Positions 1 to 64,000 of a stretch of DNA of 64,000 nt are shown piece after piece (the first letter of the stretch is position 1; every line of letters begins with the position of its first letter). Source of the stretch: Nesterenkonia populi. GTDB taxonomy: Bacteria > Actinomycetota > Actinomycetes > Actinomycetales > Micrococcaceae. The notes under the pieces are model-generated. The model saw only the letters and a program-made list of their open reading frames with translations, made no database searches and was not told where the DNA came from. The position numbers and the translations under genes were made by a program. Where the stretch lies: contig NZ_VOIL01000001.1 of NCBI RefSeq assembly GCF_007994735.1, forward strand, positions 2,356,001 to 2,420,000, written 5' to 3'.

Positions 1-563
1 CGGATGATCCGCGCGTAGTAGGGCCACCACACGATGGTGACCGCGATGAACGTGTTGACCAGCCCCGGGCCGAGAGCTGCGGCGACCGCCACCGCCACGA
101 TCATCGAGGGCAGGGCCAGGAAGACCTCGGTGAACCGCATCAGCACCGTGTCCACCCAGCCGCCGTACATCCCGGCGACCAGCCCCACGATCATCCCGAT
201 CACCAATCCGACGACGGTGACGATGATGGCCAGCAGCCAGGAGGTCCGCAGCCCCAGCAGAGACCGGGAGAGCAGGTCACGGCCGAGCATGTCGGTGCCC
301 AGCAGGTGGCCGTCGCTGAACCACGGCTGACGGGGCGCGCCCACCGGCTGGACGGGGTCGTGGGGGGCCAGCCACGGGGCGGCGAGCGCAACGGCTGTCA
401 TGATCACCAGCAGGCTGATGAAGGTCCAGTCGACGGCGGCCCCACGGCTGTGCCACCAGGCGGCAGGGCTCATCCGGCCCAGCAGCCGGAACCTCGGCTC
501 GGGGGCGGCGGGTCCGCCGGGGTCTGTCCCGGCGGGGGTGGTGACGGGCGGTGATACTGTCAT
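1..563 (-). CDS. Oligo/dipeptide-type ABC transporter permease (DppC-like), cut by window edge
   Basis: Inner-membrane permease subunit of an importer of the peptide/nickel (PepT) class. Only the first 187 codons are inside the window. The visible protein has a cytoplasmic N-terminus of about 45 residues ending in WWHSRGAAVDW, a first membrane span (FISLLVIMTAVALAAPWLA), the DppC-type stretch LLGTDMLGRDLLSRSLLG, and then three hydrophobic segments up to the start of the ATPase-contact loop (WWPYYARIIR). The ATG overlaps the stop of the upstream ATPase gene by 4 bp (ATGA), so the two are translationally coupled. The partner permease (DppB) would lie beyond the edge. The family includes dipeptide, nickel and metallophore importers, so the substrate is not fixed by sequence. 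Confidence 0.85.
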   Translation of the reverse strand, partial: MTVSPPVTTPAGTDPGGPAAPEPRFRLLGRMSPAAWWHSRGAAVDWTFISLLVIMTAVALAAPWLAPHDPVQPVGAPRQPWFSDGHLLGTDMLGRDLLSRSLLGLRTSWLLAIIVTVVGLVIGMIVGLVAGMYGGWVDTVLMRFTEVFLALPSMIVAVAVAAALGPGLVNTFIAVTIVWWPYYARII

Positions 564-2335
564 CGGTCAGTCCCCTCCTCCTTGAAGCAGGCCACAGAAT
601 GCCGGAGCACCCGGGGCACTGCGGTGCTCAGCGCGATCAGGTTGGCCTCCTGGTCCTTGGGCAGCGGGCCGTCGCCGGCTCCTTCGGGCCGCTCGAAGGT
701 GTGCCCCTCGGGCGGGCCGGCGCCTTCGTCCGCAGCCGCGGCCTCCCCGGGGCGGCGCCGCGGGTCCGGCACGGCGGCGAGCAGCTGCCGGGTGTAGGGG
801 TGGCGGGCGTCGTCGATGATGTCGTCAGCGGGTCCGAGCTCCACCACCCGGCCTCGGTGCATCACTGCGATCCGGTCGCTGACCATGCGCGCGACGGCGA
901 GATCGTGGGTGACGAAGACCACGGCGATGCTCAGGTCGGTGCGCAGCTGATTGATCAGGGCGAGGACCTCGGCGGCCACGGAGACGTCCAGGGCCGAGGT
1001 CGGCTCGTCGCAGAGCAGCACCTTGGGCGGGACGATGGTGGCACGGGCAAGCACCACCCGCTGCCGCTGCCCGCCGGAGAGCTCCCCGGCCTTGGCGCGC
1101 AGCACGGACAGCGGCAGTCCCACCCGTTCGATGATGCTGGCGATCCGCTCGCTGCGCTCGGCACGGGACACCCCGGCGTCGAACCTCTCCGAGAGCATCT
1201 CCTCGACGGTCAGCCACGGGGTCAGGGAGGACCCGGCGTCCTGGAAGACCATCTGGACCTCCGGACTGGTGGGGCCGGTGATCCTGCCGGAGTCGATCTT
1301 CTTCTGCAGGCGCCCCACCGCCCGCAGCATGGTTGACTTTCCGGAGCCGGACTCCCCCACCACTGCGATGGACTCGCCCGGCTGGACGTAGAGGGTGACG
1401 CCGCGCAGGGCCCGCAGCGGGGTGCGGCGGCCCTTCTCGTCCCGGACGGTGAAGGTGCACTCGATGTCGTCGGCGGCGATCAGCGGCTCCCCCTCAAGGT
1501 CTCGGCCGGGAGCAGGGGGCGGGCCGGGCACGTCCAGGGAGAGACGGGCGGAGAGCAGCCGCTTGGTGTAGTCGTCCTGCGGGGCGGTGAGCACCTGCCG
1601 GCTGGGGCCCTGCTCGACGATCTCCCCCGCGTTCATCACCACGATCCGGTCGGCGATCTGCCCAGCGACGCCGAGGTCGTGGGTGATCATCAGGATGCTG
1701 CATCCCAGCCGCTCCTGCATCTGCTTCAGCAGGGCGAGGACCTGCGCCTGCACGGTGACGTCCAGGGCGGTGGTGGGCTCGTCGGCGATGATCAGCTCGG
1801 GGTCCCCGGCCACTGCCATGGCGATCATCGCTCGCTGCCGCTGCCCGCCGGAGAGCTCGTGCGGATAGGACTTGTACCGGCGGCGAGGCTCGGGGATGCC
1901 GACGGCCTCCATCAGGCGGATGGACTCCTCAGCGGAGCCGGACTTCTCGGTGATCTGGGTGCCGACGTGCATGGTGGGGTTCAGCGAGGTCATCGGGTCC
2001 TGGAAGACCACCCCGATCCGGCGGCGGCGCAGATCACGCAGGTCCCGGGGGCTGATGCTGGCCATATCGTGCCCGGAGACCCTGATCCCGCCCTCAGTCT
2101 GGGGGCGGGACGACTCCGGCAGCAGATTGAGCATCGACATCGACATCACGGACTTGCCGGAGCCGGATTCGCCGACGACGCCGACGATCTCCCCCCTGCC
2201 GACCTCCAGGTCGATTCCCCTGAGGATCGGGGAGCGCACCCCGTTGCGCTCCAGGCTGATGCGCACATCCTTCAGGCTGGCCACCGGCCCCGTCTCTGCG
2301 GCGGCCGCGGCGGGCTTCTCCTTCAGCGCTGTCAT
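560..2335 (-). CDS. Fused double ABC ATPase (DppD-DppF type)
   Basis: A single 591-residue chain carries both nucleotide-binding domains of a peptide-class importer. Domain 1 (about residues 20-270) has Walker A GESGSGKSV, signature LSGGQRQR and Walker B LIIADEPTTALD. Domain 2 (about 285-545) has GESGSGKST, LSGGQRQRVVLARA and VLLCDEPTSALD. Both end in the oligopeptide-type tail region (HPYTRQLLAAVPDP in the second). Most such systems encode the two ATPases separately, but fusions are known. The start ATG overlaps the preceding MFS stop by 4 bp and has GAGGAAGAG just upstream. The gene lies between an MFS gene and the permease in what looks like one operon driven from the ureohydrolase promoter. 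Confidence 0.9.
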   Translation of the reverse strand: MTALKEKPAAAAAETGPVASLKDVRISLERNGVRSPILRGIDLEVGRGEIVGVVGESGSGKSVMSMSMLNLLPESSRPQTEGGIRVSGHDMASISPRDLRDLRRRRIGVVFQDPMTSLNPTMHVGTQITEKSGSAEESIRLMEAVGIPEPRRRYKSYPHELSGGQRQRAMIAMAVAGDPELIIADEPTTALDVTVQAQVLALLKQMQERLGCSILMITHDLGVAGQIADRIVVMNAGEIVEQGPSRQVLTAPQDDYTKRLLSARLSLDVPGPPPAPGRDLEGEPLIAADDIECTFTVRDEKGRRTPLRALRGVTLYVQPGESIAVVGESGSGKSTMLRAVGRLQKKIDSGRITGPTSPEVQMVFQDAGSSLTPWLTVEEMLSERFDAGVSRAERSERIASIIERVGLPLSVLRAKAGELSGGQRQRVVLARATIVPPKVLLCDEPTSALDVSVAAEVLALINQLRTDLSIAVVFVTHDLAVARMVSDRIAVMHRGRVVELGPADDIIDDARHPYTRQLLAAVPDPRRRPGEAAAADEGAGPPEGHTFERPEGAGDGPLPKDQEANLIALSTAVPRVLRHSVACFKEEGTDR

Positions 2336-3675
2336 ACGCTCTCTTCCTCGTTCTTCTTCACGGATCGCTGCTCAGCAGCACGGTGTTCGGCGTCTCGGCG
2401 CTGGATGGTCTCGGCGGCGACGTTCTCCTCCACGCGCCGCTGCCGGGAGGGCGCGGTGAGCATCAGCAGCCCGGCTGCGACGACGCAGAGCCCGGCTGCG
2501 CCCAGCCAGAGCACGGAGGCGCCGAATGCCTCGAGCACGAAGCCGCCGAGGACCGGGCCGATCACCATCGCCAGCGACTTGTGCATGGAGAAGATGCCCT
2601 GGTACCTCCCGCGGCGAGCGGGCTCGGCGAGGTCTGCGGCCAGGGACTGGGCCTGCGGGTGGGAGCCCATCTCCCCCAGGGTCCAGATCGCCACGGCGAT
2701 GAAATAGACGACCAGGGTGGTCGCCGCGGCCTGCAGCCCCACCCCTGCTGCGGTGACCAGGATGAACAGGGCCACGCACAGGTTCCTCGGGATGCGGCCG
2801 AAGATCCTCGCGGTGGGGATCTGCAGGATGCACAGGAGCACGCCGTTGAGCGTCAGCAGCATCCCGTAGGCCGAGGAGGGGAAACCCTGATCGGCCATCA
2901 CCAGCGGAAGGGTGGTGGTCGACTGCACGTAGACGATCGAGTAGATCAGCATCACCAGCCCGAAGGTGACGAAGGTCCGGTCCCTCAGCACCTGGCGCAG
3001 CCCGCCCTTGTCGGGCTTGCCGAGCCGACGCCGCAGGCCCTTCCCCGCCGCGGCCGAAGCCCTGACAGCTCCCGCGGCGTCGGAGTCGGGAACCTTGACG
3101 ACCACCACAGCCATTGAGGCGGTGAGCATCAGGGCCTGGCCGTAGAAGATCAGCTCGAAGCGGGTGTCGGCCATGAAGCCGGCCATCAGCGGGCCGATCG
3201 CGTAGCCGAGGTTCACCGCCCAGTAGTTGTAGTTGAAGGCCAGGCGCCGGTGCGCCGGCTCCACCAGGTCCCCGATCATGGTGGCGATCACCGGGTAGGA
3301 GCAGCCGTTGAACAGCCCATAGAGCGCCAGCAGGCCCGAGATGACGAGCTGGTCCTGCGCTGCCGGGATGAACACCAGGACCACGACGGAGAGCAGCTGG
3401 CTGCCCACCAGGGTGACCTTCCGGCCGATCCGGTCGGCGAGGACCCCGCCGACCAGCCCGGAGACCACCACGCCGACCCCGAATGCTGCGACCACCATCC
3501 CCGCCGAGCCGGCGGTGAGCCCCACCTGGGAGGTGAGGAAGATAGTCATGAACGGGACCACGAAATGGCCCACCATGATGATCAGCCGAGCCAGCCAGAG
3601 CCACCAGAAAGGACCGGGCAGGTCCCTCAGGCGGCTCCGGCCGGTCTCGGCAAACCGCGGAGATGAGCTGGTCAA
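2332..3675 (-). CDS. MFS transporter inside the peptide-type ABC operon
   Basis: A 12-span major facilitator of about 447 residues. The first span is WWLWLARLIIMVGHFVVPFMTIFL, followed by the loop-2/3 motif GGVLADRIGRK typical of drug/metabolite exporters of the DHA1 type. I chose the TTG at 3675, 11 bp after the binding-protein stop, because it leaves a short N-terminus (LTSSSPRFAETGRSRLRDLPGPFWW) that aligns with the paralogous MFS at 6739-8070. The longer open frame upstream runs through the binding-protein gene and is not credible. No strong ribosome-binding site precedes the TTG, so coupling to the upstream gene is likely. An MFS within an ABC-import operon recalls metallophore systems (cnt, where CntE is the exporter), but could equally be a second importer. 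Confidence 0.85.
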   Translation of the reverse strand: MTSSSPRFAETGRSRLRDLPGPFWWLWLARLIIMVGHFVVPFMTIFLTSQVGLTAGSAGMVVAAFGVGVVVSGLVGGVLADRIGRKVTLVGSQLLSVVVLVFIPAAQDQLVISGLLALYGLFNGCSYPVIATMIGDLVEPAHRRLAFNYNYWAVNLGYAIGPLMAGFMADTRFELIFYGQALMLTASMAVVVVKVPDSDAAGAVRASAAAGKGLRRRLGKPDKGGLRQVLRDRTFVTFGLVMLIYSIVYVQSTTTLPLVMADQGFPSSAYGMLLTLNGVLLCILQIPTARIFGRIPRNLCVALFILVTAAGVGLQAAATTLVVYFIAVAIWTLGEMGSHPQAQSLAADLAEPARRGRYQGIFSMHKSLAMVIGPVLGGFVLEAFGASVLWLGAAGLCVVAAGLLMLTAPSRQRRVEENVAAETIQRRDAEHRAAEQRSVKKNEEESV

Positions 3676-3686
3676 TGCTGTGCCGA

Positions 3687-5351
3687 CTAGTCTTCGACGG
3701 AGAGGCGGGCGAAGTCCACAGTCGCCGGCGCGGCGATGCTGTGAGCCTCCTCGACCCCGGCGATCCAGGGCTGGAACACCATGAAGTCGTTGACCCAGGC
3801 GAAGGTCGGCGAGCAGCCGTAGTCGTAGGCGGCGTCGCCTGCCTCGTTGAAGGTCTCGGCGTCGTCGGTGACCAGGGCCTCGTCGAGCAGCTCGTCGATC
3901 TCGTCGTCGTAGCACTGCAGGTGGTTCAGGCCGCCGGCCTCGCCCCAGAAGATGTGACCGTGCATGTAGGGGTTGTTGGAGTCAGGCCAGGTGCCCGAGT
4001 AGACGAAGGCGTCCGGGGATGAGGTGGGGTCCTCGTAGAAGTCGCTGAAGACCTCGGAGGACTGATGGGAGGTCACCGTGGCGTTGAGCCCCAGGCCCTG
4101 CAGGTCTGCGGCGACCAGGTTGGCGATCTGCTCCGAGTCGGTGGAGGCGGACATGTGTCCGATGGTGATGTCCTCACCCTCGTTCTCAGCGGCCCATTCA
4201 GCCAGGGCGTCCGAGTCGTGGACCAGGTCGCGGTCCTCGTAGTCGGGGAGGCCGCCCTGCGGGAAGTGACCGGTGGCGGGGTCCGCGCTGTGGCCGATGA
4301 TGTTCTCCACGTATGAGTTCCAGTCGAGCCCCTCGAAGAGGGTGACACGATCCTCGGCGTCGGCCAGGATGTCCCGGTTGGGGTTCATCAGGAAGTTCGA
4401 GAGCTGGTAGGAGGGCAGCGCGAAGGCCGAGAGCGCCTCGTCCTCGACGTAGTCCTCACGGGATGAGGAGGGGACGCCCTGCAGCAGCGCGTGCAGGTCG
4501 CCCTGCTCCAGCTCCAGCTGCATCGCAGAGATCTCGGTGTAGACCGGCAGGTCGATGGTGTGGAAGTCGGGGTCTGCCAGGTCCTCGTCCCAGTAGTCCT
4601 CGAAGGCTTCCATGGTGTACCCGTCTCCGACGGAGGCCTCGGTGAGCGTGTAGGGCCCGGTGCCGGCGGAGTTCTCAGCGATGTAGTCCTCAGCGTTGTC
4701 GTCGCTGTGCTCCTCGATGATGTCCGGGCTGATCATCCGGGGCCCGTAGGGGGAGGCGAGGTAGTCCATGAATGCTGAGTTGGACTCCTCCAGCACCAGG
4801 GTGACGGTGTAGTCGTCCTCAACCTGCACGTCCACGCCGTCCACCATGTACGAGGGGCCTGCGTCGACGTCGAGGCGGCGTTGGAAGGAGGCTTCGACAG
4901 CCTCAGCGTTGAACTCGGCGCCGTCGTGGAAGGTCACTCCCTCGCGCAGCTGGAGGGTGAACTCGGTGAAGTCGTCGTTGATCTCCCAGTCCTCGGCCAG
5001 CAGCGGGACCACGTTGGCCTCATCGTGGTTGCCGGGCTCGTAGCGGACGAGGCCCTCGTAGAGGTTGGTGGTCAGCGCCAGGCCGTTGCCGGAGTAGTAG
5101 ACGTCCGGGTCCGGCGGCTGACCGATGTCATCAAGCACTCCCAGCCGCAGCACGCCGTCGTCGGGGGCGTCCTGGGAGGCCTGGTCGGTGTCGCCCTCCG
5201 CGGACTCCGGGTCCTCATCGGTCTCGCCGCCGTTGCCGCAGGCCGACAGGGTCAGCGCGGCGATGGACAGCACGCTGAGAGCCTTGACCGTGCCGGGCAG
5301 GCGTCGTCGCAGCGGGTTGTCATCCTCAGGGGTGAACGATGCGTTCTTCAT
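3687..5351 (-). CDS. Extracellular solute-binding lipoprotein, family 5 (DppA/OppA/NikA-like)
   Basis: Binding protein of the peptide/nickel-class importer. The signal peptide ends in a lipobox LTLSAC near residue 40, so the protein is anchored to the outer leaflet by a lipidated Cys. An acidic linker rich in D and E follows, then the SBP_bac_5 fold (NLYEGLVRYEPG, WEINDDFTEFTLQLREGVTFHDG, AGTGPYTL). I place the start at ATG 5351, preceded by AAGGAAGAG, rather than at the upstream in-frame GTG (5366). The strongly acidic sequence fits a salt-tolerant organism. It lies 60 bp downstream of the ureohydrolase and probably captures that enzyme's substrate or a metal complex. The sequence alone does not decide between them. 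Confidence 0.88.
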   Translation of the reverse strand: MKNASFTPEDDNPLRRRLPGTVKALSVLSIAALTLSACGNGGETDEDPESAEGDTDQASQDAPDDGVLRLGVLDDIGQPPDPDVYYSGNGLALTTNLYEGLVRYEPGNHDEANVVPLLAEDWEINDDFTEFTLQLREGVTFHDGAEFNAEAVEASFQRRLDVDAGPSYMVDGVDVQVEDDYTVTLVLEESNSAFMDYLASPYGPRMISPDIIEEHSDDNAEDYIAENSAGTGPYTLTEASVGDGYTMEAFEDYWDEDLADPDFHTIDLPVYTEISAMQLELEQGDLHALLQGVPSSSREDYVEDEALSAFALPSYQLSNFLMNPNRDILADAEDRVTLFEGLDWNSYVENIIGHSADPATGHFPQGGLPDYEDRDLVHDSDALAEWAAENEGEDITIGHMSASTDSEQIANLVAADLQGLGLNATVTSHQSSEVFSDFYEDPTSSPDAFVYSGTWPDSNNPYMHGHIFWGEAGGLNHLQCYDDEIDELLDEALVTDDAETFNEAGDAAYDYGCSPTFAWVNDFMVFQPWIAGVEEAHSIAAPATVDFARLSVED

Positions 5352-5410
5352 GGTCTCTTCCTTCACAGGTGCGGTGATGCGGATGCTTCAAACGGTGATC
5401 GTCGTCGCGC

Positions 5411-6679
5411 TCATCGGGCGCGGAAGGTGCGGTTCCTCTCCTTTCCCTGGCTGTCCAGCCCCTCGCCGAGCGCGTAGGGATGCATATAGTTCGGCTCGGT
5501 GAGCCCCTGCCGGCGCATCGCGATGCCGGTCATGGCCTCGCGGATGGCGCGGTTGGCCAGCAGCGCGGTGATCTCTCCCTTGTCGTCATACGGCGGGGAG
5601 ACCTCCACCACGTCCATTCCGACGACGCCGACCTCCGCGCAGAGCCGGCGCACCGCGGTGAGGACGTCCGTGCTGGTCAGCCCGCCGGGCTCAGGGGTTC
5701 CGGTGCCGGGGGCAAAGGCGGGGTCGGCGACGTCGATGTCCAGGGAGAGGTAGAGGTGGTCGGCCTGGTCGAGGGCCTCATCCACTGCCCGCTCAAGCAC
5801 CTCGTAGAAGCCGCGGTGGTTGATCTCGGCCATGAAGTGGGTGCGCATGTCCTGCTCGTCCATCCAGTCGAGCGTCTCCTGGTCCGGCCAGTAGCCGCGC
5901 AGCCCCACCTGCACAAAGTTCTTGCCGGGCACGGCGCCGGACTCGATGAGCTTGCGCATCGGAGTGCCGTGCGAGGCCAGGGAGCCGGGCATGTCGGTGC
6001 CGGTGTCCGCGTGGGCGTCGAAGTGGACGATGCCGACCTTGCCGTAGCCGTAGTGGTCGGCCACCGCAGTGGCTGCGGGCCAGGTGATGGCGTGGTCGCC
6101 GCCCATGATGATCGGGATCGTCCCCGAGTCGACGATGGTTCCGACGAACTTCCGGATCTCCTCAAAGGTGCCCGGAGTGTTGCCCAGCATGATGGGCGCG
6201 TCCCCGTAGTCGCACATCTTCAGCTCAGCGAAGGCGTCCACGTGGGTGTCCAGGGAGAAGTGCGGACGCGGCCCGTAGCCGCCCTTGTAGTCGCAGGAGC
6301 GGATGACCATCGGACCATGGTTGGTGCCGCTGCGGCCGCCCGCGGTGGAGTCCCAGGGCACCCCGCAGACGGCGACGTCGACCTCCGCGGCCTTCAGGTC
6401 CTCCGGGGTCAGGGCCACAGGGAGCTTGGCGAAGGTCTGGATGCCGGCGAAGCCGCCCTCGCGCTGACGGTTGACGTGCAGCAGTCCGGGCTTGCGGTCC
6501 ACGTTGTAGCTGTCCACGGCGCCGTGGCCCTCGAGCCCCTCGCCGAGGCGGCGAGGCTGCTCCCAGAACCCCTCGGGCCAGACGTCGTGATGGTGGTCGT
6601 GGCTGTGGTCGTCTCCCACGGGCGGGGGCCTCCATATCGTGCGGTGATTCCGGCTGGACGCCGGAGTGCTGTTGGACAT
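5411..6679 (-). CDS. Ureohydrolase (agmatinase/guanidinobutyrase/guanidinase family)
   Basis: Binuclear-metal hydrolase that splits a guanidino group to release urea. The metal-ligand motifs are intact: GGDHAITW (His), HFDAHADTGTD (Asp, His, Asp) and LSLDIDVADPAFAPGTGTPE (two Asp). At 422 residues it is about 100 longer than typical agmatinases. The extra N-terminal part has a His-rich tract (DDHSHDHHHD, about residues 23-32) and a WPEGFWEQPRR segment. Long N-terminal extensions occur in the nickel-dependent guanidine hydrolase group, but I cannot assign the substrate. An imperfect 20-bp palindrome (6691-6710) lies 12 bp upstream of the ATG, and no clear ribosome-binding site is visible. It heads the operon with the binding protein, MFS, ATPase and permease. 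Confidence 0.88.
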   Translation of the reverse strand: MSNSTPASSRNHRTIWRPPPVGDDHSHDHHHDVWPEGFWEQPRRLGEGLEGHGAVDSYNVDRKPGLLHVNRQREGGFAGIQTFAKLPVALTPEDLKAAEVDVAVCGVPWDSTAGGRSGTNHGPMVIRSCDYKGGYGPRPHFSLDTHVDAFAELKMCDYGDAPIMLGNTPGTFEEIRKFVGTIVDSGTIPIIMGGDHAITWPAATAVADHYGYGKVGIVHFDAHADTGTDMPGSLASHGTPMRKLIESGAVPGKNFVQVGLRGYWPDQETLDWMDEQDMRTHFMAEINHRGFYEVLERAVDEALDQADHLYLSLDIDVADPAFAPGTGTPEPGGLTSTDVLTAVRRLCAEVGVVGMDVVEVSPPYDDKGEITALLANRAIREAMTGIAMRRQGLTEPNYMHPYALGEGLDSQGKERNRTFRAR

Positions 6680-6690
6680 TAAGACTGAGC

Positions 6691-6710
6691 TTGGCGAAAC
6701 GTTTCGTCAA
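6691..6710. promoter_or_regulatory. LacI-type operator, copy 1 (ureohydrolase promoter)
   Basis: TTGGCGAAACGTTTCGTCAA, an inverted repeat with one mismatched pair, 12 bp upstream of the ureohydrolase ATG. The inner 18 bases are identical to the copy at 13010-13027. Read toward the gene, the distal half contains TTGACG, a good -35 hexamer, so repressor binding would occlude the polymerase. The CG-centred palindrome is the usual architecture of LacI-family sites. Confidence 0.8.
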
Positions 6711-6738
6711 TGGCTTTCACAGGATGTTTACAAGGCTT

Positions 6739-8070
6739 TTACAGGGCGGCTTCAGCGTCACGTCGTCGTAACCTGTCCTCCTCATAGCGCTGCCCGAGAC
6801 GGCGTCGCCGTGCAGGCGCGGTGACCGCCAGGAGCACGGCGGCGAGCAGGCAGACCCCGCCCGCGCCGATCCAGAGCGCCTGGTGGCCGAAGCCGTCGAG
6901 CACCGCCCCGCCGAGGATGGGACCCAGCACCATCGCGATCGAGTGGTTCAGGGAGTACACACCCTGGTACCGGCCGCGCTGGGCATGGTCCGCCAGGTCG
7001 GCGGCCACAGACTGTGCCTGAGGGTGGGAGCCCATCTCCCCCAGCGTCCACACCGCCACCACGGCGAAGTAGAAGAGCAGGGTGGCTGCGGCGGCCTGGA
7101 GGCCGACGCCGAGCCCGGTCACGAGGATCGCCACCACGATCACGGCGTCGCGGCCGTACCGGTTCAGCCATTTGGCAGTGGGGATCTGCAGGGCGCACAG
7201 CAGCAGGCCGTTGAGGGTCAGGAGGTACCCGTAGGCGGCTGAGGAGAAGCCCTGGTCCGTCATCACCAGCGGCAGGGTGGTCATCGACTGCACGTAGACG
7301 ATCGAGTACAGCAGCATCACGCACGCGAAGGTCATGAAGACCCCGTCGGTGAGCACGCTGAGGATGCTGCCCCCGCCCCGCTGGGTGATCGGCGGCGATG
7401 ACTGAATCGATTCGGCAAGGTTGTTGGCCGGCGCACGGCGCCGGAGAAGGCGACGACGCCGCAGGGCGCGGGCCGGGGCGCGGGATTCCGGAACCTTGGC
7501 GATGACGATGCCGGTGGCGATGAGCAGCAGCACCGCCTGGCCGAAGAACACCAGGACGAACGTGCGGTCGGCCATGAACCCGGCAATGAGCGGACCGATG
7601 GCGTACCCCAGGTTCACGGCCCAGAAGTTGTAGTTGTAGGCGGTGCGGCGGTGCTTGGGCTCGACCATGTCGCCGACCATCGTCACCATCACCGGCTGGG
7701 CGGCGCCGTTGAACAGCCCGTAGACGAAGAGCAGGCTGCAGATCAGCAGCGCCCCCTCAGCGAAGGGGATGATCACCACCGTGGCGGCTGAGAGCAGCAG
7801 GCTGCCCAGCAGGGTGCGCTTGCGTCCGAGTCTGTCGGCGAGGACCCCGCCGGTCATCGCCGAGACCACCACCCCCAGCCCGTACCCGGAGACCACCAGA
7901 CCCGCAGTGGAGGCCGAGAGCCCGACGTCGCGGGTCAGGAAGATGGTCATGAACGGGACCACGAAACGGCCCACCCAGATCACCAGCTCAGCGAACCACA
8001 GCCACCAGTAGGCGGCGGGGAGGTCCTTCAGCCTGGTGTGCTGGACCTCATGAGCGGGGGGCTTTCCCAC
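6739..8070 (-). CDS. MFS transporter, paralogue of the MFS at 2332-3675
   Basis: A 443-residue, 12-span major facilitator. It matches the other MFS of this region in the N-terminus (LKDLPAAYWWLWFAELVIWVGRFVVPFMTIFL against LRDLPGPFWWLWLARL...) and in GGVLADRLGRK and YNYNFWAVNLGYAIGPLIAGFMAD, so the two arose by duplication. I start it at GTG 8070, which has GAGGAG 7 bp upstream. The open frame continues to a TTG inside the operator palindrome at 8118-8135, which is regulatory rather than coding. It lies directly downstream of the LacI gene but has its own operator. Substrate unknown; a guanidino compound or a metal chelate would fit the context. Confidence 0.85.
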   Translation of the reverse strand: MGKPPAHEVQHTRLKDLPAAYWWLWFAELVIWVGRFVVPFMTIFLTRDVGLSASTAGLVVSGYGLGVVVSAMTGGVLADRLGRKRTLLGSLLLSAATVVIIPFAEGALLICSLLFVYGLFNGAAQPVMVTMVGDMVEPKHRRTAYNYNFWAVNLGYAIGPLIAGFMADRTFVLVFFGQAVLLLIATGIVIAKVPESRAPARALRRRRLLRRRAPANNLAESIQSSPPITQRGGGSILSVLTDGVFMTFACVMLLYSIVYVQSMTTLPLVMTDQGFSSAAYGYLLTLNGLLLCALQIPTAKWLNRYGRDAVIVVAILVTGLGVGLQAAAATLLFYFAVVAVWTLGEMGSHPQAQSVAADLADHAQRGRYQGVYSLNHSIAMVLGPILGGAVLDGFGHQALWIGAGGVCLLAAVLLAVTAPARRRRLGQRYEEDRLRRRDAEAAL

Positions 8071-8117
8071 GGGGCGGCTCCTCGAGAGTGCGGGCGATGT
8101 GCCCCTCAGCCTGCGGG

Positions 8118-8135
8118 TGACGAAACGTTTCGTCA
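8118..8135. promoter_or_regulatory. LacI-type operator, copy 2 (MFS promoter)
   Basis: TGACGAAACGTTTCGTCA, a perfect 18-bp palindrome centred on CG, about 48 bp upstream of the MFS GTG start and 39 bp beyond the end of the lacI-type gene. As in copies 1 and 3, a TTGACG hexamer is formed in the direction of transcription, which suggests the operator overlaps the -35 box. Confidence 0.85.
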
Positions 8136-8174
8136 AGCGTGCGCGAGGAACCCTGAAAGGATTTAACGCAGTGT

Positions 8175-9185
8175 TTACCGCGGCAGGCGGACGGACGCCG
8201 GGACCAGAGTGCCGCCAGGGGCTCGGCCGGGGGCGGGGCCGGCCTCCAGCCTCTCGATGAGCCGCTCAGCGCAGGCCGCGCCCAGCGCCCGGGCGGGCAG
8301 GTCCACGTACCCGACCTCCGGCGTCTCCGAGAGCACCCCGTCGACGTCGGGCCCCGCGCTGGCGAAGCGGACCTCCCGCCCCGGCATGGCCTCCAGAAGC
8401 AGCTCCCGGCCGGCCAGCACCCCGTAGGGGCTGGAGACGAGCATGAAGTCGGCATCGCCGTGAGCCTCGAGCAGTTGTCGGATGACCTGGCGAAAACCGT
8501 CCTTGTCGTCCCAGCCGCCGAATCGCACGTACCCGTGGGCAGGCTCCACACCCAGGTCAGCGGCCCAGGCCTCGAAGACCTCACGCAGCAGATTGCCCCA
8601 CCCGGAGTGCTCGTCCGGGGCCACCAGCAGCGGCCGGCTCACACCCCGCTCCTCCTCTGCGGCCAGAAGCTCGTTGACTGCCCTGCGGTGATCCACGGCG
8701 ACGACTTCGCACTCGGGCAGGCCCGGAGGCAGGTGCTCGCCGGCGACGACCGGCAGCGGCGAGAGCATCAGCTCGCGCGCGCGCAGGTCGTCGCTGAGCG
8801 GGTCCACCACAATCACCCCGTCCACTCGGGGAGCGGTGCTGCGGGGCACCTGGGTGTTGGCGGAGAGGATGGAGACGTCATAGTCGTGGCGCTGCCCCAC
8901 CTCCAGCACCCCGGCGAAGAACTGGCGGAAATATGGCTTGTCGAGCTGCTCGGTGGGTGACTGACGGTGCAGGCCGATGGTGCGGGTCCGCCCGGTGCGC
9001 AGCCCGGAGGCGAGCGCGTTGGCCACGTACCCCAGCTCAGAGGCGACGTCGGCGACCTTCCGACGGGTCTCCTCGGTGATCCGTCCGCGGCCGGAGAGGG
9101 CATCCGAGGCGGTTCCCACCGAAACGCCGGCCTGCTCGGCCACGTCCTTCAGCCGCACGCGGCGAGGCTGGCGGGAGTCAGGCAT
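8175..9185 (-). CDS. LacI-family transcriptional regulator
   Basis: A 336-residue regulator. The N-terminal helix-turn-helix is clear (VRLKDVAEQAGVSVGTASDALSG, about residues 10-32), followed by the hinge (GYVANALASGLRTGRTRTIGL) and a periplasmic-binding-protein-like sensor domain. It is the obvious candidate to bind the three palindromes at 6691, 8118 and 13010, which flank it on both sides. No palindrome precedes the gene itself, so autoregulation is not evident. The promoter may give a leaderless transcript: TATAGT lies 7 bp upstream of the ATG. The inducer is unknown but is probably the transported guanidino compound or its product. Confidence 0.92.
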   Translation of the reverse strand: MPDSRQPRRVRLKDVAEQAGVSVGTASDALSGRGRITEETRRKVADVASELGYVANALASGLRTGRTRTIGLHRQSPTEQLDKPYFRQFFAGVLEVGQRHDYDVSILSANTQVPRSTAPRVDGVIVVDPLSDDLRARELMLSPLPVVAGEHLPPGLPECEVVAVDHRRAVNELLAAEEERGVSRPLLVAPDEHSGWGNLLREVFEAWAADLGVEPAHGYVRFGGWDDKDGFRQVIRQLLEAHGDADFMLVSSPYGVLAGRELLLEAMPGREVRFASAGPDVDGVLSETPEVGYVDLPARALGAACAERLIERLEAGPAPGRAPGGTLVPASVRLPR

Positions 9186-9192
9186 GGGGCCA

Positions 9193-9198
9193 ACTATA
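9193..9198 (-). promoter_or_regulatory. -10 box of the lacI-type gene, probably leaderless
   Basis: TATAGT on the minus strand, 7 bp before the ATG at 9185. Transcription would begin at or next to the start codon. No ribosome-binding site is visible between the two, which fits a leaderless mRNA as is common in actinobacteria. Confidence 0.5.
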
Positions 9199-9264
9199 AG
9201 CCGACGCCCAGATCACACGGACGGGCCGTCCACGATCCGGACAGCGCCATTCACGCTGCTCCCT

Positions 9265-10068
9265 TCAGGAGATGGGCTTCACGGCGCGGATGCGGTACTG
9301 CATCTGGACCCGGTGGCCGGGGGCCACACCGTACTCCTGGTCGGCCTCCTTCAGCTCAGGCAGCTCCTCCGCAGTGACCTCGGCGAAGCCTGCGGCGCGG
9401 ATCCGGTCAGCGAAGGCTCCGATCGAGCCGGCCTCGGCCAGCGGCAGGTCCTGCTCCTGGCCCTGGTAGGCCCGGCGGAAGTCCTGCCCGCGCGCGCCGG
9501 AATGATCCTCCTCATGCTCATGGGCGATCAGCCCCTCGGGGAACCAGAGGGAGTCGACGGCGACGAGGACGCCGCCGGGCTTGAGGATGCGCAGCCACTC
9601 GGCGAGCGCCTGGTCCGGCGTCCGCAGCGTCCAGAGAACATAGCGGGCTGTGAGCGCGTCGAAGGCGGCGTCGTCGAACTGGGGCCCGGCGGCGTCGCCG
9701 AATCCGAACATCGGGTTGGCGGAGTAGCCGGAGCGGCGTCGCGCCTCGGCGAGCATCCCTTCTGCGAGGTCGATGCCGGTGACTCTGTGTCCCATCCCGG
9801 CGAGCAGGAAGGCGACGGCGCCGGAGCCGGTGCCGAGGTCCAGCACCTGGGAGGGGGGCTGCGGCAGCCCGGCGCTCCAGATCCCCTCCCAGACGGAGGA
9901 CTCGCCCTCGGCTTCGCGGCGCTGGGCCTGGTATGCCTCGTACTCGCCGGCCCAGCGGGACCAGTACTCGCTGATGCGGCGCTGCTCGTCGCTCTGGGCG
10001 GCCACAGGGTCCCCCTTCTCGGCGGGGGTGAGCTTCACGTCCTTGGCGAGCTCGGATGCGTTCTTCAT
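9265..10068 (-). CDS. Class I SAM-dependent methyltransferase in the metal-type ABC operon
   Basis: A 267-residue Rossmann methyltransferase. Motif I is VLDLGTGSGAVAFLLAGMGHRVTGIDLAEGML (about residues 94-125). The post-motif region has DALTARYVLWTLRTPDQALAEWLRILKPGGVLVAVD, as in small-molecule methyltransferases of the Methyltransf_11/25 type. The ATG overlaps the stop of the ABC ATPase gene by 4 bp, so it is made together with the importer. A methyltransferase tied to a FecCD-type importer suggests that the imported chelate is modified, or that a chelator is made, but no further biosynthetic gene is present. Substrate unknown. Confidence 0.85.
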   Translation of the reverse strand: MKNASELAKDVKLTPAEKGDPVAAQSDEQRRISEYWSRWAGEYEAYQAQRREAEGESSVWEGIWSAGLPQPPSQVLDLGTGSGAVAFLLAGMGHRVTGIDLAEGMLAEARRRSGYSANPMFGFGDAAGPQFDDAAFDALTARYVLWTLRTPDQALAEWLRILKPGGVLVAVDSLWFPEGLIAHEHEEDHSGARGQDFRRAYQGQEQDLPLAEAGSIGAFADRIRAAGFAEVTAEELPELKEADQEYGVAPGHRVQMQYRIRAVKPIS

Positions 10069-10841
10069 AGGGGCGACTCCTTCGGGGTGCGGCGGAAGAG
10101 CAGCTGAGTGGTGGAGTCCTCAGCGGCGACCCGCTCAATGCTGACGTGGTAGACGGGCTCGATGGTGTCTTTGGTGAGGACCTCCTCCGGGCTGCCCTCG
10201 GCGTACAGCCGCCCGTGCGAGAGCAGCACGATGCTGTCGCAGTAGCGGGCGGCGAGGTTGAGGTCGTGCAGCACGACGACGGCGGTGATCCCCAGCTCTC
10301 TGACCAGGTGGAGGACCTGGTGCTGGTAGCTGATGTCGAGGTGGTTGGTGGGCTCGTCCAGCAGGAGGCATTCGGCCTGCTGAGCCAGCGCTCGGGCGAT
10401 CAGCACCCGCTGCTTCTCACCTCCGGAGAGTCCGCTGAACTCGCGGTCGGCCAGATGCAGCAGGCCCACACGTTCCAGAGCGTCGGCGGCGAGGCGCTCG
10501 TCCTCGGGCCCCTGCCGGCTGAACATTCCGAGGTGCGGGGTGCGGCCGAGCAGCACGATGTCCGCCACGGAGAGCATCAGGTCGCTGGGGGGCTCCTGCA
10601 CGACGACGGCGACCCGCTGGGCCAGCCTCTTCGGGGGGATCCGGCGCACGTCCTCGCCGTTGAGCTCGACTCTGCCGGCGTCGGGCGCCAGCGCCCCGTA
10701 GAGGGCGCGCAGCAGGGTGGTCTTCCCACTGCCGTTGGGGCCGGTCAGCCCCACCACCTCGCCCTTTCCGGCCCGCAGGGACACCCCGTGCAGGACGGGC
10801 CTGTCCCTGTAAGAATGGGTGAGCTCGAAAGCCTCCAGCAT
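10065..10841 (-). CDS. ABC transporter ATPase, FecE/FhuC/BtuD type
   Basis: A 258-residue ATP-binding subunit. Walker A is GPNGSGKTT, the Q-loop is VVVQEPP, the signature is LSGGEKQRVLIARA, and Walker B is CLLLDEPTNHLD, all typical of siderophore, haem and cobalamin importers. The ATG shares one base with the stop of the binding-protein gene (TGATG). It works with the permease at 11871-12965 and the lipoprotein at 10841-11854. Family members import ferric siderophores, haem, vitamin B12 or other metal chelates. Confidence 0.93.
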   Translation of the reverse strand: MLEAFELTHSYRDRPVLHGVSLRAGKGEVVGLTGPNGSGKTTLLRALYGALAPDAGRVELNGEDVRRIPPKRLAQRVAVVVQEPPSDLMLSVADIVLLGRTPHLGMFSRQGPEDERLAADALERVGLLHLADREFSGLSGGEKQRVLIARALAQQAECLLLDEPTNHLDISYQHQVLHLVRELGITAVVVLHDLNLAARYCDSIVLLSHGRLYAEGSPEEVLTKDTIEPVYHVSIERVAAEDSTTQLLFRRTPKESPL

Positions 10842-11854
10842 CAGTCCTCCTCCTGCTGGAAGCGTTCTGAGATCTGCTCCAGTCCGTCCACCGCGAGAGG
10901 GGTGGCCGGCTCGGTGAAGTTGAAGAGCTGAGCGTGGATCTCGCCCTCCTGCACCGCTGTCATCGTTTCGGCGCCGGGAATCTCAGTGATGGCCTCCTCC
11001 ACGCCGTCGGCGTCGCCCTGATAGAGGAGGATGAGCACGTCCGGGTCCCGGTCCACGAGCTCTTCGACCTGGACTTCGAAGACGCGCTCGTCGGCGTCGG
11101 CGAAGACGTTCTCGAACCCGGCGGCCTCCAGCTGGGGCTGTGCCATGGAGCGGCTCCCGTAGGCGTAGGAGCTGCCGCCGCCGACGCCCGGGTAGAGGAC
11201 CGCTGCGGTGCGGTCCTCATCCTCAGCGTTCTCGGCGACGGCGTCCGTCCGGGCCTCCAGCTCGGCGATGAGGTCCTCGGCGGCCCCCTGCTCGCCGAAG
11301 ATCTCACCGTAGGTCTCAATCTCCGCGTAGAGCGCGTCGTAGGAGGCCTCAGCAGCGGGCTCGGGGCAGTAGAGCTCCTGGATGAGCATGCTGACCCCGG
11401 CCGGCTCGAGGCCCTCCCGCTCCACACCGTCGGGCTGGCCGAGTGCGAGGTCCGGCTCGTGGGCCACGACCTCCTCCTGGGAGATCATCAGGTGCCCGGA
11501 GGCGTCGAGGTCTTCGGAGAGGGACTCGATCTCCTGGACCTGACGGTGGAGCTCGTCGTCGTAGTACTCCGCGGGGAAGTCTCCGGCGCGGGCGACCACC
11601 CGGTCCATCAGGCCCAGGCTGTCCAGGATGGTCACAGGGGCGGTCTCCAGGAGGATGATCCGTTCGGGCTCCTCGTCAAAGGTGACCTCCTGCCCGCAGT
11701 TCTCGATGGTCAGCGGGTAGTGGTGGCCGGCGCCTTCCCGGTTCTCCTCTTCGGGGGATGCGGCACCGTCACCGCCGCAGGCGGTCAGGGCGAGGACGGC
11801 GATGCCGACGGCGAGCGCTCGGCCTGATCTGGGCCCGGGGAGGGTGCGATGCAT
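10841..11854 (-). CDS. Metal-chelate binding lipoprotein (FecB/BtuF-like)
   Basis: Periplasmic-binding lipoprotein of the TroA/FecB fold, 337 residues from ATG 11854. This start has GAGAGGA 7 bp upstream and is preferred to an upstream in-frame start at 11887 that would run into the permease gene. The lipobox is LALTACGG. Then come YPLTIENCGQEVTFDEEPERIILLE, the classic first strand of this family, and a typical VQVEELVDRDPDVLILL segment. The mature part is acidic. It delivers ligand to the FecCD-type permease encoded just upstream, with which it overlaps by 11 codons when the longer start is used. Confidence 0.9.
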   Translation of the reverse strand: MHRTLPGPRSGRALAVGIAVLALTACGGDGAASPEEENREGAGHHYPLTIENCGQEVTFDEEPERIILLETAPVTILDSLGLMDRVVARAGDFPAEYYDDELHRQVQEIESLSEDLDASGHLMISQEEVVAHEPDLALGQPDGVEREGLEPAGVSMLIQELYCPEPAAEASYDALYAEIETYGEIFGEQGAAEDLIAELEARTDAVAENAEDEDRTAAVLYPGVGGGSSYAYGSRSMAQPQLEAAGFENVFADADERVFEVQVEELVDRDPDVLILLYQGDADGVEEAITEIPGAETMTAVQEGEIHAQLFNFTEPATPLAVDGLEQISERFQQEED

Positions 11855-11870
11855 GAAGGGTCCTCTCAGC

Positions 11871-12965
11871 TCACAGCGTGCGCGCATACATGCGGCGGAT
11901 CAGGATCAGCAGGAAGGGGGCGCCCACCAGGGCGGTGATGATGCCGATCGGCAGCTCGCGGGGCTGCATGAGCACCCGGGCCCCTGCGTCGGCCCAGATC
12001 AGCAGGATCGCGCCCAGCAGCGCCACCACCGGGATGAGACGGCCGTGGGCTGCTCCGACCAGGCGGCGCCCGAGGTGCGGGACCACCAGCCCGACGAATC
12101 CGACGGCGCCGGCGGCCGCGACCACTGCACCGGTGCAGAGTGAGACCACGGTGAGCAGCTGCACTCGGGCCGCCACCGGAGGGACCCCCAGGGCCCGGGC
12201 GGTCTCGTCCCCGATGGACAGCGCATCCAGCCGACGGGACCACAGGACGAGGAGCGCGGTGCTGGTCAGGGCAACGGCGAGGACCAGCACCAGGAAGGCG
12301 TCCCAGCGGGCCAGCGCGAGGGATCCCAGCAGCCAGAACATCACTGAGCGGGAGCCTTCAGCGTTGTCTGAGGCGAAGATGAGGAAGCTGGTGGCGGCTG
12401 AGAGCGCGTAGCCGACGGCGATGCCGGCCAGCAGCAGGCGGATCGAGGTGACCTGCCCGTTGGCCCGGGCGAGGAAGAACACCAGCAGGGAGGCGCCCAA
12501 CGCGCCGACGAACGCGCTCAGGGGAAGAGCGTACTGCCCTGCTCCGGCGGCGAAGCCGAAGAGGATGGAGGCCGCCGCCCCGGTGGAGGCGCCCCCTGAG
12601 ATTCCGAGGATGTAGGGGTCGGCGAGGATGTTGCGGACCATGCCCTGCAGAGCCGCGCCGCAGATCGCCAGGCCAGCGCCGACCGCCAGGCCCAGCAGCA
12701 CCCGGGGCACACGCATCTCCCAGACGATGGAGCGCTCGGAGTCGGTCCAGGTCTGCTCCACGGGAAGGCCGAGGCTGTGCCCGATGATGCCCAGCACGGT
12801 GGAGGGGGCGATGCTCACCGGACCGATGCCCACGCACAGGGCGACGGTGATGCAGAGGAAGGCTGCGAGCCCGACTGTCCAGAGAGCGGCCCGGCGGCGC
12901 GCGCCGCTGGCGAGGCCCTCGTTCGACGGGGCCCCGAGACTCTGAGATTCGGCTTTCTGCAACAT
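11871..12965 (-). CDS. ABC permease, FecCD/BtuC type
   Basis: A 364-residue, about 10-span permease. Family motifs: RVPRVLLGLAVGAGLAICGAALQGMVRNILADPYILGISGGAS, LLLAGIAV, and the coupling-helix region PHLGRRLVGAAHGRLIPVVALLGAILL with ELPIGIITALVGAPFLLILIRR at the end. It heads the operon permease, lipoprotein, ATPase, methyltransferase. Its upstream region carries a LacI-type operator (13010-13027) identical to that of the ureohydrolase, and a second inverted repeat spanning its start codon (12958-12972). The ligand is not determined; iron siderophore, cobalamin and nickel/cobalt chelate are all possible. Confidence 0.93.
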   Translation of the reverse strand: MLQKAESQSLGAPSNEGLASGARRRAALWTVGLAAFLCITVALCVGIGPVSIAPSTVLGIIGHSLGLPVEQTWTDSERSIVWEMRVPRVLLGLAVGAGLAICGAALQGMVRNILADPYILGISGGASTGAAASILFGFAAGAGQYALPLSAFVGALGASLLVFFLARANGQVTSIRLLLAGIAVGYALSAATSFLIFASDNAEGSRSVMFWLLGSLALARWDAFLVLVLAVALTSTALLVLWSRRLDALSIGDETARALGVPPVAARVQLLTVVSLCTGAVVAAAGAVGFVGLVVPHLGRRLVGAAHGRLIPVVALLGAILLIWADAGARVLMQPRELPIGIITALVGAPFLLILIRRMYARTL

Positions 12966-12972
12966 TGTTGCA
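12958..12972. promoter_or_regulatory. Inverted repeat spanning the permease start codon (Nur/Fur-like box)
   Basis: TGCAA-CATTG-TTGCA is a perfect 7+1+7 inverted repeat centred on 12965, the first base of the permease ATG. From memory, the actinobacterial nickel repressor Nur binds TTGCAA-N5-TTGCAA, and this site agrees in 10 of 12 arm positions. It may instead be a site for another dimeric regulator or a chance repeat. Confidence 0.4.
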
Positions 12973-13009
12973 TCAAGCCTAAGGCCATCCGATTACGGCA
13001 CTGTTTCAC

Positions 13010-13027
13010 TGGCGAAACGTTTCGTCA
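13010..13027. promoter_or_regulatory. LacI-type operator, copy 3 (metal-type ABC operon)
   Basis: TGGCGAAACGTTTCGTCA, identical over 18 bases to the core of copy 1 before the ureohydrolase. It lies 44 bp upstream of the FecCD-type permease ATG, and TTGACG is again formed in the direction of that gene. This is the evidence that the chelate importer belongs to the same regulon as the ureohydrolase and the MFS. Confidence 0.8.
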
Positions 13028-13029
13028 AG

Positions 13030-13164
13030 GCTTCCGGCTTCTGGCTGGTGAGCCGGTATCTGAACCTGGACACCAAGCAGACCTTCGCCTCCTGGACCGT
13101 GATGCAGACCCTGCTGGCGGGCACAGCGTTCGCCGTGATTCTGCCGGTCTCCCTCGTCCTCTGA
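13030..13164 (+). pseudogene. 3' relic of a GntP-family gluconate permease
   Basis: The plus strand encodes, up to TGA 13164, about 44 residues that match the C-terminus of GntP-type permeases: SGFWLVSRYLNLDTKQTF, then ASWTVMQTLLAGTAFAVILPVSLVL. The intact GntP at 27207-28568 ends in the same pattern (NDSFFWVVSQL...). Homology begins just after the LacI-type operator, and there is no start or body of the gene. It therefore looks like the remaining tail of a gene replaced by the minus-strand cluster. Confidence 0.6.
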
Positions 13165-13252
13165 GGAAAAACCGCGCGCCGCCGAAAGGTCCGTCCGGGG
13201 CGGACCTGCCATCGTCCAGCCATTGCTCAGGCCTCCTGCCTAGCGTAGGCGA

Positions 13253-14305
13253 ATGGGTGCATCGATGAAGGTCAAAGGTTCTGCAGCAGTGATCACCGGG
13301 GCATCGTCAGGCATCGGCCGGGCCGCAGCACTGCGGTTCGCCAAGGCGGGTGCCGATGTCGTTCTCGCCGCCCGGCGGGAAGAGGCGCTGAAAGAGGTCG
13401 CCGACGAATGCCGTGAGCATGGCGTGCGTGCCCTGGTGGTCCCCCTGGACGTCACCGATGCCGAGGCCGTCCAGGCGCTGGGCGACCATGCGGCGGAAGC
13501 CTTCGGGCGCATCGACATCTGGGTCAACAACGCCGCCGTCTCACTGTTCGGCTCACTGAGCAGCACCCCCGCAGAGGATTTCCGCCGGGTCCTGGACGTC
13601 AACATCATGGGCTATGTGAACGGCGCCCGCGCCGCGCTGAAGCACTTCCGTCCCCAAAGGCGAGGCGTGCTCATCAATGTCTCTTCGGTGGTGGGCGAGG
13701 TCCCGCAGCCCTTCACAGCCTCCTACTCCATCTCCAAGGCCGGCATCAACGCGCTCTCGGCCAGTATCCGCTCCGAGCTGCTCCTGGAGAAGCTCGAGGG
13801 CGTCCATGTAGTCACCGTGCTGCCCCCGACCGTTGACACTCCCCTGTTCGGCCAGGTGGCCAACTACACAGGACGCCGCGTAGTGCCCATGCCTCCGGTC
13901 TACTCGCCCCAGCGCGTGGCCGACACCATCCTGATGGGCGCCAAGAAGCCCCGGCATGAGATGCCCGTCGGCCAGGCGGCCCGTCAGATGATCGCGCAGC
14001 ACCGGGCGTCCCCCGCCACGACGGAGAAGCTGATGGCAGCGCAGGTGGACAAAAAGCACCTCTCCCGCAAGGAGCCCTCCCCCGCAACCAAGGGCAACCT
14101 CTACGAATCCGCGCCGCTCGAGACTGCTGAAGTCCAGGGCGGCTGGGGCGGCCGCAGGCGACAGGCCAAACGGCGTGCCCTGACCGGAGCGGTCCTGGCC
14201 GGAGGCACAGTGGTCGCCGTGCCCGTGGCGGCGGCGGCCGGCAAGGCGGCTGCGGCCGCGCTGAGAGCCGCGTCCCTCAGCGGCAGTCGGAGCAGAGGCC
14301 GGTGA
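13253..14305 (+). CDS. Short-chain dehydrogenase/reductase with C-terminal extension
   Basis: NAD(P)-dependent oxidoreductase of the classical SDR family. The cofactor loop is TGASSGIG (about residue 16), the structural motif is NNAAVS, and the catalytic residues are Ser in INVSSV and Tyr/Lys in SYSISKAG. Residues 1-250 form the Rossmann domain. The tail of about 100 residues is basic and ends with a hydrophobic Ala/Val segment (ALTGAVLAGGTVVAVPVAAAAGKAAAAAL), a possible membrane anchor found in some actinobacterial SDRs. ATG 13253 and ATG 13265 are both possible starts. The 3' end overlaps the convergent Fur-family gene by 29 bp. Substrate unknown. Confidence 0.88.
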   Translation: MGASMKVKGSAAVITGASSGIGRAAALRFAKAGADVVLAARREEALKEVADECREHGVRALVVPLDVTDAEAVQALGDHAAEAFGRIDIWVNNAAVSLFGSLSSTPAEDFRRVLDVNIMGYVNGARAALKHFRPQRRGVLINVSSVVGEVPQPFTASYSISKAGINALSASIRSELLLEKLEGVHVVTVLPPTVDTPLFGQVANYTGRRVVPMPPVYSPQRVADTILMGAKKPRHEMPVGQAARQMIAQHRASPATTEKLMAAQVDKKHLSRKEPSPATKGNLYESAPLETAEVQGGWGGRRRQAKRRALTGAVLAGGTVVAVPVAAAAGKAAAAALRAASLSGSRSRGR

Positions 14306-14729
14306 GGGTGGACTGGTGGAGGTCCAGCTGAAAGCCGGCTGCGGCGTCCACCGCCTCGACGGCGGTGGCGAAGCTCTCCGGAGGCAGGGCGACGACGGCT
14401 TGGCAGCCGCGGCAGTGCCCGTGCAGGTGGGTTGAGGTGGCCAGGTGGTACGACGCAGCCTCCCCGGCCAGCTGCCGGACAGCCACAATGCCCAGCTCAG
14501 CGAAGCGCTCCAACGCCCGGTAGGCCGTGGTGCGGTGGACGCCCCGGTCGGTCAGCCGCTCAGCGACCTCATCGGCGGAGAGATGGCGATGATGCTCCTC
14601 CAGCACCTGGAGGACAGCCCGCCGGGCAGCGGTGGCCCGCTCCCCCTGACGCCGCAGCTCCTCCAGGGCAGCCTCGACCAGCTCACCCCCCTCCCCGCGG
14701 TGGTGATGATGGTGGGCGTGCCCGCTCAT
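14277..14729 (-). CDS. Fur-family metalloregulator (Zur-like)
   Basis: A 150-residue repressor with winged-helix DNA-binding domain (RATAARRAVLQVLEEHHRHLSADEVAERL, RTTAYRALERF) and a dimerization/metal domain carrying the HLHGHCRGCQ motif and a second CxxC at LCSDC, the structural zinc site of Zur/Fur proteins. The N-terminus has a His run (GHAHHHHHRG). The ATG at 14729 overlaps the stop of the TetR gene by 4 bp, so it is the last gene of the urea-transport transcript. Of Fur paralogues it most resembles Zur. Nickel sensing (Nur) is conceivable from the neighbourhood, but the C4 zinc site argues for a Zur-like protein. Confidence 0.85.
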   Translation of the reverse strand: MSGHAHHHHHRGEGGELVEAALEELRRQGERATAARRAVLQVLEEHHRHLSADEVAERLTDRGVHRTTAYRALERFAELGIVAVRQLAGEAASYHLATSTHLHGHCRGCQAVVALPPESFATAVEAVDAAAGFQLDLHQSTLTGLCSDCR

Positions 14730-15325
14730 CCGTTCGCCGCCCGGGACCGAAGCGGGTTCAGCACAGCCTCGGCCGCCCAAGCGGCGGCGTCGGCGATGTC
14801 CGCCGGAGACATCCCGAACTCCCGCTGCAGGGCGGCCCAGGCCCCCGCCGAATCCAAATGGCAGAGCGCTGCCAGGGTCTGCTGCCGCTCGCGCGCGCCC
14901 ATATCCGGGATCTCGGCGGCCAGCAGCTGCTCCAGGTGCGCCCGCGACGGCACCGGGTCGGCGCCGTCGGGCCCGCGCATCATCGTTTCGGCCACCAGGA
15001 ACGCCAGCTCGGGCCGCTGGCTGTAGGCGGACATCGTCTGCCGCAGAGCCAGGGGCAGGTCGAAGATCGAGTCGTAGCTGGGGCGCACGAAGACCGCTTG
15101 GTCTGCCCAGGTCACCGCCCCCAGCAGCAGCTCGGATCGGGTGCCGTAGTGCCGGAATATGGTCCGCTCCCCCACCCCGGCGCGCCGGGCGATCAGCTTC
15201 AGGGAGACATCATCGGTGCCGAGCTCCTCGATCAGCTCCACATAGGCGGCGAGGATCTCCGCGGAGGTGCGGGACAGCCCCAGCCGCTCAACGATCACCT
15301 CAGCCTCGAGTGCCTGCCCGATCAT
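14726..15325 (-). CDS. TetR-family transcriptional regulator
   Basis: A 199-residue protein with an N-terminal TetR helix-turn-helix (SLKLIARRAGVGERTIFRHYGTRSELLLGAV, about residues 40-70) and an all-helical ligand domain. Its fold and length match the neighbouring TetR at 15351-15953, including the LCHLDSAGAWAALQREFGMS / LCYFASAQFWARCRAAFGMS segment. The two are a tandem duplication and may form heterodimers or divide the control of urea and nitrogen uptake. It lies 25 bp downstream of its paralogue and overlaps the Fur-family gene. No operator could be recognised. Confidence 0.88.
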   Translation of the reverse strand: MIGQALEAEVIVERLGLSRTSAEILAAYVELIEELGTDDVSLKLIARRAGVGERTIFRHYGTRSELLLGAVTWADQAVFVRPSYDSIFDLPLALRQTMSAYSQRPELAFLVAETMMRGPDGADPVPSRAHLEQLLAAEIPDMGARERQQTLAALCHLDSAGAWAALQREFGMSPADIADAAAWAAEAVLNPLRSRAANG

Positions 15326-15350
15326 CGCTGCATCACCGCCTCGCTCCCGT

Positions 15351-15953
15351 TCACTGCCCAGCGCCCGCCAGCGCCTGCTGAGGCCAGGTTCCCTCCGGAG
15401 CGGCGGCGAGCACCTGCCCAGCCGCGGTGCGGAAGCTGGCCGCAGCGTCTTCGGCGCTCATTCCGAAGGCCGCCCGGCAGCGGGCCCAGAACTGGGCGGA
15501 CGCGAAGTAGCACAGCGCCGAGGCGGTGCGGCGCCGGTCCCGACCGTTGAGCCCCGGCGCTGACTCCTCGAGCAGCGCTCCCACCGCCGCGGAGAAGAAG
15601 GATCCCGCTCCGCCGGCCGGGGATTCCGCACCCACCGGGGAGAGGGAGGCTGAGCGAGCAAGGATGACCGCCTCAGCCGGGTGCTGCGCGAAGGCTGCGA
15701 AGCGTGCCGCCACCGCGTCGTAGAGTCCCTCCCAGCTGGTGAACGCGGCCGGGGCGAAGAGGCGCGACTCCAGGTCGAGCGCCACCCGGACCAGCAGGTG
15801 CGCGCGGGTGGGGAAGTGCCGGTAGACGGTGCGCTCGGAGACGCCGACGGCGGAGCCGAGGTCCTTGTAGGTGATCTCGTCGAACCCGATCCGGCCCAGC
15901 TGGGCCGCGGCGGCGGCGACGATGGCGGATGCAGTGTCAGCGGCGTCGCTCAT
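15351..15953 (-). CDS. TetR-family transcriptional regulator, paralogue of the next gene
   Basis: A 200-residue TetR protein. Helix-turn-helix: ITYKDLGSAVGVSERTVYRHFPTRAHLLV. The first 17 bp of the gene overlap the end of the NCS1 permease gene, so it is read from the same message as urtABCDE. The ligand domain is Ala-rich with no recognisable subfamily. AmtR, the nitrogen regulator of related actinobacteria, is also a TetR, but I see no specific AmtR hallmark. Confidence 0.88.
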   Translation of the reverse strand: MSDAADTASAIVAAAAAQLGRIGFDEITYKDLGSAVGVSERTVYRHFPTRAHLLVRVALDLESRLFAPAAFTSWEGLYDAVAARFAAFAQHPAEAVILARSASLSPVGAESPAGGAGSFFSAAVGALLEESAPGLNGRDRRRTASALCYFASAQFWARCRAAFGMSAEDAAASFRTAAGQVLAAAPEGTWPQQALAGAGQ

Positions 15954-17601
15954 CGGTCTCCGTCTCGTTCTCCGGGGGCAGCAGGTACTGTTCGGAGCCG
16001 GCCAGGGTCAGTGCCAGGGATGAGACGTACTGAGTCTCCCCCAGCGGTCCGCGCTCAGCGGAGGCCAGCATGTCGGGGCGCTCAAAAGTGTAGCCGGTCA
16101 CATGGCAGCGCAGCCTCTCGGCCGACGGGTTTCCGTCCTCGTCATACATGCGCAGGCCGATGCCGTCGTGGCGGCGCCGCAGATAGTACTTCCCGCGGGT
16201 GGCCAAAGCTGTCAGCGGGGTCAGCAGCGCCGCAGTGCCGATGGCGATCAGAATCGCGAAGGGCTGCACCGCCGCGCCGAAGAGCCCGAAGAACGCGGCC
16301 AGGGACAGCACCGAGGCGGCGCTGACGGACACGAGGCCCACGGGGTTCCAGCTGTGCAGCATCCCGCGGCGGAACTCCGGCCGCATCGGGGAGATCCCCA
16401 GCAGGTACTTGTTGAAGACGATGTCCGCGGAGATGGTCACCAGCCAGGACATCACGAAGTTCGCGTACAGGCTGAGCACGAAGTACATCAGCCCGAAGAC
16501 GTCCATCATCATCAGGCAGTAGGCGATCACCAGATTGAACAGCACGAACACGCTGCGGCCCGGGTACCGGCGGGTCACCCGGGTGTAGGCGTTGAGCCAG
16601 GCCAGGGAGCCGGAATATCCGTTGGTGACGTTGATCTTCACCTGGGCGATCACGATCAGGGTCAGCGCCAGGGTGACGGCGAGCCAGTCGGGCATCAGCT
16701 GCTCATAGATCCCGAGGAACTGGACCACCGGCTCCGCGGCCCGCTCCCCCAGGCCCGGGTCGATCTTCACCAGCACGTAGACCGCCAGCAGCACGCCGAG
16801 CACCTGCTTGGTCCCGGAGAAGATCACCCACCCAGGGCCTGCCAGCAGCATCGAGGCCCACCAGACCCGCCGGTTGGCGCGGGTGCGCGGAGGCATGAAC
16901 CGGATGTAGTCCAGCTGCTCAGCCAGCTGCGGGGTCAGCGCGAAGCAGACGGCCGCGGAGGCCACCACCGCCCCGATCTCCAGCTGCCCGGACCCCTCGC
17001 CCTCGAACGTCAGGAAGGCCTCCACGACCGCCGGCTCGGTCAGCGCCACCCAGATCAGAGGCAGCAGCGCCAGCACCAGCCACAGCGGGGTCGTCCAGAA
17101 CTGCAGCCGCTCCAGGGCCCGCATCCCGTAGATGACGATGGGGATGACCACCACGGTGGAGAGCAGGTAGCCCAGCGGCAGCGGGATGCCGACCCCCGCA
17201 TAGAGCCCCTGCGCCATGATCGCGCCCTCGAGGGCGAAGAAGATGCAGGTGAACCCTCCGAAGATCACCGTGGTGATCACAGAGCCGTGATACCCGAAGC
17301 CGGAGCCGCGGGTGAGCAGGTCCACATCCAGGTTGAACCGGGCTGCGTAGTAGGCGATCGGCAGCCCGACGGCGAAGATGATCGCCGAGGCCAGCGCGAT
17401 GCCGGCCACCGCGTTCAGGGTGCCGTGCTCCAGGCCGACGGTCGCCCCCATGGAGAAGTCGGCGAGGAACGCCATCGACCCCAAAGCGGCACCGCCGACC
17501 GCGGGCGCGGACCAGCGCCGGAAGGTGCGCGGAACATAGCGGAAGGCGTAGTCCTCAAGACTGTCCTCCGCCGCTCGTCGTGCACGCGAGGCGTCCGGCA
17601 T
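15937..17601 (-). CDS. NCS1-family permease (purine/cytosine/allantoin type)
   Basis: A 554-residue, about 12-span transporter of the nucleobase:cation symporter-1 family. It begins with a soluble segment (DYAFRYVPRTFRRWS), then GGAALGSMAFLADFSMGATVGLEHGTLNAV, and GSGFGYHGSVITTVIFGGFTCIFFALEGAIMAQGL typical of the group. After the last span it has a C-terminal tail of about 75 residues (YYLRRRHDGIGLRMYDEDG...) absent from short cytosine permeases. It starts 13 bp after urtE and is followed by overlapping regulators. The context suggests uptake of a nitrogen compound such as a ureide, purine or pyrimidine, and the specificity is unproven. Confidence 0.85.
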   Translation of the reverse strand: MPDASRARRAAEDSLEDYAFRYVPRTFRRWSAPAVGGAALGSMAFLADFSMGATVGLEHGTLNAVAGIALASAIIFAVGLPIAYYAARFNLDVDLLTRGSGFGYHGSVITTVIFGGFTCIFFALEGAIMAQGLYAGVGIPLPLGYLLSTVVVIPIVIYGMRALERLQFWTTPLWLVLALLPLIWVALTEPAVVEAFLTFEGEGSGQLEIGAVVASAAVCFALTPQLAEQLDYIRFMPPRTRANRRVWWASMLLAGPGWVIFSGTKQVLGVLLAVYVLVKIDPGLGERAAEPVVQFLGIYEQLMPDWLAVTLALTLIVIAQVKINVTNGYSGSLAWLNAYTRVTRRYPGRSVFVLFNLVIAYCLMMMDVFGLMYFVLSLYANFVMSWLVTISADIVFNKYLLGISPMRPEFRRGMLHSWNPVGLVSVSAASVLSLAAFFGLFGAAVQPFAILIAIGTAALLTPLTALATRGKYYLRRRHDGIGLRMYDEDGNPSAERLRCHVTGYTFERPDMLASAERGPLGETQYVSSLALTLAGSEQYLLPPENETETDERRR

Positions 17602-17614
17602 GCAATGAATCGTC

Positions 17615-18313
17615 TCAGATGGCCATCGCGTCGCGGACCTCGTCCTGGGCCGCGCTTCCGCCTTCGCCGGTGCTGGTGACCTGCCCGGAGGCGAGCACGA
17701 AGTACTTGGACGCGCTGGCCAGCGCGAAGCCGACGTGCTGGGCGGCGAGCAGCACGGAGAGCCCGTCCTCGGCGGCGAGCCCCGAGATGGTCCGCTCGAT
17801 CTCTGAGACCACTGAGGGCTGGATCCCTTCAGTGGGCTCGTCGAGGATGAGCATGCTGGGCTCGGTGATCAGGGCGCGGGCGATGGCGAGCTGCTGGCGC
17901 TGCCCGCCGGAGAGCAGCCCGGCCTTCTTGTCGATCACCTCGTTGAGCGCGGGGAACCGCTCACGGGCGTGGTCCACCAGCTTCTTCCGCTTGGACCGCG
18001 GTTTGCCGTCGGCGACCACTTGGAGGTTCTCCAGGGTGCTCAGCTGCTCGAAGGACTGCTGCCCCTGGGGCACGTAGGCCATCCCCATCCTGACCCGTTT
18101 GTTGGGGGCGGTGCGGGTGATGTCCTGACCGTTGAAGGTGATGGTGCCGGCGGTGGGCCGGATGATCCCGACGACGGTGCGCAGCAGGGTGGTCTTGCCG
18201 GCTCCGTTGTGGCCCAGGACTGCGGCGATGCCGTTCTCGGCGCTGGTCAGGCTGACCCCGCCGAGCACCCGGGTGCGCTCGTAGCCGGCCTCTACGTTCT
18301 TCAGCTCCAGCAT
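17615..18313 (-). CDS. urtE: Urea ABC transporter ATPase UrtE
   Basis: A 232-residue LivF-type ATPase. Walker A LGHNGAGKTTLLRTVVG, signature LSGGQRQQLAIARAL and Walker B MLILDEPTEGIQPS; EGIQPS is characteristic of UrtE. The ATG follows the urtD stop directly, with GAGGAGG inside the end of urtD as ribosome-binding site. It pairs with UrtD to power the UrtBC permease for high-affinity urea import. Confidence 0.93.
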   Translation of the reverse strand: MLELKNVEAGYERTRVLGGVSLTSAENGIAAVLGHNGAGKTTLLRTVVGIIRPTAGTITFNGQDITRTAPNKRVRMGMAYVPQGQQSFEQLSTLENLQVVADGKPRSKRKKLVDHARERFPALNEVIDKKAGLLSGGQRQQLAIARALITEPSMLILDEPTEGIQPSVVSEIERTISGLAAEDGLSVLLAAQHVGFALASASKYFVLASGQVTSTGEGGSAAQDEVRDAMAI

Positions 18314-19108
18314 CTAAACCTCCTCGGTCCTTCCGGCGAGGGCTGCGGCCTCTTCCGCGTCCTCCTCGGCCATGGATGCGGTGCCGAGGTAGACCTCCTG
18401 CACCTTGGGGTCTGCCTGGACCTCAGCCACCGACCCGGCGGAGAGGACCTGGCCCTGGTGGAGCACGGTGACCCGCGAGGCGAAGTTCCTCATGAACTCC
18501 ATGTCGTGCTCGACGACGACGACGGCGCGGTCCTCCTTCACCCGGTGGAGGAGCTCGCCGGTGGCGTTGCGCTCCTCCAGGCTCATGCCGGCCACGGGCT
18601 CGTCCAGCATCAGCACCCGGGCGTCCTGGACGAGCAGCATGCCGATCTCCAGCCACTGCTTCTGCCCGTGGGAGAGGATGCCCGCGGGCTGGTGCATCAG
18701 GTGCTCCAGCTGGGTCTGCTCCAGGGCTTCGGCGATACGGCCGTCGAGGCTGCGGCGGGTGCCGAAGAGGGCCCACTTGGAGCGATGCATCCCGACGGCG
18801 ATGTCCAGGTTCTGCAGCACGGAGAGCTGCTCAAAGACGCTGGCGGTCTGGAAGGTCCGGCCGACGCCGAGGCGGGCCATCTTCTGCACCGGCTTGCCGA
18901 GCACCTCATCCTCTCCGAGCCTGACGCTCCCGGTGCCGCGCACCAGCCCGGTGATGGCGTCCACACAGGTGGTCTTGCCCGCGCCGTTGGGGCCGATGAG
19001 GAAGTGCACCTCACCGGGGTGCGCTTCGAAGCTGGCGCCGCCGACGGCGGTGAAAGCGCCGAACTTCACCTCAAGCCCGTCGACGCGCAGAGCGGTGGGC
19101 TGGCTCAT
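18314..19108 (-). CDS. urtD: Urea ABC transporter ATPase UrtD
   Basis: A 264-residue LivG-type ATPase. Walker A IGPNGAGKTTCVDAITG, the UrtD-type signature LSHGQKQWLEIGMLLVQ, and Walker B VLMLDEPVAGMS. The ATG at 19108 is preceded by GGAAGGAGG and overlaps the urtC stop by 4 bp; an upstream in-frame start at 19150 would bury the gene in urtC. Works with UrtE. Confidence 0.93.
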   Translation of the reverse strand: MSQPTALRVDGLEVKFGAFTAVGGASFEAHPGEVHFLIGPNGAGKTTCVDAITGLVRGTGSVRLGEDEVLGKPVQKMARLGVGRTFQTASVFEQLSVLQNLDIAVGMHRSKWALFGTRRSLDGRIAEALEQTQLEHLMHQPAGILSHGQKQWLEIGMLLVQDARVLMLDEPVAGMSLEERNATGELLHRVKEDRAVVVVEHDMEFMRNFASRVTVLHQGQVLSAGSVAEVQADPKVQEVYLGTASMAEEDAEEAAALAGRTEEV

Positions 19109-20238
19109 GCTTCGGCCTCCTTCCGAAATCTGCTTCCTGCCCTCTTCCATCTGAAGTACCGGCCCACTGAGGCGATGCCGCCGGGCAGCAGGGCGATCAC
19201 CAGGATCAGCAGCAGGCCCTGGAAGTAGGACCAGCCGGAGGGGAAGTTCTCCGCGAGCGTGGACTCCGCCCAGGCGACGGCGATCGCGCCGAGCACCGGT
19301 CCGAAGAGGGTGGCGCGGCCGCCGATGGCGACGCCGATGACGAACGCGATGGATGGGACCACCCCCAGCTCGGCCGGGGAGATGATGCCGACCAGCGGCA
19401 CGAACATCGCGCCGGCCACCGAGGCCATCACGGCGGCCACCACAAAGGTGATGGTCTTGATGATGGCGGGGTCGTACCCGAGGAAGCGGACCCGCTCCTC
19501 GGCGTCGCGGGTGGCCACCAGAAGCTCGCCGAAGCGGCTGCGCATCAGCCAGTAGGCCACCAGCATCATCACGATCAGCAGGCCGGCGGCGATCATGTAG
19601 ATCATCTGCCGGTTGGCGGGGTCGTTGATCGCGAACCCGAAGAACGACTGGAACCCGGAGAGGCCGTTGGAGCCGTTGAGGGTGGCCTGCTGGCCCACCA
19701 GCAGGGTGACGAACGCGAAGACCATCGCCTGATTCAGGATCGCGAAGTACGCACCCTTGACCCTTCGCTTGAACACCGAGAAGCCCAGTGCGAAGGCCAG
19801 CAGAGCAGGCAGCAGCAGGATCAGCAGGATGGTCATCAGGGGCGAGTGGAAGGGCTCCCAGAACCAGGGCAGGTCCACGCCGAAGGTCCCCATGAACTGC
19901 GGGGCCTCCTCGCCGCGCAGGGCGGCGTCCTCCAGCGCCATGTGCATGGCCATGCAGTAGGCGCCGATGCCGAAGAACACGCCCTGTCCCAGGGTCAGCA
20001 TTCCCCCGCGGCCCCAGGCCAGGCCGATGCCGACGGCCACCATGGCGTAGCAGATGAACCGGCCCATCTGACGCAGCTCGAACGGGGTGAGCAGTGCGGG
20101 GGCCAGCACCATCAGTCCGAGGGCTATCAGTCCGATGCCGATGTAGGCGGTGCGCGGCCGGGGCACCCCGGGGCTGGAGCCGGCGGCGCTGATCGCGGCC
20201 AGCTTCCCCCGCTTGGGGGCTGTTGCGGCGATTGTCAT
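19105..20238 (-). CDS. urtC: Urea ABC transporter permease UrtC
   Basis: A 377-residue LivM-type membrane protein with a short N-terminal tail and about ten hydrophobic spans (AYIGIGLIALGLMVLAPALL, AMVAVGIGLAWGRGGMLTLGQGVFFGIGAYCMAMHM). Typical UrtC signatures include GSNGLSGFQSFFGF, TRDAEERVRFLGYDP and FVPLVGIISPAELGVVPSIAFVIGVAIGGRATLFGPVLGAI. The ATG at 20238 overlaps the urtB stop by 4 bp. Forms the transmembrane channel with UrtB. Confidence 0.93.
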   Translation of the reverse strand: MTIAATAPKRGKLAAISAAGSSPGVPRPRTAYIGIGLIALGLMVLAPALLTPFELRQMGRFICYAMVAVGIGLAWGRGGMLTLGQGVFFGIGAYCMAMHMALEDAALRGEEAPQFMGTFGVDLPWFWEPFHSPLMTILLILLLPALLAFALGFSVFKRRVKGAYFAILNQAMVFAFVTLLVGQQATLNGSNGLSGFQSFFGFAINDPANRQMIYMIAAGLLIVMMLVAYWLMRSRFGELLVATRDAEERVRFLGYDPAIIKTITFVVAAVMASVAGAMFVPLVGIISPAELGVVPSIAFVIGVAIGGRATLFGPVLGAIAVAWAESTLAENFPSGWSYFQGLLLILVIALLPGGIASVGRYFRWKRAGSRFRKEAEA

Positions 20239-21116
20239 GCGAGGCTCCTTGTCCGGACGCTGAACAGTCCCTGCGGCCTGATCTGGAGGAACGCGACGAC
20301 GACGATCAGCACGATGAACTTGGCGATGGACGCGGTCGTCGAGTATTCGATGAAGGCCTGGAGGATCCCCAGGCTGAAGGCGGCGATGACCGCGCCCTTG
20401 ATCTTGCCGATGCCGCCGGCGACCACGACCAGGAACGCGTCCACGATGTAGCTGGTGCCGATGGTCGGGCTGGTCGCCCCGATCAGGGTGACGGTCACAC
20501 CGGCCACCCCTGCCAGGCCGGAGCCGATGAAGAAGGTGGTCCGGTCGGTCCACCGGGTGGAGATGCCGGAGGTCTCGGCCAGCTTCCGGTTCAGCACCGT
20601 GGCACGGATGCGGCGCCCCAGGCTGGTGTATGCCATCAGGGCCGAGAGCCCTGCCACGACGAGGATCACCAGCGCCAGGATGAAGATGCGCGTCCAGGGC
20701 ACGTTGGTCCCCAGGATCTGCACCGAGCCGGACAGCCAGGCGGGGTTGGCGACCTCCACGGCGGGAGCGCCGAAGATGTCCCGGGCCACCTGCTGCAGGA
20801 TCAGGCCGACGCCGAAGGTCGCCAGCAGGGTGTCCAGCGGCCGGTGATACATGTGCCGGATCAGGATCTGCTCCAGCAGCACGCCGAAGATGCCTCCGAT
20901 GAGGAACGCCGCCGGGATCGCGACGATCAGGCTGATGCCCGATCCGAAGAGCCCCTGCATGACGAAGGCCACGTAGGCCCCGATCATGATGAACTCCCCG
21001 TGGGCCATGTTGATGACGCCCATCTGGCCGAAGGTCAGCGCCAGGCCGATCGCTGCCAGAAGCAGGATCGACCCGACGCTGATCCCGGCGACGAGCTGTG
21101 ACAGCACGACGTCCAT
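20235..21116 (-). CDS. urtB: Urea ABC transporter permease UrtB
   Basis: A 293-residue LivH-type permease starting MDVVLSQLVAGISVGSILLLAAIGLALTFGQMGVINMAHGEFIMIGAY, the conserved opening of UrtB. Also present are LDTLLATFGVGLILQQVARDIFGAPAVEVANP and GISTRWTDRTTFFIGSGLAGVAGV, both typical. It starts 10 bp after the urtA stop. An in-frame upstream extension to 21194 would overlap urtA and is rejected. Confidence 0.93.
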   Translation of the reverse strand: MDVVLSQLVAGISVGSILLLAAIGLALTFGQMGVINMAHGEFIMIGAYVAFVMQGLFGSGISLIVAIPAAFLIGGIFGVLLEQILIRHMYHRPLDTLLATFGVGLILQQVARDIFGAPAVEVANPAWLSGSVQILGTNVPWTRIFILALVILVVAGLSALMAYTSLGRRIRATVLNRKLAETSGISTRWTDRTTFFIGSGLAGVAGVTVTLIGATSPTIGTSYIVDAFLVVVAGGIGKIKGAVIAAFSLGILQAFIEYSTTASIAKFIVLIVVVAFLQIRPQGLFSVRTRSLA

Positions 21117-21126
21117 GGTCAGGGAG

Positions 21127-22443
21127 TCACTCGTCCTCAGCGTCGTCGTCGGCGTCTTCCTCGGCCTCTTCGGCGAACTCGGCGGCCTCATCATCGTCCG
21201 CCCACTCGTAGGTGTCCAGGAACGGGTCGGGCTCGGTGAGCTCGCCCTCCCAGACGGCGTCGATCAGGCCCTCGGAGTTGATGACTCCGATGCGCGGGGT
21301 CTTGGTGACGTGCTGCGTCTCGCCGTCGACGGTGACCGTGCCCTCGGGGGCGTCGAAGCTGGTCCCGTCGGCGACATCGCGGATCTCGTCGACGTCGAAG
21401 GAGCCGGCCTCCTCGGCCATCGCGGCCCAGAGGAACAGGCTGTTGTAGGAGGACTGCATCACGTCCGAGGTCACGCGGTCCTCGCCGTAGGCCTCCTGGA
21501 AGGCCTCCACGAACTCCTCGTTCTCCGGGGTGTCCAGGGTCTGGTAGTAGTTCCAGGAGGTCAGCTGGCCCTCAAGGTTGGAGGCGCCGATCCCGTCGAC
21601 CTCCTCCTCCGCGATGGAGACGGACATCACCGGCATCTCGTCGGCGTCCAGGCCCAGGGAGTTGTACTGGTTGAAGAAGGCCACGTTGGAGTCGCCGTTC
21701 AGGGTGTTGAACACCGCGTCGGCCTCGGATGAGGCCACCTGGTTGGCGATGGTGGTGAAGTCGGTGGAGCCCAGCGGGGTGTAGTCCTCGCCGAGGATCT
21801 CGACGCCGTGCTCCTCGGACCACTGCCGGATGATCATGTTGGCGGTGCGCGGGAAGACATAGTCGGAGCCGACCAGGTACAGCGACTCGATCTCCTCCTC
21901 CTCGAGCAGGTAGTCCAGCGCCGGGATGATCTGCTGGTTGGTGGTGGCGCCCGAGTAGAAGACGTTGTCCGAAGCCTCGAGGCCCTCGTACTGGGTGGGG
22001 TAGAACAGCAGGCCGTTGTTGCCCTCGAAGACCGGCAGCATCGCCTGGCGCGAGGCGGAGGTCCAGCCTCCGAAGACCGCGGCCACGCACTCCTGGGTGA
22101 GCAGGTAGTCGGACCGCTCCGAGAAGGTCGCCGGCTCGGACTGGCCGTCCTCCTCGACGATCTCCAGCTCGTAGCCGAGCACGCCGCCGTCCTCGTTGAT
22201 CTGGTCAGCGGCCATGTGCAGAACGTCGTTCACCGTGGTCTCGGAGATCGCCATGGTCCCGGAGAGAGAGTTGATGAATCCGATCTTGATGGTGTCTCCG
22301 TCGGTGTCCACGCAGGACTCCGCGGCGGCCCCGTTTCCGTCGTCGTCGCCGGCGCGGGCTCCGCAGGCCGACAGCAGCAGAGTTCCGGCCGCGCCCAGGG
22401 CGGCATATGCTTTGAGGCGGGAGTGACGAGTCTTCTCACTCAT
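21127..22443 (-). CDS. urtA: Urea-binding lipoprotein UrtA
   Basis: A 438-residue periplasmic-binding lipoprotein of the branched-chain amino acid/amide class. The lipobox is LLLSAC. The mature part starts KIGFINSLSGTMAISETTVNDVLHMAADQINEDGGVLGYELE and has CVAAVFGGWTSASRQAMLPVFE and GLLFYPTQYEGLEASDNVFYSGA, characteristic of UrtA rather than LivJ. The C-terminal 30 residues are almost all D, E and A, fitting a salt-adapted secreted protein. The ATG at 22443 has GGAGAG 7 bp upstream. First gene of urtABCDE, divergent from the urease genes. Confidence 0.94.
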   Translation of the reverse strand: MSEKTRHSRLKAYAALGAAGTLLLSACGARAGDDDGNGAAAESCVDTDGDTIKIGFINSLSGTMAISETTVNDVLHMAADQINEDGGVLGYELEIVEEDGQSEPATFSERSDYLLTQECVAAVFGGWTSASRQAMLPVFEGNNGLLFYPTQYEGLEASDNVFYSGATTNQQIIPALDYLLEEEEIESLYLVGSDYVFPRTANMIIRQWSEEHGVEILGEDYTPLGSTDFTTIANQVASSEADAVFNTLNGDSNVAFFNQYNSLGLDADEMPVMSVSIAEEEVDGIGASNLEGQLTSWNYYQTLDTPENEEFVEAFQEAYGEDRVTSDVMQSSYNSLFLWAAMAEEAGSFDVDEIRDVADGTSFDAPEGTVTVDGETQHVTKTPRIGVINSEGLIDAVWEGELTEPDPFLDTYEWADDDEAAEFAEEAEEDADDDAEDE

Positions 22444-22712
22444 TGTTGCTCTCCGATCAGTCAAGAATGCGAGTGGTGCGTCAGCAGCTCCGGGAAGGCC
22501 GTGACCCTTCCGCGGGGCTGGCAACAGAGTGCGCCAGTGGCATTACTTTGACGTTGCCCAACTATTTCTTGGATGTAAACGAATATGGGGACGCTGGCGC
22601 CGCTCTTCGCCTCCTGAAAGGGATGCAGGCGCTTTGCGGTGGTTCTCGGAAAATTCCGTGAAACATTCGAATGGCAGGATCGTGACAGCGATACGACACC
22701 GGAAGGACACCT
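22444..22712. promoter_or_regulatory. Divergent urtA / ureA control region
   Basis: A 269-bp intergenic region between urea import and urease genes, more A/T-rich in its middle (about 22540-22600 and 22650-22680) than its surroundings. It must hold promoters in both directions. I looked for GlnR boxes (GTnAC/GAAAC pairs) and AmtR boxes and found only isolated half-sites, so no regulator is assigned. AAGGA precedes the ureA ATG. Confidence 0.5.
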
Positions 22713-23015
22713 ATGCACTTCACCCCCGCCGAGCAGGAGAAGCTGCTGCTCGCCACTGCGGCCATGGTGGCCCGGGACCGGCTGTCCCGCGGCGTGAGGC
22801 TGAACTACCCAGAGTCTGTGGCGCTGCTGTCCTCCTGGGTGATCGAGGGTGCCCGCGAGGGACGCACCGTCGCTGAGCTGATGGAGGCCGGCCGGGCCGT
22901 GCTCACCCGGGACCAGGTGATGGAGGGCGTGCCGGAGGCGCTGACCGACATCCAGGTCGAGGCGACCTTCCCGGACGGCCGCAAGCTCGTGACCCTCCAC
23001 CACCCGATCGACTGA
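22713..23015 (+). CDS. ureA: Urease subunit gamma
   Basis: A 100-residue structural subunit: [50 protein letters not shown] and the end VTLHHPID, all typical of UreA. AAGGA lies 8 bp before the ATG. First gene of ureABCFGD; separate gamma and beta subunits are the usual bacterial arrangement. Confidence 0.97.
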
Positions 23016-23041
23016 GACGAGACAAGAGGAAGGCAGACACT

Positions 23042-23377
23042 ATGGCAGGCGCATCCTCCTCCGGACCGGGCGCGGTCCGGGTCAGGCCGGGCACCATCGA
23101 GCTCAACGCGGACCGGGCCGACGACGAACGCATCACCCTGGTCTTCACCAACACCGGGGACCGGCCCATCCAGATCGGCTCCCACCTGCATCTGCCCGCG
23201 GCCAACCCTGCCCTGGAGTTCGACCGCGAGGCCGCCGAAGGGTTCCGGCTGGACGTCCCCGCCGGGGCATCCCAGCGATTCGAGCCCGGCGCATCCCGGC
23301 AGCTCGACGCCGTGGCGATCAGGGGCCGCAAGCACATTGCCGGGCTGCAGATCACGAAGAACGAGGAGGCCGCCTGA
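23042..23377 (+). CDS. ureB: Urease subunit beta
   Basis: A 111-residue subunit with the conserved core [47 protein letters not shown] and [15 protein letters not shown]. An N-terminal extension of about 12 residues ([11 protein letters not shown]) precedes the usual [21 protein letters not shown] lies upstream. The stop overlaps the ureC ATG by 1 bp. Confidence 0.97.
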
Positions 23378-25080
23378 TGGTCAGCATCGACCGCGAAGCA
23401 TACGCCGCCATGTACGGGCCCACCGCCGGGGATCAGATCCGGCTGGGCGACACCGACCTGTGGATCGAGGTGGAGGAGGACCGCACAGTCGGCGGCGAGG
23501 AGGCCGTGTTCGGCGGCGGCAAGTCAATCCGCGAGTCCATGGCCCAGGGCGGGGCGTCCCGGGCCGAGGGCGCCCTGGACACCGTCATCACCAACGCCAT
23601 CATCCTCGACTGGTGGGGCGTGGTCCGGGCCGACATCGGCATCCGCGACGGCCGGATCGCCGGCATCGGCAAGTCCGGCAACCCGGACATCGCCGATGGC
23701 GTCGACCCGGAGCTGATCATCGGCCCCGGCACCGACGTCATCGCCGGCGACGGCAAGATCGTGACCGCCGGCGCCATCGACTCCCACGTGCACCTGCTCT
23801 CCCCCTCCCAGCTCCACGAGGCCCTGGCCACCGGGATCACCACCGTCGTCGGCGGCGGCACCGGCCCCTCCGAGGGCTCCAAGGCCACGACCGTCACGCC
23901 TGGTCCCTGGCACCTGGAGAAGATCCACCGGGCCCTGGACTCGATCCCCATCAACGTGCTGCTGCTGGGCAAGGGCAACACCGTCTCCACGGCCGGGCTC
24001 GCCGAGCAGGCGCTCGGCGGGGCGGCCGGCTACAAGGTCCACGAGGACTGGGGCTCCACCCCCGCCGCCGTGGATGCCGCGCTGACCGCCGCGGAGAGGT
24101 GGGGGCTGCAGGTCGCGCTGCACTCCGACTCCCTGAACGAGGCCGGCTACGTGGACTCCACGATCCGCGCCATCGACGGCCGCTCCATCCATGCCTTCCA
24201 CATCGAGGGCGCAGGAGGCGGTCACGCCCCTGACATCCTGACCCTGGCCTCCCTGCCGCACATCATCCCCGGGTCCACCAACCCGACCCTGCCGCACACC
24301 ACCAACACGGTGGCTGAGCATCTGGACATGCTGATGGTGTGCCACCATCTCTCCCCCAGCGTGCCGGAGGACCTCGCCTTCGCTGAGTCCCGAATCCGCG
24401 GCACCACCATCGCCGCCGAGGACATCCTGCATGACATGGGCGCACTGTCGATCACCTCCTCGGACGCCCAGGCGATGGGCCGCATCGGCGAGGTGATCAC
24501 CCGCACCTGGCAGGTCGCCCACACGATGAAGAACCGGCTGGGCGCCCTGGGAGGCGGCCTGCCGGCAGACAACGAGCGAGCCCGCCGCTACGTGGCCAAG
24601 TACACGGTGAATCCGGCGATCGCCCACGGCATCCACTACGACGTCGGCTCCGTGGAGGTCGGCAAGCTCGCCGACCTGACGGTGTGGGACCCGCGGTTCT
24701 TCGGGATCCGGCCCGCCAGCGTGATCAAGGGCGGAGCGATCGCCTGGGCCTCCCTCGGCGACCCGAACGCCTCGATCCCCACCCCGCAGCCGATCCTGCA
24801 GCGGCCGGCCTTCGCCGATTTCAACGCCGGGGACCACTCGGTCAGCTATGTCTCACCCGCCGCGCTGGAGGACGGGCTGGAGGAGTCCCTGGGCCTGCGC
24901 CGCGCGGTGCGCGCCCTGGAGCCCACCCGTGAGATCGGCAAGACCGATATGAAGAACAACGATGCGCTGCCGACGATCGAGGTGAAGCCGGACACCTTCG
25001 AGATCTCGATCGACGGTGAGCAGGTGGAGCAGCAGCCCGCCGAGAAGCTGCCGCTGGCCCAGTTCTACTGCATGTTCTGA
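23377..25080 (+). CDS. ureC: Urease subunit alpha (catalytic, Ni-dependent)
   Basis: A 567-residue catalytic subunit hydrolysing urea to ammonia and carbamate. All active-site elements are present: SHVH (first nickel ligands), GYKVHEDWG with the carbamylated Lys and a His ligand, [23 protein letters not shown], the flap His in MLMVCHHLS and the Asp ligand in [12 protein letters not shown]. The enzyme should therefore be functional if nickel is supplied. The ureF ATG overlaps its stop by 1 bp. Confidence 0.98.
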
Positions 25081-25784
25081 TGCCCGCAGCTGCGTCCTCT
25101 CCCGCCGCGCAGACGGTGGGGCTCCTCCTTGCCGACTCGCGCCTGCCCTCCGGAGGGCACGTCTCATCCTCCGGGCTGGAACCGGCCCTGATGGGCGGGC
25201 TCTCCCGGAGTCAGGTGCTCGACTACATGCTGGTCCGGGCCCGAACCGCGGCGCTGACCGACGCGGCCTGCGCCGTCGTCGTGCGTCACGCGCTCATTCA
25301 GCAGACTGACCCTGCCGCCGCGCTGACCCGCGCGGAGCGGGCCTGGGCGGCCCGAACACCCAGCGGCGCGGCCCGGCAGATCGCCGCGGAGCTGGGGCGC
25401 GGGCTGCTGCGCCTGGCCAAGTCGCTGTGGCCCGACGGGCCCTCGTTCCGGCTGCTGGAAGCTTCGACGGGCCGGACTGCGCCCTCCCGCCCGGCGGTGA
25501 TGGGCGCAGTCGCCGCCCACGCCGGGGTGGGGGCCGAGGAGCTGGTGCGGCTGGTGATCTACGACGACGCCGCCGCTGCGGCCGCTGCACTGCTGAAGCT
25601 TGACCCGGGCGATCCCGCCGAGGCGATGAGCCTGGTGCTGGATGCCTGCGCCTCCGTGGAGGCCCAGGTTCCAGGGGTCGCAGGGCTCACTGCCCCTGAT
25701 GACATGCCCGCCTCGTCCGCTCCCCAGATGGAAGACTGGATCGAGCGTCACGCCAACACCACAAGGAGACTGTTCCGTGCCTGA
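25080..25784 (+). CDS. ureF: Urease accessory protein UreF
   Basis: A 234-residue, all-helical activation factor. Family marks: [23 protein letters not shown] near the N-terminus, and a C-terminal [13 protein letters not shown] resembling the conserved UreF tail. It acts with UreD and UreG in nickel delivery to apo-urease. The sequence between is Ala-rich and diverged, as usual in actinobacteria. It overlaps ureG by 8 bp. Confidence 0.92.
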
Positions 25785-26514
25785 CACTTCTGCCGCCGCC
25801 CCTGCCCCCAAGGACCGGGCCCTTCGCCTGGGCATCGCCGGGCCGGTGGGAACCGGCAAGTCCTCGCTCATCGCCTCGGTCTGCCGCGCCCTGGGTGAGG
25901 AGCTGCGCCTGGGCGTGATCACCAATGACATCTACACCGACGAGGACGCCAGGTTCCTCCGCTCGGCCGGCGTCCTGGACCCGGAGCGGATCCGCCCGAT
26001 CGAGACCGGCGCCTGCCCGCACACTGCGATCCGTGATGACGTGACGGCGAACCTGATGGCCGCCGAGGACATCGAGCGGGACTTCGCGCCCCTGGACGTG
26101 GTGCTGATCGAGTCCGGCGGAGACAATCTCACCGCCACCTTCTCCCCCGCGCTGGTGGATGCCCAGATCTTCGTGCTAGATGTGGCCGGCGGCGGCGACG
26201 TGGCCCGCAAGGGCGGTCCCGGGATCGGCCGGGCTGACCTGCTGGTGGTCAACAAGACGGACCTCGCCCCGTATGTGGGGGTGGATGTTGAGCAGATGGT
26301 CTCCGACGCGAAGGAGGCCCGTGAAGGACGCGCGGTGCTGGCGCTCTCCCGCCAGGATGAGGAGTCGGTGGCCGCGCTGCGCCGCTGGGTGCTGGCGGTG
26401 CTGGCCGCGCACCGCTCCGGGGAGCACATCCCCCAGGACCCGGGCCCGATGGCCCCGCATTTCCACGCGGACGAGGAGCACCCCGAGGGCGGGTATGTCC
26501 ACAGCCACGCCTGA
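25777..26514 (+). CDS. ureG: Urease accessory GTPase UreG, with His-containing tail
   Basis: A 245-residue SIMIBI GTPase. P-loop [19 protein letters not shown], the metal-binding motif [13 protein letters not shown] (CPH), [10 protein letters not shown] and [11 protein letters not shown] start it at GTG 25777, which has AAGGAGA 7 bp upstream. The C-terminus carries [19 protein letters not shown] with five His. Because ureE is absent from the cluster, this tail could store or pass on nickel; that role is inference. Confidence 0.94.
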
Positions 26515-27226
26515 CACCCGCATCCGTGTCCGCCGGGACGCCTCCCGTGCACGGGCCGAGCTGGTGGTGGGCAAGCTGGCGCCCCGCCTGATCTCTCGGG
26601 GGCCCGACCGGGTGCATGTGGGTGTCACCGCCGCGGAGATGATCCTGCTGGACGGCGACCAGGTGCACTTGGAGGTGGAGGTAGGCCCGGCGTGCACACT
26701 GCATATGGAGGACATCGGTGGGATGGTCGCCTACCCGCGCCGCCGCCCGGAGGAACCCGGCCCGCCCGCCGAGTGGCACGTGAGCCTGCGGCTGGCAGCG
26801 GGGGCCCGGCTCGTCTGGGAGGGGCTGCCGTTCGTCGTGGCCCAGTCAGCTGATGTGCTGCGCCGCACCGAGGTCCAGCTGGGCGAGGGCGCCCGTGCCC
26901 TGGTCCGCGAGACCCTGGTCTGGGGTCGCGCCCGGGAGACGGGCGGACGCCTGCGCAGCACCACACACGCCTACGACGAGGGCGGTGATCTCCTGTACGA
27001 GAATCTCGCCGCGGACGCGGCAGCCCCTGAGCCGGGAGTGCTTGGCGAGCACCGTGTGATGGACTCGCTGATCGCGCTCGGCTTCGAGCCGGAGACTCAG
27101 GCTGGCGATCTGGTCCTCGCCGCGCCGGGCGCAGTCGCCCGGCACCTCGGCGCCGAGACCCACACATCCCCCCTCTCCGCCCGTCTGGACGAGTGGCGGG
27201 AGCGCCTTACAGCATCACCAGGCTGA
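26495..27226 (+). CDS. ureD: Urease accessory protein UreD
   Basis: A 243-residue scaffold for urease activation. Recognisable segments are LAPRLI, a UreD-like beta-strand series ([34 protein letters not shown]), [41 protein letters not shown], and a C-terminal [11 protein letters not shown] 26495 lies within the last codons of ureG (20-bp overlap) after GAGGG. The 3' end overlaps the convergent permease gene by 20 bp, so there is no room for a separate terminator. Confidence 0.92.
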
Positions 27227-28568
27227 GGAGCCAGACGGTGGCGAACGCCGTCGCACCCTGGATCGCCGTGGCGGTGGTGAGGGTCTTGTAGGCGGTTCCC
27301 ACCGGAATGCGGCTCAGCTGGGAGACCACCCAGAAGAACGAGTCGTTGGCGTGGGAGACCATCATCGAGCCCGAGCCGACGGCGAGCACCGCCAGCACTG
27401 CGCCTTCGGTGGAGTCCAGGCCCAGGGAGCTCAGCAGCGGCGCGATCAGCGCCGAGCCGGTGACGATGGCAACCGTCGAGGAGCCCTGCGCCGACTTCAG
27501 CGCCGCTGCGATCAGGAAGGGCACCAGCAGGCCCAGTCCCAGGTCAGCGATGTTCTCGGCGAGGAAGTCGGTCAGCGGAGAGGCGTTGAGCACCGCGCCG
27601 AAGGCAGCGCCGGCACCAGTGATCAGCAGGATCGGGGCGGCCACGCGGATCGCTTCAGTGATGTCCTCGTTGAACCGCTTGAGCCGGTCGCCGCCGGAGA
27701 CCAGGAAGACCGCCGCGATCAGACCAAGGATCAGGGCGATCACGGGGGTGCCCAGGAAGACCAGAGCGTCGGTGAAGGCACCGGTCCCGAAGGGCTCGCC
27801 GGGCAGCTGGGCGATGGAGCCCAGGCAGATCAGCACCAGAGGAAGGCCGATCGGCAGGAAGGCGAGCGCCGGGTGGGGCAGCTTGCCGTAGGAGGCCCGC
27901 AGAGCCTCGTAGTCCTGGACCTCGATATCGTCCTCACGCTCAGCGGGCAGGGCAGCGAACTCTTTGTGGGACAGGCGGGAGGCGAACAGCAGGGCAGCCA
28001 TCGCTGCGACCAGGGAGACCAGCAGGCCCAGCGGGATGATCAGGCCGAGCTCACTGGTGACATCCAGCTCCTCCGCAGCGGCCAGCGGACCAGGCGTCGG
28101 GGGAACAAGGTTGTGGGTGGCGAAGAGGCCGGTCATCAGCGCGGTGGAGGTGGCCAGCGCGGAGATCCCGGCCCGGGCGGTGATGGCCTTCCGCAGGGAG
28201 TTGAGAATCACGTAGCCGGAGTCGCAGAACACCGGGATGGAGACGATGTAGCCGATGAGCGTCATCGTCAGGTTGGGGAACCTCTGGCCGATCAGCTTGA
28301 TGATCACGTCTGCCATAGCGATCGCTGCCCCGGAGCGCTCCAGGATGACGCCGATCATGGTGCCGAAGATGATCACCAGGCCGATATTGCCCAAGGTGTT
28401 CCCGAACGCCTGGGTCACAGTGGAGACGCTCTCCTCCAGGGGGATCCGGTAGAGGAAGGTCCCCAGCAGCGCCGCGCCCAGCAGGGCGAGGAACGGGCTG
28501 ATCTTCCAGCGGGCGGTGACCAGCACGATGGCGGCCACCAGGGCAATCAGGATGAGCAGGTCAATCAT
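27207..28568 (-). CDS. GntP-family permease (glycerate/gluconate type)
   Basis: A 453-residue membrane protein of the gluconate:H+ symporter family with about 12-14 spans. Conserved pieces: IFGTMIGVILERSGAA, SIPVFCDSGYVILNSL, THNLVPPTPGPLAAA, GAGAAFGAVL, SAQGSSTVAIVTGSALIAPLL and SHANDSFFWVVSQ. It starts 40 bp after the glycerate kinase gene and downstream of a CdaR-type regulator, so glycerate is the most likely substrate. Confidence 0.9.
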   Translation of the reverse strand: MIDLLILIALVAAIVLVTARWKISPFLALLGAALLGTFLYRIPLEESVSTVTQAFGNTLGNIGLVIIFGTMIGVILERSGAAIAMADVIIKLIGQRFPNLTMTLIGYIVSIPVFCDSGYVILNSLRKAITARAGISALATSTALMTGLFATHNLVPPTPGPLAAAEELDVTSELGLIIPLGLLVSLVAAMAALLFASRLSHKEFAALPAEREDDIEVQDYEALRASYGKLPHPALAFLPIGLPLVLICLGSIAQLPGEPFGTGAFTDALVFLGTPVIALILGLIAAVFLVSGGDRLKRFNEDITEAIRVAAPILLITGAGAAFGAVLNASPLTDFLAENIADLGLGLLVPFLIAAALKSAQGSSTVAIVTGSALIAPLLSSLGLDSTEGAVLAVLAVGSGSMMVSHANDSFFWVVSQLSRIPVGTAYKTLTTATAIQGATAFATVWLLSLVML

Positions 28569-28608
28569 GGCTCAGAACTCCTTTGTTCTGTCTTCTTGGT
28601 GGGCGGGG

Positions 28609-29790
28609 TCAGGGGCGGGCACTGAGGTAGACCCTCAGGACCTGCTCAGCGGTGTGGGCGATGCGGCCGGCGGCGGCGGAGCAGAGCTCCTCGATCGGCT
28701 CGGCGCCGTTGGCGATGGAGAAGGCTGCGGTGAGGCCGGTCCGCTGCAGCTCAGCCGCGGGGACATCGACCGTACCGGCGATGACGAACACGGGGGTGCC
28801 CTCCGGGGTGAGGCGGCGGACGGTGTCGACGACTTTGCCGTGCAGGGACTGGGAGTCCAGGCGGCCCTCCCCGGTGAGGACGACGTCGGCCTCCTCAAGA
28901 ACCCGGTGGACGCCGAGAGTCTCTGCCACCAGCACTCCCCCCGGCACGATCTCGGCGCTGAAGAGACTGACCAGGGCCGCGGGGATGCCCCCGGCCGCGC
29001 CCATGCCCGGTTCGCTGCGCACATCCCGCCCTGCTTCGGCGGACAGGAGGTCGGCGAAGTTGGTGAGGGCGGCGTCGAGGACTTCCACGTCCTGCGGCGT
29101 GGCGCCCTTCTGCGGCCCGAAGACCGATGCCGCACCGTCCGGGCCCAGCAGCGGGTTGGTGACGTCGCACGCGATCCGCCACCGGACCTCTGAGGCGCGG
29201 GGGTCCAGATCCTGCGTGTCGATGCGGGCCAGGCTCTGCAGGGCGCCGCCGCCCTGGCCGATCTCCTGGCCGGCACTGTCCAGCAGACGTGCTCCGAGGG
29301 CCTGCAGGATTCCTGCGCCTCCGTCAGTGGTGGCAGAGCCGCCGATGCAGAGCAGGATCTCTTCGCACCCCGCATCGAGCGCGGCGCTGATGAGGGTGCC
29401 GACTCCGTAGGTGGTGGCCTGCTGCGGCTGCAGCGGCACGTCGCTGACGGTGGGGAGGCCGTTGGCCTCGGCGGCCTCGATCAGACCGATGAGCTTTCCG
29501 TCCACCATTGAGGCCGCGTAGCGGGCCTCGGCGGGACGGCCGAGGGCATCTGTGGCGGTCACCCGTCGCGGCTCAACGCCCCAGGCGCTGCAGATAGCGT
29601 CGAGGGTTCCCTCTCCTCCGTCGGCGAAGGGCAGGGCGCTGATCTCCGCGGACCGGGCGTGAGCCTCAGTCGCACGTTCGACGCCCTCAGCCATTGCCTG
29701 GGCGGCTTCGGCCGCCGTCGCGCTCCCCTTGAACGAATCAGGGATGAGTGCGACGCGCAGCGGTCGGGTCGACATCGTCGTCGGTGGCAT
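28609..29790 (-). CDS. Glycerate kinase (GarK/GlxK family)
   Basis: A 393-residue type-I glycerate kinase (about 375-385 is usual). Motifs: ALIPDSFKGSATAAEAAQAMAEG at the N-terminus, PFADGGEGTLDA, GGSATTDGGAGILQALGARLLD, GAAGGIPAALVSLF and VLTGEGRLDSQSLHGKV. It phosphorylates D-glycerate, mostly to 2-phosphoglycerate in this family. ATG 29790 and ATG 29775 are both possible starts and neither has a clear ribosome-binding site. It lies between its regulator and the permease. Confidence 0.93.
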   Translation of the reverse strand: MPPTTMSTRPLRVALIPDSFKGSATAAEAAQAMAEGVERATEAHARSAEISALPFADGGEGTLDAICSAWGVEPRRVTATDALGRPAEARYAASMVDGKLIGLIEAAEANGLPTVSDVPLQPQQATTYGVGTLISAALDAGCEEILLCIGGSATTDGGAGILQALGARLLDSAGQEIGQGGGALQSLARIDTQDLDPRASEVRWRIACDVTNPLLGPDGAASVFGPQKGATPQDVEVLDAALTNFADLLSAEAGRDVRSEPGMGAAGGIPAALVSLFSAEIVPGGVLVAETLGVHRVLEEADVVLTGEGRLDSQSLHGKVVDTVRRLTPEGTPVFVIAGTVDVPAAELQRTGLTAAFSIANGAEPIEELCSAAAGRIAHTAEQVLRVYLSARP

Positions 29791-29876
29791 GCGTCACAGA
29801 CTAGATGAATAGGTGTGACCCGCGGCACGTCAGAATGTCCACAATATGGCGTCGAATAATCCTCTGAGTATGTGCA

Positions 29877-31013
29877 TCAGGGATCAGTGGTGGGCGGAGC
29901 GGCCTCAGCGGTCATCACAGCCAGGCTGAGCAGGGTGGCTTCGTCGGCACGCTTGAGGTCGAGTCCGGTGAGGCTGCGGATGCGGCTGATCCGCTGGAGC
30001 AGCGTGTTGCGGTGGAGGTAGAGCCGCCGGGCTGCTTCGGCGAGCGAGCCGGTGCTGGCCACCAGGCGGACAGTCTCCTGCTGCGCCTCAGAGAGGCGCC
30101 CGCCGATGCCCGCGAACCGCAGCCGGGTGGGCTGGGGAAGATGCGCCACAGCGATGGCCAGCTCCGCGGGGACATGCTCCGCTTCGGCGGGGCCGCTGAG
30201 CAGCCGGACGGACCTGCCCAGGGCGGCCATGTCCTGAGCCCAGGAGCGCAGGGTCTCCAGCTCTGTCACGCCGGAGACCACCAAGCGGCGGGCATCCTCG
30301 CCCCCCAGCCGCTCATCGAGCGCTCCGCAGCCCGAGACGGCCCACAGCAGTCCGCGCCACACCACGGCGCGGGCGGGCTTGGGAGCACCGGGGGCGGTGC
30401 CGTCGTTGAGGGCCACCACCATCTGCTCCGCCCTCTCAGGGGGCTGGGCGGACCCGTCCTGCCGAGGCTCCGCGGCGGCCCAGACTCCCAGCGACCAGGG
30501 CCCTTTCCCGGTGCCTGCGGCGGCCAGGAGCTCGTGGACCTTGGCGAGCGACTGTCCGTCGGAGACCAAGGCGGCGACGATTTCCCGCGCACGGCTGCGT
30601 GCGGCGATGGAGGTGCGGTGCTCGCGCTCCTGCTCGATGAGGAGCTCCACGGTGAGCACTACGACCTGCGCCACCGGTTCGACCGTCTCGGGATCGCCGG
30701 TGATTCCGATGACGCCGGTGAGCTGGCCGTCGATGGTCAGCGGCAGGTTGATGCCGGGGCGGTCCGGAATGCCTTCCACGGAGTGCCGGACGATGACGGG
30801 GCGCCCGGTCTGGAGCACTTCGACGGCGGCACGGTGCTCCGCGCCGATACGCTCCGGGTCGGTGGAGGCGACGATGATCCCGGAGGAGTTCATCAGGTTG
30901 ATGTTCTGCTCCGCCGCGGGGGCGAGCACGTCAACAATCCGTTGGCCGAGCCCTCCGCTGGCGGCGCTGGGGCTGACGGCGTCCCACCATGAGGTCTGCA
31001 TGGGATCGATCAT
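29877..31013 (-). CDS. CdaR-type sugar-diacid/glycerate regulator
   Basis: A 378-residue activator. The N-terminal sugar-diacid-recognition domain (IVDVLAPAAEQNINLMNSSGIIVASTDPERIGAEH, LPLTIDGQLTGVIGITGDPE) is followed by a middle domain and a C-terminal PucR/CdaR helix-turn-helix (GSLAEAARRLYLHRNTLLQRISRIRSLTGLDL). In E. coli CdaR controls garK and related genes in response to glycerate, galactarate and glucarate, which fits the two genes downstream. ATG 31013 is chosen; the longer open frame above it would run into the pckG terminator region. Confidence 0.92.
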   Translation of the reverse strand: MIDPMQTSWWDAVSPSAASGGLGQRIVDVLAPAAEQNINLMNSSGIIVASTDPERIGAEHRAAVEVLQTGRPVIVRHSVEGIPDRPGINLPLTIDGQLTGVIGITGDPETVEPVAQVVVLTVELLIEQEREHRTSIAARSRAREIVAALVSDGQSLAKVHELLAAAGTGKGPWSLGVWAAAEPRQDGSAQPPERAEQMVVALNDGTAPGAPKPARAVVWRGLLWAVSGCGALDERLGGEDARRLVVSGVTELETLRSWAQDMAALGRSVRLLSGPAEAEHVPAELAIAVAHLPQPTRLRFAGIGGRLSEAQQETVRLVASTGSLAEAARRLYLHRNTLLQRISRIRSLTGLDLKRADEATLLSLAVMTAEAAPPTTDP

Positions 31014-31046
31014 ATGAGCCTCCGGCGAATCGGCCGGGGCTCGCAG

Positions 31047-31086
31047 AGGTCGGGCCGCCCTCCCGGCAGGAAGGACGGCCCGATCT
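31047..31086 (-). terminator. Hairpin after pckG
   Basis: AGGTCGGGCCG at 31047-31057 pairs with CGGCCCGATCT at 31076-31086 (11 bp, one mismatch), 13 bp beyond the pckG stop. There is no U run, so termination by hairpin alone or with Rho is likely. Confidence 0.5.
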
Positions 31087-31099
31087 CTGGGTGCCGGTG

Positions 31100-32947
31100 T
31101 CAGGCGACGCGGCTCTTGAGCTCTTCGAGCTCGGCGGTGATGGAGTCCGGGAGGGATTCGCCGAAGCGGTCGAACCATGCCTCGATATCCGGGATCTCTT
31201 CCTTCCACTCCTCCGGTCGCACCGTGATGGAGTCCTCGAGCTCCTCCTCGGTGATGTCCAGGCCCTCGACGTCGATGGAGCTCTTGGTGGGGGTGTAGCC
31301 GACCACGGTCTCCTGCGCCTCAGCGGTGCCTTCGATCCGCTCGATGATCCACTTGAGCACCCGAGTGTTCTCGGAGAATCCGGGCCAGGCGATCTTGCCG
31401 TCGCGGCCGCGTCGGAACCAGTTGACCAGGAAGATCTTGGGCAGCTTGTCCTCCTCGGCCTGGCTGGAGACCTCCACCCAGTGCTTGAGGTAGTCGCCGG
31501 CGTCGTAGCCGATGAACGGCAGCATCGCCATCGGGTCTCGCCGGAGGTTGCCGACTGCTCCTTCCTGGGCCGCGGTGGTCTCGGAGCTGAGCGTGGCGCC
31601 GAAGAAGATGCCGTGGTTCCAGTCGCGGGCCTCAGTGACCAGCGGAACGGTGGTCTTCCGGCGTCCGCCGAAGAGGATCGCGTCGAGCTTCACTCCCTCG
31701 GGCTGGAAGTACTCGTCGGCCAGCATGTCGGTCTGGTCGATCGGGGTGCAGAACCGGGCGTTGGGGTGCGCCGCGGGGCGGTCGGCATCGGGGGTCCAGT
31801 CGTTGCCTCTCCAATCGGTGAGGTGGGCCGGCGGCTCTTCGGTCATCCCCTCCCACCACACGCCGCCGTCGTCGGTCAGCGCACAGTTGGTGAAGATGGT
31901 GTTGCCCTTGGCGATGGCTCGCATGGCGTTGGCGTTGGTGTGCCAGCCGGTGCCCGGCGCGACCCCGAAGTAGCCGGCCTCGGGGTTGATGGCGCGGAAC
32001 TCGCCGTCCTTGCCGGGGCGGATCCAGGTGATGTCGTCACCGAGGGTCTCGGCCTTCCAGCCCTCCAGTGAGGGGTCGATGAGCGCCAGGTTGGTCTTGC
32101 CGCAGGCCGAGGGGAAGGCGGCTGAGAGGTGGTAGCTCTTTCCCTGCGGGCTGGTCAGCTTCAGGATGACCATATGCTCGGCGAGCCAGCCCTCGTCCCG
32201 GGCCATGGCGGAGGCTATGCGCAGTGCGTAGCACTTCTTGCCCAGCAGGGCGTTGCCGCCGTAGCCGGAGCCGTAGGACCAGATCTCCCGGGTCTCCGGG
32301 AAGTGGACGATGTACTTCTCCTCATTGCAGGGCCAGGGCACATCCTCCTGACCGGGCTCCAGCGGCGCGCCCACAGAGTGGACGGCGGGGACGAAGAACG
32401 CGTCCAGCTCCTCCATCCTTCGCAGCACGTCGGTGCCGATGCGGGCCATGATCCGCATGCTGGCCACTACGTAGGCGGAGTCGGTGACTTCCACGCCGAA
32501 CTTGGGGGCCTCGGAATCCAGGTGCCCCATGACGAAGGGGATCACGTACATGGTGCGGCCCTTCATAGCACCCTCGAAGACTCCGCTGAGCGTCTCGCGC
32601 ATCTCGGAGGGGTCCACCCAGTTGTTCGTGAAGCCGGCGTCGCGCTCCTCCTCGGAGCAGATGAAGGTGCGGGACTCCACGCGGGCGACGTCGGCCGGGT
32701 CGGAGAATGCGGCGAAGGAGTTGGGGAAGTCAGAGCTGGTCAGGCGGGTCAGCGTGCCCGCCTCGACCAGCTGGTCAGTGAGCTTCTGGTGCTCCTGCTC
32801 GGAGCCGTCCACCCACCAGACCGAGTCAGGTGTGGTGAGATCAGCGATCTGCTGCACGAAATTGAGCAGACCTTTGTGAGTCGTGGGGGCGTCCTTTGCG
32901 ATATCCCCTGAGTGTGCCGAACCGGGCGCCGTTGCAACGGTGGTCAC
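31100..32947 (-). CDS. pckG: Phosphoenolpyruvate carboxykinase (GTP)
   Basis: A 615-residue GTP-dependent PEPCK converting oxaloacetate to PEP in gluconeogenesis. Signatures: [22 protein letters not shown], the P-loop [13 protein letters not shown] with the catalytic Cys, [42 protein letters not shown] and [21 protein letters not shown]. The start is GTG 32947 with GGAGGG 6 bp upstream. Its placement next to glycerate use is consistent, since both feed lower glycolysis and gluconeogenesis. It is monocistronic, with a hairpin on its 3' side. Confidence 0.97.
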
Positions 32948-33256
32948 TGTTTTCCCTCCATTGGGTACAGGTTGCTGTGTTCAATTGGGGCGACTGCCTG
33001 CACCCAGGGCTGTGCGGCACACGGGCCCGGATGATCCGGCGCACGAACGTCTTTGTCCGTGTTGGCCCGCCGACCGCCCAGAAGTCCTGAGCATGAACAG
33101 CTTGCTCCAACTGTAGCCTCCGCATGTGACAAGCGCATGACGAGGGCTATTATTGTGCTCATCCTCACACTGAACAACGTCGATTTGTGAGGGGACCTGA
33201 AGCCCGGTATATTCTTCTAGGTCCACAGGGCAGTATGATGTACAGTCCAAGGACAT
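32948..33256. other. Intergenic region pckG / tRNA-Arg
   Basis: 309 bp without a credible gene. It holds the pckG promoter (not resolved) on one side and the tRNA-Arg promoter (33185-33213) on the other. Open frames here have no family resemblance or ribosome-binding site. Confidence 0.6.
33185..33213 (+). promoter_or_regulatory. Promoter of tRNA-Arg
   Basis: TTGTGA (33185-33190), a 17-bp spacer, and TATATT (33208-33213). This is a strong match to the vegetative sigma consensus, about 43 bp before the tRNA. Confidence 0.65.
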
Positions 33257-33333
<77 letters not shown>

Positions 33334-33346
33334 ATTTGCTAGAGCA

Positions 33347-33397
33347 ACGAAACCCCTGGTCAGACAGGCAAGAAGCCTCGAAGACCAGGGGTTTCGT
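33347..33397 (+). terminator. Hairpin terminator after tRNA-Arg
   Basis: ACGAAACCCCTGGTC (33347-33361) and GACCAGGGGTTTCGT (33383-33397) form a perfect 15-bp stem with a 21-nt loop, 13 bp after the tRNA. It also covers the last codons of the integrase relic on the other strand. No long U run follows. Confidence 0.55.
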
Positions 33398-33760
33398 GCA
33401 TCTTTCCTAAGGGGCCGCAGTACCCTCGGGGACGAACCGCTCCCGCGCCCCTCCGCTCTGGGATCAGGCTCCCAAGGCTGTCACCGAGTGCTTCCAGGTC
33501 GCCATCGAACAGGTGTGAATAGATGTCCAGGCCCACCGAAGCACTCTTATGCCCCATTACGTTCTGCAGCGCCTTGATGTTCGCGCCGGACTGCACCGCC
33601 AATGATGCGAAGGCGTGTCGCATATCGTGCACGACCCGCGGGTTGCAGCGAAGACACGGTTGCGCCAGTTATCTCCCCGGAGCGTGCCGCTCTTAGACCC
33701 GGTGAAGATGTCTTGCTTCAGCCCAAAGCCCTTCACGATGGGTAGAAGTCCACCGCGCTC
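33360..33760 (-). pseudogene. Tyrosine integrase relic (frameshifted, N-terminus lost)
   Basis: Two reading frames together give the catalytic C-terminus of a phage-type integrase. The first contains LLPIVKGFGLKQDIFTGSKSGTLRGDNWRNRVFAA. After a frameshift near 33650 the second continues NPRVVHDMRHAFASLAVQSGANIKALQNVMGHKSASVGLDIYSHLF. HDMRH, GH and the Tyr of YSHLF are the active-site residues of the family. The N-terminal arm-binding and core domains are missing. It points toward the tRNA-Arg attachment site and marks a non-functional integrative element. Confidence 0.85.
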
Positions 33761-33902
33761 GCAGTCGTCCCGAGGGCTCCCCCGGTCCGCAGCCTTGTCC
33801 GGAACGGGACAGGGCGGAATATTAGGTTGGCAAATTTCCACTACGGCACACTTGCGGAAATTTCGAGGGAAGAATCTCCCCCTACGGTGATAAAGTGAAA
33901 TT

Positions 33903-35108
33903 GTGCAAACCGGACTGTTCACAAACAGCGCTATGGGCTCTCTAGTCGACATCTCTGGGCACGATCCTGACTTAGGAGCGTGGCATCACAAGGCCTTCGT
34001 GCCGGCACCGCTTCCGACCGAGTCTCCAGAACTGAAACCGCAGACTTACTTAACCATAGCGAACGCGCGCGCCGCGCTCGCAGCCCTAGATAGCACGGCT
34101 CGTCTGCTTCCTAATCCACGCTTACTGCGCATGCCGACTCTACGTCGTGAGGCTCAGAGTACGTCAGCCCTGGAGGGTACATACGCGCCTCTTGCTGAAG
34201 TGCTGACAGCTGACGAAGAAGACACTCTCACACCAGAACTCATCGAAATTTTCAACTACGTGGCCATGGCCAACATGGGGTTCGGATGGATCGATAAGGG
34301 AATGCCGGTGACTCTGACCCTCTTAGAGGATCTCCAAGGGGTGCTAATGCGCGCTACACCTCTTGAGTCGCAGTCAGGCCGACTGCGAGATAGACCCGTG
34401 GTCATTGGACGTCGAGACGATGTGGAGCCGGAAGAGCTCCCTGTGTTCGCGTCACGTTTTGTCCCAGCGCCGCCCGGCGATCACCTGAGAACAGGTGTAG
34501 GGGATCTCGTGGATTGGATACGCATCGACCATTCCAGCACTATTGATCCAGTCGTTTCGGCCGCCATGGCGCATTACCAATTCGAATCCCTCCATCCGTT
34601 CCGGGATGGCAATGGACGACTTGGTCGGTTTCTCATAGTTTTGCACCTACTGTAGGCCGGAGTGCTGGAAGAGCCGACCCTGACAGTCTCGCCGTGGTTT
34701 GAGGCAAGGCGGAGGAACTATTACGACGCATTGTTCAATGTGAGTTCCACCGGGGCATGGGACTCTTACGTATCTTTCTTTGCAAAAGGCATCCGGGAGG
34801 CTGCGGATTCAACTAAGCGGCAGATGCTTGCTCTAGTGGCGGTCCAAGAGAGCCTCAAAGAGAAAATCAGAGACTCAGCATTAAGGTCTGGTACGGCTCA
34901 TGCCCTAGTAGATCTCGCTGTAGGAAGCGCCTCTTTTACCGTTCCTCAAGCCCAGCGACATCTAGGGGTCTCCTACAATCGCGCAAACAGACTTGTCAGC
35001 GAACTAGTTGATCTTGGCATATTGAGCGAGAGAGGACAAAAGACTTACAAGAGGCGCTTCTACGCTCCTGAGGTTCTAGACGTTTTTGTTTCGCGCTCAG
35101 AGCAGTAG
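33903..35108 (+). pseudogene. Fic-domain AMP-transferase, interrupted by one amber codon
   Basis: One continuous frame of 401 codons with a single TAG at 34653-34655. The upstream 250 residues include the inhibitory motif TSALEG ([S/T]xxxE[G/N], about residues 84-89) and the complete Fic motif HPFRDGNGRLGR (232-243). After the stop, GVLEEPTLTVSPWFEARRRNYYDAL and a C-terminal winged-helix-like part (FTVPQAQRHLGVSYNRANRLVSELVDLGILSERG) continue in frame. Intact relatives have Gln at the stop (LLQAG), so CAG to TAG is likely. It could be read as two polypeptides, since GTG 34662 opens the rest. Codon use is more A/T-rich than the neighbours, fitting an imported island. Confidence 0.85.
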
Positions 35109-35207
35109 ACGAACCAGAAACGCCCCGCCCCCACCAGTGAACACCTTGTGCGATTACGCGACGCGGGTGGCTGCCCCTATGTCCTCCGGAACAGGTGCTT
35201 CGACCTG

Positions 35208-35248
35208 CGGAACCGAAAGTCTGGGGTTCGAATCCCTATGGGCACACC
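35208..35248 (+). repeat. Right attachment repeat (attR), partial tRNA-Arg copy
   Basis: 41 bases matching the 3' half of tRNA-Arg with two substitutions. There is no 5' half, so this is not a tRNA gene. With 33292-33332 it delimits an island of about 1.9 kb holding the integrase relic and the Fic gene. Confidence 0.8.
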
Positions 35249-35318
35249 CATATACGACAAATGGGCGCTGCTCTCTCAGATCAGGGCCCATTTGTCGTTG
35301 CCGCACTTCTCACCCCGC

Positions 35319-35828
35319 TTAGAAAGCAGGGCGGCGGAACTCTTGGAGGTCAGCGTTGCGGTGGTCCAGCTCCGCCCAGGGGCCGTCGAAGGTGAAGATC
35401 GCCAGGCCGCCCGGCGGCCAGTGCTCCGCCATGCTGAGCACAGCCCGCTCCTCCGAGGCCATGCTCGCCAGCTCCATGCTGAGCTCCTGGACACCCGGCA
35501 TGTGTGCGATCAGCAGCAGGGTCTCGGCGGTCTCCGGGGTCTCGTTGACCACCGAGCCGAGTGTGCGGGAGTCGCCCAGGTACAGGCGGGAGTCCAGGTA
35601 CGGCGTCGTCCCCCTCTCCCCCATCACTGAGCCGATCCAGATCGCCGTCTGCCGGGTCCGCATCGCGTCGGAGACCAGGGTGACCTCGGGCCAGTGCTTT
35701 TCCTCCAGGAGCAGCTGCCCCACCCCGCGCGCCTGCTCCTGGCCGTGCGCGGTCAGATTCCGGGAGCGGTCCTCCCCCGTGAAGCTCATACCCGCCTCAG
35801 CGTGCCGAAGGACCAGGAGCTTCTTCAT
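35319..35828 (-). CDS. SixA-like histidine phosphatase
   Basis: A 169-residue small histidine-phosphatase-superfamily protein. Phospho-acceptor motif LRHAEAG at residues 7-13, the second arginine region SDAMRTRQTA, and the second catalytic His in LLLIAHMPGVQELS. SixA dephosphorylates phosphohistidine in E. coli; substrates in actinobacteria are unknown. ATG 35828 begins MKKLLVLRHAE, the standard N-terminus; upstream in-frame starts are rejected. Confidence 0.88.
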   Translation of the reverse strand: MKKLLVLRHAEAGMSFTGEDRSRNLTAHGQEQARGVGQLLLEEKHWPEVTLVSDAMRTRQTAIWIGSVMGERGTTPYLDSRLYLGDSRTLGSVVNETPETAETLLLIAHMPGVQELSMELASMASEERAVLSMAEHWPPGGLAIFTFDGPWAELDHRNADLQEFRRPAF

Positions 35829-35933
35829 AGACGACGATTCTGGGGGCTGTGCGGGACCAGCTGCAAGCAAGACGCGGAAGAGGGCCATGGAGGACCCCCG
35901 GCGCAGCGGCGCCTCGGATCGCCCGAACAGGCC

Positions 35934-36740
35934 TCAGATGGAGTATTCAGGGGCGGCCCAGACGGTCACTTCGGGGTGCTCGTAGAACCGGTACCCCTGC
36001 CCGCGGACGGTGCGGACCGTATTGGCCAGGCGGCCGAGCTTGGAGCGCAGGCGACGGATGTGAACATCGATGGTGCGCTCATTGGGCATCTGCTCGTCGT
36101 CCATGCTGCGCCAGAGCGTCTTCAGCAGCTCCTCGCGGCCGACCGTGCGAGTCGAGTTGTCCACCAGGTAGTTCAGCAGCTCAAACTCTTTGTAGGTGAG
36201 GTTCAGCCCCTCCCCGTCGAGCCGCACCTCGCGGCGGGCCAAGTCGATGAGCACACCGTTGCTGGTGGTCGGCTGCGGCGCAGGGGACTGCGGGGCGGTG
36301 GGGGCCTCAGCCGGACGGTTGGCGACGGTCGGGTCCCCCAGCGCCTGCCGAACCACCTCCAGGTCAGTGCCCTCGGCGGCAGCAGAGGCCATCGCCATCG
36401 CAATGTGCACCTGGGACTCAGGGGCGATGTGCTCCACGTAGTCGCGCAGCTCTGTGGCGATCTTGTGCAGGGAGGTGCCCTCAGCCGCGGCGGTGTCCTC
36501 ATCCAGGCCCACGTAGATGACGAACCCACGAGCGACGACGTCCGGATTCACCGCAGGCGTGCCCTGCCCGTTGCCGGCCACGACCGGCACGGGGGCCGTG
36601 CGGGGCTGGTAAGCACCGTTCCTTCCGTTGCCGCCGGCGCCGCTGCGCATCCGCCGAGCTGCCTCAGCGCGCCGAGCCGCGTTCCGCACAGACACATGAA
36701 CATAACCTGGGCTTTGGCTCGAACTCGGCGATGCGGGCAT
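35934..36740 (-). CDS. Winged-helix (OmpR/PhoB C-terminal type) regulator without receiver domain
   Basis: A 268-residue protein. The C-terminal about 100 residues form the Trans_reg_C DNA-binding domain (LIDLARREVRLDGEGLNLTYKEFELLNYLVDNSTRTVGREELLKTLW, ERTIDVHIRRLRSKLG, VRTVRGQGYRF). The N-terminal 70 residues are basic, Pro/Gly-rich and probably disordered. In the middle, RGFVIYVGLDEDTAAAEGTSLHKIATELRDYVEHIAPESQVHIAMAMA is a small domain I do not recognise. There is no phospho-acceptor Asp pattern, so it is not a standard response regulator. Confidence 0.82.
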   Translation of the reverse strand: MPASPSSSQSPGYVHVSVRNAARRAEAARRMRSGAGGNGRNGAYQPRTAPVPVVAGNGQGTPAVNPDVVARGFVIYVGLDEDTAAAEGTSLHKIATELRDYVEHIAPESQVHIAMAMASAAAEGTDLEVVRQALGDPTVANRPAEAPTAPQSPAPQPTTSNGVLIDLARREVRLDGEGLNLTYKEFELLNYLVDNSTRTVGREELLKTLWRSMDDEQMPNERTIDVHIRRLRSKLGRLANTVRTVRGQGYRFYEHPEVTVWAAPEYSI

Positions 36741-36889
36741 GGAATCTCAGGCTTTCTGGCGGTGGCGACCGGCGATGTGCGATCCCAGCATCCCCGTAAT
36801 ATTTACGGAATGCAAGTAACATAACTCCGAAGATTCCAAATAATGAGACCCCCATGGGGCGCGGCCGGCAGGATGCCGCTCCTCAGCGG

Positions 36890-37525
36890 CTACTCAGCGA
36901 GCCCGTACAGCCTATCTCCAGCATCCCCCAAGCCTGGGACGATATAGGCCTTCTCGTTGAGCTTCTCGTCGATCGCGGCGGTGTACAGCTCCACATCCAG
37001 GTCCCCAGCTTCCTGCTGAAGCCGCTCAATGCCCTCAGGCGCAGCCAGCAGGCAGATCGCAGTGATCTGGGCCGCGCCTGCCTCCTTCAGGTAGTGGAAG
37101 GCCGCGGCCAGGGTGCCGCCGGTCGCCAGCATCGGGTCCAGCACGAACACCTGGCGGCCCGTCAGGTCGTTCGGCAGCCGCTCCGCATAGGTCACGATGT
37201 CCAGGGTCTGCTCGTCCCGGGCCATCCCCAGGAAGCCGACCTCAGCGGTCGGGATCATCGCAGCCATGCCGTCCAGCATGCCCAGGCCTGCTCGAAGGAT
37301 CGGCACCACCAGGGGCTTCGCGCCGGCCAGGCGCGTCCCCGTCATCGAAGTCACCGGGGTCTCGATCTCCACTCCCTCAGTCGGCAGGGATTCGCTGGCC
37401 TCATAGGCCAGCAGCATCACCAGCTCCTTGGTGAGGTCGCGGAACTGGTGGGATGGGGTCTCCGTCCGGCGGAGCTGGGTGAGCTTATGAGCGATGAGCG
37501 GATGCTCCACAACATGGACCTGCAT
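36890..37525 (-). CDS. upp: Uracil phosphoribosyltransferase
   Basis: A 211-residue UPRTase converting uracil and PRPP to UMP. Motifs: HPLIAHKLTQLRRTETPSHQFRDLTKELVMLLAYEA, PILRAGLGMLDG, the PRPP loop VFVLDPMLATGGTLAAAF, and a C-terminal AYIVPGLGDAGDRLYG. Divergent from tadA with 48 bp between starts. Confidence 0.96.
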   Translation of the reverse strand: MQVHVVEHPLIAHKLTQLRRTETPSHQFRDLTKELVMLLAYEASESLPTEGVEIETPVTSMTGTRLAGAKPLVVPILRAGLGMLDGMAAMIPTAEVGFLGMARDEQTLDIVTYAERLPNDLTGRQVFVLDPMLATGGTLAAAFHYLKEAGAAQITAICLLAAPEGIERLQQEAGDLDVELYTAAIDEKLNEKAYIVPGLGDAGDRLYGLAE

Positions 37526-37573
37526 GGAGCTAAAACTATCAGCGGTCAGCGGCAGCCCCACTAGGCTTGCCGC

Positions 37574-38044
37574 ATGCTCCTGCGTGATCCCGCCGTGCAG
37601 CACCAGCTGATGGACCGCTGCCTGGACCTGGCCCGGCGCGCCCCTGCCGCTGGGGACGTTCCCGTGGGCGCCGTCGTCGTCGGGCCCGACGGCCAGGTGC
37701 TGGGCGAGGGGCACAACACCCGGGAGCGCGACGCCGACCCGGCCGGCCACGCCGAGATGAACGCGCTGCGCGCCGCGGCCAGGACCACAGGCAGCTGGCG
37801 GTTGGACGGCTGCGGGCTGGTAGTGACCCTGGAGCCCTGCCCCATGTGCGCCGGGGCGATCACCCAGGCCCGCATCAGCACCGTGGTGTTCGGCGCCTGG
37901 GACGAGAAGGCGGGGGCGGCCGGCAGCGTGTTCGACGTGCTGCGGGAGCCTCGGCTGAACCACTGGGTGGAGACCATCCCCGGGGTCCGCCCGGAAGCCT
38001 GCGCCGGGCTGCTGCGTGACTTCTTCGAAACCTTCCGCAGCTAG
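37574..38044 (+). CDS. tadA: tRNA adenosine(34) deaminase
   Basis: A 156-residue zinc deaminase making inosine-34 in tRNA-Arg(ACG), which is itself encoded at 33257-33333. Zinc and catalytic motifs: GHAEMNAL and EPCPMCAGAI. DVPVGAVVVG and GAWDEKAGAAGSVFDVL are typical of TadA. The apt gene follows after 11 bp. Confidence 0.94.
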   Translation: MLLRDPAVQHQLMDRCLDLARRAPAAGDVPVGAVVVGPDGQVLGEGHNTRERDADPAGHAEMNALRAAARTTGSWRLDGCGLVVTLEPCPMCAGAITQARISTVVFGAWDEKAGAAGSVFDVLREPRLNHWVETIPGVRPEACAGLLRDFFETFRS

Positions 38045-38055
38045 GCTCCTCTGCC

Positions 38056-38613
38056 ATGGCATCCACCATTTTCCCCGCCCCCAGCGCCGAGCGCCTGGAG
38101 CACGCCCAGTCGCTCTTCGGCGTCATTCCTGACTTTCCCGAGCCGGGCGTCAGCTTCCAGGACATCACTCCCGTGCTCGCCGACCCGGCCGGGCTGCGCA
38201 CCGTCGCCGAAGCGCTCCTTGCCCCCTTCGCCGGTCAGTTCACCCAGCTCGCCGGCATCGAAGCTCGCGGATTCCTGCTCGCCGGAGTGATGGCGGGCAT
38301 CTGCGCCGAGCGGGGCCACCCCGCAGGGGTGCTGACCATCCGCAAGGAGGGCAAGCTGCCCGCCCCCGCCGCGAAGGTCGAGTACTCCCTCGAGTACGGC
38401 ACCGCCGCCATCGAGGCACCCGATGTGCTGACGAGTGAGGACCGGGTGCTCATCGTCGACGACGTGCTCGCCACCGGCGGCACCATCGCCGCGTGCAGGC
38501 AGCTGGTCAGCGACCTCGGAGCGCAGTCGGTCGGCGCCGGCGTCGTCATGCAGGTGGATGCGCTCAACGGACCGCAGACCGCCGGTGAGGTCCACACCCT
38601 CTTCCACTGCTGA
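38056..38613 (+). CDS. apt: Adenine phosphoribosyltransferase
   Basis: A 185-residue purine-salvage enzyme (adenine + PRPP to AMP). IPDFPEPGVSFQDITPVLADP, GIEARGFLLAG, IRKEGKLPAP, SLEYGTAAIEAPDVL and the PRPP loop VLIVDDVLATGGT are all typical. A strong 11-bp hairpin follows the stop at 38647-38672. Confidence 0.96.
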   Translation: MASTIFPAPSAERLEHAQSLFGVIPDFPEPGVSFQDITPVLADPAGLRTVAEALLAPFAGQFTQLAGIEARGFLLAGVMAGICAERGHPAGVLTIRKEGKLPAPAAKVEYSLEYGTAAIEAPDVLTSEDRVLIVDDVLATGGTIAACRQLVSDLGAQSVGAGVVMQVDALNGPQTAGEVHTLFHC

Positions 38614-38646
38614 GCTGCGCTTCGGCTGCATGCCCGCCGAGGCCCT

Positions 38647-38672
38647 GCGTTGAGGCGCAGCCGCCTCAACGC
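38647..38672 (+). terminator. Hairpin between apt and tRNA-Ser
   Basis: GCGTTGAGGCG-CAGC-CGCCTCAACGC is a perfect 11-bp stem with a 4-nt loop, 33 bp after the apt stop. No U tract follows. The left arm contains TTGAGG, which is also the best -35 box for tRNA-Ser. Confidence 0.5.
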
Positions 38673-38679
38673 CTATAGT
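38650..38679 (+). promoter_or_regulatory. Promoter of tRNA-Ser
   Basis: TTGAGG (38650-38655), an 18-bp spacer, and TATAGT (38674-38679), about 29 bp before the tRNA. The -35 and spacer coincide with the apt hairpin. Confidence 0.6.
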
Positions 38680-38708
38680 GGACAGGCACTGCCCGCAGGC
38701 AGTCACCA

Positions 38709-38794
38709 GGTGCGGTGTCCGAGCGGCCGAAGGTGCGACACTCGAAATGTCGTGTAGGCAACCCCTACCGTGGGTTCAAATCCCACCCGCACCG
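38709..38794 (+). tRNA. tRNA-Ser(CGA)
   Basis: 86 nt, class II tRNA. Acceptor GGTGCGG / CCGCACC with discriminator G, anticodon stem-loop CGACA-CTCGAAA-TGTCG with anticodon CGA, a long variable arm (TGTAGGCAACCCCTACC) and T-loop GTGGG-TTCAAAT-CCCAC. CCA is not encoded. Confidence 0.96.
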
Positions 38795-38871
38795 CTCTCC
38801 CGTCCTGCGGCCCCGAAACCCTCCTGAGGATCGGGGCCGCAGATGCATCCCCTGACGGAGGAGAGGAGCAC

Positions 38872-39330
38872 ATGAGCATCACCGCAGTGGCGATCGGAAA
38901 GAAGCACGAGGACTGGGTGCTGCCCGGCATCCAGCGCTACTCCCAGCGAACGCGCAGGCACTACGACGTCGGGTGGAAGCTCCTCCCCCACTCCCAGCGC
39001 GAAGGCGACGCCGCCCGGCAGGAGGAGTCCGAGCGGATCCTCAAGACCCTCAAGCCGCAGGATCATGTGATCCTCCTCGATGAGCGCGGCACCAGCCTCA
39101 CCTCCCCTCAGCTCGCCTCCGCCCTGCAGAAGCAGTTCGACACCGGCAAGAGCGTGGTGATCATCATCGGCGGGGCCTACGGGGTCAGCGATGAGCTTCA
39201 CCAGCGCGCCGACCTCACCTGGTCGCTGTCCAGACTCGTGTTCCCCCACCAGCTCGTCCGTCTCATCCTCATCGAACAGGTGTACCGGGCCCAGGAGATC
39301 TCCGCCGGAAGGCCCTACCACCATGAGTGA
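38872..39330 (+). CDS. rlmH: 23S rRNA (pseudouridine-1915-N3) methyltransferase
   Basis: A 152-residue SPOUT methyltransferase. ATG 38872 has GGAGGAGAGGAG upstream. SAM-binding knot motifs: VILLDERGTSLTSPQLASAL, VIIIGGAYGVSDELHQRAD, SLSRLVFPHQLVRLILIEQVYRAQEISAGRPYHHE. These are near-invariant in RlmH. Confidence 0.95.
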   Translation: MSITAVAIGKKHEDWVLPGIQRYSQRTRRHYDVGWKLLPHSQREGDAARQEESERILKTLKPQDHVILLDERGTSLTSPQLASALQKQFDTGKSVVIIIGGAYGVSDELHQRADLTWSLSRLVFPHQLVRLILIEQVYRAQEISAGRPYHHE

Positions 39331-39997
39331 GACAGCCGACGCCGGCAGCAGGCCCGTGGTCGGCATCCTCGGTGCGGGCCGGGCCGGCACCGCTATCGCC
39401 CGGACCCTCCTCGCCGCAGGAATCGACGTGGACATCTGCTCCACCCGGCCGCCCAAAGCCCTGCAGCACCACCTGAAGATCTACGCGCCCGGCGCGAACC
39501 CCGTCCGGCCGGAGATGATCGCCGAACGCACCCGTGTCAGCGGGCCCGGCGTCGTCGTGCTCGCCGTGCCGCACGAGGACCTGGACGAGGTCGACCCGGA
39601 GACCACGGCCGGCACCGTGCTGATCGACGCGACCAACACCTGGCACGACGAGCTGCTGCCCGGGTGGCTGCAGGCCGCCATCGACGAGCAGCTGCCCACC
39701 AGCCAGGCGATCGCAGGGCATTTCCGGCGCAGCACCGTGGTCAAGGCGCTCAACCACATCTCCCACCACGAGCTTCAGGACGCCGCGCAGCCGGACCTGC
39801 CGACGGCCCAACGGCGAGCGCTCGCCCTTGCGGCCGACGACGACCAGGCCCGCGCCCGAGCCATGGGGCTGCTGGTGCGGATGGGGTTCGATCCGGTCTC
39901 CATCGGCTCCCTCGCCGTCAGCGGCCTGATGGACCCGGACGGCCCGCTGTTCAACCGGCCCCTGCGCCGCGAGGACATCCTCCGGCACCTGGCATAG
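39323..39997 (+). CDS. NADP-binding oxidoreductase (F420-dependent NADP reductase-like)
   Basis: A 224-residue Rossmann protein of the NADP-oxidoreductase, coenzyme-F420-dependent family. GILGAGRAGTAIARTLL is the dinucleotide-binding loop and ICSTR at the end of strand 2 suits NADP. VVVLAVPHEDLDEV, LIDATNTW and KALNHISHHELQD follow. It overlaps rlmH by 8 bp. Members reduce F420, or act on unknown small molecules; no specific substrate is evident. Confidence 0.82.
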   Translation: MSETADAGSRPVVGILGAGRAGTAIARTLLAAGIDVDICSTRPPKALQHHLKIYAPGANPVRPEMIAERTRVSGPGVVVLAVPHEDLDEVDPETTAGTVLIDATNTWHDELLPGWLQAAIDEQLPTSQAIAGHFRRSTVVKALNHISHHELQDAAQPDLPTAQRRALALAADDDQARARAMGLLVRMGFDPVSIGSLAVSGLMDPDGPLFNRPLRREDILRHLA

Positions 39998-40030
39998 GGG
40001 TTGTCCGAGCGTGCTCATAAGGTGGAGCCC

Positions 40031-43000
40031 ATGACAGCGCTGGAGCAGTTCTCGGAGGCGACGCAGACCTGGTTCGGCGCGTCCTTCGGGTCTGCGACCG
40101 CCGCGCAGGAGGGGGCCTGGGGCTCCGTCGCTGCGGGCCGGAACGCGCTGGTGATCGCCCCTACCGGGTCCGGCAAGACCCTCTCGGCGTTCCTCTGGAG
40201 CATCGACCGGCTGATGCGGGAGCAGAGCACCGCATCGGGACAGACTCGCGTGCTCTACATCTCTCCGCTCAAGGCGCTCGGCGTGGATATCGAGCGGAAT
40301 CTGCGCTCCCCGCTGGTGGGAATCCGGCACACCGCCGAACGGCTGGGTGAGCCGGCCCGGGAGATCAGCGTGGGGGTGCGCACCGGGGACACCACTTCCA
40401 AGCAGCGGCGGGATCTGCTGCGGCGCCCCCCGGAGATCCTGATCACCACCCCGGAGTCGCTGTATCTGATGCTGACCTCCCGCGCCCGGGAGACCCTCGC
40501 CGGGGTGGAGACCATCATTGTGGACGAGATCCACGCTCTGGCCGGCACTAAGCGCGGCGCGCATCTGGCGGTGTCGCTGGAGCGGCTGGATGAGCTGCGG
40601 CGGCAGCAGGAGGACGGACCTGCCGCGCCCGCTCAGCGGATCGGGCTGTCCGCCACGGTGGAGCCCAAGGCGGAGGTGGCCCGGTTCCTGGGCGGTGCCC
40701 AGCCCGTGGACGTGGTTGCCCCGCCCGCGGAGAAGCGGTGGGACATCACTGTCTCCGTGCCGGTCTCGGATATGTCATCCCCGGAGGCTGCCTCGGGCGG
40801 CGGGGAGGACGGCGGGCAGCCGCTGCAGCCGTCCATCTGGCCGCACGTGGAGCACCGGGTGGTGGAGCTGATCAGCCAGAACCGCTCCACCATCGTGTTC
40901 GTCAATTCCCGGCGCCTGGCGGAGAAGCTCACCGGCCGGATCAACGAGATCTGGGCCGAGAAGCAGCCCGACCCCGCTGACGGCGGGGAGCCCCCGCCGC
41001 TGGCGAAGGCGCACCACGGCTCGGTGTCCAAAGACCAGCGCTCCCTCATCGAGGAAGACCTCAAGTCAGGCCGGCTGCGCTGCGTAGTGGCCACCAGCTC
41101 CCTGGAGCTGGGGATCGACATGGGCACGGTGGACCTGGTCATTCAGGTGGAGGCCCCGCATGCGGTCTCCGCAGGCCTGCAGCGGCTCGGGCGGGCCGGC
41201 CACCAGGTCGGCGAGGTCTCGGTCGGATGGTTCTTCCCCAAGCACCGGGGCGACCTGGTGAGCACCGCCGTCGTCGTGGACCGGATGCTCTCCGGACGCA
41301 TCGAGGCGCTGAGAGTCCCCCGCAGCCCGCTGGACATCCTCGCCCAGCAGACGGTGGCCGCCGCGGCGATGGACACCCTGGATGTGGAGGCCTGGTACCA
41401 GCTGCTGCGCCGCAGCGCGCCCTTCGCCGCCCTGCCGCGGTCGGCCTATGAGGCCACCCTGGATCTGCTGGCCGGCCGCTACCCCTCCGACCGCTTCGCG
41501 GAGCTGAGACCCCGGCTGGTGTGGGACCGCGACGCCGGCACCCTCGCCGGACGGCCCGGGGCCCAGCGGCTGGCCGTCACCTCGGGGGGCACCATCCCTG
41601 ACCGCGGACTCTTCGGGGTCTACCTCGTGGGCCAGGAGGACTCGCGGACCGGGGGACGCCGAGTGGGCGAGCTCGACGAGGAGATGGTCTACGAGTCCCG
41701 GGTGGGGGACGTCTTCGCGCTGGGCGCCACGAGCTGGCGGATCGAGGAGATCACCTTCGACCGGGTGATGGTCTCCCCGGCCTTCGGGCAGCCGGCCAAC
41801 CTGCCGTTCTGGCACGGCGACGGGATCGGCCGGCCCGCTGAGCTGGGCCAGGCGATGGGCGAGTTCATCCGGCAGGTCCGCTCCGGCGGGGAGAAGATCG
41901 CCCGCCGGCTGGATGCCCTGGGGCTGGATGCCTGGGCCCGGGAGAACCTCACCCGGTACCTGGAGGACCAGCAGGGCGCCGCCGGAGCAGTTCCCACCGA
42001 CACCACGCTGGTCATCGAGCGGACCACCGACGAGCTCGGCGACTGGCGGATCATCCTCCACTCGCCCTACGGAATGCAGGTCCACGCCCCCTGGGCCCTG
42101 GCGGTGGGCGCCCGGCTCACCGAGCGGTACGGGCTGGACGGGGCCGCCTTCGCCGCCGACGACGGGCTCGTGCTCCGGGTGCCGATGATGGACGAGAGTC
42201 CGCCCGGTGCGGAGCTGTTCACCTTCGAGCCGGAGGAGCTGGATGAGCTCGTCACCTCCCAGGTGTCCAACTCCGCGCTCTTCGCCGCCCGATTCCGGGA
42301 GACCTCCTCGCGCGCGCTGCTGCTGCCCCGGCAGAACCCCACCCAGCGGACCCCGCTCTGGCAGCAGCGGCAGCGGGCCTCCCAGCTGCTGGAGGTGGCC
42401 GCCGGCTACTCCGACTTCCCGCTGATCGTCGAAACGATGCGGGAGGTGCTCCAGGACGTCTACGACCTTCCTGCCCTGGACAGCCTCACGCGCCGCCTGA
42501 ACCAGAGGAAGGTTCGGCTCGTGGAGACCACCACCCAGTCGCCGTCGCCCTTCGCGCAGAGCCTCCTGTTCGGCTACATCGCCCAATACCTCTACGAAGG
42601 CGACTCCCCGCTGGCCGAACGCCGTGCCGCCGCCCTGAGCGTGGATCCCCGGCTGCTCAAAGAGCTGCTGGGCCGGGTCGAGCTGCGCGAATTCCTCGAC
42701 GCCGCGATCATCGCCGAATCCCAGGACTACGCCCAGCGGCTCTCCCCCTCCCGCCGCCTGCGCGGAGACGCCGAAGGGGCGGCCGATCTCCTGCGCCTGC
42801 TGGGTCCGCTCAGTGCCGAACAGATGGCGGCCCGGCTGAAGCGCCCCGGCAGCGCAGCACCGGCCGAAGATGCCTCGCCGCACGAGGACGCTCCCGCTGC
42901 AGAGCAGCAGGCGCGCCGGTGGGCAGAGGAGCTCGTCTCCGCCCAGCGCGCCTTCCGGGTGCACTGGCACGGCGAGGAGCGGTTCGCCGCCGCAGAGGAT

Positions 43001-44617
43001 GCCGCCCGCCTGCGCGACGGTCTCGGGCTCCCCCTGCCTCAGGGGATCCAGCAGGTCTTCCTGGACCCCGTCGAGGATCCCCTGGGTGACCTGGTCTCCC
43101 GCTACGGGCGCAGCCACGGGCCCTTCGCCGTGGAGGAGGCCGCGGGCGAGCTCGGCCTGCCCACGGCAGCCGTCCAGCAGACCCTCGACCGGCTCACCGA
43201 ACAGGGGCGGATGGTCGAGGGCCTATTCACCCCGGACCGCAGCGTCGCAGCCGACCGCGAATACTGTGAGACAGAGATGCTGGGGCGCATCCGTCGTCGT
43301 TCCCTCGCCGCACTCCGCTCAGCCGTGGAGCCGGTGCCGACCGCCGCCTACGCGCAGCTCCTGGCCGAATGGCAGTCCGTGGCACCCGGCACCCAGACAG
43401 AAGGCACCTCCGGGCTGGCTGAGGTGCTCGCCCAGCTGGCCGGCTACCCCGCCCCGGCAAGCGCATGGGAGACCTTCATCCTGCCCGCCCGGGTGCGCGA
43501 CTATGCGCCCAGCATGCTGGATGAGCTGCTGGGCGCCGGGGAGGTGCTGGCGACCGGTCGCGGGGAGCTCGCCGGACACGACGGCTGGGTCAGCTTCACC
43601 CCGGCCGATGACGCCGAAGCACTCGACCTGCGGCGTGAGGGCACCGGCCCCACCGAGCTGCAGCAGCAGGTGCTGGAGATGCTGGACCGCGGCGGCGCCT
43701 GGTTCCCCGAGGCCATCGCCGCCTCCCTGGAGACCTCAGCAGCTGCGGTGCAGGAGGCGCTGTGGGAGCTGTTCTGGACAGGGCAGGTGACCCCGGACGG
43801 CTTCGCCCCGGTGCGGGCCCGGCTGGCCGGCGGCAGCACGGCGCATAAGCGCAGGCCCGCCGCGCCCCGAACGCGGCACGCCTCCCGCCGAATGGCGCTG
43901 CGGCGCGCCGCGGAGGCCCAGCGGGACCGCGGCGGCAGCACCGGCCCGGGCACATCCGGCGGGCGTTGGTCGATCACTCCCCGCCCCGAGCAGCAGGATG
44001 CGGCGGGGGCCACAGCGGCCGCTCACGCCAGGGCAGAGATCCTGCTGGACCGCTACGGGGTGCTCACCCGCGGATCTGCGGCCTCGGAGGACGTCCCGGG
44101 CGGGTTCGCCGGCGTGTACAAGGTGCTCGCCGGCGCGGAAGAGGCGGGACAGGTCCGCCGCGGATACTTCGTCGAGCGCCTCGGCGCCGCCCAGTTCACC
44201 TCCTCCGCCACCGTCGACCGGCTCCGCGACATCGGAGAAGCACTCGAGGATCAGCGGATCAGCGACGTGGTCGCCCTGGCCGCCGCGGACCCCGCCAACC
44301 CCTACGGGGCAGCCCTCGACTGGCCCGCTCTGGAGGACGTGAAGGCCCGACCCGGACGGAAGGCGGGCGCCGTCGTCGTGCTGCACCGCGGGGACCTCGC
44401 CCTCTACATGGAACGCGGCGGCAAGACGGTGCTGCTCTACATCGAACCCGATCAGGCTGCCCCTGTCGCGGAGGCGCTCGTCGCCGCGCTGCGCCGCGCG
44501 TCCAGCTCCCGCCTCTCGGTGGAGAAGGTCAACGGGGAGCCGGTCCTCACCCACCCATTCGGACAGCTGCTGCGCGAGGCCGGCTTCGACAGCACCCCCA
44601 GAGGCCTGCGGCTGTGA
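40031..44617 (+). CDS. lhr: Large ATP-dependent helicase Lhr
   Basis: A 1,528-residue SF2 3'-5' helicase with the extended C-terminal domain of full-length actinobacterial Lhr. Motif I APTGSGKTLSAF, II VDEIHALAGTKRG, III LSATVEPK, V VVATSSLELGIDMG and VI QRLGRAGHQVG. The winged-helix and Lhr-core beta-domain cover about residues 450-850, and the C-terminal region about 900-1,528. It is implicated in DNA repair and interstrand-crosslink tolerance in mycobacteria. ATG 40031 is preceded by AAGGTGGAG. Confidence 0.95.
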   Translation: MTALEQFSEATQTWFGASFGSATAAQEGAWGSVAAGRNALVIAPTGSGKTLSAFLWSIDRLMREQSTASGQTRVLYISPLKALGVDIERNLRSPLVGIRHTAERLGEPAREISVGVRTGDTTSKQRRDLLRRPPEILITTPESLYLMLTSRARETLAGVETIIVDEIHALAGTKRGAHLAVSLERLDELRRQQEDGPAAPAQRIGLSATVEPKAEVARFLGGAQPVDVVAPPAEKRWDITVSVPVSDMSSPEAASGGGEDGGQPLQPSIWPHVEHRVVELISQNRSTIVFVNSRRLAEKLTGRINEIWAEKQPDPADGGEPPPLAKAHHGSVSKDQRSLIEEDLKSGRLRCVVATSSLELGIDMGTVDLVIQVEAPHAVSAGLQRLGRAGHQVGEVSVGWFFPKHRGDLVSTAVVVDRMLSGRIEALRVPRSPLDILAQQTVAAAAMDTLDVEAWYQLLRRSAPFAALPRSAYEATLDLLAGRYPSDRFAELRPRLVWDRDAGTLAGRPGAQRLAVTSGGTIPDRGLFGVYLVGQEDSRTGGRRVGELDEEMVYESRVGDVFALGATSWRIEEITFDRVMVSPAFGQPANLPFWHGDGIGRPAELGQAMGEFIRQVRSGGEKIARRLDALGLDAWARENLTRYLEDQQGAAGAVPTDTTLVIERTTDELGDWRIILHSPYGMQVHAPWALAVGARLTERYGLDGAAFAADDGLVLRVPMMDESPPGAELFTFEPEELDELVTSQVSNSALFAARFRETSSRALLLPRQNPTQRTPLWQQRQRASQLLEVAAGYSDFPLIVETMREVLQDVYDLPALDSLTRRLNQRKVRLVETTTQSPSPFAQSLLFGYIAQYLYEGDSPLAERRAAALSVDPRLLKELLGRVELREFLDAAIIAESQDYAQRLSPSRRLRGDAEGAADLLRLLGPLSAEQMAARLKRPGSAAPAEDASPHEDAPAAEQQARRWAEELVSAQRAFRVHWHGEERFAAAEDAARLRDGLGLPLPQGIQQVFLDPVEDPLGDLVSRYGRSHGPFAVEEAAGELGLPTAAVQQTLDRLTEQGRMVEGLFTPDRSVAADREYCETEMLGRIRRRSLAALRSAVEPVPTAAYAQLLAEWQSVAPGTQTEGTSGLAEVLAQLAGYPAPASAWETFILPARVRDYAPSMLDELLGAGEVLATGRGELAGHDGWVSFTPADDAEALDLRREGTGPTELQQQVLEMLDRGGAWFPEAIAASLETSAAAVQEALWELFWTGQVTPDGFAPVRARLAGGSTAHKRRPAAPRTRHASRRMALRRAAEAQRDRGGSTGPGTSGGRWSITPRPEQQDAAGATAAAHARAEILLDRYGVLTRGSAASEDVPGGFAGVYKVLAGAEEAGQVRRGYFVERLGAAQFTSSATVDRLRDIGEALEDQRISDVVALAAADPANPYGAALDWPALEDVKARPGRKAGAVVVLHRGDLALYMERGGKTVLLYIEPDQAAPVAEALVAALRRASSSRLSVEKVNGEPVLTHPFGQLLREAGFDSTPRGLRL

Positions 44618-44746
44618 CGCCCTGCTGGCGGGGAGGCTCCGCGCAGCTCTCGGCCGGCCGCATGGGTGTCAGCCCTCACGCCTGAAGCCGCTGCGATCCG
44701 CGCTGACCTGGACGGAGACGGTCCGCCTAGGCGATATACTTGACCC

Positions 44747-45280
44747 GTGATTTTCTGCCTTCCGTTCCTGATGTTCCAGGGCCGCGCCCAGGAGGCCATC
44801 GACCTCTACCTCCAGACCTTCCCCGACGTCGAGCTGCTGGAGGTCGTGCACCACCCGGAGGGAACAGAGGTCCAGGATCTCGCCCAGAAGGCCGAGAACC
44901 CCCGCGCCGAGGACACCGCGGACCTTGAGACTGTGGTGGACAGGCTCCCGACCCTGGTGGCCACCTCCCAGCTGCGGATCGGCGGGCAGGTGCTGATGCT
45001 GCAGGACTCCCTGGTCAAGCACGCCTTCGGCTTCACCCCCTCGATCTCCCTGTCCGTGGTCGTGGACAGCGACGAGGACTTCGACCGGATCGTCCACAAC
45101 CTCTCCGCAGACGGCGAGTACCTGATGGAGCCGGGCGACTACGACTTCGCGAAGAACTACGCCTGGGTCAAGGACACCTTCGGGGTGACCTGGCAGGTCG
45201 TGCTGCCCTCCAACGCGGGCGAACCCGCGCCGGACTCCGTCGAGGCCGCCTCCCCCATTCAGTCACCCCGCTGGGAGTGA
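44747..45280 (+). CDS. VOC-superfamily protein (PhnB/YxeE-like)
   Basis: A 177-residue glyoxalase-fold protein starting at GTG 44747. FLMFQGRAQEAIDLYLQTFPDVELLEVVHH and SLVKHAFGFTPSISLSVVVDSDEDFDRIVHNLSADGEYLMEPGDYDFAKNYAWVKDTFGVTWQVVLP match the 3-demethylubiquinone-9 methyltransferase-like (PhnB-related) VOC group. Enzymatic role unknown. Its stop overlaps the next GTG start by 4 bp. Confidence 0.8.
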   Translation: MIFCLPFLMFQGRAQEAIDLYLQTFPDVELLEVVHHPEGTEVQDLAQKAENPRAEDTADLETVVDRLPTLVATSQLRIGGQVLMLQDSLVKHAFGFTPSISLSVVVDSDEDFDRIVHNLSADGEYLMEPGDYDFAKNYAWVKDTFGVTWQVVLPSNAGEPAPDSVEAASPIQSPRWE

Positions 45281-46323
45281 GCCGGCCCAACCTGCGGCGC
45301 TCCCCGCTTCCGGTCCGCAACGGCGTCAACGCCACCCGGCTGCGCGTTCCCCTCACCGGCCCCTGGCCCACGGTGCACGCCTACGTGCTGGAAGCCTTCG
45401 GACACCTGGACGCGGACGGAATCACCGCACGGTTCGACGCCGGGGAGGTCGTCGACGTCGAGGGCATCCCGCTGACCCCCTCCACTCCCCTCGGCGCGGC
45501 TGAGTTCATCTGGTACTACCGGTCCCTGCCCACGGAGGACCCGCTGCCGGTGACCGAGGAGATCCTCCATGAGGACGAGGACCTGCTCGTCGTCGACAAG
45601 CCGCACTTCCTCCCCACCACCCCCGCCGGCCGGTACGTGCAGGAGTCGCTGCTGGTGCGGCTGCGCAGCCGGCTCGGCTACGACGAGCTCATCCCCATCC
45701 ACCGGCTGGACCGCGGCACCGCGGGCGTCGTGCTGCTGTCCAAACGTCCGGAGACCCGCGGCGCCTACCAGCTGCTGTTCGAACGCCGCGCGGTCAGCAA
45801 GACCTACGAGTGCGTCTCCGCCCTGCCGTCCGGAATCAGCCCCGCCGCGATGGCCTCCCGGTTCCCGCTGACCGTCCGCAGCCGCATCGAGAAGACCAAG
45901 GGGATCGTCGTCAGTGAGCGCATCCCCTACGAGGTGCGCCGATCCGGACGCCGCCTGGACGAGGCGCCCGGCCGGCGACGTCGCGCCGCGCAGCCCCCGG
46001 GGGCCAACTCCTCCAGCCGGGTTGAGCTGCTCCGTGCCGGCAGGAACCCGCAGGGAGCCGACGTCGGGCATTTCCGGCTGACCCCGCACACGGGCAAGAC
46101 CCACCAGCTGCGCATCCACATGGCGATGCTGGGCGCGGGAATCATGCACGACCGGTTCTACCCGGACCTTTGGGACGACGCCCCGGATGACTTCGACGCG
46201 CCCCTGCAGCTGCTCGCCCGCACCATCGGCTTCCTCGACCCGCTCACAGGTGAGGCCAGGAGCTTCTCCTCGCGCCGGGCACTCGCAGAGGAGCCGGCGG
46301 CGCCGGAGCGGGCACACACCTGA
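45277..46323 (+). CDS. RluA-family RNA pseudouridine synthase
   Basis: A 348-residue synthase with the catalytic motif HRLDRGTAGVVLLSK (Asp of RLDRGT), preceded by EDEDLLVVDKPHFLPTTPAG and followed by KTYECVSAL and GKTHQLRIHMAMLGAGIMHDRFYPDL. The N-terminal region lacks an obvious S4 domain. The target (rRNA or tRNA uridine) is not predictable. GTG start overlaps the preceding stop. Confidence 0.9.
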   Translation: MSRPNLRRSPLPVRNGVNATRLRVPLTGPWPTVHAYVLEAFGHLDADGITARFDAGEVVDVEGIPLTPSTPLGAAEFIWYYRSLPTEDPLPVTEEILHEDEDLLVVDKPHFLPTTPAGRYVQESLLVRLRSRLGYDELIPIHRLDRGTAGVVLLSKRPETRGAYQLLFERRAVSKTYECVSALPSGISPAAMASRFPLTVRSRIEKTKGIVVSERIPYEVRRSGRRLDEAPGRRRRAAQPPGANSSSRVELLRAGRNPQGADVGHFRLTPHTGKTHQLRIHMAMLGAGIMHDRFYPDLWDDAPDDFDAPLQLLARTIGFLDPLTGEARSFSSRRALAEEPAAPERAHT

Positions 46324-46597
46324 GGGAAGGATGGACACCCCCTGACGGCGGACTCGTTGACCTGGCCGTTATGGGTGCCGGGCTTGGTCACATTACGGGA
46401 ACAACTGCCGTCCACCCCCCGTGGACAAGCACTGTGACGGGCGCCCGGGTGGGTACGCTTGTGGGGTCCTCATCGCAGTGGTCCGAACCGGACGGCATCG
46501 GGGTTCCGCTCAGGTTCGAGTGGAACGATCGTCAGCCGACTGCGACTGCAGCACAACAACCTTCGTTCTGAATTTCACCCCCAGGGGAGGCTCCACC

Positions 46598-48214
46598 TTG
46601 ACCGAGACGTCGTCCGAGGACTCTGCGCCCGCCGCGGCCGCCGAGCAGGAGCCTCAGGAGGACGGGACCAGCACAGTGAGACGCTACTCCTTCACTCCTG
46701 GTGAGGGCGTGCGCGACGTCGGCGCCCCCGGCGAGAAGGACTCGGCACAGGGACCCGACGAGGATGATGTCGTGCTGGCGGCCGACCCCCCGGCGGACCC
46801 CACTCCGAGCACCGGGTCCGGCAGCTCCGGGAAGCCGGACTTCTTCGACAGCATCGACCAGCGGCTGAAAACGTGGTGGAGCGGCCGTCGCACCCGTCGC
46901 CAGGCCAAGCAGCGCGCCCGTGAGGAGGCCCGGCGGGCCGAAGCCGAGCCCGAGGTGCCCGCCGCCCCGGCGCCCGCTGCCGCTCCGCAGACCGGCTTGC
47001 CCTGGGAGAATCTCGATGACGCCACCCAGGTCATCCCCGCCTACCGGGAGCCCGATGCCCCGGAGGCTGAGCAGCCCGAGCCCGATGCCCCGGACGACGA
47101 CACCTCCTCGGAGATCCCACCCCCGCAGGAGGCCAATGTGCCCACGACCCTGCCTCCGGCGCCCGGTGAGGTCACCACCCGCCCCTCACCGCCTCCGCGG
47201 GTGCGCCGCGCCCTGGACGAGCAGCGGCAGCGCAGCGTCATCGCCCAGAAGGCGGCAGCCATCGAGGCCGCCACCTCCGCGTACCAGGAGCCGCCGCGCT
47301 ACGAGTTCGCCGATGATGAGGAAGACCTCTACACCTACATCCCGCCCTACAACCTGCCGTCCCGGGACCCTGACCCGGAGCCGGACAAGTGGGACTTCTA
47401 CCGTCGGATCGCTGTGAGCGTGGGCGCCTTCTCTGCCGTGTTCTCCGCGCTGTGGATGTTCGGGCTCTTCACCCCCGGCAGCAGCGGGATCCTCGGCAGT
47501 CAGCTCAGGGAGACCTGGTATGACGGCGACCTGGCGCTCCTCTCCCCCGACGAGTCCTGGTACTGGATATGGCCGGTGATCACCGTGGGGCTGGTCGCTC
47601 ACGCGATCTTCCAGTGGAAGCCGTCCCAGGAGTCCACGCCCCGCCAGCGCCGCTCCGGCTGGCTGGTGGCCGGCACCGGACTGCTCATGACGCCGCTGAC
47701 CCTTTCCCTCCACTACCAGTGGATCACTGTCGCCGCCCTGCTCTCCCTGGCGCTGGTGCCCCCGCTGCTGGAGGCCATCCGGCAGCTGAATCAGCACACC
47801 GCCCGCAACGACCTCGAACGCCGGCTCACCGATGAAGCTGTCGGCATCTTCTTCGGCTTCGCCCTGGTGCAGGCCGGCTCCGCGCTCTCGGTGCGGCTGA
47901 CCTCCTGGGGCTGGGACATTCCAGGGATCCCAGCGAGCCTGTGGGCCCTCATCGGCCTGTTCCTGTGCGTATGGACGGCGGCCTTCTACTCGATGACCGA
48001 GCGCGGCCGCATCACCATTGCCCTGGCCCTGTCCTGGGGCATGATGTGGCTGGTGTTCCCGCGGGTGCTCGGCGAAGCCACCAGCGCCTGGGTAGCGGTG
48101 GGCGCAGCCATCAGCGCGTTCATCGTCATCCTCGCCACCCAGTCGCGCCGTCACCGCATCAACCACGCCGAACGCCGCGCCGCCATGGGCAGACCGCTCG
48201 AGGACATCATTTAG
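46598..48214 (+). CDS. Multi-span membrane protein with long disordered acidic N-terminus
   Basis: A 538-residue protein of unknown function starting at TTG 46598 with GGGGAGG 8 bp upstream. Residues 1-270 are rich in Glu, Asp, Pro and Ala with a basic patch (WSGRRTRRQAKQRAREEARR), probably cytoplasmic and disordered. The rest has eight hydrophobic spans (for example IAVSVGAFSAVFSALWMFGLF, WYWIWPVITVGLVAHAIFQW, ITIALALSWGMMWLVFPRVLG). It resembles uncharacterised tryptophan-rich-sensor-like actinobacterial membrane proteins; I do not assign a family. It may be broadly conserved in the order, since it sits among housekeeping genes. Confidence 0.75.
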   Translation: MTETSSEDSAPAAAAEQEPQEDGTSTVRRYSFTPGEGVRDVGAPGEKDSAQGPDEDDVVLAADPPADPTPSTGSGSSGKPDFFDSIDQRLKTWWSGRRTRRQAKQRAREEARRAEAEPEVPAAPAPAAAPQTGLPWENLDDATQVIPAYREPDAPEAEQPEPDAPDDDTSSEIPPPQEANVPTTLPPAPGEVTTRPSPPPRVRRALDEQRQRSVIAQKAAAIEAATSAYQEPPRYEFADDEEDLYTYIPPYNLPSRDPDPEPDKWDFYRRIAVSVGAFSAVFSALWMFGLFTPGSSGILGSQLRETWYDGDLALLSPDESWYWIWPVITVGLVAHAIFQWKPSQESTPRQRRSGWLVAGTGLLMTPLTLSLHYQWITVAALLSLALVPPLLEAIRQLNQHTARNDLERRLTDEAVGIFFGFALVQAGSALSVRLTSWGWDIPGIPASLWALIGLFLCVWTAAFYSMTERGRITIALALSWGMMWLVFPRVLGEATSAWVAVGAAISAFIVILATQSRRHRINHAERRAAMGRPLEDII

Positions 48215-48295
48215 CCCGCGGCCGCGCAGCTCCCGGCCGGCGGCAGAAGCGCCGGCCTGCACGTCTCAGGAGCATTACTCTGGGAGAATCCCTGT

Positions 48296-48835
48296 ATGAG
48301 CGTGCGGACACCTGACCCGAACCCCGGCTGGCTCTCTGAGGATGACCTCGACTTCGCCCGTCAGCGCCTTCCCATCGTCTACGTGGAGGCTGTCCCGGTG
48401 CGGTTGGACTCCCTCGGCTACGTGACCGAGGTGGGCCTGCTCTACACCGCCGACGACGAGGGCCGGTTCTATCGGTCTGTGGTCTCCGGCCGGGTGATGT
48501 ACCGGGAGACCGTCCGGGCAGCGCTGATCCGTCACATTGAGAAGGACCTGGGGTCTCTGGCCCTGCCGCAGATCCCCGCCTCCCCCACCCCGTTCACTGT
48601 GGGCGAGTACTTCCCGTACCCGAGCGAGACCGGCCTGGTCGACGACCGCCAGCACGCCGTCTCCCTGGCCTATGTGGTGCCGGTCAACGGCGAATGCTCC
48701 CCGCGCCAGGATGCCCTTGAGGTGTCCTGGCTGACCCCGGACCAGGTCTTGGACTCCCAGACTCAGATGGAGTTCGTGGGCGGCCGGGAGAAGCTGGTGG
48801 CGCAGGCGCTGGCACACCTCGGACACACAGGCTGA
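48296..48835 (+). CDS. NUDIX-related protein (DUF4916-like)
   Basis: A 179-residue protein conserved in Micrococcales. PIVYVEAVPVRLDSLGYVTEVGLLYT and SLAYVVPVNGECSPRQDALEVSWLTPDQV resemble the beta-grasp and helix of a NUDIX fold, but the canonical catalytic box GX5EX7REUXEEXGU is not present (GRVMYRETVRAALIRHIEKDLG stands in its place). It may therefore bind rather than hydrolyse nucleotides. Confidence 0.7.
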   Translation: MSVRTPDPNPGWLSEDDLDFARQRLPIVYVEAVPVRLDSLGYVTEVGLLYTADDEGRFYRSVVSGRVMYRETVRAALIRHIEKDLGSLALPQIPASPTPFTVGEYFPYPSETGLVDDRQHAVSLAYVVPVNGECSPRQDALEVSWLTPDQVLDSQTQMEFVGGREKLVAQALAHLGHTG

Positions 48836-48860
48836 GCGAGCAGAAAGCGAGCGAACGCGT

Positions 48861-49346
48861 ATGACGACCCCCGCCCCGGAACGCACCGCTGGACGGCGTC
48901 GGCCCAAGAAGCAGACCGGTCCCCGGCCGCATCTCCGCCTGTCGTGGACCGCATGGCTGCTGGCCTGGCTGGCGCCCACCCTGCTGATGGGCGTGCTGCT
49001 GCTGGGCGCCGGGCTGCTGCCCGAGTGGCTCGACCTCGATTGGGACATGGAGTTCCTGGCTCCGCTGATCCCCTATATCGGCGGAGCCGCTGTGGTGGTG
49101 GGCGTCCCCGGCACCCTGCTGGTGGGCTGGCTGCTGCGTCACCAGCTCAACCCGCTGGTGCATGTCCTCGGCTGGGTGCTGGTGGGCCTGCTGTACGGCC
49201 CTGTGATCCTGCTGGCCGGAGCGAGCGGGCTGGTGCCCATGCTGATCCCGATCATCGGCTTCCCGGCCGGTGTGCTCATGGGCCTGAGCCGCTGGCTCGC
49301 CCAAACCATGGCCTACGTCATCGACCCTGCCGAAGAGTCCGAGTAG
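48861..49346 (+). CDS. Small four-span membrane protein
   Basis: 161 residues. A basic N-terminus (RRRPKKQTGPRPHLRLS) is followed by four hydrophobic spans (WLLAWLAPTLLMGVLLLGAGLL, LIPYIGGAAVVVGVPGTLLVGWLL, VLGWVLVGLLYGPVILLAGAS, VPMLIPIIGFPAGVLMGLSRWL). No recognised family. Downstream hairpins at 49360-49375 and 49402-49434 probably end the transcript. Confidence 0.72.
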   Translation: MTTPAPERTAGRRRPKKQTGPRPHLRLSWTAWLLAWLAPTLLMGVLLLGAGLLPEWLDLDWDMEFLAPLIPYIGGAAVVVGVPGTLLVGWLLRHQLNPLVHVLGWVLVGLLYGPVILLAGASGLVPMLIPIIGFPAGVLMGLSRWLAQTMAYVIDPAEESE

Positions 49347-49359
49347 AGCTCCAGGCGTG

Positions 49360-49375
49360 GGGGCCGCTCGGCCCC
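49360..49375. terminator. Hairpin after the small membrane protein
   Basis: GGGGCCG-CT-CGGCCCC followed by TTT, 13 bp beyond the stop of the gene at 49346. Short loop, strong stem. Confidence 0.45.
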
Positions 49376-49401
49376 TTTGCGCCGACGCAGCAGACTCAGG
49401 A

Positions 49402-49434
49402 GGGCCCGGGCAGCGAAGAGTGCCGCCCGGGCCC
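49402..49434. terminator. Second hairpin in the convergent gap
   Basis: GGGCCCGGGC (49402-49411) and GCCCGGGCCC (49425-49434) form a perfect 10-bp GC stem with a 13-nt loop. It lies between convergent genes and could act from both sides. Confidence 0.45.
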
Positions 49435-49505
49435 CAGGTCGGATGAGCGGGCCCGCCGGCGCCGTTGCACCAGAGCCCAGCGAGTGCTCCCTTCCCACCT
49501 GATAT

Positions 49506-49545
49506 GTGCATCGCACCGTTACTGCGGTGCACTTAGGAGATTTTT
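49506..49545 (+). terminator. Third hairpin with T run in the convergent gap
   Basis: GTGCATCGCA / TGCGGTGCAC (49506-49515 and 49523-49532, one G-T pair, 7-nt loop), then TTAGGAGA and five T (49541-49545). Closest in this gap to a classical intrinsic terminator for plus-strand transcription. Confidence 0.4.
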
Positions 49546-49623
49546 CCGCCCGGAGGGCCGCCCCACCAGTCCACTTTCGTCTACAACTTCACATCGGCTT
49601 CAACGTCGTGTGAGCCGCGCCCT

Positions 49624-50856
49624 TCAGGCGGATTTCATCCCCGTGATGCTGATCCTCCAGGAACCATCGCGGTCGATGCCGTACGTGGTGGAGCCCCCGA
49701 AGGCGGCAGCCCGGTCACGCACCCCGATGAGGCCGGCCCCAGAGCTGGACCAGTGCTTGGCGCGGCGGCCTGTCCCCACCGGGTTGATGACCTCGAGGCT
49801 GACTTCCTCGGCCACCGTCAGCTCCAGCCGGACCGCAGTGGCCTCATCGGCGTACTTGGCTGCGTTGGTCGTGCATTCCTGCAGTATCCGGTACAGGGCC
49901 GCCCCGACGGAGCGGGAGAGGCTGCCGATGTCTCCGGTCACCTGCTTCTCCACGGTGAGGCCGAGGGATTCGAGCCGTTCGGTGAACAGATCCAGTCCAC
50001 GGCGGACGTCGAGCTCTGAGGCAGAGGCATGGGACTGCCCGTTCTGTCTCTCCAGGGCCTGACCCCGCTCGGGGTTGAGGAGAGTGAGCACCCGCCGCAT
50101 GTCCTTGAGCGCAGCCCGGGAGGCGTCCCCGATCACGCTCACGGCGTCCTGGTAGGCCTTGGGGGTGTCCTCCAGCTGGGCGGCGCGGGACTGCATGGCG
50201 ATGATGGTGATGTCGTGGGCGACCACGTCGTGCAGGTCCTGGGCGATCGACTTCCGCTCCGCCGAGACCGACTCGCGGTGGCGCTGCTCCGCCTCCTCCA
50301 GGTCCCGGCGGGACTGCAGGCTCGCGTTGGTGGCGCGCCGGAAGGCGTCGCCGAGGCCGTAGGCGCACAGCACACCTGCGGCCACCGCCGCGCCGACTCC
50401 CAGGCCGAGCAGTCCCTCATCCGTGACGACGCCGAGCAGCACCGACCACAGAAGCATCACTGCCAGGGTCCCGCGGCGGAATTTCTTAGTGGAGGTCTGT
50501 GCCGTGAGCCCGGTGATCAGCAAGGCCACGAGAACCCCCAGCACCGTGCCCTCGACGAACAGGGCGAGGAGAAGCACAAAGGCGGCCGCCGCGGCCGCGT
50601 AGGTCACGCAGATCCACAGCAGCAGAACGCAGGCGATGGACAGCGCCCCCACCAGCGCCAGCTCCACGGGGAAGCCGTCCTCGTCCACGGAGAACAGCTC
50701 GATAATAATGTCCGCACCCAGAGCGATGCCGGCCCCCAGGGTCACGATGACCAGCATCCACTTGTTCAGCTGTCTGCAGGACCAGAAGCTGCCGGTCTCG
50801 AACTCCTCGAAGACGCTGGGGCGGGTCTTGGTGGAGCCGCTGGGGGACGATGGCAT
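49624..50856 (-). CDS. NarL-class sensor histidine kinase
   Basis: A 410-residue kinase. N-terminal soluble part, about five membrane spans (residues 30-150), then the HisKA_3 phospho-acceptor DLHDVVAHDITIIAMQSRAAQL (His near residue 200), and a HATPase_c domain (LYRILQECTTNAAKYADEATAVRL, GAGLIGVRDRAAAFGG). It presumably phosphorylates the divergent response regulator at 50968-51681. A decayed paralogue lies at 52159-53086. Signal unknown. Confidence 0.9.
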   Translation of the reverse strand: MPSSPSGSTKTRPSVFEEFETGSFWSCRQLNKWMLVIVTLGAGIALGADIIIELFSVDEDGFPVELALVGALSIACVLLLWICVTYAAAAAAFVLLLALFVEGTVLGVLVALLITGLTAQTSTKKFRRGTLAVMLLWSVLLGVVTDEGLLGLGVGAAVAAGVLCAYGLGDAFRRATNASLQSRRDLEEAEQRHRESVSAERKSIAQDLHDVVAHDITIIAMQSRAAQLEDTPKAYQDAVSVIGDASRAALKDMRRVLTLLNPERGQALERQNGQSHASASELDVRRGLDLFTERLESLGLTVEKQVTGDIGSLSRSVGAALYRILQECTTNAAKYADEATAVRLELTVAEEVSLEVINPVGTGRRAKHWSSSGAGLIGVRDRAAAFGGSTTYGIDRDGSWRISITGMKSA

Positions 50857-50967
50857 GGCCTCCACTCTATTCACCGTTCTGGGCACTCTCTGAATGTTCG
50901 CTGTAAGTGCGACCGCGCCCAGGGGAGGTCCAGGGAATGTGCGGCTGAACCGCCTAGGATTGCCACC

Positions 50968-51681
50968 ATGACCGTATCCGATGAACACACTGACACACCG
51001 GCGGCGGGCCGGACCGTAGGTGTGCTCATCGCAGACGACCATCCGGTGATGTCCACAGCCCTGCGCACCTATGTGGACTCCTCTCCCGGCTTGGAATGCC
51101 TGGGTGAGGCCCGCGACGGCGAGACCGCGGTGGCCAGCTGCGATGAGCTGGGGCCCGACGTCGTCGTCATGGATCTGCATATGCCCGGCATCGGAGGCAT
51201 TGAGGCGACGCGGCAGATCCGGGAGAAGTGCCCGGCGACCGCTGTGCTGGCGGTGACCACGTTCTCCACGGAGCGGTACGTGATCCCGGCCCTGCGTGCT
51301 GGGGCGGGCGGCTACATCGTGAAGGATGCGGAGCCCGCGGAGATCATCTCAGCGATCCGGCAGGTGCATGATGGCCTGGCCCCGTTCTCCCCGGCGGTGG
51401 CGCATCAGCTGATGGTCTCGGTGAAGAACGAACCTGCGCAGGTGGCCTCAGCCCTCACCCGGTTCAGAGAGGCCCCGCACATCCCCGAGCGGGAGCTCGA
51501 GGGCCTGCAGCTGCTCGCCCGAGGCTCCTCCAACGCAGAGATCGCCACGCAGATGTCCGTGTCCGAGGCGACCGTCAAGGTCTACATGGGCCGACTCATG
51601 CAGCGCCTCGAGGTCCGGGACCGGGTCCAGCTGCTCATCCGCAGCACCCAGCTCGGCCTCGTCGACCCCTCTCTCGACTGA
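50968..51681 (+). CDS. LuxR/NarL-type response regulator
   Basis: A 237-residue regulator. Receiver domain: LIADDHPVM (acidic pocket), phospho-acceptor Asp in VVVMDLHMPGIGG, Thr in AVTTFS, Lys in YIVKDAEP. C-terminal LuxR helix-turn-helix: PERELEGLQLLARGSSNAEIATQMSVSEATVKVYMGRLMQRLEV. Divergent from its kinase, with 111 bp between starts, where an autoregulatory site is likely though none was resolved. Confidence 0.93.
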   Translation: MTVSDEHTDTPAAGRTVGVLIADDHPVMSTALRTYVDSSPGLECLGEARDGETAVASCDELGPDVVVMDLHMPGIGGIEATRQIREKCPATAVLAVTTFSTERYVIPALRAGAGGYIVKDAEPAEIISAIRQVHDGLAPFSPAVAHQLMVSVKNEPAQVASALTRFREAPHIPERELEGLQLLARGSSNAEIATQMSVSEATVKVYMGRLMQRLEVRDRVQLLIRSTQLGLVDPSLD

Positions 51682-51723
51682 TTGCCCGAGTGGGCAGAAA
51701 TCTGACCCATCGGACAATATGAA

Positions 51724-51828
51724 TTGTTATTCCCAGACAGCAGACTTCTTAAGGCGGTTGCCGTCGCGGGTGCTGCTGGGGTCGTCACTAGCGCCATGAT
51801 CGGAGTTGGCGGCGTAATGGGTTGCTGA
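51724..51828 (+). CDS. Possible 34-residue hydrophobic peptide
   Basis: A TTG-started frame encoding a Gly/Val/Ala-rich peptide (KAVAVAGAAGVVTSAMIGVG and ending VMGC). It lies between the response regulator and the small membrane gene at 51851. The ribosome-binding site is poor (GGA 12 bp upstream). It may be a signalling or bacteriocin-like peptide, or chance. Confidence 0.2.
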   Translation: MLFPDSRLLKAVAVAGAAGVVTSAMIGVGGVMGC

Positions 51829-51850
51829 CCCCTGTCGAAAGGTGAACTCT

Positions 51851-52131
51851 ATGGAGGCCAAAAAAGATCAGCCAGTGCGATGGTATAACGTCGTAGCAGG
51901 ATCCACGGCCCCCTCGGCCTCGGACTATCACTCGGTTTTTCCAGTATTTTTATACTCTCAAGCGGTTTTGACGTATACACAGTTGTAGGAGGTGTATCAC
52001 TTTCCGCAGGGCTTTCACTTTTATACCTCGGAGTCCAGTGGGAGCAACGGACCCGGGTGGTTGAGTGGCTGGCGCTGGGGTGCGGCTTAATAGGAGCGCC
52101 AGCTCTTGTCTTCTCCTTCTCAGTCCTATAA
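51851..52131 (+). pseudogene. Small three-span membrane protein, frameshifted
   Basis: AAAGGTG precedes ATG 51851, which opens MEAKKDQPVRWYNVVAGSTAP. After the five-C run at 51908-51912 the frame is lost. Adding one C restores a continuous 93-residue protein with hydrophobic spans (LGLGLSLGFSSIFILSSGF, VYTVVGGVSLSAGLSLLYLGV, WLALGCGLIGAPALVFSFSVL) and stop at 52131. The bases are less GC-rich than the surroundings. Either a true deletion or an assembly error in the homopolymer. Confidence 0.55.
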
Positions 52132-52158
52132 GAAGAATTCAATGTCGGCGGAAGCGGT

Positions 52159-53086
52159 TTACTCGCTTAACTCGAGCTCCACCAATCCCAATTCCGCAGC
52201 ACGGATGACCAGTTGCGTGCGGTCGCGGACGAGGAACTTGCGGCAGAGGCTCCCGACATGAGCTTTGGCCGTTCTTTCCGTAATAACCATCGCGTTCGCG
52301 ATTTCGCTGTTGCTCAATCCTTTGGCCACCAACGCGAGGGTTTCTTCCTCCCGCGGCGGCAAGTCTGCGGGGACGACGTTCTCCGCTTCTTTGAGAGAAG
52401 CCGTGACTTCATGAGAATCATTGACCACCTCCAACATCAATCCTCGAGCAACCTCTGGCGAGAGACAGACTGAGCCATCAGCGACCGCCCTCACCGCGTC
52501 AAGCACCTCTTGTTTCGAGGCATCTTTCAGGACGTAACCACTTGCCCCTGCTCTGAGAGCACGAATCCCTGGCGGCGCTGGAACTCCTTCAACGAAGCCT
52601 CGGCCCTGCTCCTCTTGGAACTGCTGCGATGAAAAGCTCGCCCAGTCCCATATGCCAATAAGGCGGGAATGCCAATGGCACCGCCATATGACAACAATGA
52701 CGAGAAGTCCGCGCCCGACGTACTTATCCAGAATGCGCCTAAGCAGAGAACACATCCCAAATATGCGCTGGCCGCTGTCCCGGACTGGCGTGCCGCGATC
52801 AACGCCAATCCCAGCAGCACAAGGATCCATAGGAGCGGCCATGAACCGACCGCGCCCAAGACAAGAGCAGCGCCTCCGAGAGAAAACCAACAGGCCCTAT
52901 CCAAGTTCCACCACATGGCCCCTATGAATACGCCCCATAAGGCATACACAGACAGGGTTAGCTGCGGATTGCTGAAACCTCCCTGGGCGGCAGCCGCCGC
53001 TGCGTCAAAAACGCGAAAGCGGTCAACCCACCGGTCAGGAGGAGCTGAAGCCGGGGCTCAGAAACCTGCTCTCGAGTCGCTGTCAC
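52159..53086 (-). pseudogene. Collapsed histidine kinase-response regulator pair
   Basis: Reading on the minus strand from GTG 53086 (after GAGGGGAGC): a kinase N-terminus with first span RLQLLLTGGLTAFAFLTQ, a frameshift near 53000, then spans VYALWGVFIGAMWW, WFSLGGAALVLGAVGSWPLLWILVLLGLALI, and ending LLAYGTGRAFHRSSSKRSRAEASLKEFQRR, the linker before the phospho-acceptor helix. Near 52570 it jumps to the second half of a response regulator (GIRALRAGASGYVLKDASKQEVLDAVRAVADGSVCLSPEVARGLM and a complete LuxR helix-turn-helix ending at 52159). The kinase catalytic half and the receiver Asp are deleted. It resembles the intact pair at 49624-51681. Confidence 0.75.
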
Positions 53087-53303
53087 GCTCCCCTCATTCT
53101 TCAGAACAGAAGGCAGCAACGACTGTCACACAGGAGGCTGCCCAAGCCCAGTGGTTCACCTGAAGCAGCCGTAAGAGCAGCAGAAGTCATCAAGACATTT
53201 GCAACGTGGCCCATAACTATCCTTCCAAGGAAGATCGATCCAACCCTCGGAGGGTAATACTGCTTCTGCGCACCCACCATTGGACCTAAGTGCAGTGCTT
53301 CTC

Positions 53304-54422
53304 TCAGCGGTGATAGAACGGCGGCTTGGTGACCTCGAAGTCCTGGGGCTTGCCACGAACGTCCACCTTCAGCGCCGTGGCCGGCTCCGTGTGGGCGACG
53401 TCGATGTAGGCGAGGGCGATCGCGTGGCCCAGGGTCGGACTCGGAGCGCCCGAGGTGACCTCGCCGATCACGTTCCTCGCGTCGTCGAGCACCGCGGACC
53501 CCGCACGGGCGGCACGCTTGCCGGCCGCCTTCAGGCCCACCAGCCGCTGACCCGTGGTCTTACCCAGACCAGCCTCGCGGGCCCGCTCCAGCGCCTCACG
53601 GCCCACAAAGGCCTCCGGCTTAGAATAGGAGACCACCGGCAGGCCGGCCTCCTGAGGCAGGCGGCCCTCGGACAGCTCGTGCCCGTACAGCGGCATTCCC
53701 GCCTCCAGGCGCAGCGAGTCCCTGGCGGAGAGCCCACAGGGCGCCAGCCCGAACTCCGAGCCCCGCTCCAGCAGCGCACGCCACAGCGCGCCCGCCTTGT
53801 CATACGGCAGGTACAGCTCGAACCCGTCCTCCCCGGTGTACCCGGTGCGGGCCAGCAGAATCTCGTCCCCACCGATGGTCACCGTGGTGTGGGCGTAGTA
53901 CTTCAGGCCCTCCACCAGGTAGGTCTCATCCAACCGGACCGCGGAGGAGATGATCTCCTCCGCCTTGGGGCCCTGCACGGCAATCAGGCTGATGCCCTCC
54001 GTCTCATCCCAGACCTCGACGTCGAACCCGGCCGCCCGCTCCTCCAGCTCAGCGACGACGCGCTCCCGGTTGGAAGCGTTGGGGATCAGGAGGTACTCGG
54101 CCTCCTCGATCCGGTAGACGATGAGGTCATCGATGACCCCGCCGGCGGGGGTCACCATGAGCGTGTACTTCGCCTTCCCGGAAACCACCTTGCCCAGGTC
54201 AGAGACCAGCGCAGTGTTCAGGAACGCTGCGGCGTCCGGCCCCACCACGCGCACCTCTCCCATGTGGGAGAGGTCGAAGAGCCCGGCAGCCTCGCGGACG
54301 GCCCGGTGCTCGGCGAGCTCGGAGGAGTACTTCAGCGGCATCTCCCATCCGCCGAACCCGGTGAAGGAGGCCCCGAGGGCCTCATGCTCGGCGGCCAGGG
54401 GGCTCTGCTTCAGCTCAGTCAT
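53304..54422 (-). CDS. gcvT: Glycine cleavage system T protein (aminomethyltransferase)
   Basis: A 372-residue folate-dependent enzyme. PLAAEHEALGASFTGFGGWEMPLKYSSELAEHRAVREAAGLFDLSHMGEVRV, TPAGGVIDDLIVYR, RTGYTGEDGFELYLP, GLSARDSLRLEAGMPLYGHEL and GEVTSGAPSPTLGHAIALAYI are typical. 27 bp downstream of gcvP. No gcvH lies between or beside them in the window. Confidence 0.97.
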   Translation of the reverse strand: MTELKQSPLAAEHEALGASFTGFGGWEMPLKYSSELAEHRAVREAAGLFDLSHMGEVRVVGPDAAAFLNTALVSDLGKVVSGKAKYTLMVTPAGGVIDDLIVYRIEEAEYLLIPNASNRERVVAELEERAAGFDVEVWDETEGISLIAVQGPKAEEIISSAVRLDETYLVEGLKYYAHTTVTIGGDEILLARTGYTGEDGFELYLPYDKAGALWRALLERGSEFGLAPCGLSARDSLRLEAGMPLYGHELSEGRLPQEAGLPVVSYSKPEAFVGREALERAREAGLGKTTGQRLVGLKAAGKRAARAGSAVLDDARNVIGEVTSGAPSPTLGHAIALAYIDVAHTEPATALKVDVRGKPQDFEVTKPPFYHR

Positions 54423-54449
54423 CTGACTCCTCAGTTCTGCCGTGCTCGT

Positions 54450-57356
54450 TCAGCCGGCGAATGCTTCGGGCGGCGGGCAGGCGCACACCAGGTTGCGGTC
54501 GCCGTGGGCGTTGTCGATGCGGCCCACCGGCGGGAAGTACTTGTCCTGACGCAGGTCCGCCACCGGGAACGCGGCCTCCTCACGGGTGTAGGCCCGCTCC
54601 CACTCATCAGCGACGACAACATCGGCGGGGTGAGGGGCATGCCGCAGCGGGGAGTCCTCCGCGGCGATCTCCTCGTCGATGACCGCCTGGATCTCGCCGC
54701 GGATGGTGATCATCGCCTCGATGAACCGGTTGATCTCCTCCAGGTCCTCGGACTCGGTGGGCTCCACCATCAGGGTCCCGGCCACCGGGAACGCGAGGGT
54801 GGGAGCGTGGAAGCCGTAGTCGATGAGCCGCTTGCAGACATCCTCTGCGGTGATGCCGGAGTCCTTGGTGAGCTGGCGCAGGTCCAGGATGCACTCGTGG
54901 GCCACCAGACCCTGGTCCCGGCCCTCGGGGGCTGCCCCGGTGTAGAGGGTCGGGTAGTGCTCGGCGAGCCGCGCGGCGATGTAGTTGGCGCTCAGCAGGG
55001 CGTGCTCGGTGGCGGAGGTGAGCCCGTCCGCGCCCATCAGGGCGATGTAGGCCCAGCTGATCGGCAGCACCCCGGCGGAGCCGTACGGAGAGGCGGTCAG
55101 CGGCGCACCGGTGCGCAGGGCGCCGGCGGCGTCGTACTCGTCGGTGCCCACCGTGGTGGTCGGCAGGAACCTCCGCAGGTGGTCCGCCACGGCAACGGGC
55201 CCGACGCCGGGGCCTCCGCCGCCATGCGGGATGCAGAAGGTCTTGTGGAGATTGAGGTGGCTGACATCGCCGCCGAAGGCGCCCGGCTTGGCCAGGCCCA
55301 CCAAGGCGTTGAGGTTGGCGCCGTCGATGTAGACCTGCCCGCCGGCGTCGTGCACCTTGGCGCAGACATCCCCCACCTCGGTCTCGAAGACCCCGTGCGT
55401 GGAGGGGTAGGTGATCATGATCCCGGCGATCCGGCCCTCATTCTCGGCGATCTTCGCGTCGAGGTCCTCCAGGTCGATGGTGCCGTCCTCGGCGGTGGCG
55501 ACCACGGCCACCTGGAGCCCGGCGAGGACCGCGGAGGCCGCGTTGGTGCCGTGCGCCGAGGCGGGGATCAGGCAGATGTCCCGGTCCTGGTCCCCGTTGG
55601 CCAGGTGGTACTGGCGGATGGCGTATAGCCCGGCGTACTCCCCCTGGGAGCCGGCGTTGGGCTGCACGGAGACCTCCGCGTAGCCGGTGATCTCGGCGAG
55701 CTTGGACTCCAGGTCAGCGATCAGCTCCCGCCAGCCCTCGGTCTGGTCCTGGGGCGCGTAGGGGTGGATGTTCGCGAACTCGGGCCAGCTGATCGGTGCC
55801 ATCTCTGCTGCGGCGTTGAGCTTCATAGTGCAGGAGCCCAGCGGGATCATGGTGCGGTCCAGGGCGAGGTCCCGGTCGGCCAGGCGGCGCAGATACCGCA
55901 TCATCTGGGTCTCGGTGCGCACAGTGTGGAAGATCGGGTGCGTCATGAACTCGCTGGTGCGGACCAGCTCGTCTCCGAAGGCGTAGTCGCCCTCGATCAC
56001 GACGTCGTCATACAGCTCCGCGGCCGCGCTCGGCTTGGCGACCAGGCCGATGCCGTAGGCCAGCAGGTAAAGGTCCCGGGTGGTGGTGGTCTCGTCCACG
56101 CTGATGCTCAGGGTGGTCTCCCCCGCCCGGCGGATGTTGATGCCGAGGTCGGCTGTGCGGGCCACCATCCGGTCTGCCTCAGCGGCGTCAGCGGTGCGGA
56201 ACTGGACGGTGTCGAAGAAGGATGTGCTGACCAGCTCCCGGCCGGAGGCGGTCAGCGACTCACCGACGGCCCGGGCCTGGAGGTGGATCCGCTCGGCGAT
56301 CTCCTTCAGCCCGTCCGGGCCGTGGTAGACCCCGTACATCCCCGCGGCCACGGCCAGCAGGGCCTGGGCGGTGCAGATGTTGGAGGTGGCCTTCTGCCGG
56401 CGGATGTGCTGCTCGCGGGTCTGCAGGGCCAGCCGGTAGGCGGGCCGGTCCTCCGCGTCCACGGAGACGCCCACGAGGCGTCCGGGCAGCTGCCGCTGCA
56501 GGCCCTCCTTCACGGCGATGAACGCGGCGTGCGGGCCGCCGAAGAACAGGGGCACTCCGAGGCGCTGGGCGGAGCCGACGGCGATGTCGGCGCCCTGCTC
56601 CCCGGGAGGGGTGATGAGGGTGCAGGCCAGCAGGTCCGCAGCGACGGTGACCAGCGCCCCGCGCTCCTTGGCCTCGGCGATGAGCTCGGAGTGATCGCAG
56701 ACGCGCCCCGAGGAGGCGGGCTGCTGCAGCACCAGCCCGCAGATGTCGCCCTCGGGCAGCCCGTCTGCGGCGAGGTCGGCGAATTTCAGCTCGATTCCCA
56801 CAGCCTCGGCGCGGCCGGCGATGACGGCGCGGGTCTGCGGGAAGATATCGGCGTCGACCACCACGGGGGCGTCCGTGCGCTTCTTGTTGCCCCTGCGCAT
56901 CAGCAGGATCGCCTCAGCGACGGCGGAGGCCTCGTCCAGCAGGGACGCGTTGGCGATGTCCAGGCCCGTGAGGTCCGAGACCATCGTCTGGAAGTTCAGC
57001 AGCGCCTCCAGACGGCCCTGGCTGATCTCCGGCTGGTAGGGGGTGTAGGCGGTGTACCAGGCCGGGTTCTCCAGGACGCTGCGCATGATGACCGCCGGGG
57101 TGCGGGTGCCGTAGAAGCCCTGGCCGATCATGGTGGTCTTCACCTGGTTCTTCGCGGCGTAGGCGCGCAGCTGGGCGAGGACCTGGTGCTCATGCCGGGC
57201 GGGCGGGAGGCTCAGGGCCTCCTCCTGCCGGATGTTTGCGGGGACCGCGGCGTCCACCAGCTCCTCCAGCGACTCGCAGCCGATGGTCTCGAGCATGGTC
57301 TTCTCGCCGTCGTGGGCGATGTGTCGTTCAGGAAATCCGGTCAGACGGGGGGCCAT
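54450..57356 (-). CDS. gcvP: Glycine dehydrogenase (decarboxylating), P protein
   Basis: A 968-residue PLP enzyme, single-chain form. [104 protein letters not shown], and the PLP Lys in [24 protein letters not shown]. It releases CO2 from glycine and passes aminomethyl to lipoyl-GcvH. Its upstream gap to the DUF368 gene is only 81 bp, and I see no glycine riboswitch there. Confidence 0.97.
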
Positions 57357-57437
57357 TTGACTGATTCTGCCACGTTCACGACGTCTTCACCGGGCGGCAG
57401 GGCGCAGTCTCGCTCTCACATTGACCTTCGTGCGCGG

Positions 57438-58388
57438 TCAATCCGCACTGAATTCCCGCTCCGGCTTCTTCGCCAGCCGGGCGTCGATGATGACCAGGAG
57501 GACCACGACGGCGAACCCGGCGGCGCCCAGCCCCAGGGCTGCGGGGAGGTTCTCGGCGGGGACGAGGAGGTCGCGGCCGTCGGTCTGCCAGGGCCAGAGG
57601 GTCCGCAGCGCTCCGAGCATGACGCCGGCGAGAACGGCCATCGTGATGGTGTGGTGGTTCTCCAGCAGCCATTTCAAGCCTTTGACGATGCTGACCACGC
57701 CCAGAAGCATGCCGAGGGCAAAGATGCCGAGGTAGCCGAGGTCGAAGTCGCGGGCTGCGGCCATCGTGGGCTCGTAGAGCCCGAAGGTCAGCAGCAGGAA
57801 TGATCCGGAGAGCCCGGGCAGCAGCAGCGCAGAGACAGCGACGGCGGCCGCGGGCAGGATCACCCACCAGGCAGGCTCCGTGACGGTGGGCGGCAGGGAG
57901 ACGAGGAACCAGGTGAGGGCTGCCGCGGCGAGCCCGGCGATCCAGTGCTTGGGCGCGAGCTTTCCGGCCATCCGCAGAGGCACTGCCAGGGAGGCGAGCA
58001 CCATGCCGAAGAACGCGGCCCGAGTCAGCTCGGGGTGGTTCTCGATGGCGGGGCTGAGCAGTTGGACTGCGGAGAACAGGCCGATCGGCATGCCGATGAG
58101 GACCGGGACGATGATCTGCCAGTCGACCTCCTGCAGGTGGGTCCTGGCCGCTGCGCCGCGCGTGGCGGCGTCGTCGCCGGCAGTGGGCCCAGTGATGAGG
58201 CTGCGAGCCGCGGAGACGAGCGCGGAGGCGGAGCGGATGAGCTGGTGGTAGATCCCGACCACCAGGGCCACGGTCCCGCCGGAGACCCCGGGGACGGTTT
58301 CGACGACGCCGATGAGAGCGCCGCGGATCATGTTGCCGGGAAGGGAGGTGCGCCGCTCAGCAGCCGGCGCCGAAGATGCTTCGTTCAC
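57438..58388 (-). CDS. DUF368 membrane protein (undecaprenyl-phosphate translocase, PopT-type)
   Basis: A 316-residue protein with 8-10 spans. Family marks: MIRGALIGVVETVPGVSGGTVALVVGIYHQLI, LPGLSGSFLLLTFGLYEPTMAA, GMLLGVVSIVKGLKWLLENHHTITMAVLAGVMLGALRTLWPW. DUF368 proteins (PopT) have been shown to return undecaprenyl phosphate across the cytoplasmic membrane for cell-wall synthesis. It lies between gcvP and the pyridine cluster and is probably unrelated to either. Confidence 0.88.
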   Translation of the reverse strand: MNEASSAPAAERRTSLPGNMIRGALIGVVETVPGVSGGTVALVVGIYHQLIRSASALVSAARSLITGPTAGDDAATRGAAARTHLQEVDWQIIVPVLIGMPIGLFSAVQLLSPAIENHPELTRAAFFGMVLASLAVPLRMAGKLAPKHWIAGLAAAALTWFLVSLPPTVTEPAWWVILPAAAVAVSALLLPGLSGSFLLLTFGLYEPTMAAARDFDLGYLGIFALGMLLGVVSIVKGLKWLLENHHTITMAVLAGVMLGALRTLWPWQTDGRDLLVPAENLPAALGLGAAGFAVVVLLVIIDARLAKKPEREFSAD

Positions 58389-58441
58389 AGGCCACCAGCG
58401 TACGCGGCCCCGGAGCGGAGAAGTACGAGAGCACGAACCTG

Positions 58442-59041
58442 TCAGTGTGAGCTGAGCCGCTCCGCGTCCTCGGGGGTGTCGATGTCCCAGTCCTCCGCCA
58501 TTCCGTCCAGGGAGACGAGTCGGGTGCGATGCTGGTTCTGCCTGAGGTGCCTGCGGGCGCCCTCATCCCCGACGGCGAGCGCCGCGGCCGCCTGCGCATC
58601 GCCCAGCTCCATGAGAACGGGGTGGGTGGGACGGCCGTGGAGGCTGCCTCGGGTGATCTGTCCGGGCTGGTGGGCCTTGAGCACCGCGTGGAGCGCCTTC
58701 GTCCCGATCGCAGGCTGATCCACGAGCGTGAGCACCGCTTGGTCAGCGCCGAGTCTCACAGCCTGTTCGACGCCGGCGCGGAAGGAGTCGGCCATCTGGC
58801 CTGCCGGAAGCTCAACGATGCGGGTCTGCCGCACCAGACCCGGCTCCTCGGCATCGAGGGCGGCCCTGACCTCATCGGACCGGTGCCCGAGCAGCAGCAC
58901 AGGCTCCGTGCCAGCCTCGACGGCCGCCTGCAGCGCAAGGCCGGCAAGGGTTCGCCCGTGCCGGCGCAGCAGCGGTTTGGACACCCCGCCGATCCGTCTG
59001 CCCTGCCCGGCGGCGAGGATCACGGCAGCCGTACGAGTCAC
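58442..59041 (-). CDS. MocA-like molybdenum cofactor cytidylyltransferase
   Basis: A 199-residue nucleotidyltransferase. VILAAGQGRRIGGVSKPLLRRHGRTLAGLALQA is the NTP-transferase signature, then LTLVDQPAIG (metal-binding Asp region) and HPVLMELGDAQA. In this family, CTP-using MocA completes the cofactor of xanthine-dehydrogenase-type molybdenum hydroxylases, such as nicotinate and nicotine dehydrogenases. Its ATG overlaps the preceding hydrolase stop by 4 bp. Linkage to NicX-like and amidase genes supports a role in a pyridine pathway; no molybdenum hydroxylase is within the window. Confidence 0.8.
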   Translation of the reverse strand: MTRTAAVILAAGQGRRIGGVSKPLLRRHGRTLAGLALQAAVEAGTEPVLLLGHRSDEVRAALDAEEPGLVRQTRIVELPAGQMADSFRAGVEQAVRLGADQAVLTLVDQPAIGTKALHAVLKAHQPGQITRGSLHGRPTHPVLMELGDAQAAAALAVGDEGARRHLRQNQHRTRLVSLDGMAEDWDIDTPEDAERLSSH

Positions 59042-59805
59042 ACTGCGAGCCTAGCGGGCGTCGATGCAGGGTGGAGGGACCGTGCGAAGTCGAGAAGGTG
59101 CTCCACCAGAAGCCGGGGCGCGGCGAGCATCGGCAGGTGGCCGGTGGGGAGGGAGGCTGTCTCTGCTCCGGGAGCCGCTTGCTGCATCCGCCGCTGAGCG
59201 TGCAGCGGTATGCACCGGTCGTGCGTGGTCTCCACGTAGAGCCGCGGCACACTTTCGAACCGGGTGAGGGTCCAGTCGGCGATGCCGAGCCGCACCGCTT
59301 CGGACTGCGGCCCCATCTGCAGAATGGCAGGGCAGGCGTCCTCCGGCCGGACATCGTGCAGGAGCATCTCCCACGCGGCGTCGCTGGTGAGCTCGCTGGC
59401 CCGGTGGTCGTGCGCTGCTGCGAGGCATCCCGCTCCGCCGAAGGTGGGGTCGTAGCCGGTGATTCGTCCGAGCCTGGCGTAGCTGATGCGGGCCGGGAGC
59501 ATCAGTCCCGCGACGTAGGCCGTGCCGCGCACCAGGTGCGGGGCCCTCTCCCCCACTGCTGCGGCGATGGGGCCGGCGCTGCCGTGGGCCACCAGCAGCG
59601 ACGGGCCGGGCAGCCGTTCGAGGAACCGCAGCACATGGTCGACGGCGTCGCTCAGCTCGGCGCCCATGTCAGCCCGCGGTCCTGTGCCTGGCAGAGCCAA
59701 CGCGTGGGGACGGTGCCCAGCCTGTCGCAGACGTGCGGCTGTGGGCCCCCACACCCAGGCGCCGGTCCATGCCCCGTGCAGGAGGACTGCGTCCTGGCCG
59801 CTCAC
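59038..59805 (-). CDS. Alpha/beta-hydrolase, second of a pair
   Basis: A 255-residue protein of the EstC/hydroxynitrile-lyase-like branch: VLLHGAWTGAWVWGPTAARLRQAGHRPHALALPGTG, then LLVAHGSAGPIAAAV where the usual nucleophile motif is GHSxGG, and THDRCIPLHAQRRMQQAAPGAE with TGHLPMLAAPRLL at the end (Asp, His). At the normal Ser position there is Gly, with Ser one residue later. It overlaps both neighbours by 4 bp. A deformylase role like NicD is possible by context. Confidence 0.8.
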   Translation of the reverse strand: MSGQDAVLLHGAWTGAWVWGPTAARLRQAGHRPHALALPGTGPRADMGAELSDAVDHVLRFLERLPGPSLLVAHGSAGPIAAAVGERAPHLVRGTAYVAGLMLPARISYARLGRITGYDPTFGGAGCLAAAHDHRASELTSDAAWEMLLHDVRPEDACPAILQMGPQSEAVRLGIADWTLTRFESVPRLYVETTHDRCIPLHAQRRMQQAAPGAETASLPTGHLPMLAAPRLLVEHLLDFARSLHPASTPARLAV

Positions 59806-60593
59806 GAGAGCTGCTCCATGTGCAGCGCTGAGGCTTCGGCCGCTGGCGCAGATGGTGACGAAGCGCAGCGGGCGGCGAAGCTGCCTGCTGCCTCGGCCAG
59901 CTCCTCCGGCATGGAGAGCATGGGGCAGTGGTCGGCGTCGAGGCTCACCGCCTCGGCCCCAGGAATGAGCTGCTGCATGCGGCGCTGTGCGGCGAGAGGG
60001 ATGGCACGGTCTCCGAGCGTCTCCACAAAGAGGCGGGGCAGCTTCCCGAACCGGTAGGCGGTCCAGGCCGGCTTGATGTCACGGAGGGCCTCGCTCTGGG
60101 GCCGCAGCAGCTGGGCGGCGCGCTGGGCATCGGCGGGCTCGGCGCGGTGGAACAGCAGGGAGGGAGCAGCATCGGCGGGGAGCATGCTGGAGCGGCGTCC
60201 GTCGAAGAAGGTGAGGTGGCCCCAGAAGCTGTTGGACCCGAAGAGCTGGAGGTCCCTGCGGATGTCTGCGAACGAGTAGCCGTGCGGGAGCATGATGCCG
60301 CCGATGAAGACGACGCCGGCGGTCTGCTCGGCGAGCCGCTCCGCCAGCTCAGTCGCTACAATTCCGCCTTCGCCGTGGCCGACGAAGATGTAGGGGCCTT
60401 CAGTCTCACCGAGCTTTTCCTCCATCCGCGCGGTGAGCCGGTTCAGGCTGCCGGGGAAGGGCTCTTCCTCCCCCACTCCGGGGACGCTGAGCGCGTGGAC
60501 CCGGTGTCCCTGCCGGGTCAGGTGTGGCGCAAACTTCTGCCAGAGCCACGGGCCGGTCCACGCTCCGTGGATCAGCACGACGTCATATTCCAT
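59802..60593 (-). CDS. Alpha/beta-hydrolase, first of a pair
   Basis: A 263-residue paralogue of the next gene: VVLIHGAWTGPWLWQKFAPHLTRQGHRVHALSVPGVGEEEP, IFVGHGEGGIVATELAERL, and a C-terminal LGDRAIPLAAQRRMQQLIPGAEAVSLDADHCPMLSMPEELAE. In the nucleophile turn GHSxGG has become GHGEGG, so a catalytic Ser is not seen; Asp and His positions are present. It starts the transcript hydrolase, hydrolase, mocA. A likely LacI-type site lies about 50 bp upstream. Candidate for N-formylmaleamate handling or a non-hydrolytic role. Confidence 0.8.
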   Translation of the reverse strand: MEYDVVLIHGAWTGPWLWQKFAPHLTRQGHRVHALSVPGVGEEEPFPGSLNRLTARMEEKLGETEGPYIFVGHGEGGIVATELAERLAEQTAGVVFIGGIMLPHGYSFADIRRDLQLFGSNSFWGHLTFFDGRRSSMLPADAAPSLLFHRAEPADAQRAAQLLRPQSEALRDIKPAWTAYRFGKLPRLFVETLGDRAIPLAAQRRMQQLIPGAEAVSLDADHCPMLSMPEELAEAAGSFAARCASSPSAPAAEASALHMEQLS

Positions 60594-60639
60594 CTCCGGA
60601 CCTTCCCTTGGTGCTCCCGCACCCTGGGAGCAAATGTTT

Positions 60640-60655
60640 CAGCAAACGCTTGCAT
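60640..60655. promoter_or_regulatory. Candidate LacI-type operator before the hydrolase-mocA operon
   Basis: Contains GCAAACGCTTGC (60642-60653), an inverted repeat with one mismatched pair, in a locally A/T-rich stretch 48 bp upstream of the first hydrolase. It resembles TGCAAACGTTTGCA-type LacI sites and may share the regulator encoded at 63460. Confidence 0.45.
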
Positions 60656-60770
60656 TTGAGAATAGGAGGAGCGGAATCAGGGGGTCAATGGAATCCCGAA
60701 GCTTTTACACGGCGTTCACCCAACGGCATCAGACCGGGACTGATTCTCAACAGCTGATGCGGGGAGAGCA

Positions 60771-60832
60771 GGGAGAAGGGCCCCATACCGCTCGCACCCG
60801 CGTCTGTGCTCCTGGTATGGGGCCCGGCTTCT
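60771..60832 (-). terminator. Long hairpin after the amidase gene
   Basis: GGGCCCCATACC (60778-60789) and GGTATGGGGCCC (60814-60825) pair perfectly with a 24-nt loop. A further GGAGAAG/CTTCTCC pair outside lengthens the stem with a 2-nt bulge. It begins 11 bp after the amidase stop. No T run. Confidence 0.55.
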
Positions 60833-60842
60833 CCTCTGCCGC

Positions 60843-62351
60843 TCAGCCGAAGGGGCGAGCGGGGTGCCACGGCCCGTGCTGCTCGAACTCCGCGGCAAGG
60901 CCGAGCAGGGTGGCCTCGTCTCCCAGCCGCGCGACGAGCTGCATGCCGATCGGGATCCCCTCTTCTGTCTGGCCGAGCGGGAGACTGATGGCCGGCAGCC
61001 CGCTGGTGTTGAAGAAGTTGGTCATGGGACGCATCTCGGCCAGCCTGCGGTCCATGGATGCGTCGAGGGCGGCGGCGTCCTTCAGATCGCTCTCTTCGCC
61101 CGCCAATGCGGGGAGAGCTCCGAGGGTGGGGAGCAGAAGAACGTCCCACCCGTCCTCGAACCAGGATTGGACGCGGCCGGACCATTCGTTCAGCCAGTAT
61201 TTCTCGGCGAGATAGTCGGCGGCGCTGGTGCTGCGTGCACGGTGCCGGTGCGCGGTGTTGCGCGGAGCGATCTCACGGGCGTGCAGCTCCCGTCCCAGGC
61301 GGGCCTCCACTCGTTGGGCCAGCAGTTCAAGGTCCACGGAGATCATGAGTCTGACCCGCTCGTTGAAGGCAGCTGCCTCAGTGAGGGCTACAGGGAAGGA
61401 GTCGACAACGTCGTGCCCCCGGCCAGCGAGCGCGGCGACAGTCTCGCGCAGCACGCGGAGCACTTCGGGATGCCATGGCTCGCCGTACGGGTCGGAGCTC
61501 ATCACCCCGATGCAGAGGTTCTCAGGCGCGGCGGGCGGCTCTGCGGGCAGCTCGCCCGGCGCCAGGTAGCGGTCGCCGGGGAAACGGCGCGACATGTTCG
61601 CCGTCACGGCCGCCGAGTCGCCGACCGTACGTGTGAGCACACCTTCCACAGTGGCCCCGCCCCAGGACTCCCCTCCCCCCGCGGGGCCGAGGGAGATGCG
61701 TCCGCGGGACGGTTTGAGGCCGACGACGCCGCAGCAGCTGGCGGGAACACGGATGGAGCCTCCGCCGTCGGTGGCGTGTGCGACGGCGACCATGCCGGAT
61801 GCGACGGCTGCTGCTGATCCCCCGCTGGACCCGCCCGAGACCCTCTCGGGCAGAAAGGGACTGCGGGTGATGCCGGTAGCTGCCGATTCGGTGAGCAGAT
61901 GCGTGGCGAACTCAGGGGTGGTGGTGCGTCCGAGCACAATGAAGCCCTGGGCCGCAAGAGCAGCGTGGACGTTGGAGCCGGAGTCCCAGTCTGAGGCGGC
62001 ATCGGCTAGGGCCGTGGTGCCGTACCGGGTCTCTTGGCCGGCGGCCTGGGCACGGTGGTCTTTGAGGAGGATCGGGACCCCGGCGAAGGGGGCGGCGTCG
62101 GGCGCGGCGGGGTCGGCGGCGTCGGCTTCTGCGAGGGCCTGCTCGGAGCGCAGCCAGCTGATGGCCCAGCATCTGGGGTCCATCTCGTCGATGCGGGCCA
62201 GCGCGGCGGAGACAAGCTCCACGGGGGTGACAGCGCCTGCTTTCAGCGCCGCGGCCTGGGCGCGGGCGTCCTGGGCGAGCAGGCCACGGGCGGTCCCGGC
62301 CGGCGACGACGCAGCGCCGCCGGCCGGGACCTGTGCGTGAGTGCTGGTCAC
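60843..62351 (-). CDS. Amidase-signature-family hydrolase
   Basis: A 502-residue amidase. Catalytic Lys in FAGVPILLKDH, cis-Ser in RVSGGSSGGSAAAVASGM, nucleophile Ser in TDGGGSIRVPASCCGVVGLKPSRGRIS. GTG 62351 overlaps the stop of the NicX-like gene by 4 bp (GTGA). In the pyridine context it could hydrolyse a carboxamide substrate (as PicA does picolinamide) or maleamate downstream of ring cleavage. The classic maleamate amidase NicF is of a different family, so the step is uncertain. Confidence 0.88.
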   Translation of the reverse strand: MTSTHAQVPAGGAASSPAGTARGLLAQDARAQAAALKAGAVTPVELVSAALARIDEMDPRCWAISWLRSEQALAEADAADPAAPDAAPFAGVPILLKDHRAQAAGQETRYGTTALADAASDWDSGSNVHAALAAQGFIVLGRTTTPEFATHLLTESAATGITRSPFLPERVSGGSSGGSAAAVASGMVAVAHATDGGGSIRVPASCCGVVGLKPSRGRISLGPAGGGESWGGATVEGVLTRTVGDSAAVTANMSRRFPGDRYLAPGELPAEPPAAPENLCIGVMSSDPYGEPWHPEVLRVLRETVAALAGRGHDVVDSFPVALTEAAAFNERVRLMISVDLELLAQRVEARLGRELHAREIAPRNTAHRHRARSTSAADYLAEKYWLNEWSGRVQSWFEDGWDVLLLPTLGALPALAGEESDLKDAAALDASMDRRLAEMRPMTNFFNTSGLPAISLPLGQTEEGIPIGMQLVARLGDEATLLGLAAEFEQHGPWHPARPFG

Positions 62352-63379
62352 TGGTGGATCAGCTTCCCGCTGTCGACCACCTGCACGTCGTCGCAGCGCA
62401 CGGAGACTCCGCGCATCACGATGTCGAGGTGCGCAAAGGAGTCGTGCTCCAGGAAGGGGTGCGGGCCCGTGGACCACAGGTAGTTGCCGGCGAAGGCGCG
62501 GGCGTCCATACCCATGATCTCGTGCTTGGAGTACATGGCGGTGGCGAACCAGTTGGCGGATCGCATGATGCCCCAGCCCTGGTGGGACAGGGAGCGGGAC
62601 CAGCGGTCGCCGATGTCGTCCATGTAGCGCTCGAGCATGCGAGCTTCGTGGCCGCCTGAGACGCTGACGATGTCACCGTCCTTCACTTCGAGGGTGACCT
62701 TGTTGTGCACATACTCCTTGAAGGGCAGCAGGATGTCGCCCTGGTCGAGGACGATGGTGCCGTTGGAGTCCTTGGGCCAGCAGAGGTTCATGGTGGAGGG
62801 CCAGTGGTCCCACTGCCCGGGCTTGTCGACGAAGCCCTTCTGGCCGCCGCCGTGGCAGTCGACCAAGGAGGCGACGAAGTCCGTGCCGGCCGGGGAGGTG
62901 ACGTACATGCTCTCCTTGGAGTTCATGAGGTCAGCACCCCACTTCACACGCTCAGCATCTTCCTTGCTGGGCAGGTTGCGGGCGAGCACGTCGGGGGCAT
63001 CGCAGATGAAGAGGATGCGGGTTCCGGTGTCGAGGACTTCGACCTGCAGCGGGGAGTGGATGAACCCCTCGTGGGTGACGTCGATGACGAAGTCCGCCCC
63101 CTTCAGCGCCTCCTGGACGACCTTGTTCTCCAGGATGGCTTCCAGGCCAGGGCCGGAGCCGGTGTGGGTGGCGGGTTCGGGCACGGGGGTGCCGGAGGGC
63201 ACGGTCACCTGGGCGACGAGGCCGCCGAGGGCCCGGGCTGCGCCGTATGCCGCCTGGACGTAGTCAGGACGGCTGGTGGGCTCGGAGAGAACGATGACGT
63301 GCTCCCCCTCGGTGAGGTTGCACAGCTCGAACTCCTTCTTGAAGAGCTCAACCAGATCAATGCCTTGCAGGTCAGTCAT
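62348..63379 (-). CDS. NicX-like 2,5-dihydroxypyridine 5,6-dioxygenase
   Basis: A 343-residue metalloenzyme of the M29/NicX fold. The start is ATG 63379 with AAAGGA upstream. Several segments agree with Pseudomonas NicX as I remember it: TGTRILF, DVLARNLPSKED, KPGQWDHWPS, GTIVLDQGDILLPFKEY, GGHEARMLERYMDDI, MDARAFAGNYLWSTGP. Likely iron ligands are His in LSHQGWG and His/Asp in FAHLDIVMRG. NicX opens 2,5-dihydroxypyridine to N-formylmaleamate. The first gene of an operon with the amidase; divergent from a LacI gene. Confidence 0.78.
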   Translation of the reverse strand: MTDLQGIDLVELFKKEFELCNLTEGEHVIVLSEPTSRPDYVQAAYGAARALGGLVAQVTVPSGTPVPEPATHTGSGPGLEAILENKVVQEALKGADFVIDVTHEGFIHSPLQVEVLDTGTRILFICDAPDVLARNLPSKEDAERVKWGADLMNSKESMYVTSPAGTDFVASLVDCHGGGQKGFVDKPGQWDHWPSTMNLCWPKDSNGTIVLDQGDILLPFKEYVHNKVTLEVKDGDIVSVSGGHEARMLERYMDDIGDRWSRSLSHQGWGIMRSANWFATAMYSKHEIMGMDARAFAGNYLWSTGPHPFLEHDSFAHLDIVMRGVSVRCDDVQVVDSGKLIHQ

Positions 63380-63417
63380 GACCGTTCCTTTCTGGTAGGG
63401 ATACTTGTCCTCAACTG

Positions 63418-63440
63418 TTTGCGCAAATGATTTGCGCAAA
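63418..63440. promoter_or_regulatory. 23-bp palindromic operator between nicX-like and lacI genes
   Basis: TTTGCGCAAAT, a central G, then ATTTGCGCAAA: a perfect 23-bp palindrome built from two TTTGCGCAAA units 13 bp apart. It lies in the middle of the 80-bp gap between the divergent starts, so one bound LacI tetramer or two dimers could silence both genes. Confidence 0.8.
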
Positions 63441-63459
63441 GTCTTTCTTGCAGTGTTGT

Positions 63460-64000
63460 ATGGCCTGCATGCCAAGCGACGATCACACCGGCACAGGCTT
63501 CTACGACCGCCCCGTCACACTGCGAGACGTGGCAGACGCTGCGGGGGTCCACATCTCCACGGTGTCCAGGGCTCTGCGCCGGGCCTCCTCGGGAGGCGGG
63601 TCCTCCCGCACCCGGGAGTTCGATCAGCGGATCGCGGCGCTGGCCGAGGATCTGGGCTACACCCGCAACCCGAACGCAGCATCGCTGACCACCAACCGCT
63701 CCTCGGCCCTTGGCGTAGTGGTCCCGCATCTGACGGACATCGTTCTCTCTGCGGCCTACGACGCGATCGAGTCCACGGCGAACCAGGCCGGCTACGACGC
63801 CTTCGTGGCGAACAGCCATGACGATCCGGAGGCTCAGAAGCGACGCATCAACCTGCTCATCGGCCGCCGGGTGGATGGGCTGATCCTCGGCGACGCCCAT
63901 CTCGACGGCACCAACTTGGAGTACCTCGAGCGGCGCCGAGTCCCCTTTGTGCTGGTGAACCGTCGCAGTCCGGGATACCTCTCGGTGGTCTCGGACGACT
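63460..64000 (+). CDS. LacI-family regulator of the pyridine cluster, cut by window edge
   Basis: 180 codons visible from ATG 63460 (an in-frame ATG at 63469 is an alternative start). Helix-turn-helix VTLRDVADAAGVHISTVSRALRR, with an insertion rich in Ser/Gly (ASSGGGSSRTREFD) between the recognition and third helices, then hinge GYTRNPNAASLTTNRSSALGVVVPHL and the first half of the sensor domain (NSHDDPEAQKRRINLLIGRRVDGLILG). It is divergent from the NicX-like gene over the 63418-63440 palindrome. The inducer is likely a pyridine metabolite. Confidence 0.92.
   Translation, partial: MACMPSDDHTGTGFYDRPVTLRDVADAAGVHISTVSRALRRASSGGGSSRTREFDQRIAALAEDLGYTRNPNAASLTTNRSSALGVVVPHLTDIVLSAAYDAIESTANQAGYDAFVANSHDDPEAQKRRINLLIGRRVDGLILGDAHLDGTNLEYLERRRVPFVLVNRRSPGYLSVVSDD

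Follow-up and report, generated by a model that had tools for sequence, protein, structure and literature searches.

In Helicobacter, the FecD/CeuE system serves nickel uptake for urease, and we know of no methyltransferase and no LacI regulator in it. The locus of Nesterenkonia populi analyzed here resembles this system in having a FecCD-class importer linked to urease, in a different lineage (compare PDB 4ls3). Metformin-hydrolase operons combine nickel-dependent ureohydrolases with HypAB and a protein homologous to the nickel transporter HupE, and in Aminobacter also with urea-transport genes; the metformin and dimethylguanidine hydrolases (MefH/DmgH), accompanied by hypAB and hupE, are heteromers with metal ligands in one subunit type only (available sections of PMC11399263). 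In Streptomyces coelicolor, the Nur regulon includes sodF and nikABCDE, and the Nur-box consensus is tTGCaa-N5-ttGCAA (excerpts of PMC7055735 and PMC3919588; the consensus from the latter). For LacI-family regulons, the accessible text of the survey PMC4052901 names sugars, nucleobases, nucleosides and a protein as effectors, and a word search of it for agmatin-, guanidin-, nickel and urea gave no occurrence.

The present locus shares with the surveyed LacI-family regulons a local regulator of this family. It differs from the MefH/DmgH systems, as far as these are covered in the sections cited, by a FecCD importer, a His-rich enzyme tail and LacI control, and no HypAB was found among the regulon genes scanned. 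A preliminary description of this DNA had treated the joining of metal or cofactor import with hydrolysis of a guanidino compound as a combination not known to be described. This was too strong, since metformin-hydrolase operons pair a nickel importer with a nickel ureohydrolase (PMC11399263, same sections). What is new here is the LacI control, the FecCD importer and a probable double control; among the open-access papers listed (in one search, 10 of 146) we found no description of LacI control, a FecCD-type importer or a second metal-type operator with such a ureohydrolase.

The window, i.e. the whole 64-kb stretch of DNA that was analyzed, contains the following features (promoter elements were read by eye):

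560-2335, - strand: fused two-domain Opp/Dpp/Nik-type ABC ATPase
2332-3915, - strand: MFS transporter b (open reading frame as listed; true start probably near 3604)
3687-5366, - strand: family-5 substrate-binding protein (peptide/opine/nickel class)
5411-6619, - strand: UreoH, an agmatinase-type ureohydrolase of 402 aa (start GTG 6619), carrying a His-rich N-terminus and metal-ligand motifs
6682-6710, - strand: candidate promoter of the ureohydrolase operon, TTGACG-N17-CAGTCT
6692-6709: LacI-type operator 1, TGGCGAAACGTTTCGTCA (+ strand), overlapping the putative -35 of the ureohydrolase operon
6739-8070, - strand: MFS transporter a, probably starting with GTG at 8070
8108-8136, - strand: candidate promoter of the MFS gene, TTGACG-N17-CAGGCT
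8118-8135: LacI-type operator 2, perfect palindrome TGACGAAACGTTTCGTCA, overlapping the putative -35 of the MFS gene
8175-9185, - strand: LacI-family regulator (PF00356), proposed binder of the three operators
9265-10068, - strand: class I SAM methyltransferase of the FecCD importer operon
10065-10841, - strand: ABC ATPase of the FecCD importer
10841-11887, - strand: class III substrate-binding protein (Peripla_BP_2)
11871-12965, - strand: FecCD-type permease, first gene of the importer operon (PF01032, 300.9 bits); its start as listed overlaps the second dyad and is uncertain
12958-12972: second dyad at the FecCD promoter, Nur-box-like, core TGCAA-CAATG-TTGCA
12976-12981, - strand: candidate -10 of the FecCD operon, TAGGCT, 41 bp beyond TTGACG
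13010-13027: LacI-type operator 3, TGGCGAAACGTTTCGTCA (+ strand), upstream of the FecCD operon
14277-14729, - strand: Fur-family regulator of 150 aa, beginning at ATG 14729 with the His-rich MSGHAHHHHH
17615-22524, - strand: urea ABC transporter (urt) cluster; UrtA by NCBIfam (528.4 bits, cut-off 492.75), BPD_transp_2 permease and two ATPases by Pfam, second permease by position
22713-27226, + strand: urease cluster; gamma, alpha and a UreG-type GTPase recognized by Pfam, the remaining genes assigned from their position

A BPD_transp_1 permease is located further left of the fused ATPase, beyond the 64-kb window.

The coordinates confirm that an identical site precedes the ureohydrolase and the FecCD importer and that a palindromic variant precedes the second MFS gene, as had been noted before. 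The genes downstream of all three operators are on the - strand. No other match with up to three mismatches was revealed in the 64-kb window, and shuffled window sequence gave a mean of 0.02 such matches. Over the whole genome, the three operators are the sole places with 0-1 mismatch; the motif thus proved not to be frequent in the genome-wide search that had been called for. Two further operator-like places appeared at 3 mismatches, a looseness at which the reversed control pattern gave one match, and were left out of the regulon. The exact TGRCGAAACGTTTCGYCA was found in its own genome only among 396 sampled genomes of the order, a sample that holds one other genome of the genus and lacks Nesterenkonia pannonica, which does have exact sites.

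The LacI gene is situated among the genes downstream of the operators, as stated in the preliminary description, and follows the FecCD, binding-protein, ATPase and methyltransferase genes in the same direction. Its HTH scored 51.3 bits with PF00356 (cut-off 27), and Peripla_BP_3 gave 20.7 bits, below the 26.5 required; most of the relatives listed carry PF13377.

The sequence TTGACG is formed in all three operators, and an overlap with the -35 box had been proposed for each of them. This overlap is plausible at the ureohydrolase and MFS operators, where a -10-like hexamer follows in the candidate promoters, but does not extend to the FecCD operon. There the hexamer 17 bp after TTGACG reads AACAGT, the better -10 candidate lies at 41 bp, and no convincing -35 was seen.

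Orthologs of the LacI gene were found near UreoH in relatives. Each of the 10 fetched relatives that have a LacI-type gene in the vicinity of UreoH carries a version of the operator no more than 350 bp upstream of the gene regarded as the first of the operon; this version departs from the motif by 5 mismatches or fewer (P ≤ 0.02 in comparison with 300 resamples for each locus). None of the 17 loci without a LacI-type gene in the fetched stretch had an operator this good upstream (L057, cut inside the gene, was left out of the 28 loci). When the loci without LacI were scanned whole, a 5-mismatch match occurred somewhere in 7 of the 17, that of L064 being 390 bp upstream of UreoH; some LacI-bearing loci also had extra operator-like matches in other places. 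In N. pannonica all three sites are kept while the importer operon is reordered and divergent: the counterpart of operator 2 is 2 mismatches from the palindrome, and that of operator 3 (0 mismatches) lies between the divergent importer operon and lacI. When up to 2 mismatches are allowed, the N. pannonica genome has four places, three of them at the regulon, and two Streptomyces genomes have one place each, at the UreoH promoter. At 2 mismatches, Rhodococcoides has four places, one of them at the UreoH locus, C. timonensis one, elsewhere, and the Krasilnikoviella and Cellulosimicrobium genomes none. Judging from the near-uniqueness of the sites in the genome and from footprinting over genera, a single LacI regulon of three units is well supported.

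UreoH scored 285.7 bits with Pfam Arginase and passes the agmatinase model TIGR01230 (200.9 bits, cut-off 174.3), from which it departs by its long His-rich N-terminus. The second ureohydrolase of the genome passes TIGR01230 as well (238.6 bits), so this model does not settle the substrate of UreoH. The two-metal ligand set GGDH, DAHAD and DID is present, its columns being invariant in 26 of 26 aligned proteins; among the 10 tandem copies from five loci with two UreoH genes, DAHAD and DID are kept in all and GGDH in nine. His-rich tails (e.g., MSHDHDHDHDHHHD) recur in the relatives, 19 of 26 rows having 4 or more His and the other 7 no more than 3; they would be at most an indirect hint of nickel in the active site. 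The best PDB matches of UreoH are the guanidine hydrolase GdmH structures 7esr and 9fek (191 and 185 bits), and UreoH has an N-terminal extension like GdmH (parts of PMC11410670). It reads GTGTPEPGG where GdmH has GTGWPEPGG, with Thr in place of the Trp taken as Trp305 (PMC11410670, same parts); furthermore, unlike for GdmH, no guanidine riboswitch was found.

The FecCD permease, class III binding protein and ATPase occur in one run, which defines a FecCD/BtuC-type importer. The methyltransferase accompanies these three genes in 16 of 18 other loci. The second dyad at the importer promoter (12958-12972) fits the Nur-box consensus except for the outermost base on either side, and is also found before the importer operon in the genome G630 and in N. 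pannonica. At up to one mismatch, TGCAACANTGTTGCA was detected in 9 of 30 genomes of the genus; single-mismatch matches elsewhere are likely due to chance, because the reversed control was nearly as frequent (7 of 30). TTGNA...CAA-like repeats seen by eye at FecCD promoters outside Nesterenkonia have another spacing and were not taken as Nur boxes.

All five Nesterenkonia loci examined have a Fur-family gene at a distance of about 6 kb or less from the importer, and the protein of the window scored 58.1 bits with PF01475 (cut-off 23.1). The nickel site of Nur is formed by residues that we take to be His70 and His72. In the alignment, the window's protein has Val and Gln at these columns, and because these histidines are absent we did not assign it as Nur. 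Its score with Nur (52.8) exceeds that with PerR (48.6) only a little; the closest PDB match of its relative in the genome G515 is S. coelicolor Nur 3EYY (69.5 against 46.5 bits). The locus resembles the S. coelicolor system in combining a Fur-family protein with a dyad that fits the proposed Nur-box consensus, and differs from it in the nickel-site residues and in its target, a FecCD operon that also has a LacI operator. In another family, ArsR/MarR-like regulators made up the five upstream neighbors tested, of 16 loci.

The urt and urease clusters adjoin each other in the window, and no LacI site was found at either. The importer adjoins urt and urease in G515 and urt in the genome G656. Within the 13-15 kb fetched around each methyltransferase locus, urease genes were present at 5 of 18 loci, and at 4 of the 16 with the whole importer, in three genera. 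Random placement would give P values of 6e-8 and 2e-6, respectively, if relatedness is ignored; the fetched stretches of the other 13 and 12 loci contain no urease. In G630 an agmatinase-family gene, 80% identical to the second one of the source genome, stands directly before the importer operon, and UreoH relatives are located near urease genes in two Bifidobacterium loci. A search for NicO and CbiM family members revealed none in the genome, which has urease. The FecCD-SBP-ATPase-methyltransferase operon therefore most likely encodes a nickel(-chelate) importer, with nickel as the presumed metal.

UreoH, a family-5 ABC importer and an MFS transporter form a recurrent set across actinobacteria, and among the fetched loci the FecCD branch has been added only in Nesterenkonia. 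In other genera with this LacI, tblastn revealed no FecCD, binding-protein or methyltransferase genes in the fetched stretches. Hence the proposal that metal or cofactor import and guanidino hydrolysis make up one programme is supported for two Nesterenkonia species and not seen in the stretches fetched from the other genera; for the former, it can be sharpened to a probable nickel supply for urease.

From the sites, their rarity and conservation, the gene content and the urease synteny, all read from sequence, we consider it rather probable that a LacI regulon joins guanidino breakdown with nickel import for urease; repression, the substrate, the inducer, nickel and the dyad-binding protein are parts that we infer. 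The LacI-family repressor would hold three promoters off via the 18-bp palindrome, covering the -35 at two of them, and the three units would open together when a probable inducer, the imported guanidino compound or its product, is present. These units would be the His-tailed ureohydrolase with the family-5 ABC importer and an MFS transporter; the second MFS transporter; and the FecCD-SBP-ATPase-methyltransferase operon, probably ending in lacI. UreoH would release urea, to be split by the neighboring urease, and the FecCD system would most likely import chelated nickel for urease and perhaps also for UreoH. The Nur-box-like dyad may add metal control, so that import would rise only with substrate present and metal short. 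A more far-reaching version is offered tentatively: substrate-gated nickel acquisition, in which a guanidino-sensing LacI opens a His-tailed, nickel-storing UreoH and a so far unassigned class of nickel importer, the methyltransferase may finish a metallophore, the promoter integrates LacI and Fur-type signals, and importers of this class serve urease in several genera within the order.

Other explanations can be proposed, several of them concerning the cargo. The regulon may be as described while the FecCD system imports an iron siderophore, a corrinoid, an F420-like cofactor or manganese for UreoH. The closest NCBIfam models are indeed putative F420-0 importer subunits, all below their cut-offs (ATPase 272.6, permease 276.4, binding protein 105.8 bits), followed by BtuC and heme types; the fold of the binding protein does not discriminate among siderophore, haem, B12, molybdate and nickel binders, and manganese is the commoner ureohydrolase metal (PMC11399263, sections cited above). 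We consider this somewhat unlikely given the repeated location of the importer near urease and urt in several genera, the Nur-box-like dyad, and the lack of any match, at gathering score, to a riboswitch for cobalamin or another metal in the window and in loci L135, L136 and L138. It is unlikely that the family-5 system is the nickel importer (NikABCDE/Cnt type), with UreoH acting on an internal guanidino compound and FecCD serving another need. Neither model scores nor folds identify its ligand: the ATPase exceeds the NikD cut-off (360.3 against 318.7 bits) and the top model of the binding protein is NikA, at 100.9 bits below the cut-off of 393, whereas its best PDB sequence match is the peptide-type binder 8upi, peptide, opine and nickel binders are intermingled in the structure ranking, and the system is partnered with UreoH at loci where tblastn shows no urease.

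The common operator, the two MFS genes and the methyltransferase would also suit a FecCD system that imports the guanidino substrate itself, e.g., a guanidino-bearing chelator from which UreoH frees the metal while the MFS transporters export or recycle the chelator. This is quite unlikely, as in other genera UreoH recurs together with the family-5 importer rather than with FecCD, and FecCD operons in Nesterenkonia also occur without this LacI. It is highly improbable that the palindromes serve another regulator and are placed without any meaning in common. LacI-family operators commonly share AAACGTTT-like cores, but the site tracks the LacI gene over genera and in N. pannonica the three sites have stayed with their genes.

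Nickel import for urease under LacI control, the reading that we prefer, would offer a testable explanation of nickel acquisition in an actinobacterium that has urease and lacks NicO/CbiM-family importers. It would represent a case of a catabolic regulator that, beside a metal sensor, governs metal uptake, and a LacI regulon outside sugars and nucleosides. It also draws attention to a group of ureohydrolases that bear a His-rich tail and lend themselves to direct measurement of substrate and metal.

All three LacI-type operators proposed in the preliminary description were recovered exactly in the window, two of them with the same sequence. The features concerned are:

6692-6709, LacI-type site 1, TGGCGAAACGTTTCGTCA, exact, before the ureohydrolase gene (UreoH)
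8118-8135, LacI-type site 2, TGACGAAACGTTTCGTCA, exact, before the transporter gene MFS a
13010-13027, LacI-type site 3, TGGCGAAACGTTTCGTCA, exact, before the FecCD importer operon
12958-12972, second dyad, TGCAACAATGTTGCA, at the FecCD promoter
22524 to 17615, urea transporter (urt) cluster
22713 to 27226, urease cluster

Chance matches at up to three mismatches average 0.02 in the window, and the genome search that had been suggested gave no further place with 0-1 mismatch in 2.55 Mb. Two three-mismatch sites were found elsewhere in the genome, against one for the reversed control pattern. Among 396 sampled genomes of the order, a sample outside which Nesterenkonia pannonica lies, exact TGRCGAAACGTTTCGYCA occurs only in the own genome.

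The minus strand carries the genes of the FecCD permease, class III binding protein, ATPase, class I methyltransferase and LacI, then site 2 with MFS a and site 1 with the ureohydrolase, followed by a family-5 binding protein, MFS b and a fused ABC ATPase; a permease lies beyond the window's left edge. Since lacI is co-directional behind the site 3 operon, autoregulation is likely. The overlap of the operator with a -35 box, claimed for all three sites, is plausible for UreoH and MFS a, where TTGACG-N17-CAGTCT and TTGACG-N17-CAGGCT were read by eye as promoter candidates, and unconvincing for FecCD, where no -10 was seen by eye 17 bp past TTGACG. Because sites of the TTGACGAATCGATTCGGCA type in Streptomyces and Rhodococcoides likewise start with TTGACG, the overlap may be conserved there. 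An open stretch at 12991-13144 (+) spans site 3 and resembles by eye the C-terminus of a GntP-type permease (cf. 27207-28568); it is perhaps a gene remnant from a rearrangement that made the FecCD promoter region.

The footprint was followed in 28 loci of UreoH relatives (about 60-89% identity; L039-L066, the best 28 of 79). LacI orthologs (at least 45%) lie near UreoH in nine of them, from Cellulosimicrobium, Cellulomonas (two), Krasilnikoviella, Streptomyces (four) and N. pannonica, and Rhodococcoides has a relative at 34% identity. Of these loci, 27 could be tested by scanning the 350 bp ahead of the first gene. Wherever a LacI gene is present (10/10), the closest match there has 1-5 mismatches (P <= 0.02 in every case); where the fetched stretch contains none (17/17), it has 6-9, the lowest P being 0.033 (L058). 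At loci with an uncertain operon start the scanned 350 bp may not be the promoter. Scanning the whole stretch of these 17 gave a five-mismatch match in seven and none at four or fewer; in L064, without LacI, a five-mismatch match lies 390 bp upstream of UreoH.

All three sites are kept in N. pannonica, before MFS a, before UreoH and between lacI and a divergent importer operon whose gene order is unlike that of the own genome. Its record (L066) shows several of them broken across reading frames, by sequencing error or decay of the genes. Genome-wide scans of seven relatives at up to two mismatches gave four places in N. pannonica (three at this locus), one in each of two Streptomyces (at this locus), four in Rhodococcoides (one at this locus), one in C. 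timonensis (elsewhere) and none in Krasilnikoviella and Cellulosimicrobium, whose own sites carry more mismatches. Within the genus, LacI was matched in 2/30 genomes (E <= 1e-40) and FecCD in 8/30 (E <= 1e-60), five of the latter counting as orthologs (own, three at 77-87%, N. pannonica).

The importer is also present in three Nesterenkonia genomes that gave no LacI ortholog (G515, G656, G630). It adjoins the same urt neighbourhood in G515 and G656, with urease following in G515, and directly follows an agmatinase-family gene in G630. Of 396 genomes from the order, 19 contain a match to the importer's methyltransferase (E <= 1e-35); all four importer genes occur in 16 of the 18 loci besides the own one. 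Within the 13-15 kb fetched per locus, urease genes lie in 5/18 methyltransferase loci and 4/16 full-importer loci, spanning three of five other genera, and none were seen in 13/18; under random placement, ignoring relatedness, P is 6e-8 and 2e-6, respectively. Among UreoH relatives, two Bifidobacterium loci carry urease genes, one also urt. No NicO or CbiM member was detected in the own genome by searches that both gave matches in control genomes. A 554-aa protein at 15937-17601 (-), without Pfam (E 1e-5) or NCBIfam (E 1e-20) match, has counterparts of 74-75% identity next to the urt genes of two further Nesterenkonia (L136, L137). An Rfam 5_ureB_sRNA match (49.3 bits, gathering 40) at 23529-23819 (-), antisense inside ureC, may merely reflect urease gene conservation.

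The second dyad, a putative second switch, is unique in the genome when up to one mismatch is allowed. Both G630 and N. pannonica also have it ahead of the importer, the latter with an extra one-mismatch copy; the G515 importer has a looser form, and the G656 contig begins at the gene. As 0.52 one-mismatch matches are expected by chance in the window, weight is placed on this recurrence. The available text of PMC3919588 gives the Nur-box consensus as tTGCaa-N5-ttGCAA. In 5/5 Nesterenkonia loci the distance from the importer to a Fur-family gene is no more than about 6 kb. By PDB comparison the G515 relative is clearly nearest Nur; the window copy (14277..14729, start 14729) is only slightly nearer Nur and, by what we take to be Nur numbering, is without two nickel-site histidines, and its predicted product is therefore labelled Fur-family, not Nur. 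In five loci (L177, L178, L180, L187, L191) an ArsR/MarR-like regulator gene lies just upstream of the FecCD operon; of two tested, only that of L178 passed the metalloregulator model. Several FecCD promoters of this group carry TTGNA...CAA-type repeats.

The best UreoH start is GTG 6619, giving 402 aa with N-terminus MGDDHSHDHHHD. Its tail is His-rich (at least four His in 19/26 aligned rows, up to 13), which suggests metal storage at the enzyme. Loci L039-L042 and L048 carry two ureohydrolase genes of this group per run; unlike the metformin hydrolase beta subunit, the tandem copies keep the metal motifs, DAHAD and DID in 10/10 and GGDH in 9/10 (missing in the first copy of L039). Left of the window, convergent to the UreoH operon, a plus-strand run (G000:C1:2347206-2354443; L006:11206-18443) encodes an NCS1-type permease, Lrp-type regulator, aldehyde dehydrogenase, second agmatinase-family ureohydrolase, flavin amine oxidase and nitrilase-type amidase, presumably the arginine 2-monooxygenase to 4-guanidinobutyrate route. 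Metformin hydrolase uses HypAB chaperones (available text of PMC11399263), whereas UreoH has its His-rich tail, perhaps standing in for them.

The sites, their conservation and their context support the regulon from which a single programme of metal-chelate import and guanidino hydrolysis had been proposed; repression, inducer and nickel are inferred. LacI likely represses at the -35 and would probably be released by a guanidino compound or its product, so that import of the compound, its hydrolysis to urea and import of the metal, probably nickel, for urease would likely be induced jointly. In the open-access literature, including the available text of the LacI survey PMC4052901, we found no description of LacI control of such genes or of double operator control of a FecCD importer. 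There is precedent for nickel importers next to nickel ureohydrolases and urea genes; LacI control and a FecCD importer under two operators are apparently new.
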